Source: Dioscorea cayenensis subsp. rotundata
Lineage: Eukaryota; Streptophyta; Magnoliopsida; Dioscoreales; Dioscoreaceae
NCBI RefSeq assembly: GCF_009730915.1
Contig: NC_052474.1
Location: 2,887,501 to 2,951,500 of the forward strand
Direction: 5' to 3'
Length of the DNA: 64,000 nucleotides
Positions 1 to 64,000 of the stretch are shown here, in pieces. Numbering within the stretch: position 1 is the stretch's first letter; every line of letters begins with the position of its first letter. The translations under genes and the position numbers were made by a program. The notes under the pieces were generated by a model that ran no database searches, had not been told where the DNA came from, and saw only the letters and a list, made by a program, of their open reading frames with translations.

Positions 1-3000
1 CGGACCCACAAATGATGACATATTATTACTACTAATGTTTCAACGAGTTTTAAACTCAAAATCTTTGAATGTTTCACCCTAGTTTTTCCTATAAAACCAA
101 ATACTCCATAATTAAATAAAAAATTAATAAATAAAATAAATAAATAAGAGAGAAAAGGTACGTGGGCAAATATTTCAGAATTATATACAATTACAAAGTA
201 ATCACTGAGTCTTGTTTTGTGCAAAACAAAACAAACAAAAAAATTCTTAAAAAGGTTTAGGAGTTTATGCATAAAAATATAGAGGAAATGCTTTGGTTCT
301 GTTTGAAGGGGTGATCCATGCATCTTTCACTAACTTTGTCAGACTTATCTTCTTTTTTTTAAGCTTCTTGGCTTCCCAGATAAAGAGAGAGAGAGAGAGA
401 GAAAGAACATATTGTTTGCATGATTAGTTCCAAAGCTGGCCTTTTCTTTTCAGTTGAAATCTTGAAAGTAAGCAGGAATAAGGATTCTGTAGATCTTCTG
501 ACACAAAGGGAAAAATACAATAACAATAATTTCACATCTCTCTGTACTTAATACATATGTCTAAAAGTAAGAACTACACACTGATGTAATAATAGCAAAT
601 ATATATGCATTTTAGAGAAAAGGGATTTGCATGCTATGTGGAGCCCAAGAAACAATTTGGTAGCAGAAATAATTAAAGCAGTAATTACTAGTTATGTGGG
701 GTTAATTAGCATCACAAGTTAACAAAAAAACAATCAACATGCACCAGGCTCTAGAGATTCCAATTTCAGTTGGTGAGATAAGAGAATTAATTAGCCTTTA
801 GCTCAGTTGGAGGCAACCTAATTATAAATGTCATCCCACCATCATCTCTTCCAGCAAAAACATTTAACAAAAGGTGATTCCACTTGGCTGTTAAATTAAG
901 CAAAAACCTAATTGGAAGTCACTAATGATTGAACCCCTAAACAAATATTTAAATTAAGGATGTTGCAAAAGGGCTAACTACTCAATGATCAAGAAGTATG
1001 TGTATATTTAAATTAAGGATGTTGCAAAAGACTAACTACTCACTTAATGGAACTGAGTGGAATGACATGGGCCATGGCAAAACCCACTTGCTTTTTTTTT
1101 CCTTGCTAGATTGTGATCCTTGTTCTTCTTCTTTTTTGTTCTCTTTTTCTTTTCTTTTCTTTTTTTGTTGTTGTTGTTGTTGTTGTTGAAATGAAAAAAA
1201 GTACAAGTCAGGTTGGTGTAGCTCCTCTCCCTTGGTCACCATTAATCCCATCTCATCACTCATCATGCAATCTCTTGTTGACACTTGATGCTGGTTTGTA
1301 ACCCAGGAGAACATGATGAGATGATTAAACAAACACATCTTAGCTTTCAGGCCAGTTATTTATGTTGATATGTTTCATCTTTAAGCTAAACTTTATCTCA
1401 ATTTGCACAAAGAGTGGGGGAGCATTGCCTTTTGTTGGAGCTCTGATGAGTGTCTCATGGCCACTAATTGCATCTGATGTGGCCCCTTTTATCACTTCAT
1501 CCATCTCCACCAGTCCTCCTCCCCTTCAGTGGGAAGAGATGTGGACATTGCTGTTAAACAAACAAACAAACAAACAAATCACAAGAGAGCTAAATCAAAT
1601 CTATTATCTCTATCTAAAAGTAAATAATATATAGAGAAAGTTGGTTTTACTTAAAACATACTCAGGCATTTGGAACATGAGTAGGATGAAGTGGTGATGG
1701 AGTAGTTCTAAGATTCCATGGAGATGTGAAGAGCATGAGGCACTTGAATTAGTGGAAGAAGATGGAGACTATCTTATCTCTTCCCTTGAAGGTGTTGCTC
1801 TCATCATTTTTGTCTTGACTTTGAGCTGAGTTGTTTGTGCTCAATCAGTCCTTCCACTTCCACAAGAACATCTCAATAGGACTCTTTCCCTTTCCTATGA
1901 TCACAATCTTCTCCTCTTGGTCATGATTCAACTATTATTGCATTGTAATGGTCTTGTCTGAGGTAATCTGATTCGACACCTCATCTTTGGATGTGTAGTT
2001 TTTTGCAGAGACACGTTTGGTTAATATTGCTTTTGGTACCATGTTTGAACAGTCTTAGTCCCCTCCTCTTAAGTGAGAGCTCCTGCACACTCCTGCTCAG
2101 TGTTGTGGCCACTGGCCATCCTGAAAAATTCCCTGTTATATAACAAATATAAATAAAAAAATATATATCTTTTTAAGAGTGGTTACCTTCATGTCTGATT
2201 CACCAAACTTGCCAATGAGGGCCTTCAGTTCAAGTAGCATGCTTACATAATTTTCTCGTCAGCCAAGTATGTTTGTGTCTGAGTGCGTGCTTGCAACCTG
2301 TTGAGCGTTTAAACAGCTAGTCATTACACAGGGTAGTATGTCTTATTTTCCGGATGCTCACTAGTAATTGAAAAGAGTAAAGCAAACAATTCAATAACTT
2401 TTCCAAAAAAACAATAGATGAAGCTAGTTTGAATTTGCAAAGAAATGAAAGCATTGAAAAACCAAGGGTGGGGCAGAAATCTACACCACCAGAATTCAAC
2501 AAGTTGCGATGGTTTATAATAGTGAGATAATAATCCATATAATAACAAGACTGCAAAGAAGCAAGTGGAAAAATAAAATGGAAGATATCATTAACTGTTG
2601 AGGGATGACATGAGTGGTATGAAGTCAACAGCACACTATCACTAAAAACAAAACCTAACCAGTTTCGATGAACCATATCATAAGCATGTCATTGTTCATA
2701 TTGCATTTCCTGTCAGGATAAACCAGACAACCCATATAAATCCTCTAGTCATACATTGAATAGACAAACAAATCAGAGTGAGAACTGAGAAGAGACTCAA
2801 AAAAATTGCGTAACAGATATTCAACACTGCTGCAGGCAAGATATTCAAGAGGCATTATCATTGCATCATAAGAAAAGAGAGAACATGAAAGGGATATGCA
2901 AGATAGATCTGAACAAAAGATCTCTCAAGTGCACAAACGATATACATGTGGTAAAGCCCAATATAATGGAAAGGAAGCAAAGGCAGCAATGACTATAGTT

Positions 3001-3493
3001 GTCAATTTAGTTGCTTTGATGAAACCAGCATCCTTTCAAACCAAAAAAGGAATGGCACAATATACAACTTTTATGCAAAAATCCTGGCTTTATCAACATC
3101 CATATCCCCCTTGTGGCAATTCTCATCTACACCGCCAGCTTTTGGAGGAAAAGAAAATTGTCAGGAAAATCATGAAAATTAAATTGTGCTCATCTAACTA
3201 TCACAATTTTACAGAAACTACAGCTTGATCAGAATAGAAGCTCTCATTAAAGATATATATATATATATATATATTTTTTTTCTGAAAGAAATATAGATAA
3301 ATATGATGTAATTGCTGGAATAGGGGTATTCTGCATTTTAATTCCATAATAAAACAAGTAGAAGAAAGACCCTAAAAGGATATATGAGCATTTTGTTAAG
3401 TCATCTAAAAAAATGAACCCAACAATATCCAATTTAACAAACACTAATTTGACTGTATCTACTTTTTTTATGTTTTGAATAATATCATCAATG
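1..3493. other. Intergenic stretch, no gene recognised
   Basis: No exon, domain or RNA gene that I can recognise lies in this stretch. It is AT-rich with short low-complexity tracts: GA repeats near 391-402, a pyrimidine-rich run with (TTG)n near 1125-1190, (AAAC)n near 1557-1577 and (AT)n near 3251-3274. Short open frames here (for example a glutamine-run frame on the minus strand around 1036-1338) come from these tracts and lack family similarity. The part closest to 3493 probably holds the 3'UTR and poly(A) region of the FAR1-related gene on the minus strand. Confidence 0.6.
947..1045. repeat. Short tandem duplication, ~41 bp unit at 59-bp offset
   Basis: The block starting at 951 (beginning AAATTAAGGATGTTGC) recurs at 1010 with only a few changes, including the following GGCTAACTACTCA / ACTAACTACTCA part. 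The offset between copies is 59 bp. It lies in non-genic DNA and looks like a local slippage-type duplication. Confidence 0.8.
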
Positions 3494-5887
3494 TTAAATT
3501 GGACATCGGTTGATGATATCTTTCTTTGCAGCCATAACCTCAGCAAAAGCCATTTGCAGTGCTTCCTTTGCAACATTATAAATTTCTCCAGATGTTGACC
3601 CCTCCCTTGCATATTTCATGGCATCACGACAAAGCTCATTGTATCTCACAGATTCGTCTAATACAAAACCACTCTTGGCATCTCTTGTCCAGCGTTTCAA
3701 GATATAATATTCTGGAAGAACACGCACATCAACGGTTAAGAAGACTCTCAATATATGCCTACATAAAATGCCAGATGTCTCAAACTTGCAACAACTGCAA
3801 CTTGTTCGCTTTTCAGAGAAATCATAGCTGACAGTGCATGGTGCATGCGCATCTTCATCTCTTGTAACTCTATATTTGCTAACCATAGCATCCTCAATTT
3901 TATCAACATAGTAACCCAAAGATTCAACAAATTCCTCCTGAAATATATCAAATATTGTCCTTGTGTAGATTTCCGCAACTTGTTTTAACATGTTTGATGG
4001 GGTCTTCAGGAGTGGTCTTGTATATTGTGTAGCCAGATCTTCTAAAGCTTCCCTTTCATACCAACCTGCCATTGCTTGTTCAAACAGAGAGATAAAGACA
4101 AGTAAGTTTGTCTTTGAATTAAAGTATTTCTCAAAGAACTTGTTCAAGCTTTCTGGCCTGTGAACAACTGAGATTTCAGCCGTAAAAGTATCCTTAAGGT
4201 ACACCGGCACCCATTTTTGCCGCAGGCTATATAAGAACTGCAACCATGAGTTCTCTCCCATGTCATACTTATCAAGGATAGACTTCCAACTTGCTTCAAA
4301 TATTTCAACTGTTTCAGAATTATCGACACATTTTTCGAATTCTTCTTCAAAGGTGGCATGCACTGCATATAGGTTGGAGAGCTTTTCCTTGCATTTATTT
4401 AGAATATGCCTCTTGCAAATGCAGTGACGGGTCTCAGGGAACATCTTTGCAATGGCTGCTCCTATAGCCTCCTGTTGGTCAGTAATAAGTGAAACTGGAG
4501 GTCTCCCCCCACACATAGCCAGAAGCCAGTTCTCAAACAGCCAAACATATGATGCCTCAGTCTCATCAGTCATCAAGGCACATCCAAAAATGACAGACTG
4601 CAGATGATGGTTTACACCAGTGAACATGGCAAACGGTATCATGTTTTTGTTCCTTCTGTATGACATGTCAAGGGTAACAACGTCGCCAAAACAATAATAA
4701 GCCATTTTAGCTTTTGCATCCGCCCAGAATATATTCAAAAGGCAGTTATTTTTGTCCAGTTGAAATGCATAAGAGAATGTCGGGTTTTCACTTTGCATCC
4801 TCTTGAAATACTCCAAAAGACCCTGAGACTCTTCTACTCCGAAAGCATATTGGCGCACCTCTTTTGTATCAGTCCTGAGGTCTTGATCATTTGGAGGTGG
4901 ATTACTAAATCCGGTGACTGGTTCAACAAGCTGGGGCTTTAAATTAGCTGGGGTAGCTGACTTATCACGATTAACAGTTCCACTTTTTGCAAGAACAACC
5001 ACTTCACTCTGAGATTGGATGTAATGGACTTTGCTTGGAGCAACAGCCAGATCATGAGTATGCTCTGTGACAAGCTTAGAAACAACCCATTTGTCATAGT
5101 CCTTTTTAATTACTTCAAACATTGCTTTGCAACCCTCTCTTGTGGGTGTTCGAGATCTCTTTTTCTTGTTCTCATCATAACTTTCCTCAAATGGAGTAAA
5201 ACCCTCCTTTGTACATACAAACCGCCGCATAACAAAAGAATCATCACGCGTAGAACGGCGAGAGAGCCTAATACGGACATCAAAACCAACACGACTGGCA
5301 TATGCATAATAGAATGTCTGAGCTGCTTCATGTGAATGAAACTCCATGCCAAGAAATGGTTCGATGCCGGCATATTCCTCAGGTGCAATATACCGCACCC
5401 TACTCGGAGCCTCCACCAGATGGTTATGGTCTTTAACAAGCTTAGAGACAACCCACCTGCCATAATACTTTTGAATCACCTCAATCATCGCATTACAACC
5501 TTCCCTTATGGTTGCCCGCTTTCTCTTCTTCTTGCCATCATCAAAGTTTCCTTTTTTCATATGGAAGCCCTCTTTGGAACACACAAAACGTCGCATAATG
5601 ATAGATTCATCATTCCTAGACCGACGAGACTTACTGATACGCACTGAAAACCCCACACGACTGGCATATGCCATATAGAAGGACTTGGCCGACTCCTCCG
5701 ATTCAAACTCCATGCCTACAAATGGTTCAGGATTTTCAGCATTCTGCTGATGGGGCACAAAAAGGCCACCTTCTTCTGCCAAATGACTGCTAACCTCCAA
5801 CCCCATATGCTGCTCCATGTTGTCATCATTAAGGTCCACATTGTTATCTCTCGTTGATCCTTCATCTTCACTCGACGAACTCTCCAT
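3494..5887 (-). CDS. FAR1-RELATED SEQUENCE (FRS) protein with two FAR1 DNA-binding domains
   Basis: Single-exon coding region of 797 codons. FRS proteins are transcription factors domesticated from Mutator-like transposases; FHY3 and FAR1 act in phytochrome A signalling and other members in flowering and stress. Two WRKY-GCM1-type FAR1 domains are visible at about residues 70-157 and 190-279. Each has the C..C..H.H pattern (C103, C131, H154, H156; then C225, C253, H276, H278) and is followed by a similar MRRFVC(S/T)KEGF block, so the domain is duplicated. A MULE transposase domain follows at about 385-510, with acidic positions D407 (TLDMSY) and D470 (SLITD). A SWIM zinc finger lies near 690-710 (CSCCKFETSGILCRHIL). 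The start ATG at 5887 follows an in-frame acidic leader. Most FRS proteins carry one FAR1 domain; the two-domain layout is known for a minority. I do not assign an individual FRS number. Confidence 0.92.
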   Translation of the reverse strand: MESSSSEDEGSTRDNNVDLNDDNMEQHMGLEVSSHLAEEGGLFVPHQQNAENPEPFVGMEFESEESAKSFYMAYASRVGFSVRISKSRRSRNDESIIMRRFVCSKEGFHMKKGNFDDGKKKRKRATIREGCNAMIEVIQKYYGRWVVSKLVKDHNHLVEAPSRVRYIAPEEYAGIEPFLGMEFHSHEAAQTFYYAYASRVGFDVRIRLSRRSTRDDSFVMRRFVCTKEGFTPFEESYDENKKKRSRTPTREGCKAMFEVIKKDYDKWVVSKLVTEHTHDLAVAPSKVHYIQSQSEVVVLAKSGTVNRDKSATPANLKPQLVEPVTGFSNPPPNDQDLRTDTKEVRQYAFGVEESQGLLEYFKRMQSENPTFSYAFQLDKNNCLLNIFWADAKAKMAYYCFGDVVTLDMSYRRNKNMIPFAMFTGVNHHLQSVIFGCALMTDETEASYVWLFENWLLAMCGGRPPVSLITDQQEAIGAAIAKMFPETRHCICKRHILNKCKEKLSNLYAVHATFEEEFEKCVDNSETVEIFEASWKSILDKYDMGENSWLQFLYSLRQKWVPVYLKDTFTAEISVVHRPESLNKFFEKYFNSKTNLLVFISLFEQAMAGWYEREALEDLATQYTRPLLKTPSNMLKQVAEIYTRTIFDIFQEEFVESLGYYVDKIEDAMVSKYRVTRDEDAHAPCTVSYDFSEKRTSCSCCKFETSGILCRHILRVFLTVDVRVLPEYYILKRWTRDAKSGFVLDESVRYNELCRDAMKYAREGSTSGEIYNVAKEALQMAFAEVMAAKKDIINRCPI

Positions 5888-5930
5888 GGATTACAACTTC
5901 TACTCCAAAATTACCACTTTTCAACTCTCC

Positions 5931-6175
5931 TGCAATAATCCAGTCATAAAAACCATTAACAATTCAAAACCACATCTTTTTCATCCAAAACCAATTCAAC
6001 CATCAAATTTTCACACATACCCAAAACAACAACAACAATAACAACAAAAGAACACAAACACACAATTCATAGATAAACAAAATGAAATCGAGCAAAAACT
6101 CCAACTTTTCAACCAACCACTTTAAATTACACAAAGAAAAATCGAAATTGAGAAGCCAGGGACAATAAATGCTAC
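5931..6175 (-). other. Predicted 5'UTR intron of the FRS gene
   Basis: On the minus strand a good donor (CTGAAAG|GTAGCA, boundary 6176/6175) and a good acceptor (TTATTGCAG|GAGAG, boundary 5931/5930) enclose 245 bp of T-rich sequence with a (GTT)n run. No ATG-initiated long frame lies in the presumed leader exon (about 6176-6350), which is GC-richer and contains TCTTCTTCTTTG-type leader sequence. A leader intron of this size directly upstream of the first coding exon is common in FRS genes; here it is inferred from the splice motifs only. Confidence 0.6.
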
Positions 6176-6511
6176 CTTTCAGCTTCGTTTCTGAATTCAA
6201 AGAAGAAGAAAGGGCTATATCTCTCACGATCTCTTCTCGAGAAGGCGTTGGTCCGGCCTAAGCTATGGTGGATCGGAGGAACACCGGAATCGATCGCGCG
6301 TTTGGGAATTGATATCAGCTACCTCGCGGCTGAGCCCTAGCTTAACTGGGACTCCTCCATCCATCTCTCATCTTCGGATGGGGATATCAAATCTCAGCCG
6401 TCCATTATCTTGGCTCGCATCCAATTCGTTCGTTTTCATTCGGGTTCGGTGAGGTTCGTTGTATTCCACTGGACCTGGCTCGAACCAAACCACATCATTG
6501 CTTCTCTGATT

Positions 6512-6740
6512 TAATTAATTTAGACTTAATTGTTGTACAAGTTTTCCTGTAATTGTGTATTTTTTGTCCTTTCTAGTCCTTGCAATATTTTTAGGTACAA
6601 TTAAGTCTTTTATATTTAATCGAAGCGACCCAATTCCCCTAAATATGAAGACTTAATTATACCTAAAAATATTAAAATGATTAAAAAGGCAGAAAATACA
6701 CAATTATAGGGACATATATGATAATTAAACTATTAATTTA
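6512..6740. repeat. Fold-back (MITE-like) inverted repeat
   Basis: The left arm (about 6523-6617) and the reverse complement of the right arm (about 6641-6731) align along their whole length at roughly three-quarters identity or better. They share blocks such as TAATTGTGTATTTT, AATATTTTTAGGTA and AATTAAGTCTT. The spacer is only about 23 bp. The structure is a near-perfect fold-back of about 210-230 bp, typical of non-autonomous DNA transposons. It sits about 160 bp upstream of the FRS leader exon. I see no unambiguous target-site duplication in the AT-rich flanks. Confidence 0.75.
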
Positions 6741-7657
6741 TAACCAATTAAAAACGTTTGTTGTGATATATTTTACTCTTATATTTTTTTTTATAAAAAA
6801 ATCAATATATTATGATTTTAAGTAAGTGTTGTTTTTTTAATGCACATGTTAAATTTGGAAATAATTATTGTTCTTGCATCCACATTAGACCATTTTCTAA
6901 TTTAAATGATTAAAATGATAAAAATAATAATTTCTTTTCCTAAAAACAGTTTCTAGTGACCAAAGAAAGTTTGTTATTTTAAATTAAAATTTTAACTCAT
7001 AATTTCTATTATTTTGGATATATAAGTGAAATAGTAATATATGCACTAACATGCTCACAAACGTGTATCCAACAACAAAATAAAAAGGCCGTTTATAACA
7101 CAAATGAGAACAACATATATAACACAAAACAATACCAAATGATTGAGTTACAACATTAATATTTATATTATTTAATATTTAAATATCTAATAAATATCAC
7201 AAAATTTTTATTATATTTTGTTAAAATTTAAATTTAACCATTTTTTTTTAAACAAAGATGATTTAATCTTTCACAAATAAGTGAAAAAAAACAAAATTAT
7301 GTTGTGCGTTATATTTCAAATTCCCGCATATCAAATGTAAGAGACTGTTTGTGTTTCTAATTAATAAGCCAATCCTTGAAGCAGCTGTGTGAACCATTCC
7401 AGCAAAGCTATTTGAAGGAAGACCTGTAATGAAAACTCATATGCTCCGCTGCGTTTCTTTGATTAAAAAAAAAATAGTATACATGGTTCTATGATATGAG
7501 ATTAACTCAAATTCAACGCAAGATAAACATAATCTATCTCAAGCGCACAATGTAGAATGAACAATAATACATGGTGGCACAAAGGTTAGAGATTCAGGCA
7601 AGGTGTAAAAATTAAAATTTCACACCTGAGAAATTGAGGTAAAATGAACTAATTCAG
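6741..7657. other. Intergenic AT-rich stretch
   Basis: No gene seen. The last few hundred bases (about 7330-7657) probably include the 3'UTR of the XEG113-type gene, whose stop codon is at 7658-7660 on the minus strand. Confidence 0.6.
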
Positions 7658-10600
7658 CTACCAAGGTGGATGATCTTCTTCCCTGCTTTTCGGTGGCTCC
7701 GGCTTCCACCCAGGTTTCTCGTCCCAGAACATGTCATAATATATGTGACCCGGGTCACGGGACAGCACACAACACCATATTCCGACGTATCTCTTCACGC
7801 GATTTCTAAACTTCTCCTCTTTTTCCTGATCATAGTTCATGAATGCAGTTCAGAGAGATTAGGGGGGCAAGATGTTTTATAACATACAAATGCACGCAAG
7901 GAAGAGAGAGATTGCCTTGTCGGTAAATCCCGCAAAAGCATCCTCCATTGATGAAAATTGTATGACTTTGACATCCTTGTATGAGGAGAACACTTGTAGT
8001 AACTGCAACATAAAGACCAATGAAGAGCTGAGTTATTCTATGTTTGCATTTTGCGATCAATTTAGACCTTAAGGAGAAAGTCCAGGAAAAGGCCAAGAGC
8101 CAAACAAAACCATTAACCACTAAATTACTCAGAGAACTGCTAATAGAAACACAAAGGTAACCAATATAATACAGTAAAAATATAGCTAAAAAACATATAA
8201 AAGATCAAATAAAATCAGGAATGGATGATTATGAACAACAATGTACCTTTTCTTGCTTGCTTTGTTTAGGAAAAGTAATTACACCAGGTTGAGTGGTTTC
8301 ATTGTCCATGTTGCATTTTACTGATTGTCCATCACACAGTTGAACTTCAAGCACCGACTCCTTAACCTGAAAATCTTAATATATTTGTTTATTATATAAT
8401 TAAAGTGAAAAACAACGTTTAAGGATCAAGAAGGACTGTATAACGTCACCTGGCTGGACACTAATGGGTTATTAAAAAAGGAGTACTCTCTAAAATCAAT
8501 TTCTGGGCCAAATTCATCTTCAGGAAGTTCCTTCAGCATGACATGTACCTGCATAGTTGCAAGTCTTCAAGTCATGACAAAAGATGAGACAGCAAACTTA
8601 AGCAGCAGCAAAAGTAATAAAATTGATATGCTACAGATGTTTGGAAAATTTACAATTAGGTTTTTTTCATCAGGAATGTATAGCACTTATACTTCACCCT
8701 CTCAAGATACGTTTTAAACATATCAATTGATGAAATTTATTACCTCTGTCTGCATTACCCAATTATAAATTCAAAGTTGCATTACAGTTAAATAAAAAAG
8801 AGACATGAGTCGATATAAAAGGATTTGGTTCATAGAATCAATGACAAGCAGGCAAAGAGAGATTAAAAAAAAACACAAAAAAAAAAACAACCAAAACTTT
8901 GTGTTTTTTTAAAAAAGAACTATATATATAGGCAATTTTTTATAAACAGTGAAATTCAAGTGCTTGTGTAAAGTCAAATTTTGCAGTAAAATTTGATAAA
9001 TTATAATAACACCATATGATCAACAGTGAGCATACTTCAAAAACATGGTCCATAGGGCAGAGGAAAGGCTGCCTAGTTATCGTCCCTTCCATAATTCCAG
9101 GATGTCCAAACCACATTCTATCAAACCTGCACCATATTGGAGGCATTACCTAAAATAAATGAAGAACGTTTGGTTATGAGCATTGATAATCACAAAAGAT
9201 AAGATATCTGAAAATAAAAGATTTGAATGATCCACATACAAAAGAAAAAAAATAAAAAATCCTTTGTGCTACACAGTAATTCTTAGAAATTGTATAACAC
9301 CTAATAAGCAGTATGTCTTTTGTATTATAAGAAATGTGCAGGTGAGCGGGTGGGTGTGTGAGTGTGAATCATGATTCCCAGTTTAGCTTCTTCTGAATAA
9401 GAAAGCAGTCAACGTCTCACTCACCAGCGTCCGGTTCAACAGCGAAGCAATAGCAAGTGCAGTCCTTATATTCTTCAACTGGAAGGTTTATAACAAGAGA
9501 GTAACTAGGTTATGATGACTAAAATCAATTAGTGAGACAGGATAATATAGGAATAAAACCAAATTCAATCATTGTTTACCTGGTAGTTGACTAAAGAAAA
9601 GTGAGATTCGAGTGTATGTGCACCATCCAGCAACAAGCTCTTGGGAATTCTTGGCTTGAATGACAGGAACCCCCTGCAAAATAAATTAAATAAGGAAGAA
9701 GGCAACATTGCAAGCAAGGAATCTGTAAATAATAAACAGAGAGGGAACAATAATTAAACTCATAAAGGAACCTACGACTCCAGCATTTACAGATATGGCA
9801 AGGTAATTTTTACATGTGCAGGGAGAACCTGCATAATGGTAAGCTTAATAGTAGTACATGCATTAAAGCCTCTAGCTCTAGCTCTTGCTCTTGTTCTTGC
9901 TCTGTATATTCTATCCAACTCTATTACTAACCAGAATATCTATAAATCTCGTGTTCCAAAAGGACACTCTTTGACCTTGTGCATAGCAATATATTCTGTC
10001 GATCCAGTCATTTGCGATTACCAGTCATTTTAAAAAAGCAAAAGCTTATAGAAGAATCTGCACATGCCCTCAATTATCCTCAAGAAAAAAAAATTTTGTT
10101 CTACACTTCCAATAAATAATCAGAGTGTGACACAATACTATAGATATTTTGATAAGATGTGGCTTAAAAAGATGTCAGGTTTGTACAACACCATATCATA
10201 CCCATCAAAAATAAAATCCAAATACCTGGTGAATCATAATATTCTGGTGGATCATAAAAAGCCATGGCTTCTCGTAATCTATGTCGTTTTCCCTCAGTAC
10301 CAGCATATTGAAAGGTGGTATGCACTGCATATGGCTCCAGACTAAGTTGTGCATACATGGCCTTCAAATTTCACATACAATTAAAGACACATGAGAACCA
10401 ATCAAAAACTATCCAGAGATGGATAAAAATATCAAGGGTTAATCACAGTGCAGAGATAAATAAAGTATTGAATTAAATAAGTGCAAAGAAAGCCAGAAGA
10501 AGCACTACCTGGACAAAATATGTGTGACCACTGCAGAATATACTTGCCGGCAAAATGCCCAGTTTGAGTCTCCCATCATAAGCATATACAAGTCCTTTTC

Positions 10601-13600
10601 CCCCTTCAACAGATGGGCCTAAAACTCTATGCACAAGTTCATTAAAGACATGTTGGTCCCATATTTTTTCATCAGCTAAGAGCACCTCCTTCCACTCTTT
10701 AGCCAGTTTTTTAGAAGTTTCAGTGGGGCGCCAATGAAAAATCCCAATATTGTAAGCACCACTGACTGCCAGATTTGCAGGAATAGGACTAAATAAGCTG
10801 TTGATATTATTGTTTCAAAACTGAGAGAACACATTGAAAAGAACACCATCGTGATCAAACAACTTTTATTGATCATGTGTTTAGATTCTTTAGAATGCCT
10901 CAAAAAGTCATGCTTGTTGTAAACAAAGAACACGGAGAACAAAAATATCATCATGGGCAATAACATGGGAAAAAAACAGAGAAAGAATTTGTGCACATTT
11001 GTGATATTACAGACCCAGTATCCACGAAATTGTCAGCATTCCTACTAGATTATATGGTTATTTGAATAATTAATCTTCAACTGGTTGTTCTTAGCTTAGG
11101 CATATAGTTTAATTTTCTAAATAAGACAAATATGCACCATCATGTCTCCAGGAAAACTAAGATGTCAAGAGCTTGAAAACCTGCACCACATACCTCCTCT
11201 GAACAATATTAAAAAAAGGATAGAAATGCATCATGAGTTGCATCAGACCCATATCACATATCTATTAGATGATACCAATATATCCCACAACTACACTGAG
11301 ATGCAAATCTAGCAATGATCTGATATAAGCAAACTAAGAAACAGACTTAAAGGTACTCGTGTGTGCTGTCTGCCCATAGGATTCTTTTACAATAGATGCC
11401 ATCATTCATAGGTATAAACTTTGGATCTTCCGATTACCACGAATTATAGAGGAGAAAAATTTTTAATTTAAATATTTACCCTTTAAATCATGATAATCTT
11501 GCCAAAACAAAAGCTGAGTTAATAGCTTAAAGCTTAGAAACAAGCAGCATTTCAAAAACAAAATAAGACCCAGCAGAACCTTACCTTGCTGCCACAAATC
11601 TAAACTGTCATCGGTAACTGTTGGTACCACTTGATCACTTGATGTCAGAACATCTGCTTCAGGAAAACGAGCAAGATAGGGAAGTGGATTCTGTTTTAAA
11701 GCCAAAATTCACTATTAAAAAACTGATTGATTGCTATTACCAAAAAGATAATATCCATTGTCTATGGGGAGCTCACACCATTGAGTGAAAGTATATTTTA
11801 TCGCATTAAATGCTAGATGATCAGATCAATAACAAGGCTTCCTAAGTAAAACCAAAGACGAGGGTATTGGTACACTGCAAATAACCAGAAATAAATATGT
11901 CTAAGTTCAAGTCCCTGCAGGCGTCATCTACAGCTAGCTGTCACAAGCTTGAATGGTTTCCTTGAAAAAATAAGAAATTTTGCACGAGCTTAATAGCCTA
12001 GGCTTTACACAGTGAAATAGGGCCCCCAATATGTCAGCAACTATCCTATGGAAAAGTACCTGATACAGGAAACAACTCAACTTTTTTTTCCTTGAAATCT
12101 AATATGTACTCAATGATTAGGTATCAGATACCTAAAGTAAGCATAATCTTTGATTAGTCAGAATGCATAGACATTAACACCTTAAATGTTCTCTTTTCTG
12201 AGAATTTTCTTTTGAAGTTCTTGATTTTCTTTGTTTTCCCCCATGTAGAGGACAAGCATTCTCCTCCACCACAAGATAAATGTTGTACCATGAACTTCAA
12301 CAAACCTTTGTTTTGATAGTATACATATCAAGTGATACCTTGCCAAAAGATTAGCTATGTGAACAAGTGAGGCCTACCTTTAGCCAAACCATGTCTGTAT
12401 CGCACATAAGCAGCTCATAGCCAAAGGGAAGCAGGGCATTTATCAGAAGAACTTTTTCTCTCCCCATCTTATGAAATGTAGGTGATCCCCAGCCAACATC
12501 CATTGTATTCATATTACTGCCCATGTCAAAGACAGGAACTCCTTTCCAATAAAGGGCCTCCAAAAGTTTGGAGTCCATTGCTCCTGTTTTTGGATTAGTG
12601 CCATTTTTAGTTGAACCAAAAGGTCTAGTATCTAAGATAAATCATAGGAGGAACATTTTACAGGGAGGAAAGCACACTTCCAAAAAGGATAAGAAATTAC
12701 CAACAAGAAGGTTAAAGACATTGAGTTCTGTCAAGTGTCTAACCCAGTTTAAGATAAAGTCCATGAATGCAAAGTTCCCAAAAGTAATGATGATGACATT
12801 ATCTTTTGCACGGTACTCAACCATCTCCTTTGTTAGCTGAAAGACCTTTGGATCTGGCATCTTCTTGTCAACCGGAACTTCCCATATAGCTTTTGTTAAT
12901 ATGTTTTGAGGTTTTTGTGCTGCATGAGAAGAATGATTTGTAGTGGTATGGGGAGTTGGTTCAGAGGCTGAACTTCCATTCTGGGATATCTCGCCAACTG
13001 CATCGAAGAACATCAACATTGGATATAAGTTTCACCCAGCCAAGCCATTTACGAATCAGACACTAGAGATATGATGGTAACTGATAAGAAAGATTAACAG
13101 AGAACACTCGTCGCAACATATGTTCAAATCACCAATTAATTTTCTCTTGATATAGGAACTTAAGGTACCAAGAAGGTTAATGAACTTTGAAGTACTACTC
13201 CGATGGGATCAGAAATATTACATAATAAACCCTCCATGTCGATAACCATAGAAACAACTGGATGGTAGTGGTGCCCAAAGGACACAACAAACAAAAGCAT
13301 CTAAAATTTTATCACGATTATCAAGTCAAAATTAAAATTTTAACACATGGATGAGCAATATCTTAACTATCATATCCTAAGCATGTTCTATCCATCGATC
13401 TATCAATCAATCAGATAAACAAGAGTTACTATTCACCAAATCAAAACCAATCCTGATCTCCCCCACGCATTCGTGCTTCAATTATTAAACGACAGTCATA
13501 ATGCACTTATTTAACAAGCAATTGCCCATCAAAGTCTATGAAACAGCTTGCCATGGATCCCAAACACTACAAATCACTTCCACAAATCAATGACGAATGA

Positions 13601-13866
13601 ATTCACACATCCAAGGGAGAACAAAACAAGAAAAACAAAATATAAAATCAAGTAATAAATCAGTAAAATTCACCATGGAGAAGAGAAGACGGAGGAGATG
13701 GGGAGTGTGTGTAGCCAGCGACAGGGAAGGAGAACTTCACGCCAGAGTTCAAGTTAGAGAAGATGACGATCGCGGAGAAGACGGCCCCCGCCAAAACGGC
13801 CACGTAGATGGACATCAATAGCGGCTTCCCGCCCGATCCCTCACGGGAGGCGCACCACCCCGCCAT
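7658..13866 (-). CDS. XEG113: XEG113-type extensin beta-arabinofuranosyltransferase (GT77), 13 exons
   Basis: Exons on the minus strand: 13674-13866, 12701-12997, 12378-12583, 11585-11690, 10509-10765, 10226-10361, 9580-9673, 9425-9478, 9036-9149, 8450-8548, 8247-8366, 7916-8002, 7658-7825. The predicted product is about 643 residues, matching the ~644 of Arabidopsis XEG113, with clear colinear similarity. In Arabidopsis this Golgi enzyme adds a further arabinofuranose to hydroxyproline-linked arabinosides of extensins. Visible features: a short N-terminal tail plus one membrane anchor (about residues 15-37), a DxD motif in CDTDMVW (exon 3), GWGSPTFHKMGREKV, and the C-terminal KRYVGIWCC / GHIYYDMFWDEKPGWKP block. 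The ATG at 13866 (MAGW) is chosen because the codon two positions upstream that could extend the frame is GTG. Two oddities: the exon 6/7 junction is one base short of keeping frame, and intron 12 starts with GC instead of GT. All other junctions keep frame. Confidence 0.93.
7826..7915 (-). other. Non-canonical GC-AG intron (XEG113 intron 12)
   Basis: The reading frame conserved with XEG113 (GFTDK then EKEEKF) requires exon 12 to end at 7916 with GACAAG and the intron to begin GCAATC. It ends TGATCAG at 7826. GC-AG introns are a minor natural class in plants and usually compensate with a strong AAG exon end, as here. No nearby GT gives both the frame and the conserved residues. Confidence 0.75.
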
Positions 13867-13872
13867 CCTCAC

Positions 13873-16419
13873 CGAAACCCTAGCCTCTCCGATCCCTCAC
13901 CCCCACGCTCTGCTCACCAAGGTCAGCGAAACCACAAGCGTGGACTTGGATTGCCGGACGAGGAGCACATGGAGCTGCGAAATGATACGAGATCGCCAAC
14001 CAAACTCACTCGAGGACTATAAGACTTTTGGAATTTTTTATATGTTATCATTTCCATTTTTTTTATATAATAATTGTTTATTTTAATCTTAAACTAGTGT
14101 TTTTTTTTTAAGTATTTATTGAAATTTCTGCCCTCACTGTTTTTAAGTATTTAATCATTTCCATTTATATGTTGGTCCGTGAGGGCATTTCTGCCCTCAC
14201 TGTTTTTGTTATGTTTCAGTTTGTTCTTTGCCTTTTGTACCACTTCTTGTGGATCTCTATGTATCTTTTATTCTGATTCTAATATATATGGTTTATCCAC
14301 TTTTTCAATTTCATTAAACTTGATATATTAATTTAATGATTTAATGAGTAAATCTCAATCTCCATCCTAATCATTCTATTATTACTCCTTTTCATCGTAT
14401 GTGTGCACTTCCAAAAGCTTTTCCATGTAACAAATTATTTGTTTATATACTTTAATTTAAATATTAATTTTTTTAAAATTTAATCTTAGTAATTTATTTG
14501 AATGCATTGTTATTTATCATTATTATCTTAAATGCACAACCTTTTAAGAAGAAGAAGAGAAAAATTAACAAAATGAAAAAATATATATATATATTTATAA
14601 AAAAAATAATTTGAATTATTTTAAATGATTAAGTGGGCATTTATAAAAGAATAAAGGAAGTGGTGCCTTATCATTACTCGTTGAATATGAAAGCATTTAA
14701 TAAAATATTTTTATTTATGAATTGTGCAGAGTACGTTTAACTTTAAAAAGCACTGACCATTTTTGGGTTTTTTTTTCACTAAATGAGAATTTGATCAACT
14801 CCTCACGTAGCATTAATTGAGGTAAAAAAAAACTTTAAAAAATTCAATCAATATACGTAAAAGGACAAACAAGCTAATAAATTGGAATTTTATGGTACTT
14901 GAAAAAAAATAATAAAATTTACCAGGAAAATAAACGAGCATGTAAAATAAAAAAATAAAAATAAAAATATGGTAGAAACTATAATTTTAAAAAGATAGTT
15001 AAATGTTTTAAGGAGATATGTAGATAAGTATTAATGTTTTGAGTGTGATTTTTTAGATTTTCTTTTTTTTACTTGTATACCTCTGTAAAATTGTGTAATT
15101 GTGTATACATGAAAAAAAAAATTATAAAAAGACATACCTCGCCCATATGTATGTTTTCAAATAAAATCAAATGTTTTGTGTGTATTTTAAAAAAAATTGC
15201 CATACATACTCCTCTATCTACATACTCCATTAATATATAAATATATATATTTTAATAAATGGTTAAAAAAAACTGTCCATGTATACTCTTAAAATTTTTT
15301 ATTTCATTAAATTAAAGATTTTTCATATATGCCTCTTAAAAGATTAATCTCATTTTTTCTTTATTATAGTTAAATCCTATAAAAATTTCAAATGGTGATT
15401 CATTCAATACTTTTTGCATATGCCCCTAAAAACATTCAAGCTAATTTTACTGATTATATTAAAAAAAATTAACATTACCGAGCATATAGCTTAGGTATTA
15501 AAACAAATTTAATTTTTATAATTATAAAAAATTGTGTATCTGGGTGTGTGTGTGTGTGTTTATATATGCAAAGAAATTGAATTTTATAGATACACATGTT
15601 GTTTGGATTTATTGAGAAATATGTATACAAGAAAGCGAATTTTCTGAATTATATAGGTTTAAAAAAATTAGAATTTATATTTTTATTAAGAAGTGCATTA
15701 AATATTACTAATCCAAGAATAAAGACTTCACTTTCCATTTGATTCTTTTAAAATCACAAAACTCTCCGGAATTATAGAAGTGCTCATATTGATGGTGATT
15801 GATGATCAGTGGTCACGTTCATTGTAATATAATATACGTTCTTTTAATTAATATTAAAATTCATCGCAATCGTATAATAAACCATGGCACAGTATTAACA
15901 TTAATGCACAATTTGCCAACATACACTCATACAAGCACTCAAAAGACTTATCAATGTTATCATAACTAAATTGAAAACTACATTTACAATGACTCCCAAT
16001 CCAAACCTTCATTTAATTTAATTTTATTTTTATTTTTTTGTACAAATAGATAACAAATATCCCTTATTTAAATAGTGTTAAAAAAATAGACATGTGAAAT
16101 GATAAACCGTGGCTCAACAATCTTTTAAAAACTTATAATAGAATAATGAAGATATGTCTTTGTGCGTCAAAAATTGACATATTAAAAATTATAATTTTAA
16201 AATATTAAATTTATTTTACTATGTAATTCTGGAGGGTTGAAGAATGTAACTTTTTTATAAACAATTCATACTTTAAATTAGTGTATAACACTTCATTTCA
16301 ATAAATAATTATATAACCGGGTTTTAAACTTGTCTCTGCCTACTCACAATTAAAGTGAGAACAATAAATCACTCTGCAATGAAGGTTCTTAGGTTCTTCC
16401 TTCAATTTGTTATTTTCCC

Positions 16420-16454
<35 letters not shown>

Positions 16455-16500
16455 AAACAAAATATTAAATAATAATTTCAAAAATGTATCAAGCTTAAAA
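13873..16500. other. AT-rich divergent intergenic region between XEG113 and BOLA4
   Basis: No gene found. The two flanking genes point away from each other, so both promoters lie here. The first ~150 bp are GC-richer (XEG113 leader). The rest is very AT-rich. It includes a cluster of short related phrases near 14930-15450 and an (AAT)n microsatellite at about 16421-16453. Confidence 0.7.
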
Positions 16501-16506
16501 AGGCAT

Positions 16507-16523
16507 CACGTGAGAACCACGTG
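16507..16523. promoter_or_regulatory. Two G-boxes (CACGTG) 11 bp apart upstream of BOLA4
   Basis: CACGTG occurs at 16507-16512 and again at 16518-16523, each followed by AGA. The start-to-start spacing is 11 bp, about one helical turn, and the pair lies 107-123 bp upstream of the BOLA4 ATG. G-boxes bind bZIP and bHLH (PIF/MYC) factors, so same-face dimer binding is a reasonable inference. Confidence 0.6.
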
Positions 16524-16629
16524 AGATTTAATTTTGGAAAGGGGAAAAATCTAAAACTCTGTGAAAATTAAACGGATTACGTCGCGCGTGCCAGGAACGC
16601 TCAAAGAAGACGAAGAAGAAGAAGCCGCC

Positions 16630-19600
16630 ATGAGAGCTCCTCAAGCTCTGATGCTGCGATCCTCCTCTCCGATCGCCGCTTTCTTTCGGCGCCCTTCTAC
16701 TTCTTTTCTCCCCGTCGTCTCCTCTCGTTTCGCCAACTCAATTTCATCGTCTTCATTCCAGGGTTTCTTGAACCCCATTCGTTTTTCACCTGCTACGAAG
16801 CTCGATCTCAAATCCGTTTCTTTATCTGAACCTGGACATGGATTCGGAGTGTCTCCGGCACGGAGGTTGTGTAGCGTGCGGGCATCGCCGGTGTCCGATT
16901 CGGGGTCCATCGACATGCCCTTGATGCAGTCCATGGAGAAGAAGGTCTTTCTTCTGACAGTCTCTTCTTTGATTTATTGTTGATTTATATTGGTTCTGTG
17001 TTTTATTGAAGTTTTTGAAGAGGTTCCACACTAATTGACATTAGTCTTAGTTTGATGAATAGATTGTTCTATTGAGACTAGCTGCAATTCTCTTACTAAG
17101 ATGGAAAAATGGTAGCTTGAGTGATTTGGTGATGTATCTTTCGAACAGAGCTTGATTGGGTGATGCCAAAAACTCATATTAGGAGGCCGGATAGAAAAAA
17201 ATTGATTGGTGAACTCATCGGAATGTTGTAAACTCTTAAGTGTTCCTTTGATGTCCTAGTGACCTTTTTGGTTTGTAAGTGTGAACAATTGAATAGACAG
17301 GGAAGTGCTTGTCTTTAGGTCTTCCAGGCGCTCCTAGTGAGCTACTGTTTATCCCTGGGAAGCTCATCATGTAACTTGCGCTAGTAAAATACAAATTTGG
17401 ACATGATTGCATTGCCTATTTTTGCTTTCCTTGACTTTCTTGGGATACCTTATGTAGTATTATTAGTCTGTGGTATGATTGGATGACCATAAGATTTAAT
17501 TCTTATATGAATAGTCCTAGCCATGTGATCTTTTGGTCAAACTATGTAAGATATGTAGCAAGCATCTTTCAGATACACGCATTCCTAACCTGTCAACCTC
17601 CTTCCTTTAAATGCTTGATACTTTAATATAATCTCCATGATCCTTTGCAAATTTCCCGATTTCCCTTCTTATCTGTCCATTTTTTGGATCCCTCATGAAT
17701 GAACTCTGTAGATCTGACAATTAATGACAATAATTGTTTGTTTATGTACAGGTTATTTGCTTTTAAATAAATAATATATTGCTAAGTGCTTTATTACATT
17801 TTTTTTTGTGGTCAATAAATATGAAATGAAGTTTGCATGTGACTTTAATTTATGTGGTTACTTCTTTCTAAATTTTCATTGTGTGATTGAGTTTTATTCT
17901 TTGATAGTACCGCTTTTATGTTTCATTTGTTGTTATTCATAGGCATGAGAGTGTTTTTTTCCCTCTATTTATAAGGTATTTTACTGGTATTCAAAACCTT
18001 TGTCAAAAAAATTAGTCAGCATTTTATCCACCATTCTTCCCTAAAGTTTTCTAATCATTATTTGAATTCATCAAACCTGACCACTATTCCTCTTATTTTA
18101 TTTTATTTTATTTTTTTTACAAACTCTCTCGTTTCAAACTGAATAATGTTTCATACAGTTTTTTCACTTTAAAAAGTGATGGTCTGTTGAAATGATTTCT
18201 TTGACTTATTTTAAATTTTTAATTAACCTGTTAAAGTAACTCCTCTTCTTTTTTTTTAATGATTCTTTACTCAACTCAGGCAGCCAGCCTGATGCTAAGT
18301 TGCTAACCGTTGCCAGCTGATATTTTGTAAAGTTACAGTGGTCTTGATAGCTACCACAGCCTATATAGATTGAATATAGATCCCTTAATCTTGTTCACTG
18401 TTGCTAAATGCTTTGTATAATGCTTCTTCACCTAGTAACCACTCACAATAACTGATTTAAATCCCTTCACTTTTTTTGTTTGATGTGCATAAATTTTTTC
18501 AGGAGGCAGTTGCTTCAAGTCATATTAGCTTTCAGAGTCATCGCTAATATACTTATTCCACTTAATGCTTTGATATTCCTCTTGCTTTCTATCATCAACA
18601 TTTGTATATGTTTTTGCATGGTGGCTCTTTCAAAAAAGTTTTTTTTTTATTTGTTCCTTCTCTATTAGAACTCATCAATGTCTACCAGATTTGTATGCTT
18701 AGGAAATGTGCAAAACATGGATGCATTTTGATTGATCTAATAGAAGATTACTATGTTCATGCATTTCTTGCAATTCACATAATTTTCATTCTTGTTAATT
18801 TACGAGTTCATTCTTGATATGAAGAACAGATTAAAGAGCATCTGAATGCGGATTCGGTCACTGTCAAAGATGCATATGGAGATGGTCGGCATGTGAGGTC
18901 AGCTTCTATTTTTACTATAAACAACTGTATGAAAAGCTTATTTTAATTGTGGTTTTATACTCTCATTTCTGTGCAGCATATCTTGCATTATATGTGAGAT
19001 ATGTTGGTATATTCTATTATGCCTTTATTTTTATGCATGTGCTACATTATTCTTCTTTTGATCAGTTTTAATCTTAGGTAAACATGAAAACTTTTTCTTA
19101 ACACTGATGTTCTTTCTTGTTCTGGGGACATGCATGCTGTAGCTGATTGGTCTAGTGAATTGATTAATCAAATGGAGTAAAGAAAAGAAATAAATGCAGT
19201 ATTATAAAGTGGAGTAAGTAAGGCAATTAGTGTATATCATACTTCCCAGTTGTATAGAATTGCGCACATGAGTGGCCTATGAGGGAATGAGAATAAAACA
19301 CTGGTTATGATTGATGATATTGGTTGGTGATGTGGCACTGGTATCTTTAGGTTTTTTTGGTGGGGGTGTGTGTGTGTGTGGGGGATGGGGGGGGACTATT
19401 TTTGTTTTTAATGTATAAAGATGTGATACTAGCATTAGTGGACAGATTAATTAATGATTTGTATAAAATTGATAATTGCTGGAGCCTGGATGGTTGTGAT
19501 TTGATATGTAGGAGTTTTATTATGGTTTACTATCCAAATTACTGACAGAAAGTGATAATTATTAAGGACAAAGAAGATATTTGGCATAACCTTATATCAT

Positions 19601-22600
19601 ATTATTTGATATTTATTATTTAGTCTTCCTTTGATGTATGAAATTATGAAATGGCATGGAATGTTGTATGGGATAATTTCTTGGTTGCTCTCAGCAGGAA
19701 TTTTGAAATGATATAGACTTTGCCTTGTTTTGTTCAAAAAGGCATGAAGATAGCCTTTATCACTCTTTGTTTTGTCACTCAAAACAATTTATATATATTC
19801 GTATTTTCAACAGAATCATTCACTTAAATTTAGGAGTGATTTGGTAGCTTTGAAATGATCACTGTTTTTTTTTTTGGCAGAGTTATTCGTGGAACATTAT
19901 TTAATTAGATCGTTTGGCCTTTCTTTATTATGTAATGCATGCTCAACCTGTGAAGAATGTTAAGATCATTGCACTTTCATTCATTTACCATCATTTTGGT
20001 TTAATATATAATTTTCACTTCAAAGTGTTGGCGCTCTCACAGAAGCACCTCCTGATGAGTTTGGGATCAAAGCACAAAAGAATTTGGGTTGAAAAATATG
20101 ATTTGTCTTGGCCTATTTTCTCATGTCTGCTAACATGTATAAAGGCATTCAACTCAATAGGTCTGGTTTGAGGCCTACCTGTGTCTACTATTGCTTATTC
20201 AAATGAAGGCCTGGCTCAAGCAGACCTTGAACCCATCAGTTCCAAATCTAGCATGTTTGTTGGTATTCTTTTGTCCTGGATTGCTTTTATTCATCTTTTG
20301 GGGAATTGTGCCTGGGCCTGGCTGCCCAAGTATTGGGGATTTGGTCTGATTTCTTTGACCTGGGTTTCTTTGGTTCGCTATTAAATCATGTCAGGGCATA
20401 GTGGTTATAAGCCTGTTGGACCCATGGACCTATTCTTAATATTAACCTTCTGAGCTATTACTGTTTCTATCACCTGGATGATACTCTGCTTTCTGAAGAA
20501 AGATTTTGGAAAGGCTTACATGGATGACAACAATTATTTCCAATTTTCCATATTATGTCTACTGCTTTTTTGTTTCACTTATTGGCGCCATGTCATCTCT
20601 GTTACTTTATGTTTACTGCTTGATTACCATATGCATCCAGGAATAATTTTATATAGATAGGTCTGATAACAATCTTCTGATCACCATTCTCTTTCTCTAT
20701 GGATTCTATTTCAGAATCCTTCACCTCCTAATTCACCTAGTTATTTGACATGAAATCTTTGCTATGGTGAGTTGGTGCTTCAAATGAAATTATAAAATCA
20801 CATCCCTGCTATAAGTGACAAACTCATTACTGTAATTAGTGAAATGAATCCAAGTGGGTTGAGTCTCTTGAAGGAAGGTTCATACATCCCCACTTGATCC
20901 ATGCAACATGTCTGCATTGGACCAGTATGCATTCTATAACTTGTGGAAAGGGATAACTGGTGTTATTTTCTCAAACCTCTCTATGCAGACCATTGTGAGC
21001 TAATTTTATGAAGGCATTGCGCACCTAATACCATTGTCCTGTGATGAACAAATTCTCTCTCTTGCCATTTTTTGGGTATAAACTTAAGTTGAACAAAGGC
21101 AAATTTGTCTGGATGCAGCTCTTCTCAACATAGTGTTGCCATTAACCATATCTTAGCTTTTCAAATAGATCACGCCCTTATTAAGCAATTTTTTGTTACC
21201 CCTTAGACCTATGCAATGAAGAACTCATAATGTGGGCACCGACTTTAAGTTTGCATAGAACAATTGCAACACTTCAAAATGTTTGAGATGGAACAAGTGG
21301 GTGGGGATATCATAATGATGAGTGTAGGACTTTAATGTTTTTCTACTAATTTGTTCCATCGTCAGAGAAAAAATTATTAATAACCCACTGAACTTTATAC
21401 ATCTGCCTGTAGATTTTTTTTGTGGGAAAAGAACTGAACCACTATCATTGTCGAGTAGTATTTTTTTACTTTAGTTTACCATCTTTGGCCATATATTCAA
21501 GCTGCACGTCTTCTATGCTATCTTTTGAAGTTCTTTTTGGTTCCTCCATATTATTTTCACTTTTATCTTTCTAAGTTCATGAAATAAAGACTTACCATCA
21601 AACTTCATCTTCAAGTCCCCATTCTAGTACAACATTTTAGAATCCTTTTAGCCAGTTCATTCTTCTCGGAAATGCTCTCGGGCCTATTTTGAAACAGATA
21701 TGAAGCTTTGGAATTAATTGTCAAAAAAGGGGGCCTATTTGTTGGTGTAAAGTTAGTTTCTTTTATGCTTTATCATGTTAATGTTGTCATTCGTGCTTGT
21801 TGATGTTGGTAGCCTTTGTCTTGTACATCTTGCATTCTTGATCAGCATTAGTTTTAGAGCAGGTCTCATAGACATTTTCTTTCACATTTAGAAAGATGAA
21901 ACATGTGGGCCCCCTATACTAAATTCCTTCATCTGAGCCTGTTTGTATCTCTATCCTTGGGGAGATTTATGGTCAAACTAGACATTAAGTGATCAGGTCT
22001 TCTTTATGGGCCATTACTCTTTAATTACCTTTTTATGCATTTTTAGTGAGCCCATGGGTGTGCGCCTTTTCTATTTATTGAAAAACTTTGTAGCACCATT
22101 TAAAGAAAATTAAAGGTCTTGTTATCAAATCGTTCAGATGTGATTTGAAACCTAGTTTCAACAAAGTGAAATAGTTTGAAGCATGTGCTCTTGATTTTGA
22201 ATTTGTTTAGGGTTTTCTGATATGCAGCAATATAAAGATTTATACTTCAGTATCTGTTCTGTTTGATCTGAAGACTGTCAGGATTCATAGAAACCTGCAC
22301 TAATGCAAAGCCATTGCTTGGTTGCCTTGACAAACATGGTACCGTTAAGAGATTCATGATTCATCCTGCTCATGGCTTGACAGTCAATCTCTGGAAATGC
22401 GTGTGCTATTCCTTTTAGGCATTCATTGTGTGGATATTGTGGAATTGGCCTTTTTTGAAATTTCATTTATCATGTAAGGCTACTGTGTTTACTTCTCTCC
22501 TTTTTCACCTTGCAGCATTGATGTCATTTCAACAGCCTTCGAGGGACAATCGTCCGTAAATAGGCAGAGAATGGTGTACAAAGCAATCTGGGAGGAGCTT

Positions 22601-22669
22601 CAGAGCACGGTCCATGCCGTTGACCAAATGACCACCAGAACCCCCGCAGAAGCTGCAGAAAACCAGTAA
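16630..22669 (+). CDS. BOLA4: BolA-like protein, BOLA4 type, organelle-targeted
   Basis: Three exons: 16630-16944, 18830-18897 and 22516-22669, giving 178 residues with all junctions in frame. Residues 1 to about 90 are rich in Ser, Arg and Pro with few acidic residues, as in a chloroplast/mitochondrial transit peptide. Residues ~98-165 form the BolA domain, with [23 protein letters not shown], then [11 protein letters not shown], then the [14 protein letters not shown] helix and the VHAVDQMT end. BOLA4 partners with CGFS monothiol glutaredoxins through a shared [2Fe-2S] cluster. The ATG at 16630 has a strong GCCGCCATG context; a longer frame to 16561 begins with GTG and is not used. Intron 1 (1885 bp) and intron 2 (3618 bp) are long. 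Intron 2 holds degenerate, non-coding sequence and a G-rich tract near 19362-19396. Confidence 0.93.
19362..19396 (+). repeat. G-rich / (GT)n tract in BOLA4 intron 2
   Basis: GGTGGGGGTGTG is followed by more GT repeats, then GGGGGATGGGGGGGGA. Three long G runs on the sense strand, separated by a (GT)n loop and by AT, make a candidate G-quadruplex, since the 8-G run can supply two tetrad strands. Confidence 0.55.
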
Positions 22670-23230
22670 TAAATTTTTGGCTGAGGTACCATGAAATCTG
22701 AGTGTAACTTCCTCTGCACCATGCACTTCACATTTTACTATATTTTTTTTTTTATGCGAGAATTCCACCGAACAGACTTTTGATGCCACAGGCACAGATC
22801 AGTGGGCTTTCTTATGTGCTCTTAATCATTTTCTCAACTTTTTATCAAACTTTATCCTAGTCCTCTCTCAGCGAGTTCAACATCAATGCTTTCTAATATC
22901 CAGACTTAGCTTTCTTTCCAAAAGGTACATGCCCCCAGTAGTCAAAAGACATACACCTTTACTTTCATGCAATCCTCCTTGTAGATTTTGGAAACAATCC
23001 TCATTTACTGATATCCACCCAGAGTGCTTCTGTGCATCAGACTCTGTTAACTTTTCTTTGTTATCCAGCATGCTTATTATCTCAAAATCACTCTCAGTTA
23101 TGTGCTGCTTCTAATTTCTTATACGCACTAATTATCCTTGGTAAATCATATCATCTGTTCTGCAGACTATGACAGGCAGAACTTCTCATCAGTTGAGCAT
23201 TAATCCAAGCTACAGGTATACCACCTAAAA
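22670..23230 (+). other. Likely 3'UTR of BOLA4 with possible spliced 3'UTR exons
   Basis: Sixteen bases after the stop codon lies a good donor (GGCTGAG|GTACCA, 22685/22686). A good acceptor (TTCTGCAG, ending 23165) and a second donor (CTACAG|GTATAC, 23215/23216) then frame a 50-base candidate exon with no similarity to coding sequence. This suggests alternative or 3'UTR splicing; without transcripts it stays a motif-based inference. Confidence 0.4.
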
Positions 23231-24484
23231 ATCTTACTGACATGTTGGCATTTAGTTTGGGTCATTAGATCACCGAACTTTTTAGTCTCTTGTTCACCAA
23301 ATTGTTGAGAAAGAAGTGGTAAATGATAACAAGCAAATGATCTCTGCTTTCACAGGTGTCCTTTTCAGTTTGTTTGGTGGGGGGGACTTTTTAAATTTTT
23401 TTATGATGCTATGCATCAGCTTCCACAATTGTTCATTTGAGCAGCAATCTATCTTATTCCATCTAAAGCCCTAATCAAGGAGTGGAAGTGGGGTGCAGGG
23501 CTTTTCTATCACTTCCTTTGAAGAAGAGATTACTTGTGTGCCTCTTTTTGTTGTGTTTGATCCTTCTCCTTCTCATCCTCTTCTCTGCCAACTTTGGATA
23601 ACCATTCATTTTTCAAAGTTTCAGAGGAGTGAAATTATAGACACTTAAAAACACATGTTAATGTTTGCAAATCCCATTTATGAGTTTGACTTTATTATTA
23701 TTATTTTTTTCCGAACAAGTGATTCAAGGAATGGTTGACTTTGTCAAACAGAGAATGGTATTAAGCTTTTGCCAAAACAAGCCATTGACAACGCTTTGTT
23801 GCCAAACGTACCGTGTTGTATTGCATTAGCAGCAACACACGCCCCACCCATTACTTTATTTCTAAATTCAATTCTCTTTTGCCCAAAGTTTTCTTCCCTG
23901 CAAAATAATCAATACCAAGATTTTTTGAACAAAAAAAGTAAAGTTGATGCGGTATGAGGCCCATGTTCATGACTTTGCCAGGAAGGTGTACAATTAGAAA
24001 AAACAAGTGTGTTTTCTGCTCCTCTTTCTTTCTTCCTTTCATTTTTTTTTAAATTTATGCATCTTTGTGTACTAGAGTTTAGGTGTGTTTTTTTAATATA
24101 TATTTATATATAATAAAATAAAAAAGAGGAAGAAGAAGATGAAGCAATCCCTTTCATTATTCAAAAATAGCATAGACGCAAGCTACCTCCACTCTATCAT
24201 ATCTATCCACAAAGACACTAATGACCATCTAAAAAGTAAGGAGGAAAAAGCAAACGACGACACCTCACCTTTTTCAATTATTTCACGCATGTACAGCAGA
24301 TAATAATCAATTTATGACATTATCCTTCCCAATTATTTCATAATTCGAAAATTTTCTACCATCTCACAGAGAGAACTTAATTAAAAAAAGAAACCAAAAA
24401 GAACAAAACCCATGTTCCTCTTCTTCAACCTGTATATTTATCTATGTCTTGAGTACCTTCATCTCCTCCATGCATGTCTTCAAA
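23231..24484. other. Intergenic stretch between BOLA4 and the IDA-like gene
   Basis: No gene seen. The two genes end tail-to-tail here. The right part (about 24280-24484) probably contains the 3'UTR of the IDA-like gene. Confidence 0.6.
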
Positions 24485-24721
24485 TCATGGAGCTCCTCTA
24501 ATGGTGGACCTGTGACCAATGGAGTTGTGCCTCTTTGATGGTCCTGAAGGAGGTATGGGGATGCCCCTTGGCAAAAAGTTAAAGGTTGGCAATCTTTGCA
24601 TCCTAAATGACAGCTTCTTTTCATCAGTCTCAGCATTGCATGAAAAGGAGAAAATAGTAAGATTGATGATGATCATGAAGATGAAAAACAGGACTAAGAA
24701 AGAAGAATATTTCATGGCCAT
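24485..24721 (-). CDS. IDA-like (IDL) secreted signalling peptide precursor
   Basis: Intronless frame of 78 residues, the same size as Arabidopsis IDA (77). Residues 1 to about 31 form a hydrophobic signal peptide (MAMKYSSFLVLFFIFM..., ending near SCNA). The C-terminal part carries the hallmark EPIP motif, PIPPSGPSKRHN, at residues 55-66. In the family this motif is processed to a hydroxylated 12-14-mer that activates the receptor kinases HAESA/HSL2 in organ abscission and lateral root emergence. The core Pro and the RHN end are intact. Unlike IDA, which ends right after the motif, this precursor continues 12 residues (SIGHRSTIRGAP). The start is the first ATG (24721); the frame extends upstream only through a TTG. 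Assignment to the IDL family is firm; orthology to a numbered IDL gene is not claimed. Confidence 0.88.
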   Translation of the reverse strand: MAMKYSSFLVLFFIFMIIINLTIFSFSCNAETDEKKLSFRMQRLPTFNFLPRGIPIPPSGPSKRHNSIGHRSTIRGAP

Positions 24722-24807
24722 GGAGACTGAAAAAGCTGACAAAAACCAACCAGACTTGTTTATGAGAAAAGATTCATTTGTTTATGATGTAGCTAGCATG
24801 CTATCCT

Positions 24808-24815
24808 TTATATAA
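24808..24815 (-). promoter_or_regulatory. TATA box of the IDA-like gene
   Basis: TTATATAA on the minus strand, within CACTTATATAAAGG, lies about 90 bp upstream of the IDA-like ATG. It would place the transcription start near 24780 and give a leader of about 55-60 bases without upstream ATG. Confidence 0.6.
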
Positions 24816-24829
24816 GTGCATGGCTCTGA

Positions 24830-27793
24830 GAAGTAAAGTGTGCACTTATATAAGAGTTTACTTTTTCTTTGATTTGACTTGGCTAACCAACTCTTATATA
24901 CATAATAACACTGTTTTCCCTACTCTTTTCAACACCTACCTCTTGTTTTTTTCTTATTTGTTAGGCATTAGACACCTACCTAATAATTTCCCAGCTGAAA
25001 CTGAAACTGAAACATTATATTGGTTCTCATACCATGTTTAAAAAGTATTGCTTCTCTTTATAGACCTTTTATTGTGGATTTCTCCCAACCAAAACAATCT
25101 TTTTCATGGCAAATTGCAAGACGAGTTGGGAATTTTGAAAAACAGAGTCTTTGCTTCATCTCTGTCACTTTGCAAATAAATATCTAGAGCAGTTACTAAT
25201 GCATGGAATCTAATCACTGAGTGACTGTTACACCCTTCTACCCATAACTTGCAGCAGTTACTTACCAAAAGATGGCTGAGCATTTAAGGAACTTAATTCT
25301 CTGTTCTTGGGGTCAGAGATTGTGACATAACATTGATCTCATATCTGGTTTCATGCTCACTGGTTTAGAAAATGAGAATATTTGTTTCATTCCTGACCTA
25401 ACTCAACAGTATCCTTATATATATATATATATATACACTTCTTTTAATTATTGTTTATCAAGAAAGTCATACATGAAAAATGATGGGAAACTTGTATGTT
25501 TTTGCTGATATTTCTGATTTCTTAGCAGTAGCAGTAGGGTGATTTAAGATGATGTGTGCCTTTTTAACAGTTAATGATGCTGAAGCTATGTCATGCATGC
25601 GTGCATGCATGCAAAGTTTGCAGTGCATGTCAGAGTTGGTTAAAATTTGAAACTCTTAAATCAAACCACTGGATTTCATTCAAGAGTAATTGGGGCTTTA
25701 ATTAGAAACAAATTGTTCATTTTGCTTTCTGTTTTTGGGGGAAAATATATACCAAAATATGATTAATGAAACCGGAAAAGTAATGTTACCTTTTTTTTTT
25801 AATATATAGAAAGAAAACGTGTACAATATATATATATATATATATATGCTTTTAGGAAGAAAAAAAAAAAGTGCATTAGATTTGCATGATTTTTAAGTGC
25901 ATGAACTTCGGAAAAAAAAGGATGAGATATATAAAAGCATTTTTTTAATGTAAAACAAGAGCAACATATGTGATATATATATATATATATAAACAATTGA
26001 TTTTTGGAGTTCCATGTAAGTGATTCTAAGGAACTGATGATTAAGTCTGGTTGGCTATAGCTAAGATCCACTTCATCTCCGTTCTGCTATGTCACTTGGA
26101 TGGACGTTAGATGATGGTGCCGCATGTTTCTTAATTGCTTTTTTGTTTTTATTTTTTTAATTATATTTTTTAATTTTTCACTTCTACAAGATTATTAACT
26201 TTTGCTTTTTTTTATATGCTTGTTTTTATTTTTATGAAGTAGTAGTTTAAAAAAAAAAAAATTCAGTGTTGTACAAGTAATGATAAGTCTAAAATCATAT
26301 ATATATGATTTCTATAATTTGTAAAATGAAAAACTCCAACAAAGTATGCTCGCATGAACATCAAAATGATTTTTTTTTCCCCTTAATTTTATTTTATCTC
26401 TCATTTATTCTCTACAAACGTGGTCAAAGAACAAAAATTCAACAAAAATGGGCTTGTGATCAAGAAAGGCCCATGGCTCAAATGGGCCCGGTTGTACAGC
26501 TACGAGTCCATTGACATATTAATCCAAATTAATGGAGTGAAAACAAGATAGGTGAATTTTTTTAAAAAAAAATTTATTTATTTTTATTTTTATTTTTATT
26601 TTTTTTTTGAGAATAATACAAAAGGCATTGAAATGAAGGAGAATACAAAAATCAAATAAGCATATGAATGTATTATAATATTCACATGTGATGTGTGTGT
26701 TAAAAGAGGTCCCCCATTTTCCATCTTATCTCTCTATCGCACATTGGAGACAATACACAACGTCTTTCTCTTAAGGCATGCCCTGTAGCCACGTCATCAC
26801 TTCAATCAAACCACACATCAACAATCACCTTAGCATGAATGAGCCATCTTCACCATTGGCCAAACTTCACCATCATATTTTCACCACCCAAAATAAAAGA
26901 TAAAAATAAATAAATAAATAAATCATCATCATCAAACACTCAACATCCATCTCATTGGTCTATAAATTCAAATAAATCATTTTGATACAAAACAAAGTTA
27001 TAGTCTCAAATAGTATTCAAGATTTAGATCCAAGGTCTTGGCATAACATCCACTAAACATAAGAATCTAGTTTGTATGGACATGGATAAACATGAGAGAT
27101 AGAGAGAAGGATATATAGAGAGAGTGTGAGTTTTAATTTAATGTTTAAGTGCTGGCCCACATGTCAGCTGTTTGGCAAGCTTGAGGCAGTAGCACTGAAG
27201 CTCACAGCTCACAGCTCACCATTGATGGAGACCTTGGTTTCAGGCTCTAATGGTAATGGGTGGTAGAGAAAGAAGACCTAAGCTAAACCAACACACTTGA
27301 CACAACACAATTACTCTTCTCTTTCTCAACCAAACATCATCATTGATTCATTTTCACAAGCAGTCATATGAGAAAATAAAAAAAAGGACATAAAAATACA
27401 TGGACGTAGTGAGTGGTACCATACTCTGTTTTTCTGTTTCTCTGTTTCTTGAAGATAAGCAGGTAGTCAATTTCACAGTTTTGAATTCAGTACAGCAATA
27501 CTTATTGAAAACAGGAAAAAGAGAAGAGAAAGATACAAAGTTATTAATTATCATAATCTTTATTCTAAATGAAAATGAATTTCTTCATGTCTATCAAAGT
27601 TTGAGAGAAGTGGCCTTTGCAACGTTCCCCCATGAACATTCTCTAGTTTGAAGGTTTTATTTATCCCTTCATGTGTCTTTCTCCTTGTGAAGAACTTGTT
27701 TCTCTTTCCTATAAATTCAATACCATATATATATATATATATATATAGAGATTAATATATGTTTTTGATAAGTATTAAATTAAGTATATAGCC
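24830..27793. other. Intergenic stretch with microsatellites and RY-type repeats
   Basis: No gene seen. It contains several (TA)n tracts (about 25420, 25828, 25975, 27726). A CATGCATGC-type alternating stretch lies at about 25592-25612; CATGCA is the RY motif recognised by B3 factors. The bases immediately left of 27794 are presumably the CYP707A 3'UTR. Confidence 0.6.
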
Positions 27794-29207
27794 TCATGTT
27801 TTGAGGGAGAAGGAAATGGGCAAGCCATTGAGAGGGAGAGCAAAAGGACCAAACTGAATTCCTGCTTCAGAACCAGACAAAGACCACCTGAAAGAAAGGA
27901 CAGAGAGACAGAGAATCACTGAAAAGATTTATTACCATTCTTTAACAATTAAAAACATGCTCTCATTTTCACAAAATTAACATCATTGTGGTTAAAAACT
28001 GAAGCTATGGTATTTACCTGTATCTGGTTGTGAGGTGGTGCAGTAGGACAAGCATCTCCAGCTTTGCAAGCTCATTTCCAGGGCAAGAATGGGTCCCATT
28101 CCCAAATGGCATGAAAGTGTTAGCCTTTGGAGACCTCTGCAGTACAATAGAGGAATTCAAGTGCATCTCTTGGACCACAAATGATTTCAACACCTATTTA
28201 TCTATCTATCTATCTATATAAATGTATATATACATAAAGATATTATATATGATGTATACACACACGCACAAATAGTTCTTACCTCAAATCTAGAGGGATC
28301 AAACTTCTCAGGCTCTGGGAAGTTGTCTGGGCTATGGTGAATGTTTCTAAACAATGGCAATACTTTCCATCCTTTCGGTATGAGATATCCTGTTATACAT
28401 GTTAGTATAATACGGTATAATTCAGTATTCAGTAAAATTCGGTATTCAGTATTAGATATTAAGTGAGTAGTAGTAATTAACCTTCAAAATTCACATCCTC
28501 CACAGCTTCTCTGAAAGTGAAGGATAAGATAGAAGCAACTCTCATGGTCTCTTGGATCACCCTTGAAGTCATTGGCATCAATTTAGTGTCATCCCAATTC
28601 AAGTACTTGTCCCCATCTATCTCTTTACTCCTCATTATCTCCTCTTGTTCTTCCTGTGCATTCCGCGTATTATTTGGACCAGATTCAACCCAAAAACTTA
28701 AACTAATAATAATAATAAATAATAGTAAAATTACTTACTGTGACCGCTTGTAAAACACTAGGATTTTCACCCAAGTACTTAACAATCCAAGTGAGTACAC
28801 TCGCCGTTGTATCCCTTGCGGCGAAGATAACACCGATGATATTATCAGTTATTTGTTCATCAGTAAGTGCTTCTTTAGCTTCCATGAAAGAGCCAAGCAA
28901 GTCATTGAACTCAACCAGCTTCTTCCTTCTTGATGCTAGTATTTTACTCACAATCCTTTCAAGCTCTTTCCTTGCTTTCATTGCCTTGTGAAAGAGAGTG
29001 CCAGGGAGATTAATAGGCATGGAATTATAACCTTTCTCCAATCTATAATAACACTCTTTCAATTCCTCTATGTGCTCAATCTCATCCTTTCCAAATATTG
29101 ACAACAGTGCCACATTGAAAGCATACTACAAACCCAATAAAATTAATTAATAAATAAATAAAACATAGACCACAAAACAATGAAAAATATCTTTGAAGTT
29201 TGAAGAA

Positions 29208-29238
<31 letters not shown>

Positions 29239-29944
29239 TAAAAAATTCAAAACTAGTACAAAGTGCTCACCGTCTTCATCTCCTGAAAAGTATTAATTCT
29301 CCGGCCATCCCAAGCCCGGAGAGTCCTCACAGCAACAGCCTCAATATCAGCAACAGTCCTTCTGATAGCACTAGGCATGAAAGCTCTAAGAACCAACCTT
29401 CTCAAACGAGCATGATAATCACCTTGCTGAAAAAATATAGCCTGACGTCCGAGCATTCTCTCTTTGCTCGCCGGAAACGTTGGCTTAAACAAGTGTGCTC
29501 TAGTCACCAGCACAAACTTCGCTGCTTCCGGGCTTGAAACCATCACACATGGACATCCCAATATGTGTGTTTTGAATATGGATCCATACCTATATATATA
29601 TATATATATATATATAAACATGAAATCAACCTTTTATTAATAATTTCAAACACTATATAACATGTAAATATGCATGGAACAAAGCAAAGCATGCATTGCA
29701 ATGTTATATATTCAAACCTCTTCTGTTTGAGAGCAAAGAAAGTGTTGGGGTTCTTGGAATAAAGTTGGAAGGTTTCTCCTATGTAAGGCCAGCCCATAGA
29801 ACCAGGTGGAAGTACTGGTTTTTTCCGGTCAGCCGGTCGAGTTTTTAAGAGTATAGAGTAAGTGAAGTAAGCAAGGGATAACAAAACTAGGAGTAACATG
29901 AGGATGAAGATGATCACAGTGGCAATGGGACTCATTGTCACCAT
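27794..29944 (-). CDS. CYP707A: Abscisic acid 8'-hydroxylase, cytochrome P450 CYP707A
   Basis: Seven exons on the minus strand: 29718-29944, 29271-29589, 28739-29125, 28482-28653, 28283-28389, 28018-28136 and 27794-27887. Every junction keeps frame and gives 474 residues, the usual CYP707A length. The enzyme hydroxylates ABA at C-8', giving phaseic acid, and is the main ABA-inactivating step; it is ER-anchored. Visible features: N-terminal membrane anchor (about residues 5-28), the family block [43 protein letters not shown], the I-helix FAARDTTAS, the ExxR helix (QETMR), and the haem-binding loop [11 protein letters not shown] with its Cys ligand. The ATG at 29944 is chosen because it lies about 65 bp downstream of a TATAAATA box; the frame open further upstream is 5' leader and promoter. 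Intron 1 ends in a (TA)n microsatellite right against its acceptor. Confidence 0.96.
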
Positions 29945-30006
29945 TGCACACTGCTCTTTTGGCAATGAGAGATGAAGGTGGAGGTTGCGGAGGGGGGGAA
30001 TGGAGG

Positions 30007-30014
30007 TATTTATA
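30007..30014 (-). promoter_or_regulatory. TATA box of CYP707A
   Basis: TATAAATA on the minus strand (context CATTATAAATACCTCC) lies 63-70 bp upstream of the CYP707A ATG, predicting a short leader of about 35 bases. This also argues against using the upstream part of the open frame. Confidence 0.7.
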
Positions 30015-30124
30015 ATGAGTGGAATGAAGAGGAAAACACACACACACACACTGATGATATTAATTAATATACAAAATTGATTAGTGTGAGTGACTAACAG
30101 GAGAAATATAAATATTGGATCGGC

Positions 30125-30144
30125 ACGTGGCAGTGGTACGTGGC
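30125..30144. promoter_or_regulatory. Paired ABRE-type motifs (ACGTGGC x2) upstream of CYP707A
   Basis: ACGTGGC occurs at 30125-30131 (within CACGTGGC) and at 30138-30144, 13 bp apart, about 110 bp beyond the TATA box. ACGTGGC is the ABA-responsive element bound by ABF/AREB bZIP factors, and two copies are usually needed for ABA response. CYP707A genes are feedback-induced by ABA, so the context fits. Confidence 0.7.
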
Positions 30145-30322
30145 ATTGAGAGGCTGTTGTTGTTGACCATGATGATGTTCTTAGCATAAGAAAAACATTT
30201 ACTAATGAATTCCAACTCAAGTGTTGTTTGTCATGTTACGCAATAGCTAGGATCGATGTATTTTTATTTATTATATATATATATATGAGTTTGTGTTTTG
30301 TTGGTAAATGAGATTTTGATAA

Positions 30323-30360
<38 letters not shown>

Positions 30361-32479
30361 GAAGGAAGTCTGATTGGGTTTTTGTAAAAGATTTGACATG
30401 CTTATAGTTAGGACTAAGCAACAGGGTTAATTAGTGGTATTTATTGAGGGGGTTTTAATTGAGAATAAATTAACACCTGATTGTCTTGTCACCATTTGAG
30501 TAATGGTATGCTTAATGACATCGTTCCTGCTTCTTAATAATTAGATTTTTATAGTTAGATGCAAGTAATAACAAAAGTATAATATATTTTTTTATAAAAA
30601 CAATGATAAAAGTCATTTTTCCCTGTGTTGTTATTGGATAATTTTTTATATTTTTTTAATTGAATATCTATATATATTTTTTTAAAAAAATTATTAAAAT
30701 TTTTAGATAAAATAACATATAAAATTTGAAAGACCTATTTGTACTATATCATTTATGTCATTGACTTCTTTTAAATGGGAGCAATATCTGTCACCTATTT
30801 GTAATATATATATATATATAAACTCTAAATATAAATATATACATATAAGTTTAAATTTATTATGAGTAGTTGTAACAAATCTTTATATACAAAAGTCAAT
30901 ACAGAGAAACAAAGACAATGATGTATTCCAACCATACTGAAATTTCAAACAAAAGAAAGCATTCTCAAAGTACATTAAAAATATATTAAAAAAATTAATC
31001 ATGATAGTAATGTTGCATAACCAATACCATAATTAGAACCGTAAAATTTGACAACTCTGAATTAAAGGAAGAAATAATAAGCATAATAACTATTAAAAAA
31101 AAGATTAATTAAGTTAAGAATGTGGAAATTTGATCCCAAAAAGGGGGATAGGGTGAGAGCCGAGAGGGAACTCCACGGATCTTGGGGAGTAGTATTATAA
31201 ATGTGTCTCTTAAACATTGATTGAATTCCATGTGGGGAAGCCATGATTCGTTAAGAGTAATGCCACACGTTCAAGTTTCATTCAAGACAGCTCACTGCAT
31301 TAAACACTAATCCCATCACAACAAACCCACTTCTCTTTGCATTTTCATTGGATCAAACGTGATTCCACTTTTTGCCACTTTAACCTCTACTTTACTTGCC
31401 AAGTGTCCCTTCTCCTCCCCTTCTTTCTCATCATCTATCTACTCTAAAAGTCCATCCTACCTTACCATTTTTCTTTAAATTATAAAACAATTTATATAAT
31501 TAAGTATTTAATTTTGGTAAATGTGGACGTTTGTCACTTTTTGATATATGTGGACGAGTCAATCTTTCAATGAAGAAAAAAAAATGAAATACCATTTTGT
31601 TAAAGTGTTTATATATATATCGTAAAAAAACATATATATATTTATATATATATACCATTTATAAAGGTAGAAGACAGAGTTGATATTTGATTGAGATTAA
31701 AATACAATAGATTTTAAGTGTTTTAGAAATTGGTGATTGAATTTGTTTTAATCACACTTTTTAAAATAATTAATATAGATATTATTTCTGTTTGATTAAA
31801 TTTGTCAAGGAAAATGAATCTCGAACATGTGAGTTATAAGCTTTTATTCCATTTGTTAAAAAGAAAAAGAAATGGGGAGATGAGAAGGAACTAAATAACT
31901 TTTATTAATCACATGCTAATATATTGGAATCTATTAGTATATTGTACTATATTGAAAGATGAACAATCACTTATAATGGAATAGACTTCTCACACTCTCA
32001 TGGGTTGGTAAACACACCCACACTAGAAATTAACACCAAACTACCATAACATGACACAGCTTTAATAAAGTCATAGATCATATAAATCAGGTTTTACTGA
32101 AACTCAAATTAACTACTATTCCAATTCAAATTAATTTTTGAATAACTAAATAAACATGATCTTCTGTTTATCATGAACTCCAACAAATAATTGTGGAGAT
32201 TCATACTTGGAGAGAACGTTTACAGTAGCTTAGTCCTTAACTATGTGAATATTTTTTATTTTAAAAAAACTAATAGAATGAAAAATAAGAATAATTTTAT
32301 TAATATGATGTTTTATATAAAAAAAAATGTATATATGTATTTATGTAATTTCATAGCGATACTTATATATATGTATAGCGAGAGACAGAGAGATTATAAT
32401 CTTAACTCTAATAATATGTAACTAGTTTTCTATTGTATTTTCATTTTGGACAAATAAATTTTCACAAGTTATTTTACTT

Positions 32480-33360
32480 CTTTTAAAAATTTATTGACAA
32501 GTTGTGTTTAATGACAATGCAAGTATATTATTGGAAGTCTGGAATTATAAAATTATGTGTAAAATTATTAAATTATTAAATTTCTATTAAAGCTATAATA
32601 GAAATCACTTTTAAAAAATAATTATGTTTGGATTGATTTTTGGTAATATAAGCATATGTATTTCTTTTTATTGGTGTTATAGTGTATAAAGTGGTATTCA
32701 ATGCTACATTTTTTATATGACAAAATCGATTACTTGCAAAACTAGAATGCTTTGTATTTTTCCATCATTTGTTTGAACATTGAAAGGATTTATCATAATT
32801 TCACTTCTAGAATTCAATAATCATATTATTACATTATTTTTATCTACTAAAAAAAGATAATTCTAAAGATTCAACGTTTGAAAAAAATGTTGTGGTTAAA
32901 CCAATTTAGTCCGTGAACTTTTTTATTTTTTCAAAAATCTGATTAGATACAACATAATTAAAGAAGTGATGTAAAAAATAGTAATTTAATTTTTTTTTGT
33001 ATATTTTAAAATGCTTATCAATTAATTTATAAGATGGTGCAAGTGTTTTAAAGAAATTACAAAATGACTATAAGATTGTTGAATTTTCACTACAACTTAC
33101 TATCATAAAAATCACTTTCTAAAGAAATAAGTCATTTTTGGATTGGATTTTGTACCATAAGCATAAGGATTTCTCATTAATTGGATTGATATTCAATGGT
33201 AGGGACTTTCTTTTTCTTTTAATGTCAAAACTGATTACTTGTAAAATTAGAGTGTCACATGTTTTCAACCATTAGTTTGAAAATTAAGTACATTTTATAA
33301 TAATTCATTTTTAGAATTCACTAATCGTATATAGTATTATATTAAATTTTTCTCTAAAAT
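32480..33360. repeat. Diverged direct duplication, about 350 bp units
   Basis: Sequence around 32480-32870 and 33010-33360 is clearly related in order. Both contain an AGAAATCAC / AAAATCAC block, TTTGGATTG, a CATAAGCATA-like block, GATTACTTG with AAAA, a TTTGAA block and AGAATTCA followed by TAAT. Units are offset by about 510 bp and diverged by many substitutions and small gaps, so the event is old. Confidence 0.65.
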
Positions 33361-34133
33361 AATACGTTGTCACATTTAGATCAAACACAATGCTTACTAG
33401 ATATAAACAGGCAAAAACTTTGACCATGTCTATCAATCAACTACAATTAATAGTACATTACATGATGCACACACTTGATAGCTCAATTAATGTTCATTAT
33501 CTAAATTCCCTTGCTCTTAGGCTACCTTGATTAATTCAACATATATGAAGCTCTAGAGTCAAAAAACAATCAAGAGATTAATGGAATATTCCAAGTTCTG
33601 TGGTTTAATCGTAATTAAATAGTGTGAACACAAACAAAGTACTCTAGAAATAAAACATAGAGATTATTAAAGTATATATATGTATCATTAGATATTTTTG
33701 GTTTGTTGGGATAAATTAAATTGTGGTTTCTTGGCCACAAAAATGATCACAATCATTCTTGAAAGAGCCACCTATTAGTATTATTAGTGCAAAGTCTTCC
33801 AAGTTAGCCCAAAATCAATGAGAATCATCCACCTCATTAGACAACCAAATCATGCAAAAACTTAAATAACAAGATGCAAATCTCATCCCCTAGCTAATCA
33901 TGGATGCAAGTCAGAAGTTCTTTGTGTATGCGTGTTCCATGACACATCTCTTCAATATATATATACAAATATATCCATATTTCTACATATTTGTTTTTGT
34001 AAAAAAAATAGTAATAATAAATAGTTACGGAAGTGCCATCACTTCTTAGAGGGCATATGATATATAATGTGCTTCTTGTTATCAAAGCAACATGTACAAA
34101 CAAAAGATATATATATATATATATATAATTACT

Positions 34134-34435
34134 AAGACAAAGAAAAAGATGAGTGGAACAATTCTACAATAGAAAAAAGAGATCTTTATCATTCAAAAGT
34201 TATAAGTGTTTGGATTTCAATGCAAAAAGTCAAATTGATATATATATATGCCAAATTAAATGGTGCATGCATCTAAAAGTATGGTAACTTATTTGATTGT
34301 TCATGTAATTATTTAGACAAAGAAAAGAAAAAACCAAATGAAGGATTAGGAGAACATTTCTACATTGGAAAAGGAAAGTTTTATCATTCAAAAGTTTGTG
34401 TTTGGATTTCAATGCCAAAAAGTCAAATTGATGAC
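34134..34435. repeat. Direct duplication, about 110 bp units at ~180-bp offset
   Basis: 34134-34240 and 34314-34432 share AGACAAAGAAAA, a TCTACA block, TTTATCATTCAAAAGTT, GTGTTTGGATTTCAATG and AAAAGTCAAATTGAT in the same order. This is younger than the duplication at 32.5-33.4 kb, judged by identity. Confidence 0.8.
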
Positions 34436-34774
34436 TCTGATCAATTAGATGACATGTCCTAAAAGGTCCTAAAACAATTCTACCTTGAAATTTTCAAATT
34501 AACTTTTTTTTTATTATTTTAGTTTTATGAGACACGTGTAATCTTTGATCCTCAACTATTTGTCATAATTGGTCAATAATCATTATATATAAGTAACAAT
34601 GTCAACTCATATGAATGATTTCATTTGTTTCCATCTCCTGTTAAAGTTTGACTATGTGCATTTATAGATTTTAGCCGTCTTATTTATTATTTTATCTACA
34701 TCTCATGATTCTCATCTATATCAAAATTCAGCTATTCCTTAATTATAAACAACATATTAAAATCAGGCTCAAAC

Positions 34775-34779
34775 ACCTA
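34775..34779. repeat. Target-site duplication ACCTA (left) of the copia element
   Basis: ACCTA directly precedes the LTR at 34780 and recurs directly after the other LTR at 39756-39760. A 5-bp duplication is standard for Ty1-copia integrase. Confidence 0.92.
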
Positions 34780-34993
34780 TGTAAAAATTGCTTTCTTGAT
34801 TGAATTCTCATGTAGCTATGCATGACAATATATAATACAGGATATTTGAATACAAGGAAACAGATCCTATAATTGGGAATGACCAAATCAAAGGAATGTT
34901 CTATAATTGGATTGATTTGCTGAATTTTGATTGATGCCCAAATCTTTTCAATCATTTCCATGAATTGTGGGAAATGATTCATTTGCTTTAACA
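34780..34993 (-). repeat. 3' LTR of the copia element
   Basis: 214 bp, reading TGTTAAAGCA...ATTTTTACA on the minus strand. It is identical by eye to the copy at 39542-39755. The pol frame ends inside it (stop at 34948-34950). Confidence 0.95.
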
Positions 34994-37900
34994 CGCCCCC
35001 TCAAACTTGGCATCCTCTGGGTGACAAGTTTGTACCGTAGAAGCTGAAATCGTTGCTTGGATAAGCCTTTGGTAAAAATATCAGCAATTTGATCAATAGA
35101 TGGGACAAAGCGCACATGATGAGTACCACCAGCAACACGTTCTCTGATGAAGTGATAATCTAGCTCGATATGTTTGGTACGAGCATGAAAAACAGGATTA
35201 GTAGCCAAATACGTTGCACTAATATTGTCACAATAAAGGATAGTAGGGGTCTGCAAAGCAAAGCCAAGCTCACGCAGCAAGTGTTGAACCCAGATTGTAT
35301 CAGCACATGTTGTAGCAAGTGAGCGATATTCAGATTCAGTACTAGACTTGGAAACCGTTGGCTGCTTCTTGGCACTCCAAGAAACAAGGTTTGGTCCAAG
35401 ATAAACACAGAAACCGGTGGTAGATCGGCGAGTATCTGGACAACCGGCCCAATCTGCATCACAATAGGCATGCAATTGCAAAGGAGAAGAACTACGCTGA
35501 ATCTGAATACCAAAGTCAAGAGTACTCTTGAGATAACGTAAAATACGTTTAGCAGCAAGTAGATGTGGTTGGCGAGGTGTATGCATAAACTGTGCTGCAT
35601 GATGAACTGCATAGGAGATGTCTGGTCTAGTAAGAGTAAGATACTGGAGTGCGCCAATCATATGCCGGTATTCTGTGGGATCAGAGAGTAACACCCCAGA
35701 AGTGGATGAAAGTTGGGATTTTGTAGAGATAGGAGTAGAACATGGTTTGCAATCAACCATATTGGAACGACGCAATAAATCTAACGTATACTTACATTGA
35801 GAGAGATGAAGGCCTGCAGGAGTATAGGTAGCCTCAAGACCAAGAAAAAAATGCAATGGTCCTAAGTCCTTGATTTCAAATTCGATCCCAAGTTCTTGGA
35901 TAAAGGTAGTTATAAGAGAAGTGTTGTTGCCAGTAAGGATGATATCGTCAACATATAATAACAAGAGCATCATCTGAGCACCGTGACGAAATATAAACAA
36001 TGAGGGATCAGCCTGACTGCATTGAAAACCATAGTGAAGTAGAAAAGAACTAAACCGATGAAACCAAGCCCGTGGAGCTTGTTTAAGCCCGTAGATAGCA
36101 CGATGGAGTTTGCAAACATGTGAAGGACAGCGAGAATCAACGAAGCCCGGTGGTTGTTGCATGAAAACAGTTTCAGAGAGAATACCATGGAGGAATGCAT
36201 TTTTGACATCAAGCTGGCGAATCGACCAAGCACGAGAAATAGCAATGCTAAGCACAGTGCGAATGGTAACTGGTTTAATGACAGGGCTAAATGTGTCACC
36301 ATAATCGAGTCCAGGTTGTTGATGAAATCCCTTAGCCACAAGGCGGGCTTTGTAACGTTCGATAGAACCATCAGAGCAACATTTGATTTTAAACACCCAC
36401 TTGCAACCAACAATATTGCAGCCCTCTGGGGGAGGAACCAAAGTCCAAGTCTGATTTTTAAGAAGAGCATTAAACTCATCAGTCATCGCCGATCGCCACT
36501 CAGGAAATTTAACAGCAGTAGAAAAACAAGTGGGTTCTGATTGAGATGAAGATAAAATAGCAGCAAGTGCACTGGGAAGAGGATGCCGAGTGGTAAATAG
36601 ACTGGCGGGCACCTTGACTTTCCGGGTGCCGTCTTGCATTCTGGTAACCATAGAGTGGCTAGATTGGGTAATTGATGCAGGAACACTTACTGAATCAACA
36701 AGAGTAGAGTCATCACTATTTGGTGACAGAGTTATTAATGGACTGGAAATGTCCTTGTCCTGTGGTGCCTCCTGAATGGGGTGAGGGATGCCACTGTCCA
36801 GTGGTGGTGAGAGAGAAGGGGCACATCCGGTGATAGAAGTAATAGGTGGTGATCGCCGAGTATACACCTTAAGAATGCCAGATTGCCGCGGGTGCGTAGG
36901 AGGAATAGGGGGTGGAGCCGGAGGAGCGGTCGGCAAGCCATCAAGAAGGGCCAACACAGTGGAGTTGAAATCCTGTGATGATGGAGTAGTTGCACAGACT
37001 TGGAAAGGAGTCGTCGTACCCACAATAGGCCGATTATCAACCGGCCTAGAGCAAAGAGTAGCAGCCGTAAGAACTGGTATAAGAGCCCAGGTTGATGGCG
37101 GAGAGGAGGCATCTTGAGGTGGGCGACGTGAAGAAGAAACATTATAGGGAAAGGTTGTTTCATCGAACTGAACATGCCGCGAAGTATAGAGCCGTCCGGA
37201 GGATTTATCCAAGCATCTGTAGCCTTTACAGCGAGCGTCGAACCCTAGAAAAACACACTCAATTGATCTTGGATGAAGTTTGTTAGCAGCATACTGTCCC
37301 ATGAATGGGTAACAAGCACATCCAAAAATGCGTATGTTCGCATAGGTGGGTGTGGTGTGAAATAATAGTTGAAATGGAGACTGCCATTGAAGGACAACAG
37401 TAGGAAGCCGATTGATGAGATAGACTGCATGAAGAGCTGCTTCAACCCATAGGGAAAGGGGTAATGTTACAGTAGAAAGCAAGGTGCGTGTCATGTCAGC
37501 AATATGTCGGTGTTTGCGCTCAGCTCGCCCATTCTGCTCAGGTGTGTGGGGGCAAGAAAAACGTTGATGAATTCCTTTCCTAGCACACAGATCCGAAAAG
37601 GATTTGTTGACATACTCAGTACCACCATCGCTTTGTAATATTTTAGGAGAGGAAGAAAACTGGGTTTCAACAAGAGCAAGAAAATTTTGAAAATGATTGA
37701 ACACCTCTGATTTATGTCGCATGGGATAAATCCAAGAGTACCTTGAAAAGTCATCAGTGAAGAGAACATAATAACGATAACTAGTAGTAGAAGAGACTGG
37801 AGACATCCAAACATCATAATGAATTAAAGCAAAAGGCACAGAAGCTTTAGTCTCATTTGTTGAAAAGGGTGCTCGAGTTGATTTGCTCAAGACACAAGTT

Positions 37901-38277
37901 TTACATAATTCAGATTGCAACAAGATAGGGGAGGAACCCAAAAGATTGTTATTAGCTAATGTAGACAAGACACGCAAGGATGGATGGCCTAAGCGATGAT
38001 GCCAGAGGGTAGATGAGACTCTGGAGGTGGTAAGGGCCTGAGGAGAGGTGGTGATGGCCAAGGGAAAAAGGCCATGCTCACAGCGGCCCTGAAATAATGG
38101 AGATCCGGAATGTAAGTCATTAATAGAAAAAACCCAAGGATAAAAGGTAAAACTCACAGAGTTATCTTTGGTAAATTTGGCCACAGAGAGAAGGTTTTTG
38201 CGCATAGAAGGGATGTGCAGAACATTGGAAAGGTGAAAGGAGCCAGAAGAAGTAGGTAGAGAAATTGAACCTGTGTG
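34948..38277 (-). CDS. Copia pol region: integrase, reverse transcriptase, RNase H
   Basis: A long open frame continuing in the same frame as gag after a single TAG at 38278-38280. It shows the GAG-pre-integrase HHCC finger (HHRLGHPS ... CKTCVLSK), the integrase acidic triad ([23 protein letters not shown]), the reverse transcriptase YVDDIILTG box, and copia RNase H ([29 protein letters not shown]). No other stop or frameshift is present. The reading frame has no natural start of its own right after the TAG, so it would need readthrough or reversion to be made from the genomic RNA. It runs through the polypurine tract and ends within the 3' LTR. Confidence 0.93.
34994..35005 (-). other. Polypurine tract of the copia element
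   Basis: On the minus strand TTTGAGGGGGCG directly abuts the 3' LTR. This is the expected position and composition for the plus-strand priming tract. Confidence 0.8.
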
Positions 38278-39471
38278 CTATATAGGAAGAAACTCACCAT
38301 TACCAAGCATGACCTGATCAGATCCATCATATGCAGACTTAGGATTAAGGGAACGAGCATCGCCCGTCATGTGGTGAGTAGCGCCAGTATCAGGGTACCA
38401 GGTTGTATCAGGAATTTCAGAGAGTTGCATACCAGCAAAGGAATGGCTTAGATCAAACTCTGAAGTGGTGTGACGGCGATAACATGTAACAGCAGAGTGG
38501 CCGAGTTTATTACAAATTTGGCATTGAATTTTGGTAGAACCTTGTGTAGGATTGGCTCCCCGAGGAGGAGGACCCAAGATGCTAAGGTCAGGAGAGGGAC
38601 GAGCATACTTGTATTGATTAGAGTTGGGAAAACCACGTCCACGACCAACACGACCAGAACGAGCACCATGATTTCCACGACCACCACGCGTGCTATGACC
38701 CCGTGAAGAAGTAGTAGTAAAAAGAGCAGTAGGCGAAGCAATAGAGGGAGCATTAGCAAGATTAGTTTGAGTTTCAAAAGATAGGAGACGAGCACGGAAA
38801 TCAGAGAAGAGAGGAAGCGGGGGAAAGTTTAAAAGAGCGGTAACAAGCATGGCATAGTCAGGACCAAGACCGCGTAGAACAGAGGACACAAGATCATCAT
38901 TGGTAACCGGACAATTGATGGCTGCAAGAGAATCAGCAAGATGCTTGGCATTTTGTAGGTATTCAGATATGGTTTTAGTACCTTTGGAGATAGAAAGAAG
39001 TTGAAAGCGATAATGTGTGGCATTGGCTAGAGATTGTTGATTGTAATTTTGTTGAAGGCAATGCCAAATTTCTTGAGAGGAGGAAAGACCAACGACAGTG
39101 GAGAGTACAGATTCAGAGAGAGTAGCATTGAGAAGGGAAACAAGTAATTGGTCTATCTGAAACCAAGCCGCGTAGGCTGGATTGGGAATGACAGAGTGGG
39201 CATCGTCAGAGGAAAGATGAGGGAGAGGGGGAGACGAGGAACCGTCAATGAAACGCCACAAATTTTGGCTAATGAGAAATGGTTGAACTTGGCTTTTCCA
39301 AAGGAGATAATTGGTCTCAGTAAGTTTAATGGAGACAAAGTGAGAGATGTTGGGGATGGTGACGTGAGGAAGAAGAGAGGAGGATAGATTGTCGCCAGTG
39401 AGTGAAGTAGAGAGAATAGGAGCAGTCGTCGTTACTTGGGAGGAGGCTGTAGCTTTAGAGAAGTTGTCCAT
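38278..39471 (-). CDS. Copia gag plus start of protease, ending at premature TAG
   Basis: 397 codons from the ATG at 39471 to a TAG at 38278-38280. Features: the Gag domain (retrotrans_gag type, with LTETNYLLWKSQVQPFL and the WHCLQQNY region), a Gly/Arg-rich stretch, a CCHC zinc knuckle (CQICNKLGHSAVTC) and the protease active site WYPDTGATHHMTG. The stop falls about 35 residues after the protease DTGA, inside the protease domain and exactly in frame with the downstream integrase. It therefore looks like a single nonsense mutation rather than a normal gene boundary, because copia elements normally make one Gag-Pol polyprotein. Confidence 0.9.
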   Translation of the reverse strand: MDNFSKATASSQVTTTAPILSTSLTGDNLSSSLLPHVTIPNISHFVSIKLTETNYLLWKSQVQPFLISQNLWRFIDGSSSPPLPHLSSDDAHSVIPNPAYAAWFQIDQLLVSLLNATLSESVLSTVVGLSSSQEIWHCLQQNYNQQSLANATHYRFQLLSISKGTKTISEYLQNAKHLADSLAAINCPVTNDDLVSSVLRGLGPDYAMLVTALLNFPPLPLFSDFRARLLSFETQTNLANAPSIASPTALFTTTSSRGHSTRGGRGNHGARSGRVGRGRGFPNSNQYKYARPSPDLSILGPPPRGANPTQGSTKIQCQICNKLGHSAVTCYRRHTTSEFDLSHSFAGMQLSEIPDTTWYPDTGATHHMTGDARSLNPKSAYDGSDQVMLGNGEFLPI

Positions 39472-39531
39472 CACGAGGCCGAGAAAAAGACAAGGCAACA
39501 AGGAAGAGATGAAGCCTAGGATCAATGGTCG

Positions 39532-39541
39532 TCTGATACCA
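39532..39541 (-). other. Primer-binding site (initiator Met-tRNA)
   Basis: TGGTATCAGA on the minus strand starts directly after the 5' LTR (ACA|TGGTATCAGA). It is the standard copia PBS complementary to the 3' end of initiator methionine tRNA. Confidence 0.9.
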
Positions 39542-39755
39542 TGTAAAAATTGCTTTCTTGATTGAATTCTCATGTAGCTATGCATGACAATATATAATAC
39601 AGGATATTTGAATACAAGGAAACAGATCCTATAATTGGGAATGACCAAATCAAAGGAATGTTCTATAATTGGATTGATTTGCTGAATTTTGATTGATGCC
39701 CAAATCTTTTCAATCATTTCCATGAATTGTGGGAAATGATTCATTTGCTTTAACA
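39542..39755 (-). repeat. 5' LTR of the copia element
   Basis: 214 bp, identical by eye to 34780-34993, and followed by the primer-binding site. It should hold the element promoter. Confidence 0.95.
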
Positions 39756-39760
39756 ACCTA
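39756..39760. repeat. Target-site duplication ACCTA (right) of the copia element
   Basis: Second copy of ACCTA, matching 34775-34779 on the other side of the element. Confidence 0.92.
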
Positions 39761-42700
39761 TATAGCATATCGTCATAATTATGGGAAAACATACAAAATA
39801 AGATATATTCCTATAAATTATTCTATACATGTATACTCAAAAAATACAAAATTCTTTGTTGTTTAAATATACCCTGACTGCCATACGACATCTATCATAA
39901 ACCAACTTAATCAACCCTTGCATAGTTGCATGCACGTATAATATATAAATGGCGCATGTATATACATACGTCATACGTGCATTGCATGCATTGTGAACTC
40001 TGATTACTGTTACTTCATGATTAATTTGTAGCATTGAAGTTTAATAAAGTTAAGTTTGTGAATACACACAACACACTGTGTGCTTGGAGGCTCAGGCCGG
40101 CGCGGCTTCACGTTTGGTGTGCCATTGAGCCAGTGGGCGGCGCCGACTAGTTTACCATTTGAGTTGGGTTTGGTAATTGGTTGGTATCCTACCATGCATG
40201 CATGCATGCATGCCTGCCGGTTTTTCTTTATTTCAAACCATCATCAGAGTATGTGCATGCAAATCAAAATCAAAATCAACTTTTACAACTTAAAACCTTT
40301 ATCTTGTCTAGCGGTTTTTTTCTTCTTCTTCTTAGCTTAGGCTTTCTTTGCCAAAAAAATAAAATAAAATAAAATAAAATAAAATAAATCAAAATAAACT
40401 TTTACAGCTAAAAGCTAGTTTATGTGACAATTCATGATTGTCAAGAAGTTTTGACAATTTTCTCGTGTGAGAACATTCGAATTTATTCTGAATTTATGAT
40501 TATTGTTAGTAATATATTTATGTGGTGCATTAGCTGTCATATTATTCTAGATATTATCTTAGCTAAATGGGCCCGATTTAATTAATGCTTAGCTTTTGGT
40601 TGGTTACCTAGATATCTCAATTATCAATTCTGCGAGTCTTGAAATTGTAACTTTAATACCATGTGATGTTGATGTATTTTTGTGCTAAAAAACTCTAATT
40701 TGCTTTTTTTTTTTTTAAAAAAAATATTAAGTTATTGCAATAGTCATTAAAAGAAAAGCACACAAATAGAACATGATTAAAAATAAAAAAAGTAAAAAGA
40801 AATTTATTAAACAAAATATGTCATTTAGTGAACATGTTAGACTTCCAACAATATTTGTCCTCCATTGGTTCCATGTAGAACCAAAAAGGAACAGCCAAAG
40901 CTTGGAATGTTTATATATATATATATTCCTAGTAGCTTCTGTTGATGTTCTTTTTTATTTATTTTGCAAAATAAACAAATGAAAGATGGAAGTTGTCTCT
41001 CTGGCTAGCAATTTCTAACTAAGTGGATGATATGATGCCATCAATTAAGCTTGTCTTATGAACTGAAAGACAACTAAACAAATGCATGATCACCTTCATA
41101 ATCTAATGCTAATGGAGCAATTAAGTCCATGTCACATCAATGAAATAAAGATTATACACACACACAAAGGAGTATGAGAAATTAAAAGATTTGGATTTCC
41201 TTTTGGAGATCATTCCTTAGCTGTCCACAAGAGAGTACTTTGAAGGAGTACTTGCCATCCAGCTATACAATCTCTTGTGGGTTTGCAATGTGGCCAATAA
41301 CTTATATAATCAATGTTTGTTTCATTGGTTTTTATTAAGTGCTTTTATTAATGGCAGGACAACATGTATCTTTGGATGAGCTTTCAATTAAATTTCCAAG
41401 GCCTGTTGGTAAGGGGCTGGAATTAGCACCCCATTGGAGCCTTGCATTTCAGAATGAGACATGAAACCCATCTATTTATTATCATTATTATCATCATCAT
41501 CATTATCGTTATTATTATATGGTCCCTCAAAACCTATGTGACTTGTTTTATTGTTTATATAATTCATCATCAAATTATATTTTTCATTGGTGTGTCCGCG
41601 CAATTCCCATCTTTCAAGTATCTGATTCGCAGTGTTTTTTTGTTCATAAAAAAATTTATTTTAGTGATGATGTCATGAATGATCTTTGCTCACAGATATT
41701 TGTATGTTGATCACAGTTATCATTAGAAAAATTATGTTTTTGAGTTTTCTTCTGTGTATGATCACTATCAAAATTTTATTTACTTTTAAAATAAAAATTT
41801 ATAAAAATATAATAGTAATGGTGCTTAATGAAAGTAAGACAAAGTGAAAAGAGTCTCATCTAGAAGAACATATGATGATACAAGATGGTGTTTTCATGCC
41901 TATTAGGTTTGTTACATGACAAGCAGACTAAGATAGGCCAATTAATGGCTATAATCTATGTTCCACCTCACCCTGCTACCCATCTTATACACACCCAATT
42001 CAGGCCTAGTACAATGATTTATCAAACTCTTTGTCATGCATGATTCTTCCATCAATCAATCATAAATAAATATATATAGATATATAGATACATTGATATA
42101 TATTTGTTAGTCAATTTCCATCCATCAATCAATCATACATTCAGAAAATAATCACAAGATAGAATTTATCTTTCTATCAATTGTCAACTTAAATTTAAAC
42201 TTAAAATATAATTAGTGAACCATTTTTATTTATACATATGACTTGTGAAAGTGGAGTACATGGTGCTTTCCACCTTTTCATGCTTTACAGTTAAGATGTC
42301 CCTGTTTTAAACCAAGTGTTTGGGTCCAAGAGTTTGTCTTAATCTAAGATTTTCTTCTTCTTTTTTTTAAATAAATAAACAAATTAGTGGATAATTGGTT
42401 TATTATTGATATTATCATTCTGATGATAAACCTCCCTTAGTTGTTTGTTGCCAAAAGTAATTAATTTGTTTTAGATGGATGATTGTTTGAGATGGATTTG
42501 ATTAGATTTTGTTTAGACTTTCATTCACATCCATGCTCTTGACTTGATAACCAATCTCATGACTAGTTTAGTTTTATAAGTAATTATAATTAATTCTATG
42601 ATAATTGACTTTCCTTCTCACTTGTACATTTCATCAATCATGTGTAACTATTGTCTACTGTATTGAGGCCAAATATATATATATAATATTTTGTAAACAA

Positions 42701-42980
42701 GGATTCTCCCAAAAACAACATGACAAATGAGACAAGACAAAAATAAAACACCTTATTCACATGAGTCCATACATTATATATATATATATATATATAGGTT
42801 TAATGAAATAGGGAGTGAAAATAAATATCACTTCTACCAATGTTTTAAAATTTTTATTTAATTTAAATTAAAACACTAGAATTTTTTTAAATCATTTTTC
42901 AAGTATGTGATGATTGTTTAAATAAATGGGATTTTTTTACAATATTTTGTACCAAAATTGAACTTGTACTACACCATTCA
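39761..42980. other. Intergenic stretch upstream of DCP5
   Basis: No gene seen. It contains a CATGCATG run of five repeats at about 40193-40213 (RY motif core), an (AAATA)n tract near 40360-40388, a (TTATCA/TTATTA)n tract near 41477-41518 and (TA)n at about 42775-42796. Confidence 0.65.
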
Positions 42981-42990
42981 TTTCATGGTA

Positions 42991-43049
42991 ATGGGCCAGG
43001 ACCCGGCCCAGTATCTCCAGCTTCGTTATTTGGGCCTTTATTATGGGCC
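42991..43049. promoter_or_regulatory. Cluster of site II (TGGGCY) motifs in the DCP5 promoter
   Basis: TGGGCC occurs at 42992, 43031 and 43044, and the reverse form GGCCCA at 43005. They lie 135-195 bp upstream of the DCP5 ATG in an otherwise AT-rich flank. Site II elements are bound by TCP-family factors and are typical of housekeeping and RNA-metabolism genes, which fits DCP5. Confidence 0.55.
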
Positions 43050-43183
43050 GAATCCAACTTGGAATGCAAGCTAAGTTCAGATAGAAGGTAAAGAACCATA
43101 AACGTAAAAACGGTGAGTTTTGGAAACACGAGATCGAAGACAAGCTGGAGCTAGGGTTTGCCCATCTTCGAAGATCGCCGCCG

Positions 43184-48386
<5,203 letters not shown>

Positions 48387-48754
48387 TATTTCTCTTTTTG
48401 AGACACTGACCAGAGGTATGTCTTCTTGAGGACAATAGCTTTTTGTTGGGCCCTGAGATGTAAATGTTGCTGCCTGGTATATTATTCTTCAGGTGCAAAA
48501 TGATCCGTGTGATCACGAGAGCCAGTTCTTACCCTAAACATATACATGAATACTGTATTTTAGGAACGGTGTTCATTAGTGTGTTCATTAGTGTTTAACT
48601 TGCGCACTCTTGTAAAACCCACGAGAATTTTTATCCACATATGTTTAAAAGCTTTTCTAATGTTTCATCGCTCTTACTTATAATAGTGTACAATCGAGGC
48701 ATACAACTATAAGCTGTACTTAAATTTGTCCTACAAACCTTCCCTTCTTCTTCT
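48387..48754. other. Short convergent intergenic region
   Basis: 368 bp separate the DCP5 stop (+) from the fatty alcohol oxidase stop (-). Both 3'UTRs and poly(A) sites must fit here, so they may overlap as natural antisense ends. Nothing else is seen. Confidence 0.6.
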
Positions 48755-51700
48755 TCATTTCACCTTTCTCCTGAGCACCTCCGCCACAGACAGAGCAGTA
48801 CAGTAAGCAATGGCCTGAACAGTAACCATGGGATTCACACCAAGCGCCGTTGGGAAGACACTGGTATCAGCCACATACAGTCCCTGAACTTCCCAAGTCT
48901 CTCCCTTTGGGTCCACCGCTGAAGTCTCCGGCCTCACACCCATCCTACAACTTCCCATTTGGTGCGCCGAGCACACTGGCGTCCTCAGACCCGTCACCCT
49001 TTTCCTTCCCATCCTCCTCACAAACCTCTCAAACTCATGAGAGCTTGCCGTCCTCAAATCCAGCTTCTCTCCCTCTTTATGGACCGTCCCTATTTCCGTC
49101 GCCCCGGCCGCTGCTATTATCCTCATCATCTTCTCCACCCCTTTCTTCAAATTCCTCTCATCATGACCCATCCATCCTATACCTGATGGATCCTGACTCA
49201 TCCACCTCTCCTTCCCCTCTATCCCTCGCCAACGTAAACAGATGTGCTGTCCTTGCAAACCTGGTCATCCTCCATTTGAAGTCCTCCCCTGACAGCCACG
49301 GCGTCACCACCGAGAACAACCCCGGGTGCAAAGACGGTGTCTGTATGATCGCCCCGTACCCATCCCGCACCACAGTATGCATAGCCGTCATGATCGCCCC
49401 TTCATAACTGTTCTTATCCACGTCCCATCTCGCCTCTTTCTCCGGGAAGTACCCCCACCCCATCACCACTGGATGCAAGTGCAAGTGCTTCCCTATATTC
49501 TTGTTCCTCAACCCACTCTTCTTCAGCAACACCGGAGTGTTCAATGCCCCACACGCCACCACCGTCACCTTGGCCTCCACCATACACTTCTCCTTCTCCC
49601 CTGACCACCCATTCTCGAACTCAAACACCACTCCTGTTGCCACCTTCTTCTCCCTTCCCCTGTTCTCGTAGATCACTCTTATGGCCTTGCTCCCTGGGAT
49701 TATAACTCCATTCCCAGATTCAACCATGTCCACCAGCCATGTCTCTAACGTCCCCTTTTTCCTACCATCCTTGCAACCAAAACAGCACCACCCACAGTGG
49801 TGATCGGAAGGTGCGTTTCTCGGTATATTCTTTACTGGATATCCGAGTTCCTTGCACCCTCGTCGGAGTACGGCATTGTTTAGGCTCTCTTCCTCTACGT
49901 CCGGGTGCACTCCCATGCGCTTACACACCACATCCAGGGCGTGCTCGTAGGCCTCACTGCCGAACAGCTCAAGCCCAAGCTTCTCCCGCCACTCACCCAT
50001 CACTTTATCCGGAGTTCGGATTGACGCCGACCAGTTGATGGCTGAACCACCTCCTACGGTGGAACCGGCGAGGATTGTGACCCCCATGTCGGCCGTAGCG
50101 AGGAGGCCATTCCTCTCATACATCTGGTCCAGCGAAGGACCTTCTATGAGACTGAGCTTGTTCCTGGCATGATAGTGACCTTTCTCGAGGACAACGACCT
50201 TGTAGCCGGCTTGAGCTAGGACACCGGCGACGACTCCTCCGCCGGAGCCGGAGCCGACGACCACGACGTCACAGCGGATGGTTGGGAGTGGGTTGGGCCG
50301 GGATGTGATGGAAAGCCTGGCTTGGGCCAAAGCTTTGGAAAGCGTCTCTATTGGGCTGTCTAAGTGGACTAAAGTTCTGTGTAGTGGACCTAGCCCATCA
50401 ACTTGGGCTTGCTCGCTTTCATTGCTTTGTTTGACCCGGTCAACGTGATCTGGATCGGGCCCACAGTAACCAATCGCCTTCCAAGTAGGATTCTCGTTGT
50501 TCTCATCCAGCTGTTACACCATTCAATGATATTTACTATATAATGAAATACACTCCCAAGATCATAAAACAAACAAAATAAATAAACCTGCCAACCTGCA
50601 TTTCATATATCTATATATAATTACTAGAAAATTTATCATCATCAACTCAAAGTAATATATATATACACAGGAGAATTCATCAATTACGGATGTTCTATAC
50701 ATTCATAGAACATCCGTAGTTAAAGATAAAAATAAAGATAAAAAGAGATATTTGTAAATAGATATATAAATAGTATCATAAATAGTATTTAAAATCATGT
50801 CCTTTATGTCCTTATATCCAAAACAGGTAATTGAGTTAGTTTTTATTTTATGTTGAAATAACTATGCATCCCACTTTGTGTTATATAACGGTTTATAATT
50901 CTGTTTATTCTAATTTTACAGCTGATAACACTGTTTACAATACTGTTTAATAATATTGTGTAAATTTACTATTGCATTCAATGTTTATAAAGATGAATAA
51001 TTTACAATTATTAGATTTAGATCCAATAGTTAAAAAATGATTGAATGCTAGACATCCCTAGAATTCAATTCTATATATATATATATATATGTGTGCGCGC
51101 GCGCGCAAGACGAATGGAAAATTTTGTGGTGACTTTACTGAGATGATAACCTTTGAAAGTAGGCCAGATTATATATATGTGTCTAAATTACAACGACGAC
51201 TTTCAATTGACCAGGTTTTAATTAAGTTGAGGGTCCGATATTTAAGTCATTGTCTTTTGCCATGGTGTCGTGTTGCTGCTTTCATAGTTCATGGATTTCA
51301 AGTGGGAGTGTTTGTCGGTAATCTGGAAGTCATCTTTCTGTGTATAAGAAATAAATGTCACAGATAAACTTAGCCCTCAAACTTGATTGCATATCTCAAA
51401 ATTTCATGAGCCTCTTGTCATAAACAATCTCTGATTAATAACAAGCTTGTTTTTCCTATTACTGTCAATAAGATTTTATTTAGACTATTTATTAATGTCT
51501 TGTTTTTATTTTTAGTAACTGAAAAAAGTGAATTGACCCTTTGGTTTGCCAGCAAACTCAAACTTCTATCTTAAGTGTCTTTCACGCATTTTCTAGTTGC
51601 CAAGATAATCTATATTTATATTTATGTATATATAACTACCAATCTATAATATCATAATTTTTTATTTTATTTTTTTTAAATAAAATGGATAAATCACAAA

Positions 51701-52696
51701 TTTATTAAAATAAGAAGAGTACGGAGAAATACAGCGATCTGAGATAACAAGAAGAACTAAAAATAAAAACGGTATGAAATCCTCACTAGAGATGGGAGAA
51801 CAACAAACAAAACAATAAAAAAAGTAGAGAGTGACCGTTATGAGTAGAGTTTTGTATCATTATTTTTATTTTATTAATTTAATTATTCAAAAGTCAATAA
51901 AATTAAACTTGTAAAATATGAAATCACACGTATCTTGGATTATCATATTCAGCCAATTTTACCATACATAGGCTTATGATCAACAGACTCAAAAAAACAA
52001 AAGGTATATAATTTATCCACACGTACGTATCAAAAAACTTTAAGAAAAGAGGAATAATAAGCATAATATAAATTACCTGAGTGAAATGGGCAAGCATCAC
52101 AATGAACTTCACACCCACAAAGAGCTGCCTTAAGAGATAAATGTAACTGGATGACCAAGACTTCATGATCTCCTCTCTTCTCCTTAATTCCAGTTGGGAA
52201 AACTTATGGAAGTAAGGGAACCTACTTGACATGCTCTTATAGCCACAAAGTATCAAAGTCCCATACCAAGTTGACAGCAACCACAGTCCCAACCTCAGCA
52301 AACCTAGCATCACATGCTGCAACTTCCCAGATAAATACACTCCAACCTGCTCACATTAAAACAGTCTCCAATCATATACATACAAACATTAATTAAGTAC
52401 TCATGAACACTTGCATGCAACCATATGGATAGATAGATACTCACTACTTCTGGAGTGCCAAGCATGGAAGCAGAAGTGGAGAAGAAGGTTTGGAGACTGG
52501 TACTATAATTTGCAGAGTTGAGCTGAATGGAGGGTAAGAAGGTGTCACTAATGGCAATGAGAGACTCCATCTCTCTAGCAGTAAGTTTGTTTACTGGAGG
52601 AGCTTGAGATACTCCATTGCTGAACCTTAAGGCAGCTTCAAGGTCTACTGACATCTCATCTGTTGATAACCTGTTTGGCATCTTAGCAACATCCAT
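48755..52696 (-). CDS. Long-chain fatty alcohol oxidase (FAO), GMC-type flavoprotein
   Basis: Three exons on the minus strand: 52445-52696, 52077-52346 and 48755-50510; about 758 residues, typical for plant FAO. The enzyme oxidises long-chain fatty alcohols to aldehydes with O2, releasing H2O2, and is membrane-associated through hydrophobic N-terminal segments (seen in exon 2: LLRLGLWLLSTWYGTLIL and LFVGVKFIVMLAHF). Exon 3 starts with the family block NPTWKAIGYCGPDPD. It then has the FAD-binding DVVVVGSGSGGGVVAGVLA ... VVVLEKG Rossmann motif, GGGSAINWSAS, and the C-terminal GMC block (SAHQMGSCRMG ... GLYVADTSVFPTALGVNPM). The ATG at 52696 is the first in-frame ATG after a TATA box. Exon 3 has one extra base at the CCC run 49167-49169 (plus strand), which separates two open frames that together cover the family sequence without a gap. 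Confidence 0.9.
50686..50717. repeat. Perfect 13-bp hairpin in FAO intron 2
   Basis: ACGGATGTTCTAT (50686-50698) and its exact reverse complement ATAGAACATCCGT (50705-50717) are separated by six bases. It may be the end or core of a small non-autonomous element: a partly similar GACATCCCTAGAATTC lies near 51050. Confidence 0.7.
51071..51107. repeat. Alternating purine-pyrimidine tract (TA)n-(TG)n-(CG)n
   Basis: About 36 bases of strictly alternating TA repeats, then GTGTG, then five CG repeats, inside FAO intron 2. Such tracts favour Z-DNA. CG repeats are rare elsewhere in the host part of this window. Confidence 0.75.
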
Positions 52697-52826
52697 AGCT
52701 TTGTTTAGAAGGATAGTTAGAAGAGTACACAAAGAAATAGACTATGTTTAGGGTTGTGTACTTAGAAGACTGAAATGGTATGTAAGGCTAGCAATATTGA
52801 AGTAGCTGCATGCGCATGTGTCTGTG

Positions 52827-52834
52827 TATATATA
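52827..52834 (-). promoter_or_regulatory. TATA box of the fatty alcohol oxidase gene
   Basis: TATATATA on the minus strand (context TTCTATATATACACAG) lies about 130 bp upstream of the ATG, giving a leader of about 100 bases that contains no upstream ATG. Confidence 0.6.
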
Positions 52835-54295
52835 GAAATAGAAATTAATTAAGATAGTGTTTTTTATGGATGGTGTAAATATGAGAGTTTTTGACTGAAT
52901 GGCAATGAGCAATGAGCAATGAGCAATGAGCAAAGGTTGGTGTGATGACTGCCAGAATATTAATGAGCTCTAACGCTCCATCCAACGCTTTGTCCTTTCT
53001 TCTACTCTCTGATCAATTGACTAGTTAGGTTTTGAGAGATTTGAAATCCATCTCTATTATATGGTTTCCTTTTAATTTGTTTGTGTACGCATGGTTCATG
53101 CACATGATTAGTTACAATTCATTTTTCCTGAAAAATGTCAAGTAAAAAGAATATATACAACTACAATGCAATAGATAGAACAAGTCGAGGAAGTATTGCT
53201 TCTTTGCTTACGTTGAAATAAACAACTAATTACGATAGATGAATCATTATTATTATTATTATTATTATTTTTAACAATGTATTATTATTGTTATTATTAT
53301 TTGAATAAATGTGAACAAACCACGTATCTTAACTAAACCAAATAATTATTAGTATGTGTATTAATTTTTGTAGTTAGCCATTATTATTTTGTGAAATTAA
53401 ATTCATTTCATATCCACTCAATCATTTTTTAAATAAAAATAAATTAAATTTATGTGGAGCGGAATTTAGTTTTATTTATAGATATCAATTATTGGTATTT
53501 TGTGATTGTCATTGAAACATTTAAATCGTTGATAGGGGAGGGACACCTAAAATTATAAACGTTAGTATTAATATTTTTTGCAATGAATAACTATTAATAT
53601 TGATTTCATTATCATGTTAGATGATAATTCATGTCACAGAAACTTAATTTGTCCGATATTAAAACTTGAAGTTTATATATAAGAAATTGATGGTAGTTAG
53701 GTTTTCTTTTTTTAATAAATTTTGACAAGGGCCGGTAGGCAGGTACAAAGGGGCCGGCGCACTGTCATATCTTCATTTCAAATAAATATAAAACTAAATA
53801 AATTGAAAAATCCATCAATCGAAAATTTATTATGGTGTGAAATCATGCACACATACATTTATATATACACACACGTATATATATACATGTGCATATATAT
53901 ATTAAAGAATGCATTAAAGATCAGAGACAAAGCCAACTTGGCAATGAGAAGCAAATCACACCAACCTTTCATTTTGATATTCCCAACACTGGCATGCAAA
54001 TAGTGATCATGTGCTATAATAAAACCATATATCTAAAATAATGTCACAGTACTGAGTACTTTTATTCCACTTTAAAACAACATATAAGGCTGCATGAATT
54101 CCAACACGGAGAGAGTCTCAGTATCAACACCGTCAAAGAAGCTCTATTTCACCATCACAAACCAATCACACACACACACTATATATACACACACACACAC
54201 ATGTCTATCTGACACATTCTTCAATTTTGGTCCACTGAATTCACTTCACAGGGACCAGTCATAGTATAATTCAATTATTGATCACTTTCTATATA
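52835..54295. other. Intergenic stretch upstream of the fatty alcohol oxidase gene
   Basis: No gene seen. A heptamer tandem repeat (AATGAGC, about five copies, 52903-52932) lies about 210-235 bp upstream of the FAO start. Further left there is a (TTA)n tract near 53246-53269, and (AC)n/(TA)n tracts near 53870-53900 and 54170-54200. Confidence 0.65.
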
Positions 54296-54304
54296 TTTAA
54301 TTTA
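54296..54304. repeat. 9-bp target-site duplication of the MULE (left)
   Basis: TTTAATTTA flanks the element on the left and is repeated exactly at 63876-63884. A 9-bp duplication is diagnostic for Mutator-like elements; the word is AT-rich, so the call rests on combination with the terminal inverted repeats. Confidence 0.78.
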
Positions 54305-54366
54305 GTAAAAATTGCTAAAAAAACCCTCTAAATTTGCAATATTACCAAAAACACCCCGTTAGTTTT
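54305..54366 (+). repeat. Left terminal inverted repeat of the MULE
   Basis: Compared without gaps with the reverse complement of 63814-63875, the outer 12 bases match at 9 positions (GTAAAAATTGCT against GGGAAAATTACT). Bases 25-62 match at 28 of 38 positions, including ACCAAAAACACCCC-like and TTAGTTTT blocks. The 12 bases between are not conserved. Confidence 0.75.
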
Positions 54367-55224
54367 GTTATCACATGACCTCTTTTTAAAGCTCATATTT
54401 TAAACACGAAAGCATGTAGCGGATGTCGATGGAGTGATTTTTCAAATTTTATGAGCGAAAAAATGCTTGCGTGGGGAGTCGTGCGTGCCGATTTTTTCGG
54501 TATGAGGAGGAAGTGGGGGTTCAGTGAGGGTAATCCCACGAGGCAATTCTTGGGCAGTTTACTTGTTTTTCTCGACTCGCGTCTTGACTTTTCCATTTCA
54601 GTGATCTCCGAAGTTGTCTCTCAGTATGCATCTACTGTAATTCTGACTTTTCCTTTTCAGGTATCTCGAAGGAGAAGTCCCACGCAAGTAGTTGGCGTTT
54701 CATCGGTTTCATGATCTAAAAGTATTGAGTATGGTTTTATGTTAACTATTCATTCTGAAAGAAAGATTTTTCGGTTTTGTTTTTGTGCTCTGTTTTTGTT
54801 GGAAGATATTGAAGTGCTGAGGGATTTCTCATTTGAGGGTTTTTGTTAGTCTGCGAGGCGATTTCTCGGCTAGGGTATTGTTTTGTTTTGCATTTTAGAT
54901 GCATATACACTATCGAAAATAGTTTTTCGATTGTTATGATTTATGTAATAATATTTATAATGTACATTTCACTTTCGTTTGATATGGTTGCGGTTCTGAA
55001 ATGAGGGTTTTACGTTTAAGAAATGAGATATTCTGGTTTAAAATTTTTGTTGTCTCTGTTTAATAAACTAGGTCTCTGTTTAACAATTGATATCTCTGTT
55101 TAGGCGGAAGGTTCTGGTTTAAAACCTTATATTTCCGCTTAAACATTTTGTGAATCTGCGTGTTGAATGTGTTGTTATTGTCTGAGGGCTTGTGGCTATG
55201 GCGGTCGAGCCTAGTTAATGGGCG

Positions 55225-58200
55225 ATGCTATTTGACAGCGTAGTGGAGACCTTAGGTGAATTGAAAGATAACATGACCCCTCGACGTCTGGGAGATCATC
55301 AGAAGGACACCGTTTCTGACATTCGTTGGTGGAAGCCATATACCCGAGAGAGGGCCCTTATTAATTCTCATTGCAAAAGTACGATGGCGACGCTAATAGT
55401 CGAGGGATCGGGAAAGCACTGCTGAGTTTTCGAGGCCTCAAGATGTGGCCCTCGTTCTTGAGTACTGCGTTATGATGGCGGCCGATGCGTGTTTAAGAAG
55501 AATAAAACCCAGCTCTGACGTTCGAGGGATGTATTTATAAAAACCTACGAGAGCAGCAGAGACTCCAGTCAAGGCGCTCTTGTGCGACTTGTTCGACGAG
55601 GGGGAAGAAGAAAATTTTTGTCAAACTCGATGGTGTACCTCAGTGGTGCAATCCTCTTCCCAAATATATCATGCTCGGTTCGAGGCGGATGCGTTGATTA
55701 TGTCGATGATCTACAGCCGTGGGCGATCTGCGTAGGCGCGGGCGGCGCACAAGTGGCTTATGGAGGACATTCCATGGCAGTTTGCTCGAGTCGCGAGATG
55801 AGATCTTGCAGGGGAAGACCACGACAGGGGTATATTAGAGGGTTGCTCGGTCGTGCTTACACGTACGGTTTCTAGGTGGCCGGAGCAGGGAAAAGAAAAG
55901 TCTGTTTCGTCGAGATCCCAAGAATCTTTGTCTACTGGTGAAAGTAGTTCTGGGAAGCAATGACGAGTGAAAACCAGTTGTCATCGCTCGAGAAGGAAGA
56001 GGTAATAAATCGTGAGACGATGTTTAACGAAGTCTTTAATGTTTAAACATATTATTCTAGCGTTTAACTTTATTATTCTGAGTTTAAAATTTGTTCATAA
56101 AGGTTTAAATATTTTGTTCTCCGTTTAAAATATATTCTATAATGTTTAAATATATAAAAACTCCGTTTAAATATAGTTTTTTATAGTTTTAAAAAGTGAA
56201 TGATTTCATTGAAAATTGTTTGGTTTCATATGTTGAGTTCTTGAAAGTGTGGTTCAGAGCGAATCTTTGAAGAAGAAATATTTATTGAGAGGCCAATCGG
56301 CGGATGGATGTTATTGCTCAAAACCACTTGCTCGAAGGCGGGGATAAGAGGCGGCCCTACATTACTCTGGCCTCAGCGCCCGTTCTCCTACTTCCGACCC
56401 TGCAGCGCGCGCGCATTCCTCAGCCGAGAGGCCCTCCCCTACCCACGCCAGTTGCGACAACCCCCTACCCGCGATGATGGCGGTCCCCGATTGTGGCAGC
56501 CCTCCGTGAGTGGCGGCCCTAGCGAAGCGACATTAGGCGAAGATGCCACTACGACTCTTATGCGCGTGCGGAATATTGTTGGCCAGAGGTTTCCTCGGCA
56601 GTCGCTCGTCGTGTTGAGAGCCTTGGAAGGATGTTCGCGATCATTGCGCCCGTTCCTCGAAAAATGAAGCACCCAAAGGTGACGAGGCGTCGAAATTTGA
56701 TGACGACGACGTCATCGAGGTGAGCCGTTTCAAGGCGGCCACATTCGAAGAGACTTGCGAAAAAGAGGAGAACAATACTTGCCTCTGTCTCCACGGTGAT
56801 GATGAAGACAATAGCAACACCATCGGTGATCATCTGTTGTTAGTCTGATCACCGTTGATGACATGGCCATGCGGTGGAGGACATCATAGATGATGTGGCC
56901 GTTGCCGCGATTGAGAAGATCGTTTACTCTCTTGTTAGCGAAATCCCTGACCACAATGGAGCCAGCTGTAGGAGTGCGGCATCAAAGATGAACACAATCA
57001 CTAAAGAACAAGAACAAGCTAAGGGTGTGTCTCCTGTTGATGTTGTTGCCAGTGGCACTGATTGGAAGATCGTTGAATGCATTGCCGTGGCCAAAGCGAT
57101 GCTTTGCGTCAGTAGGACAGCAATCAGCAACAGAAGAAGCATGTAAGGGTATGTCTGCGGTTGATGTTGTCGTCGATCCTGATCGTTGTCGGGACACGAT
57201 CCCACAACAACAACAACCATGTAAGGATGTGTGCTGCGGTTGATCTTTGTCGTCGTCGTCCCAGCGTGAAGCCGGACACAATCCCACAGACAACAACCAT
57301 GTAAGGATGTGTCTGCGGTTGATCGTCGCCCGTCCCCAGTCGAAGGAGATCTTTGCGGTCTTTGAACACCGTCAAGGCTCAACGACAATCCCCTATGAAG
57401 ATCCCGACCGAGGAACGAGAGAGATGATCAAGGTCAATCAACAATTGGACGAGACGGATCGGAAAGTCTTTATTCCGAAGAAGAAAAATTGGGTTGGCCA
57501 ATCACGTCTTAACAAATACGAGCAGGAGTTGATGAGGCTCTTCCTCAACTGCCGTATGGACAGGTAAGTTTAAAGTTTTTATGATAGTGTTTAAATGTTT
57601 ATATATTATCATTTAATTTATCTATTTAATGTTTAATTATTTATAATATCATTTGAAAATTGATAATATCATTTAAAGACTTACAATATGGTCTAATTAT
57701 ATATGTTATTATTTAACCTCGACCTTTGTGTCGTGTGGAAGAATAGCCATTTGTCGGCACTACAGCGGACAAATTATACACTACTTGAGGGGAAGGAGAT
57801 GGTCCGAGATAATGTGATGGGCGCTTTCGTATGTATAATACAAAAGTCGGTGAGCAAAGTGCCGTATCCTTCGGCAGCGCCTCCATCACATGACACTGGC
57901 TTGTTTATGTCAGCGAGGAAGGCACATGAAACTACTATGGCTATGATCCAGAGATCTGGTGCTGTGACTTGCATGAAGTTCAAAGTGTCATCCTCCGATA
58001 ATCATGAATGGCCACTTCTATGTCCTCGTCCTTGACAATGATAAACAAGAATACATGCATTATTCTTCACGTACGGCGAAGTGCGATAAAGGCCAGCTGG
58101 ACATAGTAAGTTCTTTAATAAATTATGTCCGATTAATAGTGTTTGGTATTTAATCGGTATTCTAATCTCAACTTGCGTATTTCGACGGAATCTATTACGA

Positions 58201-58391
58201 CATTTTGTGTCGATATGGAGTTCGATGAGTCGGCGACCTCAAAGTACCCACTAGTGCACGACATGGAAACCCCACGCCAAAAACAAGGAAGTGTCGATTG
58301 CGCCGTCTATGTCATGCGGTTTATCGAGCGAGTACTTTGGGGTGAAAAAGCTACGACTACCGATGACAGGGCGTTCCTTACACGAGATTAA
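55225..58391 (+). pseudogene. Decayed Ulp1-protease-like (Kaonashi ULP type) gene
   Basis: Coding fragments in several frames. Near 55610-55760 there is a degenerate block (YLSGAILFP ... VDYVDDLQPW) resembling the N-terminal domain of transposon-borne ULP genes (DUF1985-like; low confidence). 57345-57567 encodes a linker ending MDR before a spacer. 57719-57960 encodes WKNSHLSALQ ... VMGAFVCIIQKS. 57985-58110, in another frame, encodes PIIMNGHFYVLVLDNDK with the expected catalytic His. 58160-58391 encodes RQKQGSVDCAVYVMRFIE with the Gln and nucleophile Cys. C48 proteases cleave SUMO-like conjugates. The catalytic Asp position is not evident (HYSS where a DS pair is usual), and frame changes occur between blocks. 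AT-rich spacers rich in GTTTAAA, possibly introns, separate the fragments. Broken, probably inactive. Confidence 0.72.
57011..57325 (+). repeat. Coding minisatellite inside the Ulp1-like gene
   Basis: Imperfect copies of a 75-82 bp unit start near 57011, 57135, 57211 and 57293. The conserved core is CATGTAAGG(A/G)T(A/G)TGTCTGCGG TTGAT, followed in two copies by a GACACGATCCCACA-like end. In one frame the units encode CKGMSAVDVV / CKDV-type repeats with poly-Gln between. Small indels between copies break the frame. Confidence 0.7.
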
Positions 58392-58865
58392 AGTATGTTT
58401 CCGCATATTTAAGGAGGGAGGCGGGACGTGCGTGAGAAATAAGGGGGTCGTCGAGGCGGGTTAAATTTTGTTTTTCGAAGAGCAGGGACTTGTATATGTC
58501 AATGTCAATTTTGTTTTCGAATGTAAACCAAGACAAATTCAATTCATTGTTTTTGTTTTCGAAGAACATGACTTCTATATGTCAATGTAAATTTTGTTTG
58601 TTTTTCAATTGTAAAAGCGAGTTAAATTTCATTCGGTTTCATTTCATTGTTTAATTCTGATTAATCATTGTTTACATTTCAGTTTAATTGTTTAAATTTA
58701 CCATCTCTAGTTTAAATATCGGGTTTAAAATATTTAAAATTACAGTTTCTCTATTTAAATTAACACTGTCTCTGTTTAAATAAATGATAACACTGTAAAG
58801 AATAAGAGTTTAAATATGAAAAGTTGCCACTCAATTCAGATTGTTTCTCTTTAGAAGTCGACTTA

Positions 58866-60853
58866 TTTACGATGCCTAGTCGTGACAGTTTCATTGCAAG
58901 ATCTCGATTGTGTCCGGATCCATGGCGGCGGTACTGATGTAACTTCAGCGGACATCAAGCGCTGGCGACTCGATCCTCTTTTCCTCTGGGGCGCGTCTGG
59001 CTGCCTTCTCGTCAGCGGTGTCGCAAAGCGAAGCTCACGATTTTTAAATGCGAAGGTTTGTCGTTAGTCGGGTATGGGGAATATAGCTTCCTTATCGCCC
59101 GATTTGTAATTATCGACGGTGAAGTAAAGCGCTAATAAATTGATGAGCGTTGGTGTGCATGCGCATTATTGCCGTATAGCGTGTTTGTAAGGGATACCGT
59201 AAACTTGCCCTTGCCGGCGTGAACAAGTTACGATGGCGAGATCTCTGAGTTGTTGCTGATTTGGATCGATCGCTCGTAACGATCATCGACACAACGACCA
59301 ACGCGAAGATTTCGGCTATCCTCGACAATTATCTCTAACCCGAATGTATGTCCGAGCATAAAGTGAGGTCTCCCGTTTGTTACACTGCTCACGCCCCTTG
59401 CATAACATGCTGTCTTCGACTTGAACGACGACAAATAAGGTTAAACAAAGGCGATGATGGTTAAACAGATTGGTAAACTTGTTTTAAGCGAGTATGGTAA
59501 ATATTTAAGCGATTAAATTAATATTTAAAAGTCGAGGGCAATTTTAATTAAACAAATATGGAAATGTTTAAAAGGGTAACACTAAATGTTAAGTGTAAAT
59601 CAACATTCGCGAGACCTTATGGAGTCGACCATTTTCAGCATCGCGGTAAATGACGAGCTTCTTTGATCCAAGCATTGAGCGACTCCGCGACCTTTGAATA
59701 CATCTCACCCCAACGATCACGTGCGAACGAGATAATCGACCATGTGCCATATCCGATTTATTAATCAACCGGTGATGGCCTTGGGTAATGTGGCTGCGGT
59801 TCATTCAGCGGTGTCATTGAATTCTTTAGGCGTGGATGCCCTACCGAATCGCGAAAAGCATATAAACCGAGCACTCCTCCCTCAATGCCTTCCCAAGTCC
59901 GACATTGGCTTTCATAAAATTAGCCTCCAAATATCGAAGACAGTATGCATGTGGCGAAGAAGGGAAGACTCTCGCAATTGTGTTCACAAGGCCCTCACGA
60001 AAGTAATTATCTCATTATAACTTGGATATGAACCAAGTCTAATTGGTGTCGGTCTCATTGTCGACTATACCGAAGGCGACGTGGAAAAAACCATTGTTTC
60101 CATCTTTCCTGCTGGCACCCAAGAGTGTAGCCCCGATACTTTCCAAGGAGGTGAGTACCATCAAGAAAGCTATGACGACCGCAAGCCCTCTTGAATCCCA
60201 CAATACACCTGTTTGAAAGAAAAGAATGCACATTTAAAACGATCACCATCTCTTTCCACGATCGCAACGCTGCCGGGGTTTGTTTCAACCACCTTATCTA
60301 CATACCAAAGCAACAAATCGTAGCTGGAGATGTCACTGCCGTCGAGGACCACCCGGGCATGCTCTTTTCCCAATCAAACCTGCTTGTATGGTATGTGGAC
60401 ACCATGTTCCCGGAACATGTCCTTCTGAATGTCGATGGCCTTGTACAAGGGTCGGTCCTTGAGCTTTTGAATCACTCATGCGTTTACCCATTTTTTGGAC
60501 GCTTTCGCATTTGACGTCGATCCTATTCCACCACCGCAAGTGTGTGACGGGTTGATTGTCTTGATTTTGAAAGTATTTTTATTATACTCTTTTGATGCAT
60601 GAAAGCGCCAATGACAACCATCGACAGCGGATTCCACAGTCACCCGATGTTTTTCGTTCTTTATGAATTTGAAGTCAAAATTCCGTTTGATTGCAAAATT
60701 TTGAAGTACGTCCCTGAAATATTCAACACCTTCAAAACATTGTCCGATATCCAACGACAGCACTTCAGAATGATCTGACGAGGAAGGAAGACATCCTATA
60801 CCGTCAGGGTCACCATGGGGTTGAACGGGAGCCCTCGCAGAATCTGAATTCAT
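58866..60853 (-). pseudogene. Decayed mudrA-type MULE transposase
   Basis: Read from 60853 leftward. 60853-60480: N-terminal Mutator DNA-binding domain (GVEYFRDVLQNFAIKRNFDF ... GCHWRFHASKE ... HTCGGG). 60475-60180: linker (QKLKDRPLYKAIDIQKDMF, EHARVVLDGSDISSYDLL). 60170-60010: catalytic domain start (FLDGTHLLGKYRGYTL, then VAFGIVDNETDTN). 60000-59830: ARVFPSSPHAYCLRYLEANF. About 59750-59650: RWGEMYSKVAESLNAWIKEARHLP. About 59220-59060: SWIM-type region (GIPYKHA where GIPCKHA is expected, then EAIFPIPD). About 59000-58866: basic tail. TGA codons at 60476-60478 and about 60374-60376, a TAG near 60029 and several frameshifts interrupt it. The order of domains matches MURA exactly, so identification is firm and inactivity is clear. 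Confidence 0.85.
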
Positions 60854-61570
60854 GCCAACACTTCAGTTAAATGAAAAGATCAATATGTTATCATGAGAAT
60901 AGGCTGCATTTAAGTGATAAAGTAAATATTTAAACGTTAAAATTAAATAGTTAAAGCAAAGTGAACAATTAACTTAAATGAATAGTATAAGATTTTTAAC
61001 CCAGATGGTGACATACTTAATCAATAATGAACCTATACAATTGGATCAAATAAAAGAGAAAGAACTTCTAACGAGTAAAACTCGTTTTTCATTAGAGATT
61101 CGACAGATGGCACGTTATCTCGTCTCGACAACAAGACCAACTACTGCTAGCATTTGAAGATCGAGTCGCACGACACATCCATTGGAAGTCAACATCGTTT
61201 TCTATTGGACAAAACCGCTTTTATATCCATCGTATGTGATAAACTTCACTCTGACAGGGAAACTTGAGACCCCGATTGCTCACATATCTCGACTAACACC
61301 AACTCCCAAGAAGTCGAGTAGTGAACATTAGCACTCTTCCCTCCTGTTGTATCTAGCAATACCACAAAAACTCTCCATAATATATCGGCCAAAAACCAAA
61401 TCATACAAACCAAATGAAAAGAAGAACGAAAAGAAGAAGAAAAAGAAGAAGATGTAAAGAACAAACAATGAATCGAAAAGCGAGTGCGATTGTACGCATA
61501 GAGGTTAGACTAGGCGTGATGTGATTGGGCGGTATTTTTCCTCCATCCCAAGGGCAAAAAAAGGAAATAT
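60853..61570. repeat. Subterminal block of the MULE, internal copy
   Basis: Direct-repeat partner of 63029-63735, offset about 2.17 kb. Shared landmarks include TGCCAACACTT, GAAAAGATC(A/G)ATAT, GATTCGACA, TCTCGACAACAAGA, GAAGAT.GAGT.GCAC, AAATCAAC-like and AACTTCAC blocks, the AGAAGAAGATGTAA-like block, and GTGATTTG...AAGGGCAAAAA. Its left edge coincides with the putative start codon of the transposase, so it corresponds to the transposase leader and promoter region. Confidence 0.8.
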
Positions 61571-61639
61571 ATGTCACCTGTCATGAGGAAGCCATATTAT
61601 CATCAGCTCGAATAAAAGTTCTCACTCTTTATTATGAGT

Positions 61640-62120
61640 CTCGCTTTAAAGCGTCGAGTTTTTTATGTTTAAACCGATACATATAGTGTTTAAAATAACG
61701 GTTAATTGTTTAAATAAATTCTATATCATTTAAATAATATGTAAATCGTTTAAATATAGTGATTTAACTGTTTTAAAATATATGTTATTGTTTAAATTAA
61801 ATGTTTTTCACTCGACATCAGCGTTGAAGATGGGTACCTCCTGGGTCACTGTTTAAACATCTTTATGTATTTGCTTAAATACCGTTGTCATTGTTTAAAG
61901 AGTAAATCGATTATTGTTTAACTTTTTGTTTTGTTTACAATGCCCTTTTTTATTTCTCAAATTGTTTTTACTATATCTCTGTTTAAATATCACAAGTTAT
62001 CACAAGTTGACACTCAAATAAGTTTGTCTGTTTAAAAAATTTAAACATTTACAATGGAGAATCTGATTAAATATCAGAAGTTCACACTCAAATAAGCTTG
62101 TTTCATTTAAAATAAAACAT
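61640..62120 (+). repeat. AT-rich spacer built of GTTTAAA words (best example)
   Basis: Many copies of GTTTAAA or close variants at irregular 15-40 bp spacing. Similar spacers occur at about 55060-55150, 56020-56200, 57565-57720 and 58640-58830 in the same orientation, and at 59430-59590, 60890-60990, 62380-62440 and 63080-63230 as TTTAAAC/TTAAAC. The word is rare in this density outside the element. Confidence 0.75.
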
Positions 62121-62445
62121 TTACAACATTTACAACGTCTTCTCGGACCTTGGACACTCGCGAGTCGACCCTCGTTCGTTTATTAAGATTTCGGTTTGAC
62201 TCACCAAGCATCTGTACATTCGAATGCTTACGGCGGTTGCATAACATGCGCATCAACTTAAACCTGCACAACGTAGAACTCAACACATCAAAAAAGGTTA
62301 AGCAAACACATTCATAAAAACGTCTATTAATCAATGTGTCATGGTCTGACTTAAGCGAAGATCCTGAGAGTTAAACACATAAAGTAATATTTGTACACTA
62401 ACGAAAGGTTCTTAAACGGTAAGAACAATTCTCAAGTGATAAATA

Positions 62446-62735
62446 TCAACTCCGTCTTAAAGGATGTTTCATGATCTTCCTCCTCTAGAGAATCCTCCGT
62501 AATCACGCAATAAGTGAAAAACTTTCTTTTTCTTACCCAAGTCGAAATGCCCGGCTTAATTGCTTGCCCGTCGTCCATCTACTGGAGAATCCTCCGTATT
62601 CGAGGCGATTATGCGGGAATTTCACTGGGCAAGAAAGAATAGTTTAACTTATGGCGTGATTACTGGCGATGATTCTCAAGATGAGGAGGATCATGAGACA
62701 TCACTTTAAGATAGAGTTGATCTTGAATTTTCGAT
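62446..62735. repeat. Large imperfect palindrome inside the MULE
   Basis: The left arm from 62446 (ATCAACTCCGTCTTAAAGGA, then TCATGATCTTCCTCCTC, GAGAATCCTCC, GTAATCACGC, ATAAGT) matches the reverse complement of the right arm ending near 62725 (ATCAACTCTATCTTAAAGTG, TCATGATCCTCCTCATC, GAGAATCATC, GTAATCACGC, ATAAGT). Arms are about 110-120 bp and the centre is about 45 bp near 62590, where GGAGAATCCTCCGTA recurs. Confidence 0.8.
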
Positions 62736-63028
62736 CCGACTTCGATGAATATCATACACAAGAAGCGAGATGAGGAGGAGGAGGATGAGGGACGGCGAGG
62801 GAGTGGTTGTCCATGGGAAGGGTTCTTCCTTGTCATTTATGGTGTAAAAGTCCATCAGCGGGTTGACGCTTCAGTATCCGAGAAAAAGTGAAACGCATAA
62901 AGTGGACCGAGATTGATCGATCACAACGAGCGGGTATTCGGATATTTATATTCTTGCTGCATAAGAATTAATGTCAGCTCGTTAATTCTTGACTGCACGG
63001 ATACTATAACTTCTGCCATCTTCCACCT

Positions 63029-63735
63029 TGCCAACACTTGATTCAGACGAAAAGATCGATATTTTTACTGTGAGACTTTGAGAATTTTCACGTTAATATG
63101 AATAGCTAAACATGTAAAGATAAATTTAAACGGAGACGACAATTATTAAACAAATTTGTAATATATTTAAACAGATAATAGCAAAGAGTTAAACAGTATT
63201 TAAAATATACAACTAGATAACCTTAAACGAGAAGAACTACCATAAGCGAGGAAGAACTTTACAACGAAATGAACTCGCTTTTCGGTGAGGATTCGACAAT
63301 GGCACATCGTCTGTCTCGACAACAAGATCGACTACGACTCATTTTGAAGATGGAGTGCACTTGACCAATCCGATGGAAATCAACTTCATTTTCTGTTGGA
63401 GAAATCGATTTATATATTTCGGGTATGACAAACTTCACCCAGACTCGTTTCCTGAAACAGATTTACATCTATCATTACCACAAAAACCCTTCATAATAAA
63501 CACCCGCACAATGGTCAAAATGATAGCAACGAAGAGATTCTCACCGTATTACGAAACCGGCAGAAACTGAAGTCGAACAAACCAAATGAGGAGAAATGAG
63601 GAGAAGAACAAGATGTAATGCAACTTCTATGCATTGTCTATCAGAAACCAAGCAAAAAGCCCTTGAAAAGGTTGGACATGATGTGATTTGATGCTTTTTT
63701 TCCCACCATTTTCAAGGGCAAAAATGGGATTTCAC
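63029..63735. repeat. Subterminal block of the MULE, terminal copy
   Basis: Second copy of the block at 60853-61570 in the same orientation, lying directly inside the right terminal inverted repeat. It has no transposase gene behind it; instead the palindromic segment and unrelated sequence follow. Confidence 0.8.
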
Positions 63736-63813
63736 AACATGGACCCATTTGAAGTGAATGGTAGTGGGTAAAAGGGAAGTTAAACACAAACGGAAGGGTT
63801 GTCCAGGGTGTGT

Positions 63814-63875
63814 AAAAGTAAGAGGGAGTTTTTGGGAAATTTTGAAAATTACGATTGGTGAACAGTAATTTTCCC
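63814..63875 (-). repeat. Right terminal inverted repeat of the MULE
   Basis: Inverted partner of 54305-54366, reading inward GGGAAAATTACT ... CCCAAAAACTCCCTC ... TTACTTTT on the minus strand. Confidence 0.75.
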
Positions 63876-63884
63876 TTTAATTTA
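63876..63884. repeat. 9-bp target-site duplication of the MULE (right)
   Basis: Exact second copy of TTTAATTTA directly after the right terminal inverted repeat, matching 54296-54304. Confidence 0.78.
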
Positions 63885-64000
63885 TTATGTCCTTATATAT
63901 ATATATATATATATATGGTTTTTCTTGCATATGATTTGGTCTAGAGCTGCAATTAATTCATAATGACAAGTATTGATAGTCAACCTCATAAATCATTAGT

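Follow-up and report, generated by a model that had tools for sequence, protein, structure and literature searches.

Limits, genes and pseudogene state of the element

The stretch of DNA analysed here (the window, 64,000 nucleotides) comes from white yam, Dioscorea cayenensis subsp. rotundata, and contains at 54305-63875 a complete but decayed Mutator-like element (MULE). A transposase gene lies on its minus strand and a convergent gene of the Ulp1 type, hereafter the partner gene, on its plus strand, and both are broken in this copy. L040, L041 and L042 denote other copies used for comparison, L040 and L042 being full sister copies from the same genome. The features are as follows, with the strand given where there is one.

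54296-54304: left target-site duplication (TSD) TTTAATTTA (sequence; other 9-bp duplications in sister copies)
54305-63875: whole MULE copy (TSDs; L040 and L042 end at the same places)
55240-56000, plus: approximate partner-gene exon matching the DUF1985 exon of L040, broken (alignment to L040 7998-9539)
57140-57326, plus: ~80-bp tandem repeat within the variable central part of the partner gene, ~26 residues per unit
57720-58391, plus: Ulp1-like (C48) portion of the partner gene, fragmented (PF02902 in ORF 58140-58391)
58948-59338, minus: transposase SWIM region exon, broken (tblastn of yam transposases)
59644-60883, minus: main transposase exon, broken, containing DBD_Tnp_Mut and the MULE domain (Pfam, tblastn)
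60853-61565: inner copy of a duplicated block, with transposase exon 1 at ~61124-61296 (mapped from L040 2745-2915)
62185-62265, minus: displaced duplicate of a transposase fragment (weak tblastn, best E 0.026)
62442-62724: 283-bp palindrome, long hairpin
63029-63729: outer copy of this block, which contains an additional exon 1 at 63343-63447
63876-63884: right TSD TTTAATTTA (sequence)

The exact 9-bp repeat reported by the first-pass annotation, TTTAATTTA, does flank the element, and two random 30-bp stretches of the window share a 9-mer by chance in only 0.4% of trials. The imperfect inverted termini it described are also present, with agreement at 9 of the 12 outermost positions when the letters are counted. 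The gapped alignment of the two 120-bp ends was equalled in 2 of 1000 composition shuffles, but when random stretches of the window were paired, 28 of 2000 pairs did as well; these weak inverted ends are therefore by themselves modest evidence. The limits are settled by the two full sister copies, which stop at the same points. L040 aligns across window positions 54309-63876 and L042 across 54295-63881, and when the window was followed for 1 kb beyond each end of the element, this flank matched nothing in L040 (157 and 457 bp available outside the element) or in L042 (311 and 294 bp). The refuting condition named in the first-pass annotation, copies whose similarity continues past the ends, thus did not arise in either full copy, within the 157-457 bp of flank per side. 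The TSD is TTATAATTA in L040 and AAGATTTAA in L042, so all three full family copies share their ends and carry a 9-bp duplication, with a different 9-mer in each, as is typical of MULEs.

In the transposase gene, DBD_Tnp_Mut was detected in one window ORF (E 1.8e-19) and the MULE domain at E 1.7e-3 in the raw frame and 3.6e-6 when read through. The SWIM region had no Pfam match in the window and was seen only by tblastn to yam transposases (58948-59279). All three, which mark a MURA-type transposase, score above cut-off in L040. The full set of MURA domains claimed earlier is therefore present, two by profile and SWIM by tblastn only, in genes whose breaks had gone unmentioned: there are 11 stops within the window transposase matches to P0001. 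Sequencing error was rejected as their cause, since the same window has ORFs of 797 and 1085 aa and the main exon is stop-free in several sister copies. We also rejected the outer exon 1 (63343-63447) as a working exon, because P0003 fits the inner copy of L040 (2745-2915, E 2e-17) better than the outer one (586-717, E 7e-7).

The partner gene was identified through sister copies, as its own DUF1985/C48 protein searches gave no relatives at E <= 1e-3. The convergent C48-like gene of the first-pass annotation is found on the plus strand, PF02902 scoring 18.2 bits in ORF 58140-58391, under the cut-off of 20.7. In L040 the same domain reaches 12.1 bits in its ORF and 19.5 with two exons joined, also below cut-off, and L041 (20.9 bits) is the sole copy reported above it. 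DUF1985 passes its cut-off of 35.1 bits in L040 (7945-8505, 36.5 bits), falls below it in L041, was not detected in the tested L042 ORF and has no Pfam match in the broken gene of the window. The L040 exon also resembles the plant mobile domain (PMD; 31.2 bits, cut-off 34.9). The variable region has tandem peptide repeats in the window family and is Pro/Ser-rich in L041, and the Asp position of the Ulp1 triad reads Ser in the yam protein. Searches of PDB gave 0 matches for the window C48 sequence and weak SENP1 and ChlaDub2 matches for that of L041 (best E 0.13). Taken together, the ends, the TSDs and the gene order support the earlier description of the element as a full-length, Kaonashi-like MULE whose Ulp1-type gene is convergent with the transposase gene, here as a pseudogene copy: the window holds a dead copy of a white yam MULE family.

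Phased GTTTAA arrays

What the first-pass annotation overlooked, although it had recognised the element, is the DUF1985 domain (in L040) and a set of GTTTAA arrays. In the non-coding parts of the element, GTTTAA forms same-orientation runs with a step of ~20.5 bp:

54990-55160, plus: array A1 of phased GTTTAA, in the upstream portion of the DUF1985/C48 gene
56010-56200, plus: array A2, phased GTTTAA, intron
57560-57720, plus: array A3, phased GTTTAA, intron
58640-58830, plus: array A4, between the convergent 3' ends
59430-59600, minus: array A5, transposase intron
61650-62130, plus: array A7, upstream of the transposase and larger than all others
63080-63240, minus: array A8

The 9.6-kb element has 55 GTTTAA sites, against 52 in the preceding 54.3 kb, and 54 of the 55 lie outside the provisional exons. 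The element contains 19 phased pairs, whereas the flank has 0 and shuffles give 0.03; 31 of 37 neighbours share one orientation. No other 6-mer behaved in this way in five equal stretches of the first 47.9 kb of the window. Mere AT-richness was therefore rejected as an explanation.

Slippage of tandem repeats could also have left the arrays behind as neutral relics. Some of them contain weak 20-21 bp repeats according to Tandem Repeats Finder, lag identity persists beyond the exact motif in A3 and A4, and the VANC targets of Arabidopsis are themselves thought to arise by tandem repeat birth (excerpts of PMC5735166). However, identity is 36% between the spacers of neighbouring units and 33% between those of units far apart, and between L040 and L042 the motif columns are 96.0% identical whereas the spacers are 84.9%, the motif being better conserved than spacers or coding sequence. 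We consider an origin as neutral relics very improbable.

Phased GTTTAA was found in all 19 window-like copies examined. In a sister family (P0002-like), 10 of 11 copies have phased GCTTAA, and none of 8 other MULEs has phased GTTTAA or GCTTAA; copy counts are not independent because copies share descent. The P0002-like copies also contain phased GTTTAA, GATTAA and ATTTAA (8, 8 and 13 pairs). Related families thus differ in their main motif, as VANC targets do.

This difference bears on the idea that the shape of DNA or RNA is what matters in the arrays, their AT-rich words being spaced for bending or for nucleosomes, or serving as U-rich intron splicing signals. The motif is AT-rich, most arrays are intronic and the step equals two helical turns, but neither bending nor splicing needs a one-base change to GCTTAA at the same step. 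Moreover, A4 occupies the gap between the two convergent genes, A7 is oriented opposite to the transposase and no other 6-mer was alike in the five stretches, so that an action through shape appears quite unlikely.

A further possibility is that the transposase itself binds the arrays, for transposition or autoregulation. The Spm and Ac transposases bind subterminal repeats, the yam transposase likewise possesses a DNA-binding domain, not only the partner protein but also the transposase differs between the two families, and A7 and A8 are located toward the end of the element that bears the transposase. On the other hand, the arrays extend throughout the element, including introns and the intergenic gap, and few GTTTAA sites are found in the terminal ~400 bp of either side. 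In Arabidopsis, the array binder is VANC (excerpts of PMC5735166). Binding by the transposase seems to us unlikely.

A candidate VANC-like system and its relatives

The arrays and DUF1985 suggest a VANC-like system, beyond a captured protease alone. In Arabidopsis, VANC21 and VANC6 belong to VANDAL21 (Hiun) and VANDAL6 (excerpts of PMC5735166 and PMC10398659), and VANC proteins counter the silencing of VANDAL elements (PMC5735166). According to the same excerpts, these are also MULEs with degenerate TIRs, a DUF1985 protein with a variable, repeat-bearing region and dense one-orientation motifs in introns, intergenic and upstream DNA, the motifs differing between related families. However, yam is a monocot, its words are GTTTAA(A) and GCTTAA instead of YAGTATTAY and AGTTGTCC/AGTTGTAC, and its protein has a Ulp1-like end. 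DUF287, which the VANCs of PMC5735166 have, gave no Pfam match in the window or in the tested sister-copy ORFs. The yam function is proposed from anatomy, and the transposase tree contained no VANDAL protein.

Given the gene order, the DUF1985 domain in a sister copy, the phase, orientation, non-coding placement and conservation of the arrays and the one main motif per family, we think that this is probably a monocot self-recognition system of the VANC-like type, likely acting in anti-silencing. The family would encode, besides the transposase, a convergent protein made of DUF1985, a variable repeat region and a Ulp1-like end. We infer that this protein binds the short GTTTAA(A) words, which, ~20.5 bp being two helical turns, would be presented on the same side of the double helix within introns, between the genes and in the upstream regions. 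Binding would keep the element's own copies from silencing, presumably with loss of DNA methylation, as VANC does for VANDAL elements; the sister family would use GCTTAA at the same step. The different words of sister families suggest that each element labels its own DNA as the target of an anti-silencing protein that it encodes itself.

More tentatively, and at slightly short of an even chance, yam families may run private anti-silencing codes outside eudicots. Each DUF1985/Ulp1-like protein would have its own 6-7 base word (GTTTAAA or GCTTAA), one base apart and repeated every two turns, and the Ulp1 part, having lost its catalytic Asp, would serve in binding or as a scaffold. If so, the system either predates the monocot-eudicot split or arose twice. 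In the literature as represented here by excerpts and titles, sequence-specific transposon anti-silencing is so far a matter of Arabidopsis and, by one title, of eudicots. A large monocot family with VANC anatomy, helical phase and a one-base switch would allow a test of the age and divergence of a protein-DNA code and of whether helical spacing belongs to it, and may offer new parts for targeted DNA methylation removal.

Hoen 2006 is reportedly a reference on Kaonashi (KI) MULEs and KIU genes, and van Leeuwen 2007 is said to treat the ULP1-bearing MULE group of melon, rice and grapevine. In excerpts of PMC2528002 and PMC13317346, Kaonashi elements carry a ULP domain in a gene opposite mudrA, as do the window and its copies opposite their transposase; weak or absent TIRs are likewise shared (28/2000 random pairs in yam). 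By contrast, Kaonashi is described there from eudicots and with three genes, whereas ORF lists and Pfam revealed two in the yam element, with Ser at the triad Asp position. A 2026 review among these sources has KIU-bearing Vandals acting on motifs of related copies. The melon, rice and grapevine MULEs also carry a ULP1 domain, and rice is also a monocot, but phased motif arrays are unmentioned in their descriptions as excerpted (PMC2528002). Most Group 47 MULE-Monocots have a PMD, sometimes antisense (Dupeyron 2019, PMC6446971); the yam element is likewise a monocot MULE, with a sub-threshold PMD in L040, and the excerpts name no motif arrays or anti-silencing for that group.

Other repeats in the element

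The two copies of the duplicated block (60853-61565 and 63029-63729) are identical at 476 of 660 positions, and the palindrome (72%) folds into a hairpin of -134.5 kcal/mol (z -14). The first-pass annotation was right about both but described them for this copy, as a structure it did not recognise; since L040 and L042 share both, they are family features and not peculiar to it. Rfam gave 0 families, and no related loci were found in the viral contigs and genome contigs collections. A match between 58644-58870 and 61888-62124 lies in arrays, and one linking two further arrays (56059-56228 and 61650-61810) likewise scored above each of 300 shuffles, so similarity between arrays might by itself explain this part of the duplication. 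In the area of the displaced transposase fragment, 62225-62438 is identical to 59386-59595 at 135 of 202 positions.

Ends, sister copies and transposase gene

The MULE at window 54305–63875 is real and complete. The 9-bp target site duplication proposed in the first-pass annotation, TTTAATTTA, was found on both flanks, and the terminal repeats are as weak as described there: of 2000 pairs of stretches drawn at random from the window, 28 align as well as the two ends do. Two full sister copies of the same family were found in the 584-Mb yam assembly, in which the window occupies C4:2887501–2951500. The first, L040 (C2:1823853–1833852; target site duplication TTATAATTA), is 87% identical to window 57193–63875 and ∼80% to 54309–57244, whereas L042 (C19:22856823–22866822; AAGATTTAA) is 77–80% identical to the window copy. 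With the window flanks included, the matches span 54309–63876 for L040 and 54295–63881 for L042, and 1 kb of window flank on each side gave no match in either locus (157–457 bp outside the element per side). Both copies thus stop at the proposed ends, and the refutation check set in the first-pass annotation came out in favour of the element in two of two full copies.

The MURA domains expected on one strand were recovered on the minus strand, where DBD_Tnp_Mut (E 1.8e-19), the MULE domain and, by tblastn, the SWIM region were detected. Matches of this transposase gene to the transposase P0001 contain 11 stops, and the gene changes frame several times. Poor sequencing as the cause of these breaks was rejected because long uninterrupted ORFs occur elsewhere in the window, and for the same reason the element is read as decayed. 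Dioscorea is the source of most transposase relatives. A 24-row tree (the window copy and 23 of 57 hits) nests the window copy in a clade of all 10 Dioscorea rows and two others (100/100), where it adjoins the transposases P0002, P0008, P0012 and P0014 (86/83). Residues 1–331 of P0002, a protein from Dioscorea cayenensis subsp. rotundata, have a 100% match in this genome, and the host is accordingly taken to be white yam.

Phased motif arrays

The element contains 55 GTTTAA sites in both orientations, against 52 in the whole of window 1–54304, and 19 same-strand pairs at 19–23 bp, against none there; 500 dinucleotide shuffles averaged 0.03 such pairs (maximum 1). Shuffling the non-coding segments alone gave similar results (54 sites versus 7.7; 19 pairs versus 0.03). 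In a scan of 6-mers by lag, GTTTAA gave 19 pairs and the overlapping TTTAAA 34 in the element, whereas no 6-mer exceeded seven pairs in any lag band in five equal stretches of window 1–47855, simple repeats excepted. The best period is 20.5 bp; among consecutive same-strand gaps of up to 120 bp, 25/36 in the window copy, 37/47 in L040 and 30/34 in L042 deviate by no more than 2 bp from a multiple of it, where uniform gaps would give 19%. When a single mismatch is tolerated, 36 of the 54 gaps measure 18–23 bp. Neighbouring sites 6–70 bp apart share their orientation in 31 of 37 cases, and 54 of the 55 sites fall outside the provisional exons (the outer exon-1 copy counted as coding), as do 65/67 sites in L040 and 26/28 GCTTAA in L041, which belongs to a sister family, relative to approximate exons. 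We regard this anatomy as near certain. A candidate array at 60900–61010 (A6) was discarded for having two sites only.

The arrays differ from plain tandem repeats. Identity between spacers is 36% for adjacent units (19 pairs) and 33% for distant ones (1318 pairs); the array regions A3 and A4 show some lag identity beyond the exact motif. Between L040 and L042, columns of the window motifs are 96.0% identical (286/298), versus 84.9% for spacers within 10 bp (674/794; Fisher p 7e-8), 90.5% for coding (3818/4219; p 8e-4) and 89.4% for other non-coding sequence (3134/3507). The 54 non-coding window sites are exact in L040 in 46 cases (85%) and in L042 in 32 (59%), compared with 61.6% and 37.6% of 1069 control hexamers of equal G/C count, and 72.1% and 30.0% of control hexamers within 16 bp of a site; mutation types are pooled in both the column and the hexamer comparisons.

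Across the genome we considered the 30 loci best matching P0002, each taken with 1.5 kb per side; the counts refer to these best-matching loci, and are not independent trials because the copies share descent. The 19 window-like copies (63–73% to P0002) hold 571 GTTTAA (shuffles, 84) and 165 pairs at 18–23 bp (shuffles, 0.6), with at least two pairs in every copy and no GCTTAA pair at that spacing; other pairs were 53 ATTTAA and 15 GGTTAA, the latter all in one copy. The 11 P0002-like copies (77–100%) hold 181 GCTTAA versus 26 and 69 pairs at 18–23 bp versus 0.0, with at least two pairs in 10 of 11 (L020 has one), besides 8 GTTTAA, 8 GATTAA and 13 ATTTAA pairs. In eight MULEs of other kinds (best PF10551 hits), no GTTTAA or GCTTAA pair and two ATTTAA pairs were found. 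A sister MULE family of the same genome (L010–L017, L019, L020, L025 and L041) carries phased GCTTAA (18–23 bp) in place of GTTTAA; it has a related DUF1985/C48 gene with a different, Pro/Ser-rich middle.

Partner gene, duplication and palindrome

A C48-like gene had been proposed opposite the transposase. A plus-strand gene is present; its C48 match is below the cut-off (18.2 versus 20.7 bits), and it gave no DUF1985 match. The L040 partner gene exceeds the cut-off for DUF1985 (36.5 versus 35.1 bits) and falls under those for PMD (31.2 versus 34.9) and C48 (12.1 for the ORF alone, 19.5 after manual joining of two exons). In L041, C48 is over the cut-off (20.9) and DUF1985 under it (18.5), and the L042 ORF tested had no domain match. 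Aligned to L040, the DUF1985-like exons are 63–64% (two L041 pieces) and 73% (L042) identical, whereas the middles differ, with units of ∼26 residues in the window family and Pro/Ser-rich repeats in L041. L041 aligns weakly with SENP1 (E 0.13); of the catalytic triad, the His is kept and the Asp position holds Ser. Ser stands there also in the window copy and L040, thus in both families, and because SENP1 has its catalytic Asp at this position, the Ulp1-like domain may lack protease activity.

Ulp1-like part and palindrome in the window copy and related copies
Ulp1-like part with Ser for Asp: window 58005–58060; L040 5905–6342; L041 5984–6418
Palindrome upstream of the transposase gene: window 62442–62724; L040 1298–1577; L042 1400–1675

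The duplicated subterminal block and the palindrome noted earlier were both confirmed, and both are also present in L040 and L042. The direct copies 60853–61565 and 63029–63729 are identical at 476/660 positions, 58644–58870 and 61888–62124 at 158/215, and 59386–59595 and 62225–62438 at 135/202; each match beats all 300 block shuffles, which arrays alone can also do (56059–56228 versus 61650–61810). From these matches, ∼61.65–63.73 kb resembles a second copy of 58.64–61.57 kb that has undergone internal deletion, with the 283-bp palindrome within. Since the L040 transposase exon 1 fits the inner block copy better, the outer exon-1 copy appears to be the additional one. The palindrome (folding energy −134.5 kcal/mol, z −14) could be a source of dsRNA or a nested foldback element.

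Relation to known systems and other window genes

Sasaki et al. 2022 (EMBO J e110070), whose title ends 'in eudicots' in one reference list, reportedly identified motif sequence, density and helical periodicity as the code. According to PMC5735166, Arabidopsis VANC21 binds YAGTATTAY, and within VANDAL21 its densely packed sites share one orientation and occupy introns, intergenic DNA and terminal non-coding DNA; the same paper states that VANC6 targets carry other motifs, and that VANCs combine DUF1985 and DUF287 with variable parts containing peptide repeats. Other sources report degenerate TIRs in VANDALs (PMC10398659) and a ULP domain opposite mudrA in Kaonashi (KI) MULEs (PMC2528002). In a review, Vandals bearing KIU are described as acting on motifs found in related copies, and capture of the Ulp1 domain is dated near the monocot–eudicot split (PMC13317346). 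A Ulp1-bearing MULE is already known in rice.

Gene number apart, the yam families share with the VANDAL/VANC and KI systems all features tested except DUF287, not found in the partner proteins of the window and sister copies; of the three genes described for KI MULEs, two were recognised from ORF lists and Pfam. Because DUF287 was not found, and because the likeness established is one of domains, gene layout and arrays, we do not give them the VANDAL label. We consider it fairly probable that they represent a VANC-like system of self-recognition and anti-silencing in a monocot, for which we infer the binder of the arrays and the anti-silencing outcome. The literature searched, in which coverage of subscription papers was thin, yielded no account of a monocot MULE with phased motif arrays; they may be new, although this does not prove that no such account exists.

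Elsewhere in the window, an open ORF of 797 aa (3494–5887), with weak matches of yam transposases at 4172–4681, resembles a FAR1-related gene of the domesticated MULE type. Two long ORFs of 1085 and 504 aa at 34948–39792 are taken by us to resemble a copia-type retrotransposon, and further ORFs at 29543–30220 and 49161–50330 resemble, respectively, the beginning of a P450 of the CYP707A type and a long-chain alcohol oxidase.
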